From positions 1 through 28,864 of the IMG/VR virus record IMGVR_UViG_3300037487_000878: a stretch of DNA of 28,864 bases, one strand, 5' to 3'. The position numbers and the translations under genes were made by a program. This DNA is from a virus. The notes beneath the pieces were generated by a model. That model saw only the letters and a program-made list of their open reading frames with translations, did not search any database and was not told the DNA's origin. This document shows, one piece after another, positions 1-28,864 of the stretch (position 1 is its first letter; each line of letters opens with the position of its first letter).

Positions 1-178
1 CCCTGATCGTTTCAAAGACATGCTCGTCCGCGCTGTGGTCGGCGGTCGCCTCTGGCCGCAGCCACGCCTCGACCAATGACCCCGCAATGATTGACGCCTG
101 CCCCGTCACCGCGATGGACGCATCGCTGGTTCCCGGAAAGGAACCGAAGTCAATTGTCGTTGTTCCGGTAGCGCCCAT
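1..178 (-). CDS. Small phage structural protein (partial, runs off left edge)
   Basis: The reading frame is open from an ATG at 178 to the window edge (59 residues seen), beginning MGATGTTTIDFGSFPG. It starts 3 nt after the stop of the upstream 146-residue gene, so the two are translated together. The Gly/Thr-rich start followed by an Ala-rich, soluble-looking stretch resembles small proteins found among tail or fibre genes of phages. That is an impression of family style and not a domain hit. The C-terminus is missing, so length and function are unknown. It is taken as a virion-block gene from its position at the end of the tail genes. Confidence 0.7.
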   Translation of the reverse strand, partial: MGATGTTTIDFGSFPGTSDASIAVTGQASIIAGSLVEAWLRPEATADHSADEHVFETIR

Positions 179-181
179 ACC

Positions 182-622
182 TTACGCGAAAGTGAGAGTC
201 CATGTTATCTGCAATGTGTCCGCAGCCGCCTTGTTGACCACTGAAAAAGACGCACTGGCCCACATATTGACCGTGTTGACCGTGGCAATATCGAACAGTC
301 CGGCCTCGGTAATCGCGCCAGTGCCGTCGCCTGCCGCCCAGTCCGCGACCATCGTAACCACCGCACCGGAGCGAAGCTTTGACGTGAGGGCATTTCGATC
401 CAGCTCCGTCCCGAGCAAGGTCGCCGCAGGGGCTCCTGTTCCGATTGCCATGTGGGTGGGCTTTGAGAGCGATGGGGCTGCAAGAATCTGATCTGCTGCG
501 CCCTGCTTGCCTGCTGTGGTTACGGTGTTGTGAACCGATGAGTGCTTCACATTTCCGTCCGGACCCTTCAGGACAATCTTCACATTGTCCTTGATTGATA
601 CACCATCTTTCTTGTCAGCCAT
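182..622 (-). CDS. Putative tail fibre-type structural protein (146 aa)
   Basis: The 146-residue protein begins MADKKDGVSIKDNVKIVLKG. The centre has THMAIGTGAPAAT followed by LDRNALTSKLRSG, and it ends in alternating beta-type residues (ADTLQITWTLTFA). The pattern of a short charged start, a 'GTG' segment and predicted beta strands is common in short phage tail-fibre or baseplate accessory proteins. No catalytic motif is visible. The ATG context is ATTATGGCT with no Shine-Dalgarno sequence. It sits between a 93-residue protein and the partial gene at the left edge, all on the minus strand with gaps under 10 nt. The role is inferred from context. Confidence 0.75.
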   Translation of the reverse strand: MADKKDGVSIKDNVKIVLKGPDGNVKHSSVHNTVTTAGKQGAADQILAAPSLSKPTHMAIGTGAPAATLLGTELDRNALTSKLRSGAVVTMVADWAAGDGTGAITEAGLFDIATVNTVNMWASASFSVVNKAAADTLQITWTLTFA

Positions 623-630
623 AATGATTC

Positions 631-912
631 CTATAAGTCCACACGCAGCCAGATTTGTCCAGTGACAGGATTGGAAGGATCGGAAGTCCTGACCTCCACC
701 CTCATGTTGCTGCTGATGCTGGAGACGTTGTTCACCAATCGGTGGAACGCCTGAACGTCACGCTCCCTCACGAGCTTCATGTTGGTGATCCAGGTCTGCA
801 TACCGGGAAGCTTTGCGGCCTCCGGAGGTAGCTCTGGTAATCTGTCGAAATGAATCTCAAGAACCTGATCGGTTCTCAGGCTGATTCTGGATAACTCTTT
901 TGACGTAGCCAT
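631..912 (-). CDS. Hypothetical protein of the tail operon (93 aa)
   Basis: The 93-residue protein begins MATSKELSRISLRTDQVLEI and has a Pro/Leu-rich segment (FDRLPELPPEAAKLP) near residue 25. It ends in NPVTGQIWLRVDL. It is soluble and has no signal peptide or membrane segment. The gene starts 3 nt after the stop of the 1011-residue tail gene, in the context AACGTATGGCT, which is almost the same as at the start of the gene at 12387. Close packing indicates cotranscription with the tail genes. I do not recognise the family; a small virion or tail-assembly protein is the reasonable guess. Confidence 0.7.
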   Translation of the reverse strand: MATSKELSRISLRTDQVLEIHFDRLPELPPEAAKLPGMQTWITNMKLVRERDVQAFHRLVNNVSSISSNMRVEVRTSDPSNPVTGQIWLRVDL

Positions 913-915
913 ACG

Positions 916-3900
916 TTAAGGGCTGTCCGCCTGGCCCCAGCCTTTGATCATTTTCTGCATGGCTGAGAACGTCCCGCCGCCACCGATTCCGGATATCCTG
1001 AATCTCGCCGACAAGAACCTTCCTCGCCGAAAGGTTGGAAAGTAGAACGTGCCATCTGGCCGGGTCTTGTCCGCGATGTGCTGCGCTGCCGTCTTGTTGG
1101 ACTGGCAGGCGAATTCCAGCGACCTGATCGTTTTCCATGTAAAGCAGCTTGGGGTAGATGCGTATCCAATCTCGCATTCCAAATCAGACGGGCTGCTTTG
1201 CGGTAGCGGCTCCGCCTCGATTCCGATCATCTTGATCATCTTCTCGTCATCCGTCCTGTAATCGTTCGCGCCCTCTTGGAACACAGTGTCGTAGCCGACG
1301 TTGTGGTAAAACTCACCGTGGCAACTGTAGCCGTCGTATGCCCCAATGTTTCCACCAAGCATCTGGCGGTAGTAAACGTCATCCTCCTGCTGCTTCAGTG
1401 TGAAGTCGGACGCCGATGCCGTGATGAACGTAGCCTTAACCGCGCAGTCACGGCAGTAGTCCTCGATGGTCTTCCCGCTCAACCGAGCACACAGCGAGTC
1501 CGCGTGAACAGGTAGGTCTGGGTTCTCTGTCGGGTTCCGGATGTAGAGCGGCGGGTTGGATACCGCAACACTTGCGCCAGTGCAAACCGATCCGTCCTTC
1601 GGCCCGACTGCCACCTTGGTTCCGCGCGCGCAGATTCCTAAGTCCTCGATCCACTGTCCAACCGTTGGGCGATCATCTGCCCTGAACGTAAGGAACGAGG
1701 TGAAGCCGTGATCCACAAAGTCCGCCGCGTTGTATTTGAGGTTGAGTCGCAGGGAGACGTTGGGACACGTATTGCTCCCGGTTGGCCACGAGAGCCAGGC
1801 TTCCCGCTTTTCGTCGGACCATCCACCGGTGACGAGATCGCAGGCATCCTTGTTGATTGAGCCATACTCAGCATCCGTCTCAGCAATTCCATTGAAAATG
1901 AAACCAGCAGCATCAGTAATCCAAACATAGTTGATTGGCCTCGTGTCGAACTGGGTGAACGCATAGATGTCTGACTCCCCAAGATACAGGTGCTGGTCGC
2001 CGCAGTTGATCAGGGAGAACTTATACTTCAGCGCGTTGCCGCCCTTGTAGATGTTCTCGAAGTTGAACACGTCCTCACCGCCGACGAGCGTCACGCGGAT
2101 GATGGATTTGTCCGTGTAGATGATCAGCCAGTTTCCCAACGGCGCGGCATTAAGAATCGTTTCCCCAATCGCAATCGTTGCACGTCCCGCAAAACTGGTA
2201 TCGCTTTCGATGAGCGAGTTTGGGTCGTCGAGGTCTGACCATAGGACTGTTCCGCCCATGCGTTCCCCGTCTTCCGTGATGTCATAGAATATCGTGAACC
2301 CTTTCCATGTGACAACGCCGCCGGCCTTGGTTACTCCGAGCGCAGTAAGATCCGTAATGGTCTGGAGTCCTTGCAATGCACACCCAGACACATCATCACC
2401 GAGCGTGTAGATGGACGGAGCATCGAAGTTGTTCGTGTAAATCAGGTAGCTGCCAAGCGTGGCCGACATCCCGCGCACGGAGTTGCACCCGCACTGGTTC
2501 ACGGTGTAGCCAGAGTTCCCGAGCCCGTCCGCCAAGAGCCTCCAGTTGCCGGCGCTCTGGTTCAGCTCATACACACGGCTCATCGTTGCCGCGATCAGCT
2601 TCCGTCCCGAAGCGACAACCACCTCGTTGAGCATCGTCACTGCCTCGCGGCATCCGTTTCGCTGATACGCACCAGTCCCGCAGTAGGTGTAATCGTAGTC
2701 GAAGCGGGTTCCGTAGAATGGGGTTCCGGTTCCGTAGGGATACCCGGCTACCGGGGTGTCAGGGTAGGTGGTAGGGCAGGACGTGTAGAGGAACGAGTAA
2801 GCGTAGTAGAACGGATACCCAGTGTCGCAGACATCGCTCGTGAACGGGTAGTCAACACCGAGTCCGGCTGCGTATATTCCGGCGAGATCTGTTTCAGAAG
2901 GAAATGCGTTTTTGAAATACGTGAACGAGTCAACGATAGCATCCAGGTTCGCCGCAAGCGTGGACTCGGCAAGCCCAACGTAGAACGAAGCCGAAGACGT
3001 AGAGTCAACGCCGGTCGTATGAGCCGCTGAAGTGGTGGTCCCATTGTTCAGCTTGACGTTGATCGTGTTCAGTACCGGATCGTGCCAGCAGGCAAAGAAC
3101 TCCCAAGTGTCTGAGGTGAGTGATGTCGGACTCGTTACCGTCGTAATCAGTGTTCCGTTTGAAGACACCTCAAAATTCAGAACGCCTCCAAAAATATAGA
3201 GCCGATACTGCCTATCTGGAGCGGACCCCCATATTCCAAGAATGTGCTGCTCTGGCCCGCTTGGGTTCCTTGGGTATATCCAGCCCGTGAATCCGAATCT
3301 GATGTCACCAGTGCTCAGGACCGCACTAGCTGAAGCATCGTTCAGGTAGTCTCCGGCTGGTATGCTTAATCCGCTTCCTATCAACCCGGACACAACGGAC
3401 GTTCCGAAGCATGTGAGATCCAGTCCGCTAATTGAGTCAACGGTCTTTCCGGATCCATTGATAGCGTTGAACCTCCAATGCGACCTAGCACCGGTTGAGT
3501 TTACGTTTGTCGTCGTTAGAATATACGGAAACCCAACGCTCGGATAAAAGATCGGGCAGCCGTTGAAGTTGCCACTCGGATAATTCCCAACATACACCGG
3601 GCAGAATGGACCAGATGCAGGAGGGAATACCACGGCACCAGGTATCGAAGATGATGCCGCGAAGTAAGGATACGTGTATCCCGCAAGTCCTCCGCCTCCA
3701 ACCGCGCGATCTTCAAACTCCTCGTAGTAGAACAACCGGTCGGTGAGCTGGTCGTGAAGGTCTTGGTTGTTGTAGATGTCCGCATCCGCGAACAGCCTTC
3801 GCCATCCTCCGCCGCGCTGCCGGCTCTTGCTTGAGCGGCTCACTGCGTTCTTTACGATCCTCCAGTTACCAAACCCAATTGCGTCCGCGCTGGCCAGCGT

Positions 3901-3951
3901 GTTGAACACTCCGGCCATTGACTTGAGCGGGATGGTTTTGAAGTCTGACAT
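916..3951 (-). CDS. Large tail protein with an inserted LamG/concanavalin-like domain (1011 aa)
   Basis: Three parts are visible. Residues 1-90 are a basic N-terminus. Residues about 90-150 and 366-435 are Tyr/Pro/Gly/Cys-rich and flank a self-contained beta-sandwich-like region at about 151-365 (SHWRFNAINGSGKTVDS, IRFGFTGWIYPR, WEFFACWHD, AIVDSFTYFKNAF), which matches the layout of LamG/concanavalin-type jelly rolls. From about 436 onward, repeated beta motifs (LIAATMSRVYELN, SYLIYTNN, GFTIFYD, TVLWSDLDDPNS, NWLIIYTDKSI) resemble the propeller-like repeats of podoviral tail hub or DNA-stabilisation proteins such as P22 gp10. The C-terminus is Cys-rich. It lies directly after the collar gene. 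Expected role: tail hub or adhesion component. The start ATG lies 3 nt beyond the upstream stop. Family assignment is inference. Confidence 0.8.
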   Translation of the reverse strand: MSDFKTIPLKSMAGVFNTLASADAIGFGNWRIVKNAVSRSSKSRQRGGGWRRLFADADIYNNQDLHDQLTDRLFYYEEFEDRAVGGGGLAGYTYPYFAASSSIPGAVVFPPASGPFCPVYVGNYPSGNFNGCPIFYPSVGFPYILTTTNVNSTGARSHWRFNAINGSGKTVDSISGLDLTCFGTSVVSGLIGSGLSIPAGDYLNDASASAVLSTGDIRFGFTGWIYPRNPSGPEQHILGIWGSAPDRQYRLYIFGGVLNFEVSSNGTLITTVTSPTSLTSDTWEFFACWHDPVLNTINVKLNNGTTTSAAHTTGVDSTSSASFYVGLAESTLAANLDAIVDSFTYFKNAFPSETDLAGIYAAGLGVDYPFTSDVCDTGYPFYYAYSFLYTSCPTTYPDTPVAGYPYGTGTPFYGTRFDYDYTYCGTGAYQRNGCREAVTMLNEVVVASGRKLIAATMSRVYELNQSAGNWRLLADGLGNSGYTVNQCGCNSVRGMSATLGSYLIYTNNFDAPSIYTLGDDVSGCALQGLQTITDLTALGVTKAGGVVTWKGFTIFYDITEDGERMGGTVLWSDLDDPNSLIESDTSFAGRATIAIGETILNAAPLGNWLIIYTDKSIIRVTLVGGEDVFNFENIYKGGNALKYKFSLINCGDQHLYLGESDIYAFTQFDTRPINYVWITDAAGFIFNGIAETDAEYGSINKDACDLVTGGWSDEKREAWLSWPTGSNTCPNVSLRLNLKYNAADFVDHGFTSFLTFRADDRPTVGQWIEDLGICARGTKVAVGPKDGSVCTGASVAVSNPPLYIRNPTENPDLPVHADSLCARLSGKTIEDYCRDCAVKATFITASASDFTLKQQEDDVYYRQMLGGNIGAYDGYSCHGEFYHNVGYDTVFQEGANDYRTDDEKMIKMIGIEAEPLPQSSPSDLECEIGYASTPSCFTWKTIRSLEFACQSNKTAAQHIADKTRPDGTFYFPTFRRGRFLSARFRISGIGGGGTFSAMQKMIKGWGQADSP

Positions 3952-3954
3952 GGC

Positions 3955-4614
3955 TTACGTCTTGATGAAGTAGTAACCAACCCAGCAAGGATGAACCACG
4001 TTGAACGGGCTTGAACTTCCGGTGGTATCCATCGGATCTGCGTAGGCCCAATCAAGGCTTCCCCCTTGAGTGATGTCGTTAACCCTTCCAATCGTCTGCC
4101 GAACTAGAATTTGCTGCCCGCCATCAGTGCTGTATGCGTGACGATGTGTTGCAAGTTCAGCCTCCGTCATCGTGTGCCGCTCTTCGCCGACGGACAGGGT
4201 TGCGATGTCCCGGTTCGTTAGCCCTGACCCCTGGCCGGCACCGATTGGTGAACGGCTACGAAGGTCGGGAAGCGTGAAGGTGGTCGTTCCGTTTCCCGCT
4301 CCGTATCTCGTTCCAATCTGCGCGTACAGGTCGGCGTAGGTCGTTCTCGAAACCTCGCTGCCGTCAGCAAGGATCCATGCAGTGCCCATGTTTAGCGTGA
4401 GCGACATCACCACTGTTCCGGTCGGAGCCGTGAACTGCGCCACCTCTGACTTGAAGTCGTCGCTTACGGTTCCATCCGCGTTCAGCATCCATCCGAACAA
4501 GTCGCAGAGTAGCTGCGGGACATTGAGGAACTTGCTGAACCGCGTGCAGAAATCTGCGTTCGCGGCTGGAACAGCATCGCAGAACTGAGACGGTGTTACT
4601 GGATTTGTAGCCAT
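3955..4614 (-). CDS. Phage tail collar domain protein (219 aa)
   Basis: Residues about 65-125 carry the tail-collar fold signature: a TGTVVMSLT start, the WILADGSEVSRTTYADLYAQIGT core, then GNGTTTFTLPDLRSRSPIGAG. This is the sequence pattern of the Phage Tail Collar family (PF07484). A metal-binding-like HRH lies near residue 157 (ELATHRHAYST), as in short tail fibres and Mu/T4-type collar proteins. The N-terminal 60 residues differ from the family and probably attach it to the tail. It lies between the connector-like gene and the large tail protein in one minus-strand transcript. The collar assignment is firm; the exact place in the virion is inferred. Confidence 0.9.
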   Translation of the reverse strand: MATNPVTPSQFCDAVPAANADFCTRFSKFLNVPQLLCDLFGWMLNADGTVSDDFKSEVAQFTAPTGTVVMSLTLNMGTAWILADGSEVSRTTYADLYAQIGTRYGAGNGTTTFTLPDLRSRSPIGAGQGSGLTNRDIATLSVGEERHTMTEAELATHRHAYSTDGGQQILVRQTIGRVNDITQGGSLDWAYADPMDTTGSSSPFNVVHPCWVGYYFIKT

Positions 4615-4625
4615 GTGCGTATTCG

Positions 4626-5465
4626 TTAGACTGCGGTTCCGTAAAGCGGGGACAGCTCAGACATCATTTGACCAACCGCAGCGGAGCAGTCCCGCTTTGG
4701 CTGGGTGTCCTGCTCGTCGTGATATCGATACTTCAGCATCCGGAGGCTGGCCGCGTAGTCGGATTCATATTGGGCCTTGGCCACAAAGTCCCGCTCCTTC
4801 TTTGCCATCTTCGCCTCGACGTAATTGATTACAGCCTCCTGAAGCTGCTGGTCAACCGGGACCAGGTTGCTGTCGTCCCAGTTCCGTCTAATCCCCTGCC
4901 ACTGCACGAGCAGCTTGTATCCGCACGGGAATCTCGGGCCTGCGTAAATCTTGTAGTCAGGACCAACCGCAAAGATTCGGTCGTCATCATCAAGCCCCTT
5001 GAACTGGCAGTCGTCTTCAGTTGCCGTCAGGTAAGGGGATGCGCAGGCCGTCTGCCCACTGATCAGGTAGTTGCAGTAAGGCGTGTCGTAAATGTTCGTC
5101 GGAGCTGGATCGAACGTGCATTGCACGCACCTCTGGCGCTCAATCCAGCAGTCCATCTCTGACGTGCTGACGCGCTTGTAGTAATACTTCCGGCAGTCCA
5201 GCCCCGGCCAATAGGCCAGCAGTTGAGTGACCTTGCCTACGGGACCATCAAAGATGGATGCAGCGCAGAACTCTATCACGTCCGACTTGGTTTTTACCTC
5301 GATGTTGAAATCTCTGAACCACGGAATGATCGTCTGAATGTCTGCCAACGCATACCCGGTCTGAGCGCGGAAGTAAGCTTCCATCTCCTCGCCGAGATCT
5401 TCCGGCGCAACCAAGGGTTGAATTGCCGCGAGGAAGTTGACGAAGGTTTGGTATGTGATTGGCAT
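4626..5465 (-). CDS. Putative head-tail connector/adaptor protein (279 aa)
   Basis: The 279-residue protein begins MPITYQTFVNFLAAIQPLVA and has about ten cysteines in its middle third (including WIERQRCVQCTF and CGYKLLVQW). Its C-terminal part is helical and charged (LQEAVINYVEAKMAKKERDF), a segment often seen in connector proteins that pack against the portal. Length and position, between capsid-side genes and the collar protein, fit a podoviral adaptor or tail tubular protein A. No diagnostic motif was recognised, so this is a context call. Start context TTATGCC is shared with other genes of this block; there is no Shine-Dalgarno sequence. Confidence 0.7.
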   Translation of the reverse strand: MPITYQTFVNFLAAIQPLVAPEDLGEEMEAYFRAQTGYALADIQTIIPWFRDFNIEVKTKSDVIEFCAASIFDGPVGKVTQLLAYWPGLDCRKYYYKRVSTSEMDCWIERQRCVQCTFDPAPTNIYDTPYCNYLISGQTACASPYLTATEDDCQFKGLDDDDRIFAVGPDYKIYAGPRFPCGYKLLVQWQGIRRNWDDSNLVPVDQQLQEAVINYVEAKMAKKERDFVAKAQYESDYAASLRMLKYRYHDEQDTQPKRDCSAAVGQMMSELSPLYGTAV

Positions 5466-5471
5466 AACGAA

Positions 5472-5945
5472 TTAGACCGCAGCTCGTAAATCTTTCATCT
5501 TCGCCGTAGGCGGCTTGGTGAACATTCCGGCAAAGGACTCATTTGTCGGAACCTCGATTGGGTCTGGCATTTTGGCGGGCTCGCGGATGGCCCCAAGCCC
5601 GTGCTGGTTGCGCGCGCGCTCCGGCTGTTGCGGTGCAGCGAACTGACCGTGCGTGTTACCGTTTTCCCCCGCAGCACGAAGCCCGCCCAACTGGTGGGCT
5701 GACAGCTCCCGCCTCTGCGGCCTGTTGTTCGAGCTGAATCCGGAGGAGATCTGTTCGGCTTTTTTTTTAGCCTCTTCGGCGTACTGCTCTTCCGTGATTG
5801 ACAGCACTCCGCCAATCCCGCGAGCGATACACTTGTCCAGTTCTGCAATGAGTGTCGCATCGTTGGTTTCAAGGATGTCGAACCTCATCGCGGAGCCGTT
5901 CACGAATACTGCACTGTCTGGTATTTCTTTCTGGAAGTAACGCAT
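5472..5945 (-). CDS. Hypothetical virion-block protein (157 aa)
   Basis: The protein has a short ordered N-terminus (about 1-60, including ILETNDATLIAELDKCIARG) and a long low-complexity, hydrophilic remainder rich in Gln, Asn, Arg, Pro and Ala. The ordered part resembles small proteins found after capsid genes in other phages, which often start with a beta strand pair. It is the first gene after the capsid terminator and ends 6 nt before the connector-like gene. Function unknown. Its position suggests a capsid decoration, head-completion or connector-associated role. Confidence 0.7.
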   Translation of the reverse strand: MRYFQKEIPDSAVFVNGSAMRFDILETNDATLIAELDKCIARGIGGVLSITEEQYAEEAKKKAEQISSGFSSNNRPQRRELSAHQLGGLRAAGENGNTHGQFAAPQQPERARNQHGLGAIREPAKMPDPIEVPTNESFAGMFTKPPTAKMKDLRAAV

Positions 5946-5960
5946 GACTAATCCATAACC

Positions 5961-5994
5961 AAAAACCCCGGAGTTGCAAGACGCAACTCCGGGG
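5961..5994 (-). terminator. Intrinsic terminator downstream of the capsid gene
   Basis: Read on the minus strand, a perfect 12-bp stem CCCCGGAGTTGC/GCAACTCCGGGG with a 5-nt loop is followed directly by TTTTT. It lies 29 nt past the capsid stop codon and before the 157-residue gene. This is a textbook rho-independent terminator. It would limit transcription into the tail genes relative to capsid. Confidence 0.93.
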
Positions 5995-6022
5995 CTGTGC
6001 CACGATCACCGCCAACCAAAGC

Positions 6023-7741
6023 TTACGCCGAGTACAAATCCGTGTAAGGCGTGATACCGCTATCACCGCGAGGAATCTGGGTGATGTCGAAGTTTTCAAC
6101 AATCGCGCTGGTCGCCGGGCATTCAACCACGGCGGTCCAAGTCAGCGAGTTCAACTGAATCTCCTGCGTCGGGTTTGCCATGACGCAAGCGTAGTCGCGG
6201 TCCACGGAGGCGAGCTTCTCAAGGTCGCCAGTCGTGTGCTTGACCGAGTTCGACGTGATGATGCCGGGATAGATGCTGGTGAAGTCCAGGATCCAGAGGA
6301 AGCGACCGGAGGAACCGATGCTTTCCAGCGAGTGAGCCGTCGCGAAGTCATCGAAGTAGGGGTTCGTGACAATGCGGAGCTTCACCTGCGGATACTGGAG
6401 CTTGTACTCGTCGAAGTTGAATCCGAGAGTGCCCATGTTCCCGCTCATCACCTGCTTGGTGTCGATCATGAACCGAGCCAGACCGTCGGAGCGAGTATCG
6501 TAATACTCGATCATGCCGCGCTGGAACTGCGATGCGGTATACGAGTCGGTGAAGATCTCGATGGTATCGTTCGGGGTACCCTGGTCGCCGCGCGCACGCC
6601 AGATGGGGTAGATGAGATTCTCGAACAACTCAACCAAGTTGAGGCGCTGGTTCTGGAGGTCGAACACCTGACCGCACTCGGCAAGCTGCTCGTAAACGCC
6701 GATGGCGTTCGCCTTGCGGCCCACGCACCGACCTTCGCCGGGCACATACAACCCTTGCGTGGTGTTGGACACGGTGGCCACTTCAGCCAGGCTGCGGTAG
6801 GAACCGAGAGTCTGGTTGGTGGAGATGCGCTTGTTCCAGAAGAACTTGTTCAGCCACTCACGCTGAAACACGTCACCGAGCTGCTTGTTGCGCTGCGTGG
6901 AATCCACGTCACCGAACAGCTTGAAGTACTCGTTGCCGTCTTGGAGGCGCTTGAACCACGCTTCGTAGAGCTGGTCGGTACACATGGTGTAACGGTCAGT
7001 CTCCCACCAGAACGGGACATGCTTCCGGTCGTTTAGCGCCGGGCGATTGTAGCACCAGCGTTCCACGTCCTGCACGTTCGCGGAACCACGGATGACAACA
7101 CCGGCACTGAGCGGGGAACCACCGGAGAACCCGGAGAACGCAGCTTTCGCAACCCAACCGAGCGTGTCGTTCTGCGCAGTGGCAGTGATGAGTACAGTGG
7201 AAGCGCCACTGAAGGTCGATGTCTGCGAACCGGTGATAAGGAATGCGCCACGAAGAGCAGTGCCTGCGGAGCTGCGGGCGTTGACGAAGATAGTCATGCC
7301 GGGGACGAACCAGCGTTCGTCAATCGGAATGGAAGCGCGACTGTTGACGTGGATGGTGTAAACACCGCCCGCCACGAACAAGTTCTTCAGGCTCCAATAC
7401 TCCGCGTTGATGACGGAGTGCTGGCTGGCCATGATGAACGGGGCAATCTCGGAGTTGCCCGGCCCGAGCGGCGTGACAATCTTCTTGTTGCCAAGCATCC
7501 GCTTGTTCGACATCAGGAAGTCATACAGGCCATTGGTCTTGGCACCGCACGCCTTGATCTCGAACTGGGTTGCGAGCAGCGCATGAAGATCCCGGAAGTT
7601 ACCGGAGCCATCAGTGAAGATCGAAGACAGTTCGTCAGACTCTGCGGTGACAACACTACAGAGCGTGACCGCACCGCATTCGTTCACGTTGTTGCCGATG
7701 GCCGGCAGGCATTTCTCGAAGATATTTGCGCTAATCGCCAT
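6023..7741 (-). CDS. Probable major capsid protein (572 aa)
   Basis: The 572-residue protein begins MAISANIFEKCLPAIGNN. It is rich in aromatic and beta-forming residues, with no signal peptide or enzyme motif. Segments such as YEQLAECGQVFDLQNQRLNL, FTDSYTASQFQRGMIEYYD and YPQVKLRIVTNPYFDDF read like the peripheral and axial domains of HK97-fold capsid proteins, but this is a visual judgement. Support comes from position: directly after a scaffold-like gene, with its own strong terminator and a structured leader, as expected for the most abundant virion protein. It is longer than typical capsid proteins (300-450 aa), so an extra inserted domain is likely. The start is the first ATG; no Shine-Dalgarno sequence is present. 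Confidence 0.8.
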   Translation of the reverse strand: MAISANIFEKCLPAIGNNVNECGAVTLCSVVTAESDELSSIFTDGSGNFRDLHALLATQFEIKACGAKTNGLYDFLMSNKRMLGNKKIVTPLGPGNSEIAPFIMASQHSVINAEYWSLKNLFVAGGVYTIHVNSRASIPIDERWFVPGMTIFVNARSSAGTALRGAFLITGSQTSTFSGASTVLITATAQNDTLGWVAKAAFSGFSGGSPLSAGVVIRGSANVQDVERWCYNRPALNDRKHVPFWWETDRYTMCTDQLYEAWFKRLQDGNEYFKLFGDVDSTQRNKQLGDVFQREWLNKFFWNKRISTNQTLGSYRSLAEVATVSNTTQGLYVPGEGRCVGRKANAIGVYEQLAECGQVFDLQNQRLNLVELFENLIYPIWRARGDQGTPNDTIEIFTDSYTASQFQRGMIEYYDTRSDGLARFMIDTKQVMSGNMGTLGFNFDEYKLQYPQVKLRIVTNPYFDDFATAHSLESIGSSGRFLWILDFTSIYPGIITSNSVKHTTGDLEKLASVDRDYACVMANPTQEIQLNSLTWTAVVECPATSAIVENFDITQIPRGDSGITPYTDLYSA

Positions 7742-7791
7742 TTGGTTTCACGGCCAATCTGGAATAATTACCAGGTATGGCCTGAAACCAA
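7742..7791 (-). repeat. Interrupted inverted repeat abutting the capsid start codon
   Basis: Arms TTGGTTTCA (7742-7750) and TGAAACCAA (7783-7791), then GGCC (7752-7755) with GGCC (7779-7782), then CTGG (7759-7762) with CCAG (7771-7774) pair around an 8-nt AT-rich loop, giving 17 bp in 50 nt. In the minus-strand transcript the hairpin ends at the base before the capsid AUG. It has no U-tract, so it is not an intrinsic terminator. It could control initiation or be a processing site. Confidence 0.75.
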
Positions 7792-7802
7792 TGTATCTCG
7801 AT

Positions 7803-9344
7803 TTATCTGCCGAACAGCGTTTTTGAGAAAGCGTCCATCAAAACTGCCCTTCCACCTTTCGGTGCTTCTCCTTTTGCGTCGATTGGAGCACCACTACCAA
7901 CTGAAGGAGACACCGGCTTTACGGCTTGAGCTTGGGGTGCTGCGGCCTGAACCCCTTGTGCTGCCTTTGTCGCATCCGACTTTGACGAACCTGCTGCTGC
8001 CGCAGTCCTCGGCACGAAACCCATCGACTCGGCAATCTTTTTGTAGCGATCTTTTTCCGTCTTGATGATTTGCGCTGCGGTTTTTGCTGCGAAATCCACA
8101 ACTCCAGAGACGAGGTGATCCGGCGTCAGGTACCAGTGCTTCTCGCGCTGCGCTGCGTTCATTCTTCCGAAGTCGGCCCGCGACGCGAACATCTTTCCAG
8201 ATTCATCCGTGCGGCCAGCGCACCGGGCCTCGCCATCAATCAGGATTTCGTTCCACTTCTGGTGAAGCGGGTTGTTCGGGTCAATGGCGAACCTGCCACG
8301 CGGGTCGTCGAGCTGAATAATCGTCTCGATGATTGGCTGAAGTGGCCCAAGCGTGTGGGTCAGCACCTCTGCCGTGATGGGATCCTCTTCCTCAAGCTTG
8401 GAGAACCCGCCCTTCGTGATTCTTTCGTGGACATCTTCACCGACGGACCTGGCGAGCAGTCCGGCTGCGGATGTGAATGCGCGATCAACTGTTGGTGCCA
8501 GCTCGATCCGCGCACTGTCGCGTTCAAGTTCCTTGAATTTTGCATTCGATCCCCTGAGCTTTCGTTCGACAATCTCCTCCGCCTTGATTTCAATCTCGGC
8601 GTCTCGGAACTCTCGGTCTGACCAAGGCTTTTCCAAAGCCTCGTAAAACGTGTCATGCTCATCATCGTCCGGACTGAACACCCTTCCTGGATTTGATTCT
8701 TCCCAGCGTGATGCGTAATCCTCGGACTTCTTGATGTGGTCCAAGACGATCTTCTCGGCACCCTTAAATTTCGGGTTCGTCTCGCTCAGGTGCTTTGCCG
8801 TCAGGTATTCCCGCCGGTCGTCTTCCTTCAGCGAGTCTTCCAGCTTAACCGGGGCAGGCTCATTGCGCTGGACGGATGGCTGCATGGCTCGCACGGCAGC
8901 CGCCGTCGCCGCCGTCGCCGCATCGCTGACCAACTTACCGGTGTCGATTGGCTCTGGTGCTGGCTTCTTCTTGGAAACAATGGTCTTGGCCGGCTTGTCT
9001 TCCGTCGGAGCGGCAACGACTGGGGCTTCAGCCTTCTTTTCCTCCGGTTTGGGGGTGAATTTGAGGGCTTTCGCAATCAAGTCACCGAGCTTCGGCCTGT
9101 CAGATGGGGGTGTTTCAGCCCCTGATTCCGCTGGTTTTTCAGGGGTTTCGACCGCTTTCGGGGTGGATTCAGCCTCCTTTTTGGACCTGCGCCGGGCGAT
9201 CAAGGCGTCCATTGCCAGGTTCGGGTCGCTTTCCATGCGCTGCATGGCGGACTGAGGGGCTGGCGGCTGGGGTGCTTGGGGTGGCTGTTGGGCTTCGGGT
9301 GGTAGCTGCGGGGCTGGAGCTACCGGGGCGGATTCGATTGGCAT
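7803..9344 (-). CDS. Probable capsid scaffolding protein (513 aa)
   Basis: The first 35 residues are a Pro/Gln/Ala-rich tail. The rest is strongly charged, Lys/Glu/Ala-rich and largely helical (for example SKKEAESTPKAVETPEK and FRDAEIEIKAEEIVERK). It ends in a basic, hydrophobic FSKTLFGR tail. High charge, low aromatic content and a basic C-terminus are typical of phage scaffolding proteins, whose C-terminus binds the capsid protein. The position between portal and capsid genes is the usual one. No protease motif was seen. Start is ATG in the context AATTATGCC. The family was not identified by sequence, so this is a composition and context call. Confidence 0.75.
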   Translation of the reverse strand: MPIESAPVAPAPQLPPEAQQPPQAPQPPAPQSAMQRMESDPNLAMDALIARRRSKKEAESTPKAVETPEKPAESGAETPPSDRPKLGDLIAKALKFTPKPEEKKAEAPVVAAPTEDKPAKTIVSKKKPAPEPIDTGKLVSDAATAATAAAVRAMQPSVQRNEPAPVKLEDSLKEDDRREYLTAKHLSETNPKFKGAEKIVLDHIKKSEDYASRWEESNPGRVFSPDDDEHDTFYEALEKPWSDREFRDAEIEIKAEEIVERKLRGSNAKFKELERDSARIELAPTVDRAFTSAAGLLARSVGEDVHERITKGGFSKLEEEDPITAEVLTHTLGPLQPIIETIIQLDDPRGRFAIDPNNPLHQKWNEILIDGEARCAGRTDESGKMFASRADFGRMNAAQREKHWYLTPDHLVSGVVDFAAKTAAQIIKTEKDRYKKIAESMGFVPRTAAAAGSSKSDATKAAQGVQAAAPQAQAVKPVSPSVGSGAPIDAKGEAPKGGRAVLMDAFSKTLFGR

Positions 9345-9353
9345 AATTGGGCG

Positions 9354-9656
9354 TTACCGACGTGGTTCAAGTTTCACTGTGAACCATTCGTCCTCCTTTT
9401 GCCCAATGTCGTCAAGCACATCCAGCACCGCGCTGTATAGCTCGGCCTGCTTTCTCTGAATCTCAAAGTCCTTCTTTGCTGTCTCGTTATCACTCAGATA
9501 CAGGGACGCATTCATGGCTGCCACCTGCGATTCGATGCAGCGTGCGCCGAGCACCTCCTTGAGAAGTGATAATCCAGGTGATGCGAACAAGTTCGCGAGG
9601 AGTCCCCGCTGATCGGCGTCAACGGGGATGCGGGATGGGATGATTGTGGCGGGCAT
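9354..9656 (-). CDS. Hypothetical protein between portal and scaffold (100 aa)
   Basis: The ATG at 9656 gives MPATIIPSRIPVDADQRG and lies in a TTATGCC context like two other starts in this block. A TTG at 9677 would add seven residues and lies nearer the portal stop. The C-terminal half is an amphipathic helix (NETAKKDFEIQRKQAELYSAV) ending in a charged tail. It is 36 nt downstream of portal and 10 nt upstream of scaffold, so it is certainly in the same transcript. The function is unknown; small head-morphogenesis proteins are common at this position. Confidence 0.72.
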   Translation of the reverse strand: MPATIIPSRIPVDADQRGLLANLFASPGLSLLKEVLGARCIESQVAAMNASLYLSDNETAKKDFEIQRKQAELYSAVLDVLDDIGQKEDEWFTVKLEPRR

Positions 9657-9691
9657 AAGAGGTGTCAGCAACTCCAATCAGGAGAATGCCG

Positions 9692-12115
9692 TCAGAACAG
9701 GGCGTTCTCCGGATCCATCATGGGCTGCATCATCGGTGCCGGCTGCTGCGACTGCTCAACCGCAACCGTCAACTGCTGCATGGCTTCACCGAGAGCGGCA
9801 ATCTGCTGCGCCTGCGCCTGTGTAGCCTCAGCCGTCTGCTGAACGACCTGAGCAAGCGGCTCAACCTGCTGCGCGATGCCCTGCATGGCCTGCCCGACTA
9901 TCTGCTGCGTCTGCTGGCCGGCTGCCTCAATCGTCTGCTGCTGTGATTGAGCTACCAGTTGCTTCATTTGCTCGGCTACCTGCTTGAGCATCTCGGACAT
10001 CTGGCCTGCCTGCTCCTCCGGATTGGATTCCGGCTTGATAGCCGTGCCTCGAAGCTTGAATTCCTTCGGGAGCCCGCTGGTTTGGATGATCTGGTTCAGC
10101 AAGTCAATGAGCTGAGGTGCGCCGATGGACTGAATGATGACAGGGTTTCCGGCAACAGCCGAGAACACCTTACTCATGGCGTCCGCGATACCAGGATTGT
10201 CGATGCGGTCCTGTCCGTCTCGCTTGGAGGCGAACGATTCCAGCTCCATTGCGGACTTCTTGGCTGTGGCTACGTGCATACTGTCAGGGCTCTGAGCGTT
10301 GTATGCGCTGTCGTCCGAAATGGTAAGCCCTACCTTCTCCATCAGCTTCTTGAACTCATCTTCGGTGGCAGCCCATGCCGACGTGACCCCTACGGTGATG
10401 TCGTCGTCCGCGTACGCCATCGTGGCGTCGTAAAGCATCTTCTTCTTGGCGTAGTCGCCGGAGTCGATGAACGAACCGGTGAACGCCACGCGCGTCGAGG
10501 TGTTGCCTGCGATGATGCGGCTCTCCGCTGCGCTCTGCTCATGGCTTGCGGCCTGACCAATCTCCTGCGGGGACAACTGCATGATTCGGTCGAGCATGTT
10601 CAGCACGCCAGCGATCAAAGTCGCCAGTTCACCCGTGTTGTGGTGGGTTAGCTGGGGGGTATGGAACGCCTCACGCTGGTCTGTCTTGGTCCGGTAGTTG
10701 ACCGTGCTGTTGTAGGGGATGTACACCCGCGAGCCGACCATCTTGAAGCCCAAGTTCTCAAGCTTGTTCAGGTATTCGACCGGGATCTTCTCGGCATCGT
10801 AGAAGATGGGGTTCTGAAGGTTCTCCTTGGTGGCCGCAATCCAGTTCGTCAGGAGATTGCTGACGTGATCCTGAAACGGGATGATCTCCAAGGCCAGCGA
10901 GCGGTGGCGAGCCCGGTTGAAGTCGGCATCGAATGCGTAAGTCGGTATGACATCGAACGCCAGAGGCTCCGCCCAGATGACCGTGCTGTCGGAAGCGAAC
11001 ACGAACCGGAACCAGACAGGGTGCTCGTAGGTTCCGAGCCCGTAGTCCTTGGGGACGATTCGCTGGAAGTGCTGAGTGACCAACGTGGACGCATTGAAGT
11101 CACCCTTTCCGTAATACCTTGCGGCCTCCGATTCCCTGTCCAACGCGCCAACTCCACCAGAGCCATCCCGGCTCGGAAACGACATCGCACAAGGAAACAC
11201 TTGCTCCAAGAAGTCGCTTTTCCCCAGGTCGAACCACGACAGGGATCCCAGCGTTATCTTGTCCTTGTTCCAATACAGGTCGTTGTCGTGGATTTTGTCG
11301 TATCGGCATAGCTCCCAGTATCCGGCGTATTCGCAGCCCGAATTCGAGTTCAGCGTCGAGAGCCTGTGATACAAATCGTAGTAGATGCGGGATGGATGGG
11401 GGATGTTGAACCGGAGCCCCTCGCGAACAATCGTCTCCTTGCCTCCCTCGTCCTCCTGCTTCTCCGAGAACCACGCCTCACGCGGGAAGTTGATGCAGAA
11501 CCCGTAGAGCAAGGTCTGGAGAATTGTCTGCTTGGTATCGGACGGGTAGTCAAACCATGTGGACTGCTTCTCGATGACTTGGGTCAGAACCTCTGCCCGA
11601 ATCCTGTTCTCCTTCGTGAACTGCACCGGCTCATACTTGAAATGTGGGGTCTGGTTCCGGTCGTTGAAAAGCTTTGCCCATCGAATGCCGATGTAGGCCA
11701 TGACAATCGGGACGAAGATGTTGAAGAAGACCGGGATGTTGATCGCCTTTTTCGGGCTGCCATCCGCGTTGCAGCACGTCTTCCCGTTCTCCGTGATGTC
11801 CGGAAGCAGGTGGGACAGACCCCAACTGTTCACCGTCTCCAGCACCTTCTTGTCGTCCGGCTTGCTGCTCAGGAGTCCGCGAAGCTGCGTGTAGGACACC
11901 TGGTAGAACGGAGCGTCATAGGCCCAGTCCATCGCCTTGAACAATCGGTAGTCCTGCCGGTTCCTGCCAATGCCGTCTCGGATGATGCTGCCGATGTCGT
12001 CCACCAGCTTCTTCACCTTTGGCCGTTTGACCAAGGTGTCCGAGTCGAACGCTTTCTTAAGGCTTGCAGGATCAAGCCCGTGCTCGGTTACAAGCCTGTG
12101 GATTGGCGCGGCCAC
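9692..12115 (-). CDS. Probable portal protein (807 aa)
   Basis: At 807 residues this is in the size range of large podoviral portals. The body is aromatic-rich and mixed alpha/beta, with a DFNRARHRSLALEIIPFQDH segment, QNPIFYDAEKIP and the stretch LMDRIMQLSPQEIG-like helix before GQAASHEQSAAES. The last 110 residues are Gln/Ala-rich and helical (QQTQQIVGQAMQGIAQQ), matching the barrel or crown extension of portals. It neighbours the terminase and precedes the scaffold and capsid genes, which is the classic head order. The start is GTG, 2 nt after the stop of the upstream gene. I rely on context and architecture and did not see a defining motif. Confidence 0.8.
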   Translation of the reverse strand: MAAPIHRLVTEHGLDPASLKKAFDSDTLVKRPKVKKLVDDIGSIIRDGIGRNRQDYRLFKAMDWAYDAPFYQVSYTQLRGLLSSKPDDKKVLETVNSWGLSHLLPDITENGKTCCNADGSPKKAINIPVFFNIFVPIVMAYIGIRWAKLFNDRNQTPHFKYEPVQFTKENRIRAEVLTQVIEKQSTWFDYPSDTKQTILQTLLYGFCINFPREAWFSEKQEDEGGKETIVREGLRFNIPHPSRIYYDLYHRLSTLNSNSGCEYAGYWELCRYDKIHDNDLYWNKDKITLGSLSWFDLGKSDFLEQVFPCAMSFPSRDGSGGVGALDRESEAARYYGKGDFNASTLVTQHFQRIVPKDYGLGTYEHPVWFRFVFASDSTVIWAEPLAFDVIPTYAFDADFNRARHRSLALEIIPFQDHVSNLLTNWIAATKENLQNPIFYDAEKIPVEYLNKLENLGFKMVGSRVYIPYNSTVNYRTKTDQREAFHTPQLTHHNTGELATLIAGVLNMLDRIMQLSPQEIGQAASHEQSAAESRIIAGNTSTRVAFTGSFIDSGDYAKKKMLYDATMAYADDDITVGVTSAWAATEDEFKKLMEKVGLTISDDSAYNAQSPDSMHVATAKKSAMELESFASKRDGQDRIDNPGIADAMSKVFSAVAGNPVIIQSIGAPQLIDLLNQIIQTSGLPKEFKLRGTAIKPESNPEEQAGQMSEMLKQVAEQMKQLVAQSQQQTIEAAGQQTQQIVGQAMQGIAQQVEPLAQVVQQTAEATQAQAQQIAALGEAMQQLTVAVEQSQQPAPMMQPMMDPENALF

Positions 12116-12117
12116 AA

Positions 12118-12387
12118 TTACTTGTAGGTTGCAGCAGGCTTCGACGCCGGCTTCATCGCCTCTTCCGGTTCCGCCTCGGCAGTCGCTGGCTCCGTCTCGG
12201 TTTCAGTGTCGGCAGCTTCATCCTCAGTGCCCTCCACCTCTGCGGATGTGACATCAGCCACATTTCGCTTTGGGCCGACGCCGGTCTTCACCTTGACCGT
12301 CAGCTCGTATTCCGTCGAGTCCGCCCAGCCGTCCACCATCTTTTTGACGCCAGGGTCCGCCATGTCGAAAACAATTGTTGAAGCCAT
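12118..12387 (-). CDS. Small acidic protein at the head of the virion operon (89 aa)
   Basis: The ATG at 12387 gives MASTIVFDMADPGVKKMVDG. The context AACGTATGGCT matches the start of the 93-residue tail gene. The N-terminal 50 residues could fold (YELTVKVKTGVG). The C-terminal 40 are a Glu/Thr/Ala-rich acidic tail. It is the first gene of the minus-strand virion transcript and stops 2 nt before the portal GTG. Its 5' end overlaps the 5' end of the divergent terminase gene by 26 bp. A second in-frame ATG at 12363 would share the palindrome CATG with the terminase ATG. Function unknown. Confidence 0.65.
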   Translation of the reverse strand: MASTIVFDMADPGVKKMVDGWADSTEYELTVKVKTGVGPKRNVADVTSAEVEGTEDEAADTETETEPATAEAEPEEAMKPASKPAATYK

Positions 12388-13987
12388 ACGTTTTGAACTT
12401 GAACATCTAACTGCCCTCCCCGCAACCTCAATCGTGCCAATCAAAGTCAATCCTGAAAGCGGTTTCATATACGATACGGACGGGGCTTGGTATCCCCCTC
12501 TCAACCAGAAGCAGTTTGAGATATTCAGCGATTACCACCGCTACCTGCTCATCCACGGGCCGCGTAAGTCCGGCAAGACATTTGCGATTCTCCAGAAGGT
12601 AATCCGCCATGCGTTCGACGTGAACGGGGCGATGGTCGCCATCGTCACGAAGACCATCAAGAACGCCAAGTCAGCCGGCGTGTGGGTTCTGCTGGATCGA
12701 ATGCTGAAGATGTGGGCTCAGGGGTGCCACGGATTTACGATCACCGAAGGACCGAAGACGACCGGTGATTCCAAGATGAGCTTCGTCCGGATACGCAACC
12801 GGCACGGAACCATCTCCGAGATTCAGTGTCACTCCCTGGAACACTCGACGGAGGTTGAGGCGAAGTTCAAGGGTCCGGCGTATTCGATGTTCTGGCTGTC
12901 GGAGTTCGACCAGTATTGCGACGAGCACGCATTCGACATCTTCTGCGACGCGCTGCGCATGTGGCCGAACGTGAAGTATGAGGAGCACCAGATCATCTGC
13001 GACTGCAATCCTCCGGACACTGGAACGAACAACTGGATCCATGACAAGTGGTTCAAGTTCAAAGATTCCGTGCTGAAGGATGACGACGACAAGATTTTCC
13101 AAGACGGACTTCATCGGATCTTGGTGAACCTTGACGACAACCCGCAGCTCGATCCTCGCGAGCGGCGTGAAATCGAGACGCGCTACAAGAAGCGCAAGGC
13201 GCTGTTCAACCGATTCATCCTCGGCCTGTGGGAGCAGGACATCACCGACGGTCACTTCTCTGACGTGTATGACGAATCAGAGCACGTCCTCGGAAATGTG
13301 GACTGCGCGGAAGAGGACTGGGAGATCATGGTTCCAACACCTGGATGCACAACGCTCATCGGTGGGTGGGATATGGGTGAGAGCAAGAACCACTCGTTCC
13401 ACATCATGGAGAAGATTATCACCGAGCATCCAGTCACGAAGCGCCAGATCATCGCGTTCTCCGTGATTGATGAGTTCGTCGTGATCCGGACCTACAAGTC
13501 GATCCGAGAGTTCACCGAAATCTGCTTGGAAAAGATTGAGCACTGGAACAACTGGCAGCTCAAGAAGTGCAACATCAAGTTGAACTGGCGTCACTGGTCC
13601 GACACCTCTGCATTCAGCGACCGGGCGTCAGCGGAGAAGAGTGACGCTGCCATCACGTACGAGGCGAGCGATGGCCAGATCGTCCTTAACGCTGCACCGA
13701 AATACAAGGACTCGAACCGAGACAAGGTGAAGCTTGTCTGGCAGTTCCTTTACGAGAAGCGGTTGCACATCTCCGCACAACTTACAGCGACGCGCGCGAT
13801 GCTGACGAATCTTCGGAGCGATCCTCACACGGCGTCTCATTACGTGAAGCGTGACGACCACAAGCATCCGTTCGACTCAATGTCGTATCCAATCATTGCA
13901 GAGGCACCGTCTGACATGATGCGCTCCGCTGAGATCGGGACAACGACCAAGAAGGAATTCTCAGGCATGGTAATTTCAGGAGCATAA
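12362..13987 (+). CDS. terL: Terminase large subunit (541 aa)
   Basis: The DNA-packaging motor and nuclease. ATPase motifs: Walker A GPRKSGKT at 66-73, Walker B MFWLSEFD at about 176-183 with the catalytic Glu, and the coupling motif CDCNPPD near 213-219. The segment DDNPQLDPRERREIETRYK and FNRFILGLW is the usual linker. RNase H-type nuclease acidic residues are in GGWDMGES (D337), HWSDTSAF and HPFDSMSYP. Length is normal for the family. The ATG at 12362 is preferred because upstream residues in this frame are antisense to the neighbouring gene and lack family character. It acts with the portal at the prohead vertex. The small subunit was not identified here. Confidence 0.95.
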   Translation: MSKTIVEAIRFELEHLTALPATSIVPIKVNPESGFIYDTDGAWYPPLNQKQFEIFSDYHRYLLIHGPRKSGKTFAILQKVIRHAFDVNGAMVAIVTKTIKNAKSAGVWVLLDRMLKMWAQGCHGFTITEGPKTTGDSKMSFVRIRNRHGTISEIQCHSLEHSTEVEAKFKGPAYSMFWLSEFDQYCDEHAFDIFCDALRMWPNVKYEEHQIICDCNPPDTGTNNWIHDKWFKFKDSVLKDDDDKIFQDGLHRILVNLDDNPQLDPRERREIETRYKKRKALFNRFILGLWEQDITDGHFSDVYDESEHVLGNVDCAEEDWEIMVPTPGCTTLIGGWDMGESKNHSFHIMEKIITEHPVTKRQIIAFSVIDEFVVIRTYKSIREFTEICLEKIEHWNNWQLKKCNIKLNWRHWSDTSAFSDRASAEKSDAAITYEASDGQIVLNAAPKYKDSNRDKVKLVWQFLYEKRLHISAQLTATRAMLTNLRSDPHTASHYVKRDDHKHPFDSMSYPIIAEAPSDMMRSAEIGTTTKKEFSGMVISGA

Positions 13988-13990
13988 AAT

Positions 13991-14173
13991 ATGACACTCA
14001 TCATTCGCGACAAGACGGGGCTTCGTGATCTTGGGACAATCGAAATTGAGGAGGGCGTCGTCAAGCACGCCACTGGAGTAGCAACTGCATGGAAGGGTTG
14101 GGTTGAGGAATCCGTTAAGGAGTACGTGAAGACGTGCGGTTTCAAGACGGAGAAGAAGGCTCCGACTCCTTAA
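13991..14173 (+). CDS. Small protein cotranscribed with terminase (60 aa)
   Basis: The 60-residue protein begins MTLIIRDKTGLRDLGTIEIE and is followed by AWKGWVEESVKEYVKTCG. It is soluble, with a beta-rich first half and an amphipathic helix. It starts 3 nt after the terminase stop and is followed within 20 nt by an intrinsic terminator, so the pair forms a two-gene transcript. The last 32 bp overlap, tail to tail, the minus-strand membrane protein gene. No family is recognised. A packaging accessory role is possible from position only. Confidence 0.75.
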   Translation: MTLIIRDKTGLRDLGTIEIEEGVVKHATGVATAWKGWVEESVKEYVKTCGFKTEKKAPTP

Positions 14174-14375
14174 CGGAAGCCGTCGAACACGATCCCTCTG
14201 CGCCTTGTGTGCGGAGGGATTTTTTCTGTTCAGCCCTCATTCGATTCAGCTCATTGCGCATCGACTTATTCTGCGCGATTCCTCCGAGCTGCTCAATCCA
14301 CAGCATTAGAAGCGCAAACACAAAACCAAACACTGCACCTAACAGAATGTAAGCTAGCATCATAATTGGAGTCAT
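14142..14375 (-). CDS. Small one-pass membrane protein (77 aa)
   Basis: Residues about 4-26 are a strong membrane segment (MLAYILLGAVFGFVFALLML). A basic, helical cytoplasmic-type region follows (SMRNELNRMRAEQKKSLR), then a Ser/Glu-rich tail. It starts with an ATGA overlap on the acyltransferase stop, so it is translated with it. Its 3' end contains the sequence of the opposite-strand terminator and overlaps the 60-residue gene by 32 bp. Candidates are a holin-like or spanin-like protein, or a membrane partner of the acyltransferase. No lysis enzyme is nearby, so the lysis role is unsupported. Confidence 0.7.
   Translation of the reverse strand: MTPIMMLAYILLGAVFGFVFALLMLWIEQLGGIAQNKSMRNELNRMRAEQKKSLRTQGAEGSCSTASVKESEPSSPS
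14192..14225 (+). terminator. Intrinsic terminator after the terminase transcript
   Basis: The arms ATCCCTCTGCGC (14192-14203) and GTGCGGAGGGAT (14209-14220) form a 12-bp stem with two G-U pairs and a 5-nt loop. TTTTT follows at 14221-14225. It lies 18 nt past the stop of the 60-residue gene and inside the 3' end of the opposite-strand membrane protein gene. Confidence 0.9.
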
Positions 14376-14965
14376 AATTTTTCCGCAAGAGGGCTGACTA
14401 TCGTGCTTCCGTCCGGGAAGTATCCACGCACTATGCAGTTCGCACCTACCGTGCAGTTGCTTCCAAGCCGCACACCCGGTAGCAGGATTGAGTTTCGTCC
14501 GATGAAGCAGTTCTCTCCAACAAACACAGCCTTGCGAAACGACATCCCACTGCGGGAGACGAAGCGATGATGTGGCTCAAGGTTGTGGGACGAGTCGGAA
14601 ATGAACACGTTGGTACTGATTAAACAGCCGTCACCGATCCACATTGGACCTTCTGCGTAAAGCCTGGTTCCGTCGCCGATTGATACACCGTCCCCAATTG
14701 TGATAGACCCTGACCTTGCATGGATCGGAATGAACACGGAGCAACCTCTATGAATTCCAACGAGTGACCCGATGTGTATCCGGTCGAGCGTAGCCAGTGA
14801 CCACTTAACGCTGCGGTGAAAAAAACACCCATTGCCGTGGCGCAATCGGAGAACCCGAAGCATCAGCCGCATTGGGCTGTTTGATGCCGACTGGACGAAC
14901 CTCGCAAAGCGTATGATAAATTTCAATTTGGAGATCTCCGATGGTTCCTTCCGCAATGGCTGCAT
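14372..14965 (-). CDS. Left-handed beta-helix (hexapeptide) acyltransferase (197 aa)
   Basis: From about residue 60, hexapeptide-type repeats run through IHIGSLVGIHRGCSVFIP, GSITIGDGVSIGDGTRLY, MWIGDGCLISTNVFIS, VFVGENCFIGRNSILLPGV and RLGSNCTVGANCIVRGYFP. The SDSSHN motif supplies the candidate catalytic His (H127). This is the WbbJ/maltose O-acetyltransferase type, which transfers an acyl group, usually from acetyl-CoA, to sugars. The end SPLAEKL corresponds to the usual G-x-PAK end. It is encoded inside the replication operon. A TTG at 14926 (residue 14) would overlap the upstream stop as TTGA and is an alternative start. A role in host surface sugar modification is inference. Confidence 0.9.
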   Translation of the reverse strand: MQPLRKEPSEISKLKFIIRFARFVQSASNSPMRLMLRVLRLRHGNGCFFHRSVKWSLATLDRIHIGSLVGIHRGCSVFIPIHARSGSITIGDGVSIGDGTRLYAEGPMWIGDGCLISTNVFISDSSHNLEPHHRFVSRSGMSFRKAVFVGENCFIGRNSILLPGVRLGSNCTVGANCIVRGYFPDGSTIVSPLAEKL

Positions 14966-15114
14966 ACTATGATCGGGAGCTGCGGGTGTGGCGGATTATG
15001 AACCGAGTGAAACGCCTTGTGGTTCTTTCGGCAATCCCGATTCGCTGCACCAGTGATATTTCCGATAAACATGCGGATGCGATTGAATATCGTTTGTGGT
15101 TTCTGGTGTTTCAT
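14923..15114 (-). CDS. Small basic zinc-finger-like protein (63 aa)
   Basis: The ATG at 15114 overlaps the helicase-loader stop as ATGA. The product begins MKHQKPQTIFNRIRMFIG and ends IIVCSHCGRNHRRSPN. It is basic, with CxxC followed by H, which could bind zinc if completed by upstream Cys/His (C28, H32, H36). The stop overlaps the acyltransferase 5' end by 43 bp. The overlap geometry is the main support. Function unknown; a nucleic-acid-binding accessory of replication is possible. Confidence 0.65.
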   Translation of the reverse strand: MKHQKPQTIFNRIRMFIGNITGAANRDCRKNHKAFHSVHNPPHPQLPIIVCSHCGRNHRRSPN

Positions 15115-15704
15115 TTCCTCACAAAGTAATCCCTGACATTCAGCTCCACCACCACGGAGCCATCCCGCTGCATCCGGCTGCTGACGCGCTCGTCTACCTG
15201 AGCCCCGATTTCCTGAAGGCTTCGGTTGCTCGTAACCACGGTCCACTTCCCGACACGCTTTGAGCACAGGCGAGCGAGGCAGTCCCGGACATGTCCATTC
15301 TTGTCCCGGTCGGCACCAATCTCGTCGATGACAACGACACGCTCCTGAGCGATGTCATCCAGCATCCCGGTCCACTCGTTCTGCTGAAGGTGCCATGCTA
15401 CGTCAGGCCAGTCACAGAACCGACCAGGGTTCAGGCCGTCAGTGAACTGTTCCCTCCAGTGAGGAGACTGCTTGTACCAGTCCCAGATGGTGCGCGCGAG
15501 GAACGTCTTCCCGCATCCGGAAGGGCCAAGCAGCACCAACCACCGTGGCTTCTGTCCGGTCCTGATGTCATCGATGAACCGGACGCACTCCTTTGCCAGT
15601 TGCCGGAGCTGCTTCTGCTCCTCCTTGGTTCCAGTTATCTTGAACCGGAAGATGTCGATCCAGCGGTCAAGGTCTTCTTTGCTCAGTTGGTGTTCGGGTG
15701 TCAT
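15111..15704 (-). CDS. DnaC-like helicase loader ATPase (197 aa)
   Basis: AAA+ ATPase of the DnaC/IstB type, which loads the replicative helicase on DNA. Walker A GPSGCGKT is at 60-67, Walker B VVVIDEIG at 123-130, sensor-1-type VVTSN at 156-160, and a Box VII-like VSSRM with an arginine at 177. The N-terminal 50 residues are helical and would contact helicase or the initiator. The start at 15704 is chosen because its ATG overlaps the stop of the upstream replication gene as ATGA; an in-frame ATG further upstream lies deep in that gene. The length is slightly short for DnaC and normal for phage versions. The initiator-then-loader order matches many phages. Confidence 0.9.
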   Translation of the reverse strand: MTPEHQLSKEDLDRWIDIFRFKITGTKEEQKQLRQLAKECVRFIDDIRTGQKPRWLVLLGPSGCGKTFLARTIWDWYKQSPHWREQFTDGLNPGRFCDWPDVAWHLQQNEWTGMLDDIAQERVVVIDEIGADRDKNGHVRDCLARLCSKRVGKWTVVTSNRSLQEIGAQVDERVSSRMQRDGSVVVELNVRDYFVRK

Positions 15705-16537
15705 GTGGTTTGGTTGGGTTGTTGTGTCTTTCGTAATTCCGCTTCCTCGTACCATCTTTCAGTCTCCGCAATGCTGGCATCCTGAAGCCTCTTTTGATGC
15801 CGGCTTGCCTCGTCTCCCCTGTTGGCATTGAGCGTGCCGGCGTTTCGGTCGTGTCCATTTGGCTTGGATGACTTAAATGTGGACGGGTCGTCATTGAACC
15901 GGTGCTGGTTGAACCATGTGGACGGATGCGCGGTGTATTGCGGATCCTCGCCAGCCCGAGACTTCGCATACAGGGCAGTTCTGGAGAGAATCAGGTCAAA
16001 GTCGAATTGCTCCAACGCTGACAGGATTGAGGTGATAGCCTTCGGCTTCCCCACCTTCTTCGGGTAGGATTCGTATATCGCTTCAGCCTGCTCACGGAGC
16101 TTGGACACCATCGCTGGAATCTCAGACGAAGGGTCTTTTGGTGGTGGAGCAGGGTCTTGGTCCTTCTTGCTTGCCCGATGCTTGGCCACCCTGGCGGTAG
16201 CCTCCGCCCTGCTGCGGACCTGATCGTATTCCTTCCAGTTGAGTATCTGCCACCCCCAGTCACGATGGTTGTCCAGCCTTGCGATGCGCCTTCCTCCGTT
16301 GTCTGGATTGCGGCTGCTATCGTCTGGAGCCTCCAGCTTCTCAATGGCTCTGTTGAGCTTGTCGAGGGGGACGTTAAACTTCCTCGCCAGAGCGTGACGG
16401 GTAATGTCAACGATGCCTCCATGCTCGCCGGTAGTGCAGACCTTCAGGAAGTCTTCAAAGACGTGGCGCACCTCGAAGTCCTCGGCAATGGAGGAGTCCA
16501 GAATCTGGGAGAAGACACGGGCGTAAAGCTGGCTCAT
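15701..16537 (-). CDS. Phage replication initiation protein (278 aa)
   Basis: The N-terminal 100 residues have a winged-helix look (VFEDFLKVCTTGEHGGIVDITRHALARKFNVPLDKLNRAIEKL), as in primosome or replication O-type proteins. A basic linker (residues about 115-150) follows. The C-terminal part contains YPKKVGKPKAITSILSAL and DPQYTAHPSTWFNQHRFND, a segment seen in many phage replication proteins that precede a DnaC-like loader. It is the first gene of the five-gene minus-strand operon and the loader gene overlaps it by 4 nt. A TTGACG-N17-AAGAAT promoter lies so close that the mRNA may be leaderless. It is expected to bind origin DNA and recruit the loader and helicase. Confidence 0.85.
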   Translation of the reverse strand: MSQLYARVFSQILDSSIAEDFEVRHVFEDFLKVCTTGEHGGIVDITRHALARKFNVPLDKLNRAIEKLEAPDDSSRNPDNGGRRIARLDNHRDWGWQILNWKEYDQVRSRAEATARVAKHRASKKDQDPAPPPKDPSSEIPAMVSKLREQAEAIYESYPKKVGKPKAITSILSALEQFDFDLILSRTALYAKSRAGEDPQYTAHPSTWFNQHRFNDDPSTFKSSKPNGHDRNAGTLNANRGDEASRHQKRLQDASIAETERWYEEAELRKTQQPNQTT

Positions 16538-16544
16538 GGGAGAG

Positions 16545-16573
16545 ATTCTTCATGACTCCGGTCACTCCGTCAA
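16545..16573 (-). promoter_or_regulatory. Putative sigma70-type promoter for the replication operon
   Basis: On the minus strand, TTGACG (16573-16568) and AAGAAT (16550-16545) are separated by exactly 17 bp. The -35 matches the consensus at 5 of 6 positions and the -10 at 4 of 6. The start codon begins 8 nt past the -10, so transcription would begin at or just before the A of the ATG. Confidence 0.4.
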
Positions 16574-16581
16574 CATCTATT

Positions 16582-16616
16582 TGTAACTAAATGTAACGCT
16601 GTGTAACGGCAGTAAC
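16582..16616. repeat. TGTAAC direct repeats at 10-bp phasing
   Basis: TGTAAC occurs at 16582, 16592 and 16602, then AGTAAC at 16611; TGTTAAC follows at 16621. The three exact copies are 10 bp apart, one helical turn, so a protein could bind them on one face of the DNA. They lie just upstream of the putative replication promoter and within 80 bp of the initiator start, which fits an operator or origin iteron array. Confidence 0.6.
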
Positions 16617-16824
16617 GATTTGTTAACAAGCTACAGTGTATCTGAGTCTGTACTTCTGTTAGTACTTTAGAGGGGTACAGGGGAGACCTTTAAAATGACA
16701 TGTTTGAATGGAGGTCCATGAGATACCAGAACGCTTGGATGTATTCCTAATGGAATGCGCGTGGATGGTTCATGGTTTGGGAAGTGGCCAGAGTAGAGAA
16801 GGGGTCTGTATTAACTCTATACGA

Positions 16825-16895
16825 GAGGGGGTGCGTGCCCCCGCGCGCCCCCGTGCGTGCGTGCGCCCCGGCGCACGCGCACGCGCACGCGAGGG
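16825..16895. repeat. GC-rich alternating purine-pyrimidine hairpin
   Basis: The stretch includes GGGGG/CCCCC arms around TGCGTG (near 16827-16842) and an 11-bp imperfect palindrome centred on CC at about 16866 (GCGTGCGCC with GGCGCACGC as its core). Long CG/CA/TG alternation through 16890 gives potential for Z-DNA or a cruciform. Coding products here are Arg/Ala/Pro repeats. Confidence 0.6.
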
Positions 16896-17012
16896 TTTCC
16901 GGCCTGAACTGGCGTCCGCTCCGCCGTCGATGGTGCCGAGACGGCGAGCTAGCCGGATTGACCGCTGACCAACAGGCGGATGCTAGCAAGCCCAGCGGAC
17001 GCATTCGATTTG

Positions 17013-17040
17013 ATACGCATACGTATAATACGCATACGTA
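17013..17040 (+). promoter_or_regulatory. TATAAT box inside two direct repeats
   Basis: ATACGCATACGTA occurs exactly twice, at 17013-17025 and 17028-17040, 15 bp apart. A perfect -10 hexamer TATAAT lies at 17024-17029 between them. No good -35 is present at the expected distance, so an activator or a repressor acting on the repeats would be needed. The candidate start of transcription is around 17036 on the plus strand. Confidence 0.4.
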
Positions 17041-17309
17041 ACAACCCTGGGATCGAGGGGTCGCGAAAATTGGAAAGCTCGGCCAATTTCTCCCCTCGTT
17101 GCGCTCCCCTTCCTTCCCTCATTCTCCCGCGCTTGGTTACGCTTTAAACGCCTCATTTCCGCATCCTGTCCCCTTGTGTCAGCCCGTCCATGGACGCCAG
17201 CTGGACGCCTCCCTCCCTCCCCTGAAACAAATTGGAGAAACATGTTGCATGACGTCGCGTGGTGTGGGACAGTCCCCTCTCTGGTGCGGTTCATCCGCAC
17301 CTTGTTCTT
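17036..17309 (+). ncRNA. Candidate structured non-coding RNA
   Basis: Downstream of the TATAAT box is a two-part stem: CGAGGGG (17054-17060) with CCCCTCG (17092-17098), and inside it AAATTGG (17067-17073) with CCAATTT (17083-17089). The segment ends with a perfect 7-bp hairpin GGTGCGG/CCGCACC (17283-17301), followed by TTGTTCTT, resembling a weak intrinsic terminator. No good reading frame lies between. The boundaries are guesses from these signals. Confidence 0.3.
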
Positions 17310-17469
17310 CGAAAGCTCAGATTGCAGATATAGCGGCAAGTGAACGCCTGCCAGAAGTGGCAGCGTAACCAAGTCAGTGAAATCGCCTAGCGTCGGCACA
17401 GTTCGCGCGTCTACCTAAAGTAGCTCCGCGTAAATCCTTTGGAATGAACCTATCATACGACTGAACAGC

Positions 17470-17487
17470 GGGGAACTACGGTTCCCC
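17470..17487. other. Hairpin with UACG tetraloop
   Basis: GGGGAAC and GTTCCCC pair perfectly around TACG with a C-G closing pair, which as RNA is the extra-stable cUACGg type of UNCG tetraloop. It lies about 200 bp before the first right-arm gene and has no U-tract after it. This suggests an RNA structural element and not a terminator. Confidence 0.45.
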
Positions 17488-17695
17488 TCGCGATAGTAGC
17501 CCTCGGCCAAGTTAACGGTGTTCACAGCCTAATCGGTCTGAGCTACGGCTCCCTCCCGTTTCGCGTCGCCCGTCAGTGAAATCTGCAAAGCTAGTGGGCT
17601 CTTCTCTTCCCCGCTTGGAATGTTCACGCTCCGGTCAACCTACGTTGAAACGGAGGACGGTGGACGGCAGGAAGCAAAAGAGAAAGCACAACACC

Positions 17696-18178
17696 ATGAA
17701 GACAGTTATCGCATTCAATTACTTCGTAAACTCCATGCTCGCTGAAGCGGGATTGGACATCGCGAGGATCGTCAACGCCGTGCAGTCAGAAGCCAACAAG
17801 TCAACGGGACTTGAGGGCGAAGCCAAGCGCAGTGCGTTCAAAGGTGGGCGTTCGTATTCGGCAAGCGGTGAACTGAAGGTAAAAGACCTTCAGTGGAAAG
17901 AGCAAATCCCGATTGAGTATGCCGCCAAGACGACGCATCCGCTTGAATTCATCAAGTGGAACGACAGCATTCAAAGCCACTTCAAGAAATGCGGAAACCC
18001 GCATGGCGGGTTGTCGATCGACACGTTGCCTTCCGAATTGAAGCAATGGGTTTGCAAGTTCGCGAAGGTTCCGGCGGTGCCGACGGTCACGCCGACGGTC
18101 ACGCCGACGGTCACGCCGACGGTCACCAAGCGCAATGGAACGGTCAAGGTGCCGACGGTCACGCCGACGGTCGCCTAG
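17696..18178 (+). CDS. Hypothetical protein with Val-Thr-Pro repeat tail (160 aa)
   Basis: The first right-arm gene. The ATG at 17696 follows a purine-rich leader (AAAAGAGAAAGCACAACACC) and gives MKTVIAFNYFVNSMLAEAGL; upstream residues in the frame are basic and not protein-like. The first 125 residues look globular and helical, with one KWNDSIQSHFKKCGN segment. The tail is VPTVTPTVTPTVTPTVT, a 9-residue break, then VPTVTPTVA, made by 12-bp DNA repeats. The tail may be a flexible linker. I do not recognise the family. A hairpin follows the stop. Confidence 0.65.
   Translation: MKTVIAFNYFVNSMLAEAGLDIARIVNAVQSEANKSTGLEGEAKRSAFKGGRSYSASGELKVKDLQWKEQIPIEYAAKTTHPLEFIKWNDSIQSHFKKCGNPHGGLSIDTLPSELKQWVCKFAKVPAVPTVTPTVTPTVTPTVTKRNGTVKVPTVTPTVA
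18079..18173 (+). repeat. 12-bp tandem repeat inside a coding region
   Basis: GCCGACGGTCAC is repeated four times in tandem (18079-18126). After a 24-bp break there is another full copy and an 11-bp partial copy (18151-18173). The unit is a multiple of 3, so copy-number change keeps the frame and lengthens or shortens the VTPT tail. Too short and spacerless to be a CRISPR array. Confidence 0.9.
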
Positions 18179-18195
18179 TCGGTATCGGTTCAGTG

Positions 18196-18223
18196 CTTCC
18201 CCTAGTCGAAAGACTAGGGGAAG
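18196..18223. other. Perfect 12-bp hairpin with GAAA tetraloop
   Basis: CTTCCCCTAGTC (18196-18207) and GACTAGGGGAAG (18212-18223) pair fully around GAAA, a GNRA tetraloop. It lies 17 nt after the stop of the 160-residue gene. There is no U-tract on either strand. It may protect the 3' end of the mRNA or be a binding site. Confidence 0.75.
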
Positions 18224-18860
18224 AGAAGAGTCCACAGCAAAAAGAGGATCGCAATAGATCACCACCGTCGTGAGACGCTGGCGGATTGTGCCGATTTTTT
18301 TATTCATGGGGATTTACCACGCCAGAGATCTATCTCAGGCCGGAAAGTCCTGACGGGTGCAAGCCCGTCTTAGTCCATGACGCCTCATGACAGGAGAGAT
18401 GCCAAGCATGAGTTGAAGTTTTCGTTCGGGCTGGATGACGGGAGAGTTGCACGTTGAACCGCTCCCCTCTTTCCGATGCTGGCCTGCTCAGGATTCCCCA
18501 TCGCAGCGTTAACAGGCGGATGGTTATGCAATGACGGGAGGATTGTGCCCATACGATGCACCACCAGAACCAGGCTTTACGCCGGGTCCAGGTCTTGAGT
18601 GTGCTCTTGGCGCGTCTGGCAAGTGCCAACGGGATTGCATGTAAAGCGGAAGCAAGAGCCGGGTGGCGACAAGCACGCTGTTCAGTGGCGGAACACAGAA
18701 GGGATACGGACACGTACCCGCGACCACGCAGAGGAAGCATTCACTCTCCGAAGACCTCGGAGGCGCACGTCTATATGTCGAAGGACTGCGAAAACTTTGA
18801 CGGGGCGGGTCTGGTTTATGGCTGACGAGTCAGCTTTGCCGGGTCCGCCCCTTTTACTTT
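18224..18860. other. Gene-poor stretch with short ORFs and possible RNA structure
   Basis: No gene over 60 codons is convincing. At 18304-18380 the ends TCATGG and CCATGA can pair and enclose a TCAGG/CCTGA hairpin and a CGGG/CCCG hairpin, a possible multi-stem RNA. Three short frames begin with nearly the same ATGACRGGAG at 18387, 18435 and 18531, spaced 48 and 96 bp. In the frame of the third, a GTG at 18663 opens a further 45-codon frame to 18800. A palindrome GCTGAC-GA-GTCAGC lies at 18821-18834. Overlapping longer frames differ in composition and look accidental. Confidence 0.5.
18531..18644 (+). CDS. Possible Cys-rich small protein (37 aa)
   Basis: The frame from ATG at 18531 gives MTGGLCPYDAPPEPGFTPGP and ends with ECALGASGKCQRDCM. 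Four cysteines and a Pro/Gly turn-rich start would suit a small metal-binding or disulphide protein. There is no clear ribosome binding site and no family is recognised, and two overlapping frames are also open. It is listed only because the composition is protein-like. Confidence 0.25.
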   Translation: MTGGLCPYDAPPEPGFTPGPGLECALGASGKCQRDCM

Positions 18861-19022
18861 ATGGAAAAGGAATACTACTTCATTACTGAGGATGGATTTG
18901 AAGTTGTCAGCGATACCTTTGAATCGGCTGAAATAATGGCCGATTACTATGACGTTTGCTGGCTTAGTATCAAATGCCGGAACGTCTTCGTGGATTGCGC
19001 TGTTCGGGACGGCAACATTTAG
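18861..19022 (+). CDS. Small acidic/aromatic hypothetical protein (53 aa)
   Basis: The product begins MEKEYYFITEDGFEVVSDTF and continues ESAEIMADYYDVCWLSIKC, a compact beta-alpha-beta-looking small protein of normal composition. The ATG directly follows CCCCTTTTACTTT, a sequence that recurs 180 bp downstream just after this gene's stop. No Shine-Dalgarno sequence is present. The domain is unknown; the residue pattern resembles many short phage accessory proteins. Confidence 0.6.
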   Translation: MEKEYYFITEDGFEVVSDTFESAEIMADYYDVCWLSIKCRNVFVDCAVRDGNI

Positions 19023-19081
19023 CGACCCCCCTTTTACTTTCCCCGTGCAATCACGCACGGGACAACAGGAGAACACAACAC

Positions 19082-19450
19082 ATGAAAGAGAAAACGAGAC
19101 AGAGGTTGCTGGCCACAGGTGTGGCCGTCACGAGGGCGCAAGCCCTGCGGGTGGTAGCGTCGTCGAAAAGCAAAAGCTGGGACGGGTGCCTAAGCGGAAG
19201 CGACTGGTGCGGGACGGTCGCGAAGGTGGTGCGGGACGGTACGGAAGTCTGCCGATCTTCCAAGAGTCATAGGCAAAACTCAGCCCCTACCGGCTGGGAG
19301 CGTCGCGGCGAGACGGCGACGGCGGCAGGTGCCGCGACGGTGCAGCGCGGGGACGTGCTGCTGACCTACGCAAGGAACTGCGTAGGCAGCAACCTTGACG
19401 GAGATAGGTGGTACAAAACCACGCCTGAGCGTGAGCGCGTGATCGTGTAA
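19082..19450 (+). CDS. Hypothetical protein (122 aa)
   Basis: The ATG at 19082 is preceded by AGGAG at 10 nt spacing, and a hairpin CCCGTGC/GCACGGG lies in the leader (19042-19061). The product begins MKEKTRQRLLATGVAVTRAQ, then has a Ser/Lys/Cys-rich middle (KSWDGCLSGSDWCG) and a final part with GDVLLTYARNCVGSNLDGD. It is basic and soluble. The 105 codons upstream of this ATG in the same frame do not look coding. It is followed by AAAGGAGAAC and the next gene. Function unknown. Confidence 0.6.
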   Translation: MKEKTRQRLLATGVAVTRAQALRVVASSKSKSWDGCLSGSDWCGTVAKVVRDGTEVCRSSKSHRQNSAPTGWERRGETATAAGAATVQRGDVLLTYARNCVGSNLDGDRWYKTTPERERVIV

Positions 19451-19471
19451 AGGAGAACACACAATAAAGCC

Positions 19472-19669
19472 ATGAAACTCGCCATCTTTGGAACAAGAAC
19501 CGTCCTCCCCTGCGGGGACATATACCGGGTGAGGTTTTCCATCCTCCGGTGGGCCACGGGCCGTTATCCGTGGGTCTCGTCCATCACGGACGAGGCGGGG
19601 CAACCAACCCCGCCTCGGCCCAACACGCCGGAATACGCCCGCCGGGCGGACGGGACATATCCCGCGTGA
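19472..19669 (+). CDS. Hypothetical protein (65 aa)
   Basis: The product begins MKLAIFGTRTVLPCGDIYRV and contains RFSILRWATGRYPWVSS before a Pro/Arg-rich end. The first third is beta-rich. An AAAGGAGAAC sequence lies 12-21 nt upstream, further than ideal. It is close-packed between the 122-residue gene and the 29-residue gene, on the coding strand of the block. No family recognised. Confidence 0.6.
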   Translation: MKLAIFGTRTVLPCGDIYRVRFSILRWATGRYPWVSSITDEAGQPTPPRPNTPEYARRADGTYPA

Positions 19670-19689
19670 AATCCTCTAAACCAAACACA

Positions 19690-19779
19690 ATGAAACGCTA
19701 CATACTACGGTGTGAAATCACGAGTCGTCAGATCACCACCTACTGGTCTGACGGGTCCGCTTCAGTGGAGACGTTATGA
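19690..19779 (+). CDS. Very small protein (29 aa), coupled to the next gene
   Basis: MKRYILRCEITSRQITTYWS followed by DGSASVETL. The stop TGA overlaps the next ATG as TTATGA, the same coupling as in most of the right arm, which is the main reason to accept so short a gene. The leader is AAACCAAACACA, with no Shine-Dalgarno sequence. The beta-strand-rich sequence is typical of tiny phage proteins; function unknown. Confidence 0.55.
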   Translation: MKRYILRCEITSRQITTYWSDGSASVETL

Positions 19780-19961
19780 AACCAAAACCTTGCTATTGGG
19801 TGGACCTGCCCAACCCCGAATGTAAAGACGACCGCGATAACAACACTTGGGTAAACATCGCTACGTTGCCCACGAAAAAGGAGGCCAAAAAGCTACTGAC
19901 TGATCGTTACGGTATTTCTCCACGTTTTCACAACCTGTTTATTACCGCAGGACACATGTAA
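19776..19961 (+). CDS. Hypothetical protein (61 aa)
   Basis: The product begins MKPKPCYWVDLPNPECKDDR and ends KEAKKLLTDRYGISPRFHNL plus a short tail. A Lys-rich helix (LPTKKEAKKLLTDRYG) follows a Trp/Asn stretch. Start overlaps the previous stop (ATGA). It reads like a small domain that modifies or mimics a substrate-binding surface, but no family is recognised. Confidence 0.65.
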   Translation: MKPKPCYWVDLPNPECKDDRDNNTWVNIATLPTKKEAKKLLTDRYGISPRFHNLFITAGHM

Positions 19962-19967
19962 ACCATC

Positions 19968-20054
19968 ATGAAAACCATCCTAACCACCATCCTTGAACTC
20001 ATCGGCGCGCTCATCGTGCTGGGTGCATTCGTGTACGCCATCGTAATGAGATGA
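19968..20054 (+). CDS. Single-pass membrane mini-protein (28 aa)
   Basis: The product is MKTILTTILELIGALIVLGA followed by FVYAIVMR. Residues about 4-26 are a continuous hydrophobic helix with a basic end, so it is a membrane peptide. The ATG is preceded by AAACCATC. Its stop overlaps the next ATG as ATGA, which supports that it is translated. It is too short for ordinary gene callers. The role is unknown; host-membrane inhibition or envelope sensing are typical ideas for such phage peptides. Confidence 0.6.
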   Translation: MKTILTTILELIGALIVLGAFVYAIVMR

Positions 20055-20284
20055 GCACGAGCACGAAAGCACGCGTCCGGGTCCGCACGCTGGACTTCCG
20101 GAAAGTCATGACGGGTAAGGTCTGCCTTTGCGGCAAGCCTGCCTTCTGCTGGCACAATGGCTACGTATGCCACCGTTGCCGAACAATTGAGGCGCGCATG
20201 TTCACGCCTCGAACAGCCGGGAACGGCAGCGACTACGGTGACGCAGCGTATGCCGTGTCGCCAGACATAGGAGGAGTATGCTGA
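20051..20284 (+). CDS. Small zinc-ribbon-like protein (77 aa)
   Basis: The core KVCLCGKPAFCWHNGYVCHRCRT has CxC and CxxC pairs about 15 residues apart, with an extra Cys and His between, the spacing of a small zinc ribbon. The N-terminal 25 residues are very basic (STKARVRVRTLDFRK). This suggests nucleic-acid binding or a partner of a phage or host enzyme. The ATG overlaps the previous stop (ATGA). The final 7 bp overlap the next gene. Confidence 0.7.
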   Translation: MSTSTKARVRVRTLDFRKVMTGKVCLCGKPAFCWHNGYVCHRCRTIEARMFTPRTAGNGSDYGDAAYAVSPDIGGVC

Positions 20285-20493
20285 TTAAATCATCCAGGCA
20301 GTGGTCATCAGGGCCAGGCTACGCCTACACGCACGGGAGCAGGCTGATGCTTGCACTCTGCGACACGCCCCAGAATCTCCGCCTCTGCGTGACGCCATCA
20401 GGTGTCGTCGTGAAGGCGAAACCGTACGCACCTAATCCGGCAAGGACTGCGTACTTCATTAAACCTGCCGGTAAGAAAGACAGAAACTTATGA
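20278..20493 (+). CDS. Hypothetical protein (71 aa)
   Basis: The product begins MLIKSSRQWSSGPGYAYTHG and has a beta-rich middle (LALCDTPQNLRLCVTPSGVV) and a basic end (KPAGKKDRNL). The ATG lies 3 nt after AGGAGG, closer than usual, and overlaps the previous gene by 7 bp. The last codons overlap the next start (ATGA). No family recognised. Confidence 0.65.
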   Translation: MLIKSSRQWSSGPGYAYTHGSRLMLALCDTPQNLRLCVTPSGVVVKAKPYAPNPARTAYFIKPAGKKDRNL

Positions 20494-20729
20494 GCTGGAA
20501 AACTGAATACGAAATACCCAAGGGAAAATGGGGTAGCAACGCATTGCGCTTCGCCACTGCCGCAGAGGCAGAACGAGCCGGTGATGAGCTGCTCTCACGC
20601 TGGACCGAGCCACTGTCCTCGCGTGCTACTGAAACGCCGGACGAACCGGTCAACTACAAGTTCCCCATCGGCGCATCAGGTCCGCGCCCAATGCCGGCGC
20701 GTATGCCGCATGGACGGGATGCAGTATGA
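20490..20729 (+). CDS. Hypothetical phage protein (79 aa)
   Basis: The product begins MSWKTEYEIPKGKWGSNALR and continues FATAAEAERAGDELLSRW, a segment seen often in small phage proteins as a beta hairpin then a helix. The Pro/Arg-rich tail ends MPARMPHGRDAV. Its ATG follows AGAAACTT, the recurrent leader of this block, and overlaps the previous stop. The C-terminal codons overlap the next gene (ATGA). Function unknown. Confidence 0.7.
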   Translation: MSWKTEYEIPKGKWGSNALRFATAAEAERAGDELLSRWTEPLSSRATETPDEPVNYKFPIGASGPRPMPARMPHGRDAV

Positions 20730-20989
20730 ACTGCACCATCTGCAATCAACCCATTACGCTGGTCCCGTCCGCTCAGGAACGGGCAGCCAAGCACGGCGGC
20801 AAGGCGAGCGACTACACCCGCCTGTTCAGGCAGCACGCCGAGTGCGCACTGCAAAAGAGAGAGCAGGAAACTACCGAGCTACTGCTGAAACGAATCAGCG
20901 AGAAGCCGTGCCGCTGCACTGAGGATTGGAGCTGCATCCCGTGCCGTGCCGTCGCCGCCATCGCTAAGGCAACAGGAGAAACACTATGA
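20726..20989 (+). CDS. Hypothetical Cys-rich protein (87 aa)
   Basis: MNCTICNQPITLVPSAQERA opens with CxxC, and the end has KPCRCTEDWSCIPCRAVAA, giving two Cys clusters that could bind zinc together with H38/H54-type residues between. A long charged helix joins them (REQETTELLLKRISEK). The final AAIAKATGETL is encoded by a 26-bp sequence that recurs at the end of the next gene. Starts by ATGA overlap. Function unknown; nucleic-acid or protein binding is likely from the zinc-type pattern. Confidence 0.7.
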   Translation: MNCTICNQPITLVPSAQERAAKHGGKASDYTRLFRQHAECALQKREQETTELLLKRISEKPCRCTEDWSCIPCRAVAAIAKATGETL

Positions 20990-21351
20990 AGAAAAGCAAC
21001 AAGAGAAACACTGTGAAGACACAGCACACCCCTGCATACACCCCTGCATACACACCTGCACCGTGGGGCATGGAGTTGATCGAGAGTGGTGAATACTCGT
21101 CTGATTGGCGGATTTCCCACACGTTCAACCCCGGCACGTTCGGCCCCGGTTCACCCTCGATTAAACACCGCATCTGCGACGTGCCACATACATGGACCGC
21201 CCAAGGACTTGCCGATGTCCGCCTTATCTGTGCAGCACCTGAGTTGCTGGAAGCGTTGAGCGCAATCTACAACAGCGCAGACGAGGAGACACAGGAAGTT
21301 TGGTCACAAGCCCGCGCCGCCATCGCCAAGGCAACAGGAGGAATGATATGA
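20986..21351 (+). CDS. Hypothetical phage protein with TPAY repeats (121 aa)
   Basis: After a basic start (MKKSNKRNTVKTQ) come three 4-residue units TPAY, TPAY, TPAP encoded by 12-bp DNA repeats at 21028-21063. The rest contains WTAQGLADVRLICAAPELLE and ALSAIYNSADEETQEVWSQ, the 'AAPELLEAL' motif common to a family of small phage proteins of unknown function. The AGGAG before the ATG lies within the previous gene. Ends AAIAKATGGMI, a near copy of the previous gene's end. Confidence 0.75.
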   Translation: MKKSNKRNTVKTQHTPAYTPAYTPAPWGMELIESGEYSSDWRISHTFNPGTFGPGSPSIKHRICDVPHTWTAQGLADVRLICAAPELLEALSAIYNSADEETQEVWSQARAAIAKATGGMI

Positions 21352-21548
21352 AACTCGACACTGAATCCACAATCTACGTCTGCACTGACCGCAACAACGC
21401 TGAAGTGCGACTGCTCATTCCGACCAATCTCCTCAAGGGGATCGAGGTCGTTGAACTCAACCTGTCCGACCCCGACCCTGACTCCACCGATGCGGCGGAG
21501 CACAAGCTTCTCTCTCAAGAGATGGCGGAGATGAGGTTTGACGTATGA
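21348..21548 (+). CDS. Hypothetical acidic protein (66 aa)
   Basis: The ATG at 21348 follows AGGAGGAATGAT and overlaps the previous stop (ATGA). The product begins MKLDTESTIYVCTDRNNAEV, then RLLIPTNLLKGIEVVELNLS and an acidic tail of Asp/Ser/Pro. It is acidic and beta-rich. An upstream ATG at 21300 is inside the previous gene and not preferred. Function unknown. Confidence 0.68.
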   Translation: MKLDTESTIYVCTDRNNAEVRLLIPTNLLKGIEVVELNLSDPDPDSTDAAEHKLLSQEMAEMRFDV

Positions 21549-21949
21549 AACCCTGCCCTAACTGCCCGTTCACCCGTGCCTGCCCGCCGGGCAAGCTCGG
21601 CGGATCTCCAGCTCACGTATTCATCGGCCAAGTGCATGGTCCTTTCTGGCTGCCGTGCCATGCACACTCCGGCTTCAACGACCCGAACTGGAAGACAGAC
21701 TACTCCAAACCTCAGTGCGTAGGGGCTGCCATCTTCCGCGCGAATGCAGGGGTGGATCATCTCATGCCGAATGCGCTGCTCAAGTGTGAGCCTGACCGGA
21801 CAATCGTATTCGATGGAGCACGGGAGTTCTTCTGGCATCACACGGACATGACAGAGCGGATGCTAGACATCTCATCCGCACCCAGTTCCATCGTTGCACT
21901 GACACGGTGGCAGATGACCAAACCTGAAGTGAATCACGTAACCTTATGA
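21545..21949 (+). CDS. DUF6283-like small metal-binding protein (134 aa)
   Basis: The start MKPCPNCPFTRACPPGKLGG has the CxxCP-F/W-R pattern, followed by LPCHAHSG and QCVGAAIFRANAG. This Cys, Cys, Cys-x-x-His, Cys order matches the layout of the small DUF6283-type proteins. It would bind zinc or another metal. The rest (REFFWHHTDMTERMLD) is soluble and acidic. The start overlaps the previous stop. The family call is a visual judgement; function unknown. Confidence 0.7.
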   Translation: MKPCPNCPFTRACPPGKLGGSPAHVFIGQVHGPFWLPCHAHSGFNDPNWKTDYSKPQCVGAAIFRANAGVDHLMPNALLKCEPDRTIVFDGAREFFWHHTDMTERMLDISSAPSSIVALTRWQMTKPEVNHVTL

Positions 21950-22359
21950 AACAAAACCAACTCAAACACTGGGTAAATCCTCCGGCTGGAGCATTCCCAA
22001 TCACATACACTGAACTCGTCGCGCTCGGGGTGACGACGGAAGAAATAGGCAAGGGAGAAGCACGCGGAAAGATGGTGACTCGCGGCATGTGGCAGATACC
22101 CGTGTCATACAAGGCAGTGTGCATGTCATGCGAGTGGGGTGAGTATTCCAGCGTGACGAGCGCGAAAGCCTACGGCATCCGCACACTGTCGGCACCACGT
22201 CAGGAGGGGTATGTCCTTGAGGGGACAGTCTCCGTGAACGGACGCAAGTGGCGGGCATTCACTAGCTCGCAGTTGTTCGAGCTGCCAGACGGCAAGCTCA
22301 TTAACGTAGCAACCATCCACGCATGTATGAATCATGAAGCGACCCAAGCCCAAGCTTAA
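21946..22359 (+). CDS. Hypothetical protein (137 aa)
   Basis: The product begins MKQNQLKHWVNPPAGAFPIT and includes YTELVALGVTTEEIGKGEAR, then a Cys-containing middle (YKAVCMSCEWGEYSS) with CxxC, and a Gly/Val-rich beta region. It ends NVATIHACMNHEATQAQA. Start is an ATGA overlap; leader is CGTAACCTT. A CxxC plus CxxxH could bind zinc, but this is weak. It overlaps the next gene by 26 bp. Function unknown. Confidence 0.68.
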   Translation: MKQNQLKHWVNPPAGAFPITYTELVALGVTTEEIGKGEARGKMVTRGMWQIPVSYKAVCMSCEWGEYSSVTSAKAYGIRTLSAPRQEGYVLEGTVSVNGRKWRAFTSSQLFELPDGKLINVATIHACMNHEATQAQA

Positions 22360-22567
22360 GCCGGGCGTCATATACGCAGCGGACAACGGGCGACTCGTCT
22401 GCATCGAGTGCGCTGGGGCGTGCGCGAAATACACGGGGCGCGACTTGTCAGGCCGAAAAGTCCTGACCATTCCGTATTCAGAGACAGTCAGGTGGCACCA
22501 GGATTTCCTCGTGCCGATGCGATGCGAGGGTGGATGCACTACGTATCTGCTGCCGGTGCCAGCATAA
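22334..22567 (+). CDS. Small basic Cys-rich protein (77 aa)
   Basis: Starts MKRPKPKLKPGVIYAADNGR, basic and Pro-rich, then CIECAGACAKYTGRDLSGRK, with a Cys-x-x-Cys-x-x-x-Cys cluster, and a second cluster CEGGC near the end. The first group and the final CEGGC fit a zinc or cluster-binding fold. Its start overlaps the previous gene by 26 bp, so it depends on that gene's translation. The hairpin TCAGGCCG...CCTGA lies within it. Function unknown. Confidence 0.65.
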   Translation: MKRPKPKLKPGVIYAADNGRLVCIECAGACAKYTGRDLSGRKVLTIPYSETVRWHQDFLVPMRCEGGCTTYLLPVPA

Positions 22568-22586
22568 ACAACCAACAGTAAAACTT

Positions 22587-23048
22587 ATGAAGATTGAATT
22601 GAAAAACTTGAAGCATCACCCCGACATGTCGGAGGAAACTGAATGCTTTAGTGCGTCCATCTACTACGACGGGCGCAAGGTGGGAGAGGTGAGGAACGAG
22701 GGGCGGGGCGGACGCAACTGGCCTAAATGGACTGACAAGGCGGTGAGGGATCAGTTCGAGGCATGGGTTGTCACGCTGCCACCAGTGGAGTCAGGCTTCG
22801 ACAAGCTGCCGGAGTTGAAGATGAACTCGGACCTGTGGTTCAGCATGGAAGTGCAAAGGATTATCAACGACCGTTGGCTTCGCAAGACGGCGAAGAAGGG
22901 CATCGCCATCAAGCTGGATGACACACCTGAAGACGAATGGTTGATCTGGCGTGGGGTGCCAGCCACACCGGAGAACTTGGCTCGCATCAAGGCCAAGTAT
23001 GGAGCGCGCATCAAACGCATACTGAACGAGGAACTGGCAACGCCATGA
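22587..23048 (+). CDS. Hypothetical phage protein (153 aa)
   Basis: The ATG at 22587 gives MKIELKNLKHHPDMSEETEC and then FSASIYYDGRKVGEVRNEGR. This N-terminal beta-type pattern (short strand, 'LS-EET', 'Y-x-DGKKVGEV-N-G-GG') is widespread in small phage hypothetical proteins. The C-terminal part is helical and Lys-rich (KTAKKGIAIKLDDTPEDEW). The leader AGTAAAACTTATGAA is shared exactly with the AAA+ gene at 27838. Function unknown. Confidence 0.75.
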   Translation: MKIELKNLKHHPDMSEETECFSASIYYDGRKVGEVRNEGRGGRNWPKWTDKAVRDQFEAWVVTLPPVESGFDKLPELKMNSDLWFSMEVQRIINDRWLRKTAKKGIAIKLDDTPEDEWLIWRGVPATPENLARIKAKYGARIKRILNEELATP

Positions 23049-23923
23049 ACCCATTACGTTTCAGAGACAAGCTGAAGCAGTTACCCAAGGACAGAATCAT
23101 CAAGCCTCAAACGCTGGCCATCATACTTGACGCGCCAGTGTTCATGCTTGGTTCGATTGCACCACTGACGGACATGGAGATTGAGTGGTGCGAACAGCAT
23201 GTGCTTGACGATACCAAGCGCGTGCCGAAGAGCCTGCCGTTCCCTGTATTCTCCATCCTCTATGGTATGCCGTCCTATCAGGCGGAAGGTATCACGGACT
23301 GCACGCTTACCGTATGGGGCACGCCTTATAGCTATGCAATGGCGCACGATTTCAATACCAGAACCGATGCTGGAGAAACCAAGGCGAAGCTTGGACTGTG
23401 GGGAACCATGAAGGTGGGAGGGCATGAGTGCGTTTTCCTTGCTGGATTCACAGGGGAACAGAGCAGGGGTATGTGCATCAACGTATTCCAAGACGGAACC
23501 GAAGCCACCGAGCGCACCATGTCCACAGAGAAAGGGGCCGACGCCGCTGCTGACGTAGCGCACGGAATGAGGAGCGTGATGCTGCGTGCCGTGTTCGACA
23601 TCATGAACCCGTCGAACGTGGTGATGAGCGTGACGCCGAAGCAGACAGGCAGGAGTGTGCAATGGGTGAAGGCGCACACCCACTACTGTATCATCAACAA
23701 GCAGCACGCAACCAGGTGCCAGCGTGACAAGCGTGGTCCGACTGATGTGGAGATTGAACGTGGCGCACACTGGCGACGGGCACACATGCGCAGGCTGATG
23801 TCAGACAAGTTCACGCACAAGAAAGGCCAGCTTGTATTCGTGAAGCACACATGGGTAGGGCCAACGGAATGGGAGGGGTTGGACAACAAGGTTTACAAGG
23901 TGGTCAACCTCCCTACTCCGTAA
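23045..23923 (+). CDS. Hypothetical protein with basic C-terminal motif (292 aa)
   Basis: The ATG at 23045 overlaps the previous stop (ATGA); the N-terminal 36 residues of the longer frame belong to the neighbour and are not used. A globular N-terminal part is followed by a C-terminal region with RGAHWRRAHMRRLMSDKFTH, KKGQLVFVKHTWVG and DNKVYKVVNLP. That end, 'G-HWRR-H-RRL...VFVK-TWVG', recurs in many phage proteins of unknown function and suggests nucleic-acid binding. I do not know its role. It is the last gene before a 69-nt spacer with a hairpin. Confidence 0.75.
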   Translation: MNPLRFRDKLKQLPKDRIIKPQTLAIILDAPVFMLGSIAPLTDMEIEWCEQHVLDDTKRVPKSLPFPVFSILYGMPSYQAEGITDCTLTVWGTPYSYAMAHDFNTRTDAGETKAKLGLWGTMKVGGHECVFLAGFTGEQSRGMCINVFQDGTEATERTMSTEKGADAAADVAHGMRSVMLRAVFDIMNPSNVVMSVTPKQTGRSVQWVKAHTHYCIINKQHATRCQRDKRGPTDVEIERGAHWRRAHMRRLMSDKFTHKKGQLVFVKHTWVGPTEWEGLDNKVYKVVNLPTP

Positions 23924-23936
23924 CCAATTTCCACAC

Positions 23937-23958
23937 ACCTGCTACCCGCCCGGCAGGT
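23937..23958. other. Hairpin in the spacer before the 289-residue gene
   Basis: ACCTGC (23937-23942) pairs with GCAGGT (23953-23958) around a 10-nt loop. It lies 14 nt after the stop at 23923 and before the ATG at 23993. No U-tract, so a terminator is unlikely. It may be an mRNA processing or protein-binding site. Confidence 0.35.
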
Positions 23959-23992
23959 AGGTGGACAACTAACAAGGGCGGAAGAAAACAAC

Positions 23993-24862
23993 ATGAACAC
24001 ACCAACCACAATGCTAGTCGGCATCTCTTTCGGGATGCCTCGTCAGTCACGGGAACTCAAGGCTGCATCGTCGCAGATTGAGACGCAGAACAACGCAGCA
24101 ACGGGCACCGTCCGCACGTCGGGCTTCTACTTCAAGCAGAAGGTAGCAGGCAAGGACGTTGACGGGCTGGCCACGCTCAAGAAATTCCAGACCGCATGGA
24201 AGACGGCGCTGGAAAACTACGCACGGTATCCCTTCGCATCAGGCATGAAGCTTCTGCCGGCTGCGCTCGTCGAGAAATTCCTGGTCGTCAATCAGGAGTT
24301 CAAGGACAACCAAGCCAAGGTCTGGCTGGACTGGGTGGACGATGAGTACCCGCTGTGGAAAGCATCGGCACCGGAGCGGATGGGTTCCTTCTATGACGAG
24401 ACGGACTTCCCGTCACAACAGGATTGCATGGCTCGCTTCAAGTGTGAGGTCACTGCGGTTCCGATGACTGAGGCCGAGCAGATCAAACGGACTGCGATGA
24501 TCAGTCCGAACATGGCAACCCTTATGGAGACGACGTTCAAGCAGGGCTTCGACCAAGCGCAAGAGGCAGCGTTCAAGGACTTGCTTGCGCCGATTGAATC
24601 CATCGTGTCCACACTGTCGAAGGACAAGGGCAAGATTCACGACTCGATGATCGGCAACTTGATCAAGATCATCGACCTCATCCCGGCGTTGAACCTGGCC
24701 AACGACCCGAAGATGGCGGAGGCTGCGGCTGCTGCCAAGGTGGGGCTGGCAGGCATCAACCCTGATGACTTGCGTAAGAGTGCCGAGGTCAGGGCAAGCA
24801 CGCTCGCGACGGCGAAGTCCATCGTCGCCACGTTCACACCGTTCGCGAGGAAGTTTGCCTGA
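23993..24862 (+). CDS. Hypothetical protein, possibly DUF3150-like (289 aa)
   Basis: The ATG gives MNTPTTMLVGISFGMPRQSR. Features: a GFYFKQKVAG segment near residue 45, then FQTAWKTALENYARYPFASG and MKLLPAALVEKFLVVNQEFK, a helical region that precedes DWVDDEYPLWKASAPERM. The order of Tyr-x-Pro-x-helix, then Trp-x-acidic, resembles DUF3150 proteins, which occur in phages beside MoxR-type AAA+ genes. That is a weak visual match. The C-terminal part is Ala-rich and helical. It ends TGATG on the next start. The leader has no Shine-Dalgarno sequence. Confidence 0.6.
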   Translation: MNTPTTMLVGISFGMPRQSRELKAASSQIETQNNAATGTVRTSGFYFKQKVAGKDVDGLATLKKFQTAWKTALENYARYPFASGMKLLPAALVEKFLVVNQEFKDNQAKVWLDWVDDEYPLWKASAPERMGSFYDETDFPSQQDCMARFKCEVTAVPMTEAEQIKRTAMISPNMATLMETTFKQGFDQAQEAAFKDLLAPIESIVSTLSKDKGKIHDSMIGNLIKIIDLIPALNLANDPKMAEAAAAAKVGLAGINPDDLRKSAEVRASTLATAKSIVATFTPFARKFA

Positions 24863-25389
24863 TGAGAAAGCTGACCCATACCGAGAAGGACGCCATCTAT
24901 CATCAGGTCCAGCAACGAATGAGCCGGTGGTATGGAGACGAGCGAGGCAAGACAGGGATGTCCTGCCTGCACTGGATGCACTGCGGATTGCTTGAGCTAT
25001 GCAATGCGGACATCAGGTGCTGGCCAATGGCTGGCTCCGCATCGTTCGTGTTCCAACCAGTCCAACCTGACGACGGGAAGATGAGTCACTTCTCATTCAT
25101 GTGGAACGGGGATCCAAATGCTGAGTCACGGATGCAGGCGGTGCCGACAGCCGGTGCCATCCCGCTACCTGAGATGCACTGCTGGATCTACCTGCCGGAT
25201 TCCGGTGAGGTGGTTGACTTCAGCACGGGCTACATACCCACGCTTGCCAAGGCGATGGGCTTCGAGTGGAAGGTGACACCACCTCCGCCATACATCTGGG
25301 CGCGGCCTGAGTCCATCTCGCCGCGTGCCATCTACACACCTGAGATGGACGCAATAAAACTGGCAGTGAAAATGATCACTGGCATGTAG
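24862..25389 (+). CDS. Possible transglutaminase-like cysteine protein (175 aa)
   Basis: The ATG overlaps the previous stop by 1 nt. A candidate triad in transglutaminase/papain-type order is visible: Cys35 in GMSCLHWM, His106 in MHCWIYLPDSGE and Asp119 in VVDFSTG. 'H-x-W-x(4-11)-V-x-D-x-S-T/G' is the usual look of the His/Asp part of that fold. The intervening distances are plausible. The C-terminal part is Pro-rich (KVTPPPPYIWARPESISP). It would be a cysteine protease, amidase or substrate-binding relative. Catalysis is inferred. Confidence 0.5.
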   Translation: MRKLTHTEKDAIYHQVQQRMSRWYGDERGKTGMSCLHWMHCGLLELCNADIRCWPMAGSASFVFQPVQPDDGKMSHFSFMWNGDPNAESRMQAVPTAGAIPLPEMHCWIYLPDSGEVVDFSTGYIPTLAKAMGFEWKVTPPPPYIWARPESISPRAIYTPEMDAIKLAVKMITGM

Positions 25390-25401
25390 AAAGGAAAGAC
25401 A

Positions 25402-25665
25402 ATGATAACCAATGACACGTTAGTTCAAGTCGGATTCAAACCACCGCCCATGAAGTTCACTAAGGTAGATCCTCGTGGTGCGGAATACGGAATGTTCACT
25501 GCGGAAATCGTGGACGCTCAGGAACCATTCAAGTTCTCGCTTCCAGCCCTCTTCGCGACTCAACTGATAGAGGTTCGGAAGTTGTTCTCTGATGGCTCGC
25601 TTGATTATCTGATGTACTTCACATCAGCCACTCACTTCCAACGGTGGGCAAAGGATGCTGTATGA
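25402..25665 (+). CDS. Hypothetical protein (87 aa)
   Basis: Starts MITNDTLVQVGFKPPPMKFT after an AGGAAAG leader. The middle (AEIVDAQEPFKFSLPALFAT) and end (SLDYLMYFTSATHFQRWAKD) form an alpha/beta small domain of unknown family. It is followed by an ATGA overlap on the next gene. Position, two genes before the DUF1257 gene, makes it part of the same transcript. Confidence 0.65.
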   Translation: MITNDTLVQVGFKPPPMKFTKVDPRGAEYGMFTAEIVDAQEPFKFSLPALFATQLIEVRKLFSDGSLDYLMYFTSATHFQRWAKDAV

Positions 25666-25847
25666 GTGTCGCAAGATTCACAGCCCGCGCTACCCGCTGG
25701 TTCAGGGGCGCACCACGCACTGAAAAAGAGTGTGACGCCTACACTGACGGGCTCTTCGACGGCGACATTTCAAATGCTGAAATGGATGCAGTCCAGAAGC
25801 TGATGAAAGACCTGCAATCCACCACCAAGAAAGAATCAAAACTATGA
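25662..25847 (+). CDS. Hypothetical small protein (61 aa)
   Basis: MSVARFTARATRWFRGAPRT is basic, followed by EKECDAYTDGLFDGDISNAEMDAVQ-type acidic helix sequence and a Lys/Ser tail. The ATG at 25662 overlaps the previous stop; an ATG 18 nt earlier is inside that gene and is not preferred. Its stop overlaps the DUF1257 start as ATGA. Likely an accessory of the neighbouring genes; no family recognised. Confidence 0.6.
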   Translation: MSVARFTARATRWFRGAPRTEKECDAYTDGLFDGDISNAEMDAVQKLMKDLQSTTKKESKL

Positions 25848-26296
25848 GCCACGTTGTATCGTCAGCAGTTGTAATCACAGACCTTGAGTGCCTGAAGGTG
25901 GCGCTCAAGAAGTTCCCGCAGTTGCGGTGGCGGGAGGGTCAGACCAACCATGCTTGGTATGGGTCATGGCAGGATGACTACTCGCAGCAGGACGCAGCCT
26001 ACAAGAACGGAATCCCGCCGAAGGATTACGGCAAGTGCGAGCACGCCATCCACATGGACGGCGTTGACTATGAGATCGGTGTAGTCAAACGCAGGGATGG
26101 CGAAGGCTACTCCCTGGTGTGGGACTTCTTTGGCAGTGGCAAGAAGATCTCCAAGTGCATCGGTGACTCAGCCGAGAAGCTGATGACCGAATACCAGTCC
26201 CATTACATCCGCCAGTTTGCGGACGCCAACGGGATGATGCTGGACCAGTCAACGGACAGTGAGGGAAACTTGGTGCTGACCCTGAATGAAGCATGA
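25844..26296 (+). CDS. DUF1257 (Ycf35-like) protein (150 aa)
   Basis: The product begins MSHVVSSAVVITDLECLKVA, which matches the DUF1257 start 'MSHF-x-x-x-x-x-I-x-D-x-x-x-L-x-x-A'. It continues with IHMDGVDYEIGVVKRRDGEG and YSLVWDFFGSGKKISKCIGD, the family's 'YDIGF...GYELVAD-W' core, then EKLMTEYQSHYIRQFADANG, the usual C-terminal helix. In cyanobacteria and algal plastids this family is Ycf35. Its biochemical function is not known. It overlaps the next gene, DUF2997, by ATGA. In bacteria these two families are often found together with a Ycf46-like AAA+ ATPase. Confidence 0.85.
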   Translation: MSHVVSSAVVITDLECLKVALKKFPQLRWREGQTNHAWYGSWQDDYSQQDAAYKNGIPPKDYGKCEHAIHMDGVDYEIGVVKRRDGEGYSLVWDFFGSGKKISKCIGDSAEKLMTEYQSHYIRQFADANGMMLDQSTDSEGNLVLTLNEA

Positions 26297-26490
26297 AAAC
26301 CATACGCTGCATCATCAACAAACAAACCGGCAAGCTCACGCTATCCGCTGAAGGGTACGAAGGTGCGTCCTGTCTTGAGGCCACCAAGAAACTGGAAGAG
26401 GGGCTTGGTCTTCGTGAGCCTGACCGTGAACTCAAGCCTGAGTATTACCAGCAGAACGAGACGGGTCAGCAGATTGGAGGTGGGGCATGA
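26293..26490 (+). CDS. DUF2997 protein (65 aa)
   Basis: Starts MKTIRCIINKQTGKLTLSAE and then GYEGASCLEATKKLEEGLGL, the DUF2997 pattern: a beta hairpin with 'G-x-V-x-x-x-A-x-G-x-x-G-x-x-C', then a helix 'LE-x-x-LG'. The remainder is an acidic, Gln-rich tail with KPEYYQQNE. The family is a small partner of DUF1257, function unknown. It starts by ATGA overlap with DUF1257 and ends by ATGA overlap with the next gene. Confidence 0.85.
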   Translation: MKTIRCIINKQTGKLTLSAEGYEGASCLEATKKLEEGLGLREPDRELKPEYYQQNETGQQIGGGA

Positions 26491-26651
26491 GAAGACTGCA
26501 CACCTATGTAATCCGGACAATCAACGGAGTGATACTGGGTCCGTTCACATCCAAGCTGATTGCAAGGCGCGAGCTGGCGAGTCGCAACCTTACAGGAGTA
26601 GTGCTCACCCATGAGGTCATATACCCAAAGAAACCAAAGGCAACGTCATGA
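26487..26651 (+). CDS. Hypothetical basic small protein (54 aa)
   Basis: Begins MRRLHTYVIRTINGVILGPF, then TSKLIARRELASRNLTGVVL, a beta-alpha-beta small domain with Lys/Arg-rich ends. Coupled on both sides by ATGA overlaps (26487 and 26648), which is strong support for translation. Function unknown. Confidence 0.68.
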   Translation: MRRLHTYVIRTINGVILGPFTSKLIARRELASRNLTGVVLTHEVIYPKKPKATS

Positions 26652-26839
26652 AAAAGAAATGGATGGTCGAACATCTCTACTGCTCTGGATGGGCAGATGC
26701 TGAGTGGTCGGTTGATGGTCAGCCGATACGGTTCGACACAAAGAAGGAAGCCATCGCAGAGATTGATGACCTGATTCAATCGGCATGGCATCTCGGCTAC
26801 AGGAAGAATGAATACCGAGCAGTAAGGGTAACGTCATGA
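26648..26839 (+). CDS. Hypothetical protein (63 aa)
   Basis: Begins MKKKWMVEHLYCSGWADAEW and then SVDGQPIRFDTKKEAIAEID, with a strand pair and helix typical of small phage accessory proteins whose 'W-x-x-x-x-DG-x-P-x-x-F-x-T-x-x-EA' pattern is common. Ends YRKNEYRAVRVTS. Joined at both ends by ATGA overlaps. No known family function. Confidence 0.7.
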   Translation: MKKKWMVEHLYCSGWADAEWSVDGQPIRFDTKKEAIAEIDDLIQSAWHLGYRKNEYRAVRVTS

Positions 26840-27174
26840 AGCACCACACCATCAAGCTCAAGCAGGACGGGCGCATTGAGTTCCTGAATCCACCACCATT
26901 CCCGGTGGCTGTAAACAAATCGCGGCAACGATTCTCTGAGATCGTGCCGGTCAACATCCCGCTGCGCATTGCATTCCGCATCCTCCGTCGTCTGTTCGGT
27001 GAGGTTGGGGCGTGTTCCATCTGGACACGTCAATGGGTCTGCCGATGGGAGTGCAGGATTCTGCTCGGCAGATTCAAGGGTGCAGTGCGTAGGTCGGTGA
27101 ACCGTGAGCGTCTGCTCCAGTGGGAGCGGGATGTATGGGCTGACGTGCGGCATGAACCGAAGGTGGACCTATGA
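26836..27174 (+). CDS. Hypothetical basic protein (112 aa)
   Basis: Begins MKHHTIKLKQDGRIEFLNPP, a short strand start, then a basic region with PLRIAFRILRRLFGEVGACS and WTRQWVCRWECRILLGRFKG, rich in Arg and Trp. A nucleic-acid or membrane-surface binding role would fit, but this is inference. ATGA overlap at the start and ATGATGA at the end. Unknown family. Confidence 0.65.
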   Translation: MKHHTIKLKQDGRIEFLNPPPFPVAVNKSRQRFSEIVPVNIPLRIAFRILRRLFGEVGACSIWTRQWVCRWECRILLGRFKGAVRRSVNRERLLQWERDVWADVRHEPKVDL

Positions 27175-27458
27175 TGAAACCATTCCGAGCGGATTGGTTG
27201 GACGATGGAAATGGAAACACGAACGGAGTCCGTGCTGACCGCGCATTCAATGCGCTTGAGAGTTACGCATCAGCGGTTAATCACAGTCCACCAAGGCAGG
27301 GTATAGACCCGGCACTGGTCCAGGATCTGATGAACGATATCCTCCACGCAATGCACTGCCAAGACATGGATGAGGTTGGTCTTGATGAGTTCATCGAGCT
27401 GGCAAGATCCGCGCACTCCGGATTCCTTAAGGAGTCAGGCAGTTCCGAAGACGAGTAA
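27171..27458 (+). CDS. Hypothetical acidic protein (95 aa)
   Basis: Starts MMKPFRADWLDDGNGNTNGV, then LVQDLMNDILHAMHCQDMDE and VGLDEFIELARSAHSGFLKE. The sequence ATGATGA at the overlap offers two start codons (27171 and 27174). The C-terminal half is an acidic helix. No family recognised. It ends the tightly overlapped run; a hairpin spacer follows. Confidence 0.65.
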   Translation: MMKPFRADWLDDGNGNTNGVRADRAFNALESYASAVNHSPPRQGIDPALVQDLMNDILHAMHCQDMDEVGLDEFIELARSAHSGFLKESGSSEDE

Positions 27459-27465
27459 TCACTTT

Positions 27466-27497
27466 CACCCCGGCAGGCACGCCTCACTGCCGGGGTG
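27466..27497. other. Perfect 11-bp hairpin in the spacer at 27459-27530
   Basis: CACCCCGGCAG (27466-27476) and CTGCCGGGGTG (27487-27497) pair perfectly around a 10-nt loop. It lies 7 nt past the stop at 27458. There is no U-tract after it on either strand. It may be a factor-dependent terminator, an RNA end-protecting stem or a protein site. Confidence 0.6.
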
Positions 27498-27530
27498 GAT
27501 TAACTAACGACGGGGCAACGAAAGAAACTT

Positions 27531-27824
27531 ATGAACACATCGACAGCTACTACACAACAGAGAGTCAAGGTAATCGGAAACACCTACCCAGTTAAAGACA
27601 GGCTCCGCACTGAATGCGGTGCCCGATGGGACGGGAACGCAAAGGTCTGGATGGTGATGCCGGACCAGTTGGAGAAGGCGAACGCAATCGTAGCGCAAGC
27701 CGGACCAGTGAAGCCGAGACATGCTTCACCTGAAAAGCGGTGCTGGGAATGCGGCTGCTCGTTTAGTTACGGAGACGCAAAGCGCAACGGCGGCGATTGG
27801 GGGGACAGTTACTGCGGATGCTAA
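27531..27824 (+). CDS. DUF5710-like plus zinc-ribbon protein (97 aa)
   Basis: The first half, VKVIGNTYPVKDRLRTECGA and RWDGNAKVWMVMPDQLEKAN, matches the short 'G-x-TYP-VKD-L-x-x-x-GARWD-x-x-x-KVW' domain (DUF5710-like) found in many phage and plasmid proteins. The C-terminal part RCWECGCSFSYGDAKRNGGD with a final SYCGC has CxxC ... CxC and would bind zinc. The ATG follows AAAGAAACTT, the recurrent context. It lies 13 nt before the AAA+ gene. Function unknown. Confidence 0.75.
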   Translation: MNTSTATTQQRVKVIGNTYPVKDRLRTECGARWDGNAKVWMVMPDQLEKANAIVAQAGPVKPRHASPEKRCWECGCSFSYGDAKRNGGDWGDSYCGC

Positions 27825-27837
27825 CAGAGTAAAACTT

Positions 27838-28864
27838 ATGAATCAACTCACCACCTACATCAGTGCGGGATACGCCGCACTGTATGCAGTCACTCACGAA
27901 GAGGACCGCATCACATCAACCATCCTGTCCGCAGCGAAGGACATCAAGTGCAAGGACGGCAAGGCATACGAGGTATGGCAGTGGACTATCACGTCCGGCC
28001 TGACCAACAGCGAAGGTGAAACCATCGACAAGACGGCTGACCCGTTGGCCATGCTGACCGCGTTCATTGCGCACAACGTCAACCCTACTACGTCGGAACC
28101 TGAAGGGACGCACATCCCAAACAAGTCCATCGTCATCCTGAAGGACTTCCACTTGTTCCTGAAGAGTCCACCTCCGCTGCTGATTCGCAAGCTGAAGGAA
28201 GCCATCAGCGTGGGACGTGCAAGCAACCGTTGTCTCATCATCATGGGCTGCGTGCTGCATCTCCCGCCTGAGCTGGAGAAGGAAGTCACGGTCATCGAGT
28301 TCACGCTGCCCACCAGGGATGAGCTGCGCTGCGTGGCTGAGTCGGTGGCCAAGTCCGCCAACCAGATACTCAACGGCAACACGGACGCCATCCTTGATGC
28401 GATGTCCGGCCTGACTACCAGTGAGGCAAGTGATGCCGCTGCGTATTCAGTAGTGGAAAATGGGGAGATTGCAGCGTCCGTTGTTTCCCGCATCAAGGCA
28501 GACACCATCAAGAAGAATGGCATCCTTGAGATTGTCACCAACAAGGTGTCACTGTCTGACATCGGTGGGCTTGACCTACTGAAGTCTGACCTGCATTCCA
28601 AGCGGAACATGTTCACCAAGGCGGCAAAGGAATACGGGCTGCCCACTCCGCGTCCGTTGCTGTGCTGCGGTCAGGCTGGCACAGGCAAGAGCCTTACCGC
28701 TACGGCTACGGCTACGGTGTTCAACCTGCCACTGCTCAGGCTTGAGGCTGGCCGGCTGTTCGGTTCACTGGTCGGTGAGTCGGAGCGCAACTGGCGGACG
28801 GCGTTCGCTACAGCCAAGGCCGTGTCACCATGCGTCGTGTGGGTGGATGAGATTGACGGCTTGT
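27838..28864 (+). CDS. Ycf46-like AAA+ ATPase (partial at right edge)
   Basis: 342 residues are seen. The N-terminal part has the Ycf46 look: GYAALYAVTHEEDRITSTIL, KSIVILKDFHLFLKSPPPLL, LPPELEKEVTVIEFTLPTRD and a GLTTSEASDAAAYSVV helix. The AAA+ core follows with SLSDIGGLDLLKSDLHSKRN, a YGLPTPRPLL segment, Walker A GQAGTGKS at 278-285, LLRLEAGRLFGSLVGESERN and Walker B VVWVDEID at 333-340. The rest, including sensors and C-domain, lies outside the window. The expected role is protein or complex remodelling by ATP hydrolysis; the substrate is unknown. Start context AGTAAAACTTATGAA. It probably works with DUF1257 and DUF2997 upstream. Confidence 0.9.
   Translation, partial: MNQLTTYISAGYAALYAVTHEEDRITSTILSAAKDIKCKDGKAYEVWQWTITSGLTNSEGETIDKTADPLAMLTAFIAHNVNPTTSEPEGTHIPNKSIVILKDFHLFLKSPPPLLIRKLKEAISVGRASNRCLIIMGCVLHLPPELEKEVTVIEFTLPTRDELRCVAESVAKSANQILNGNTDAILDAMSGLTTSEASDAAAYSVVENGEIAASVVSRIKADTIKKNGILEIVTNKVSLSDIGGLDLLKSDLHSKRNMFTKAAKEYGLPTPRPLLCCGQAGTGKSLTATATATVFNLPLLRLEAGRLFGSLVGESERNWRTAFATAKAVSPCVVWVDEIDGL

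Follow-up and report, generated by a model that had tools for sequence, protein, structure and literature searches.

A recurrent phage gene set combining an AAA+ ATPase with DUF1257-like, DUF2997 and DUF3150-related proteins

Genes at the locus

The window, by which we mean the whole stretch of 28,864 nucleotides analysed here, comes from a virus record and encodes TerL, a tail collar protein, a DnaC-like loader and a replication-initiation-like protein. The genes considered in this report are as follows.

23993..24862, + strand: DUF3150-related protein, 289 aa, C-terminus ...FARKFA; assigned by iterated profile
25844..26296, + strand: DUF1257-like (Ycf35-like) protein, 150 aa, N-terminal MSH motif; assigned by similarity through intermediates
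26293..26490, + strand: DUF2997 protein, 65 aa; Pfam PF11211, 40.4 bits against a cut-off of 24.1; phrog_23133
26487..26651, + strand: 54-aa ORF, candidate module part by ATGA coupling
26648..26839, + strand: 63-aa ORF, candidate module part by ATGA coupling
26836..27174, + strand: P120/phrog_38408-like protein, 112 aa, putative fifth module component; assigned by similarity to L017:5334-5681
27171..27458, + strand: 95-aa ORF, candidate module part by ATGA coupling
27531..27824, + strand: 97-aa ORF, candidate module part; weak DUF5710 match
27838..28864, + strand: AAA+ ATPase, cut at its 3' end by the end of the contig, with a degenerate D1 and the first part of D2 (predicted); AAA (PF00004), 55.4 bits against a cut-off of 21.2; phrog_8638, E 4e-59

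The DUF1257-like and DUF2997 genes overlap through an ATGA (ATG at 26293, TGA at 26294-26296), as an earlier note on this DNA had described; the DUF1257 copy is divergent. Further ATGA couplings are found at 25844, 26487, 26648, 26836 and 27171, which makes a chain of seven genes coupled in this manner between 25644 and 27458. Five ORFs (54, 63, 112, 95 and 97 aa) separate the DUF2997 gene from the ATPase gene. The earlier suggestion that all five may be module parts stands for 26836-27174 only; for the other four no tie was found. Searches for relatives of the 54-, 63- and 95-aa ORFs returned none, while the 97-aa ORF has a C-terminal Cys cluster (CWECGC...YCGC). A Cys-motif ORF is also located immediately upstream of the ATPase gene in the related locus L015. 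The range first given for the module included the trio of DUF1257-like, DUF2997 and ATPase genes correctly, but was too short, since the module reaches upstream to 23993 with the DUF3150-related partner.

The longest AAA ORF runs from 27721 for 381 codons to the contig end. The match to its nearest relative begins at Met40 (nt 27838), which is the probable start; the gene then does not overlap ORF 27531-27824, and lies 1.35 kb downstream of the DUF2997 gene, the distance that had been stated for it. Walker A (GQAGTGKS) and Walker B (VVWVDE) are intact, and the window copy ends before the arginine-finger region, its C-terminal tail lying beyond the contig end. Across D1 and the start of D2 it is 51% identical to the full-length L017:5989-7476. 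An AlphaFold model of another full-length relative, the 510-aa ATPase of L015 (pLDDT 90), has its best PDB matches in p97/Cdc48 D1-D2 and Rix7, spanning both domains, with the AAA lid as the last domain of the chain. This relative is thus predicted to be a tandem AAA protein like Cdc48/p97, with a D1 that lacks Walker A and an intact D2. Across the family, Walker A lies beyond residue 170 in 169 of 173 members, and inside the first 150 residues in only two. By way of the L015 model and the identity to L017, the incomplete window ATPase is likewise assigned a putative tandem AAA architecture with an inactive D1. Members of the clade closest to the window differ in the stretch that follows Walker B (e.g. 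LPDPLIDRLD in place of LPPELLRKGRFDE), and ATPase activity is therefore not assured there.

A profile match also links the ATPase family to the second AAA domain of the Cdc48/p97 and Rix7 unfoldases. The CDC48 model (TIGR01243, cut-off 802.65 bits) is missed by both the incomplete window ATPase (50.9) and that of L015 (81.2), and the latter also falls below the FtsH protease cut-off (70.5 against 600 bits). "Ycf46-type" is used here as a description of the type of ATPase, not as proven membership.

The 25844-26296 protein does not reach the Pfam DUF1257 (PF06868) cut-off (15.1 against 22.2 bits). Over its whole length it can be aligned with relatives from the same gene context in L015 and L016 (33% identity, E 9e-19), and a single profile unites it (121 bits) with phage DUF1257 proteins that pass the Pfam cut-off (34.6-36.8 bits). 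Homology through these intermediates places it in a DUF1257-like superfamily, as a divergent protein and not a Pfam member. The two small families also occur as natural DUF1257::DUF2997 fusions, in L178, L179, L152, L119 and L022, and both domains of the L178 fusion exceed their Pfam cut-offs. In a predicted fusion structure (pLDDT 84), produced from an alignment of fusion proteins plus DUF1257 rows, the segment of residues 85-160, which crosses the DUF1257/DUF2997 boundary, resembles a single alpha-beta fold of KA1 type (Z 8.1 over 75 residues; Foldseek E about 0.4-0.6, a range in which chance matches occur). No known fold could be assigned securely to DUF1257-DUF2997 with Foldseek or VIA-align, a PDB sequence search with alignments of the two families gave chance-level matches only, and a single-protein scan of IMG/VR with DUF2997 gave no confirmed relative.

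We call the 23993-24862 protein "DUF3150-related" because it has no direct match to Pfam DUF3150 (PF11348) and does not reach that cut-off directly. A profile seeded with this protein alone and iterated over the ATPase loci that were fetched reaches convergence at 28 proteins (28 loci), several of them over the Pfam cut-off; the DUF3150 members linked in this way score 56-87 bits. Its pairwise match to L017:3268-4125 has 21% identity (E 4e-17). Pfam DUF3150 is above cut-off in 13 of 40 records, compared to 0 of 14 control genomes; a search for it in the five isolated phages that carry the trio found none. The ~210-aa proteins of phages HJ05 and L338C, considered as members of the same family, show no sign of kinship to the 289-aa protein, which only the L015 counterpart fits.

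The 26836-27174 protein resembles L017:5334-5681 (29% identity over 72 aa, pairwise E 1e-9, with a common insertion); its profile score alone is weak (6.5 bits). The phrog_38408-like family is found repeatedly beside the trio in other loci. ORF 25402-25665, another candidate for this family, is unsupported by the profile and gives way to 26836-27174.

Recurrence in viruses and cells

Dozens of other viruses also carry this set of at least five genes, and bacteria and archaea have parts of it. Among non-redundant loci of the ATPase family (88 viral and 80 cellular), both DUF1257 and DUF2997 are near the ATPase in 30 viral and 30 cellular loci. These two partner genes share one strand with DUF1257 first in 29 of the 30 loci on either side, usually adjacent, and all 21 phage-database records with a DUF1257 gene also bear the ATPase. 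The cellular count agrees with the claim in the earlier note that the three families co-occur in bacteria, and the viral count answers its call for a neighborhood survey of phages; a lack of co-occurrence, which it had taken to speak against its proposal, is thus not what phages and bacteria display. Neither partner is present in the fetched flank of 37 of the 80 cellular loci, some of which are on short contigs.

On the ATPase tree, the starred branches require that partners were gained or lost 12 times or more; the association is thus seen repeatedly, in lineages separate from one another. Trio-bearing relatives come from myxobacteria, planctomycetes, verrucomicrobia, omnitrophota, clostridia, archaea, and phages. 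A photosynthesis-related role, as hinted by the Ycf names, is unsupported given this spread. Cellular copies also occur in other contexts, namely contractile injection systems and radical-SAM genes, and the DNA-related neighbors of the module vary between loci.

These counts bear on the reading that the genes are neighbors without joint function and the AAA protein a generic ATPase. Gene order does vary (the ATPase leads in HJ05 and L338C, while the window and L015 have it last), and unrelated ORFs stand between the genes. However, the co-occurrence in viruses, bacteria, and archaea speaks against chance arrangement, as do the fusions and the complete overlap among the phage-database records, and we hold this reading to be highly improbable.

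Within genomes, the ATPase and the DUF3150-related protein carry matching C-terminal peptides (within-genome score 15.3 against 11.2 permuted, 0 of 5000 permutations; median p 0.003 with one locus per clade), a pattern spotted before testing and then tested on the same data.

Relation to known AAA+ systems

Cyanobacterial and plastid Ycf46 is an AAA ATPase of the same broad type as the window ATPase, and cyanobacteria and plastids have the DUF1257 (Ycf35) and DUF2997 families in common with the window. In Synechocystis the two small genes are adjacent, DUF2997 first, and sit beside the ferredoxin gene fed7, in a listed cluster that contains no ATPase (PMC4284462); the window adds the ATPase and the DUF3150-related and phrog_38408-like proteins. 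The ferredoxin neighbor favors a role in cofactor maturation, in which the module would activate or load an iron-sulfur or radical-SAM enzyme, and the phage would thereby activate an enzyme of the host or its own. Also in its favor, the 4Fe-4S single-cluster/radical-SAM family is the commonest other neighbor in cellular loci (18 loci, of which 15 also have DUF1257 or DUF2997) and is present in five viral loci, and a radical-SAM UPF0004 gene adjoins the fusion gene in L178 and L179. MoxR-type AAA+ chaperones serve metalloenzymes in a similar way. Yet no radical-SAM gene was seen in the parts of the window, L015 and L017 that were searched, and most viral trio loci lack one; moreover, the phage alignment has one conserved Cys in DUF2997 and no conserved metal-ligand set in DUF1257. 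We consider a maturase rather unlikely.

Cdc48/p97 and Rix7 share the predicted D1-D2 arrangement over the whole chain; in contrast, the D1 of the phage family lacks Walker A, there is no p97-type N-domain, and the small partner families are unrelated. Pvc15 of extracellular contractile injection systems (eCIS) is a cargo-selecting chaperone and, like the phage family in its predicted anatomy, a tandem AAA protein with an inactive D1 and only D2 active (PMC11495950). The phage ATPase might in the same way load or assemble virion proteins: its cellular relatives occur in contractile-injection loci (L149 has an eCIS core protein), tail-hub or tail-chaperone-like genes are found in L133, L147, and L176, and isolated phages place the ATPase after tail and lysis genes. 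The window, however, showed no eCIS genes; its module is surrounded by small genes of unknown function, and the tail genes are on the opposite strand and >10 kb away. In L338C the module leads into a replicative helicase gene, and the plasmid cassettes that contain DUF3150 sit with recombination or transfer genes instead of virion genes. Cargo loading is accordingly judged unlikely.

In those plasmids DUF3150 is the middle gene of MoxR-DUF3150-VWA cassettes, making it a subunit common to two AAA+ systems. Both combine it with an AAA+ motor and partner genes on a mobile element; the plasmid motor is MoxR-like or another small AAA and its partner VWA or DUF2201, whereas the phage motor is a tandem classical AAA and its partner DUF1257-DUF2997. 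With this motor, and with DUF2201 in only 1 of 25 related viral records, the phage set falls outside the plasmid cassette type. Corndogvirus-type loci share the ATPase family (phrog_8638), a similar C-terminal motif and an adjacent partner of 250-300 aa (phrog_11021), but this Corndog-like clade has neither DUF1257 nor DUF2997; its partner is not detectably related to the DUF3150-related protein, and was rejected as a DUF3150 homologue (HHalign probability 2.6%).

A conflict system, either an IetAS/SgiAT-like ATPase-protease pair or another device against host or rivals, is suggested by the top match of the L015 ATPase, the NCBIfam anti-phage ATPase (IteA) model, and by the SGI1 antitoxin ATPase, described as SpoVK/Ycf46/Vps4-related (PMC10954446). 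That top match reaches only 92 bits against a cut-off of 510, and the subtilisin partner (Peptidase_S8) is in 0 of 40 related viral records searched; we therefore reject IetAS/SgiAT membership. No toxin-like gene is constant among loci, and a conflict role of any kind seems very unlikely.

A proposed remodeling machine

The reading we prefer, at a probability of about 0.5, is a phage-encoded protein remodeling machine in which a Cdc48/Ycf46-like unfoldase has an adaptor made of DUF1257 and DUF2997, and a shared tail docks the partners. A tandem AAA ATPase whose D1 has no Walker A and whose D2, in full-length relatives, is complete suits the ATP-driven remodeling module first proposed. The ATPase would form a hexamer of tandem AAA domains, like Cdc48/p97, with D1 as a non-catalytic ring and D2 hydrolysing ATP and pulling a client protein through the pore. 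Pvc15 is a precedent for a tandem AAA that acts as a chaperone with only D2 active. The DUF1257-like and DUF2997 proteins would together make up a composite adaptor whose task would be to present clients or to regulate the ring, and the DUF3150-related and small phrog_38408-like proteins would be further partners. A genome-specific C-terminal peptide (R-[KR]-hydrophobic...) may bring the ATPase and the DUF3150-related protein to a common receptor. The substrate is the most conjectural element; our weakly supported guess is a nucleoprotein complex that serves the phage in replication or recombination, hinted at by a WGR-ligase gene within the L015 module, a weak ligase match in L017, and the RecT and lambda-type exonuclease genes that adjoin plasmid DUF3150 cassettes.

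More tentatively, mobile elements may draw on an interchangeable AAA+ toolkit, in which DUF3150 is served by MoxR and VWA in plasmids or by a Cdc48-like tandem AAA and the composite DUF1257-DUF2997 adaptor in phages. The phage parts could then recognise each other by the genome-specific C-terminal peptide, which would mark machine, partner, and sometimes neighboring proteins as one set.

Literature and structure searches turned up no solved biochemical role for any relative of DUF1257, DUF2997, or DUF3150; in the accessible literature we found no papers on DUF3150, and few that mention DUF1257 or DUF2997 (subscription journals mostly lay outside the search, so a prior description is possible). 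In phages this machine, whose other carriers range over plastids, cyanobacteria, myxobacteria, and archaea, comes in a small form that is open to genetics. From the fusions, the shared DUF3150 subunit and the matched tails one can directly derive predictions, open to test, as to which proteins bind and via which residues, and the long-standing puzzle of the role of Ycf35/Ycf46 relatives thereby becomes approachable in cultured phages. Carriers already in culture are Rhizobium phage L338C, Pseudomonas phage SM1, and Aeromonas phage HJ05.

Gene content of the window and extent of the module

The window, a virus record of 28.9 kb, has in its right part a row of small plus-strand genes, among them the DUF1257-like, DUF2997 and AAA+ ATPase genes (the trio) to which the earlier note had drawn attention.

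1-12 kb, minus strand: tail and collar genes
12206-13987: terminase large subunit
15111-15755: DnaC-like helicase loader
15701-16537: replication-initiation-like protein
23993-24862: DUF3150-related protein
25844-26296, plus strand: DUF1257-like protein, 150 aa (Pfam 15.1 bits, below the cut-off of 22.2)
26293-26490, plus strand: DUF2997 protein, 65 aa (Pfam 40.4 bits, cut-off 24.1)
26836-27174: phrog_38408-like protein
27838-28864, plus strand: AAA+ ATPase, 3'-truncated (a start at 27721 is less likely)

Because six successive ATGA overlaps couple the genes from 25644 to 27458, there is a strong sign that these would form one operon. The ATGA overlap described earlier between the DUF1257-like and DUF2997 genes is present, and the spacing of ~1.35 kb, with five ORFs, between DUF2997 and the AAA+ gene is correct. 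The proposal that these five genes are further module parts holds for 26836-27174, which shares an insertion with a protein of viral locus L017; nothing comparable supports the 54-, 63-, 95- and 97-aa ORFs. We use the name DUF1257-like because the direct Pfam score is weak, while the protein aligns end to end (33% identity, E 9e-19) with those of two viral loci that have the same neighbours (L015 and L016), and a single profile unites it with Pfam-passing proteins of the isolated phages HJ05 (Aeromonas, 34.6 bits) and L338C (Rhizobium, 36.8 bits). A 109-kb Rhizobium plasmid (NZ_CP071625.1), possibly a phage-plasmid and close in length to the L338C genome, has a DUF1257 gene (30839-31303) with 54% identity to the L338C one.

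Judged by sequence comparison, the module is larger than the trio, adding the DUF3150-related and phrog_38408-like proteins. With 23993-24862 as seed, an iterated profile search within the fetched ATPase loci converged on 28 proteins, several of which score 56-87 bits, above the cut-off of Pfam DUF3150. Of 40 viral records searched in full, 13 contain a DUF3150 above that cut-off; the 14 control genomes contain none. Along its length, the window protein shares 21% identity with L017:3268-4125, and in L017 the DUF3150-related, DUF1257, DUF2997, phrog_38408-like and ATPase genes lie within 4.2 kb in the window's order. The small phrog_38408 family recurs at these loci; the window member has a profile score of only 6.5 bits, but it matches the L017 protein over 72 aa at 29% identity (pairwise E 1e-9), and the two have in common an insertion that is absent elsewhere in the family. 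Immediately after the DUF3150-related gene, a 175-aa protein (24862-25389) matches no family; its dispersed Cys and His might suggest an enzyme.

Distribution of the trio and architecture of the ATPase

The gene-neighbourhood survey that had been proposed bears out co-occurrence of the trio in phages and bacteria. The ATPase alignment, scanned against IMG/VR, yielded 80 loci, and local profiles placed both partners close by in 30 of 88 non-redundant viral ATPase loci, and in 29 of these 30 the genes share one strand and DUF1257 leads. When bacterial and archaeal genomes were scanned with the segment that follows Walker B, 80 loci were recovered, spread over many phyla; 30 have both partners (median gap to the ATPase, 52 bases). 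Among 50,697 isolated-phage records, the L338C DUF1257 matched 21, all ATPase-bearing, from phages of Rhizobium, Aeromonas, Pseudomonas and Rhodobacter; where the regions were read, 0.8-1.5 kb separates DUF1257 from the ATPase. By profile, Agrobacterium phage JP1 likewise has ATPase, DUF1257, DUF2997 and a phrog_38408-like protein. Since partner presence needs 20 changes on the ATPase tree (at least 12 forced by well-supported branches) versus 55 when shuffled, it tracks descent partly, yet recurs across separate lineages. The window clusters with L017, L018, L019 and L015, and one clade of Corndogvirus-like ATPases holds many of the partnerless loci. In that sister clade (L006, L009-L014, L033-L056 and others), which lacks DUF1257 and DUF2997, a 250-300 aa partner, phrog_11021, adjoins the ATPase and in some cases ends in an ATPase-like tail. 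Further ATPase relatives come from a Streptococcus satellite phage record (MK448457.1) and from Acidianus tailed spindle virus (KU645528.1).

Across the first AAA domain (D1) and the start of the second (D2), the ATPases of the window and L017 share 51% identity. An AlphaFold-type check, as had been suggested, was run on the full-length L015 relative (pLDDT 90) and gave a tandem AAA protein that, among PDB entries, is closest to p97/Cdc48 and Rix7, with ~550 alignment columns that take in both AAA domains. Because Walker A falls after residue 170 in 169 of 173 family members and within the first 150 residues in only 2, the first 220 residues are probably a degenerate AAA ring, with D2 the predicted engine. 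ATPase activity in the window's clade is putative, since the region after Walker B differs there from the rest of the family (LPDPLIDRLD); the window copy ends before it.

DUF1257-DUF2997 fusions and matched C-terminal tails

Clostridial-type genomes and a single viral contig contain natural DUF1257::DUF2997 fusion genes, each adjoining the ATPase gene.

L178 1468-2022: fusion, both domains above Pfam cut-offs
L179 1474-2028: fusion
L152 4319-4888: fusion
L119 6544-7122: fusion
L022 (viral) 7491-8063: fusion

That single polypeptides exist supports DUF1257 and DUF2997 as likely physical partners. A model of the L178 fusion (pLDDT 84) had no significant Foldseek match in the PDB. In a second structural comparison, residues 85-160 (the final helix and hairpin of DUF1257 together with DUF2997) matched KA1 domains at Z 8.1 and 2.8 Å over 75 residues, within the range of chance matches, so that a composite alpha-beta domain is a mere hint.

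Family ATPases frequently terminate in R-x-[LIM]-[DE]-[LIV] or RK[LI]AA, and DUF3150-related proteins do likewise. The tight pattern ends 78 of 165 ATPases and 15 of 27 DUF3150-related proteins, compared to 49 of 2296 other ORFs. Tails of the two proteins are more similar within than between genomes (mean score 15.3 versus 11.2; 0 of 5000 permutations; median permutation p 0.003 with one locus per clade), a pattern first noticed by inspecting the sequences and then tested on them, which calls for an independent set. Both proteins of L018 have the tail TRKIAKAA; the L015 ATPase ends in RKLAAAA and a 223-aa neighbour in RKLAA; and in L022 two small ORFs beside the fusion gene (8060-8338 and 8403-9005) end in the ATPase's RVIRR. 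One shared receptor would be the best explanation for unrelated proteins of a genome, two in number, having matching ends. On plasmid L182, a WGR protein (4481-4834) and DUF3150 (5016-6065) both terminate in NWF, which may be a second case of shared tails.

Candidate function and plasmid relatives

The analysis shows composition, conservation, fusion, predicted architecture and matched tails; that the ATPase is an unfoldase of the Cdc48/Ycf46 kind, with DUF1257-DUF2997 as its adaptor, is our inference. Plasmid DUF3150 genes are flanked by AAA ATPase (MoxR in one annotation) and VWA genes in all four regions read, two of which have RecT and lambda-type exonuclease genes nearby. A search with L017, which represents the window-like DUF3150 subgroup, found relatives on 41 plasmids, most of them from Burkholderiales (best 29%, E 7e-29); VWA-like genes adjoin in both regions read. 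Of 25 viral records, only 1 has DUF2201. Because DUF3150 accompanies AAA and VWA on plasmids and its phage relative accompanies a tandem AAA ATPase, either motor type may serve a related subunit. In the plasmid cassettes (L181-L186) an AAA ATPase gene stands with DUF3150 and VWA/DUF2201 genes, and some cassettes also include RecT and exonuclease.

As the unfoldase's client, we weakly favour nucleoprotein complexes that belong to replication or recombination, because a WGR-ligase gene lies inside the L015 module, L017 has a weak ligase match, the plasmid context is one of recombination and Mre11/Rad50-like genes occur in an archaeal locus (L148 3100-5103, a Hodarchaeota contig where, by reading alone, they follow the trio). 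Radical-SAM and iron-sulfur genes are the commonest other neighbours in cells, and a ferredoxin is a neighbour in Synechocystis (PMC4284462), as would suit a maturase for such enzymes, a less probable alternative. Slightly less probable again would be cargo loading by analogy with Pvc15, a cargo-loading chaperone of injection systems (PMC11495950), which we retain because ATPase relatives lie in injection-system loci. IetAS-type defence is unlikely, as none of the 40 records has the S8 peptidase.

These are known families without an explained role, whose phage members bear the annotation AAA-ATPase or hypothetical. The accessible literature, covered in part, yielded no description of the module (an AAA+ motor with adaptors in this composition), DUF3150 or the tails. 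Four contractile-injection-system-like loci (L149, L133, L147 and L176) carry ATPase and DUF2997, with DUF1257 too in L149, alongside eCIS core, tail-hub-like or radical-SAM genes.
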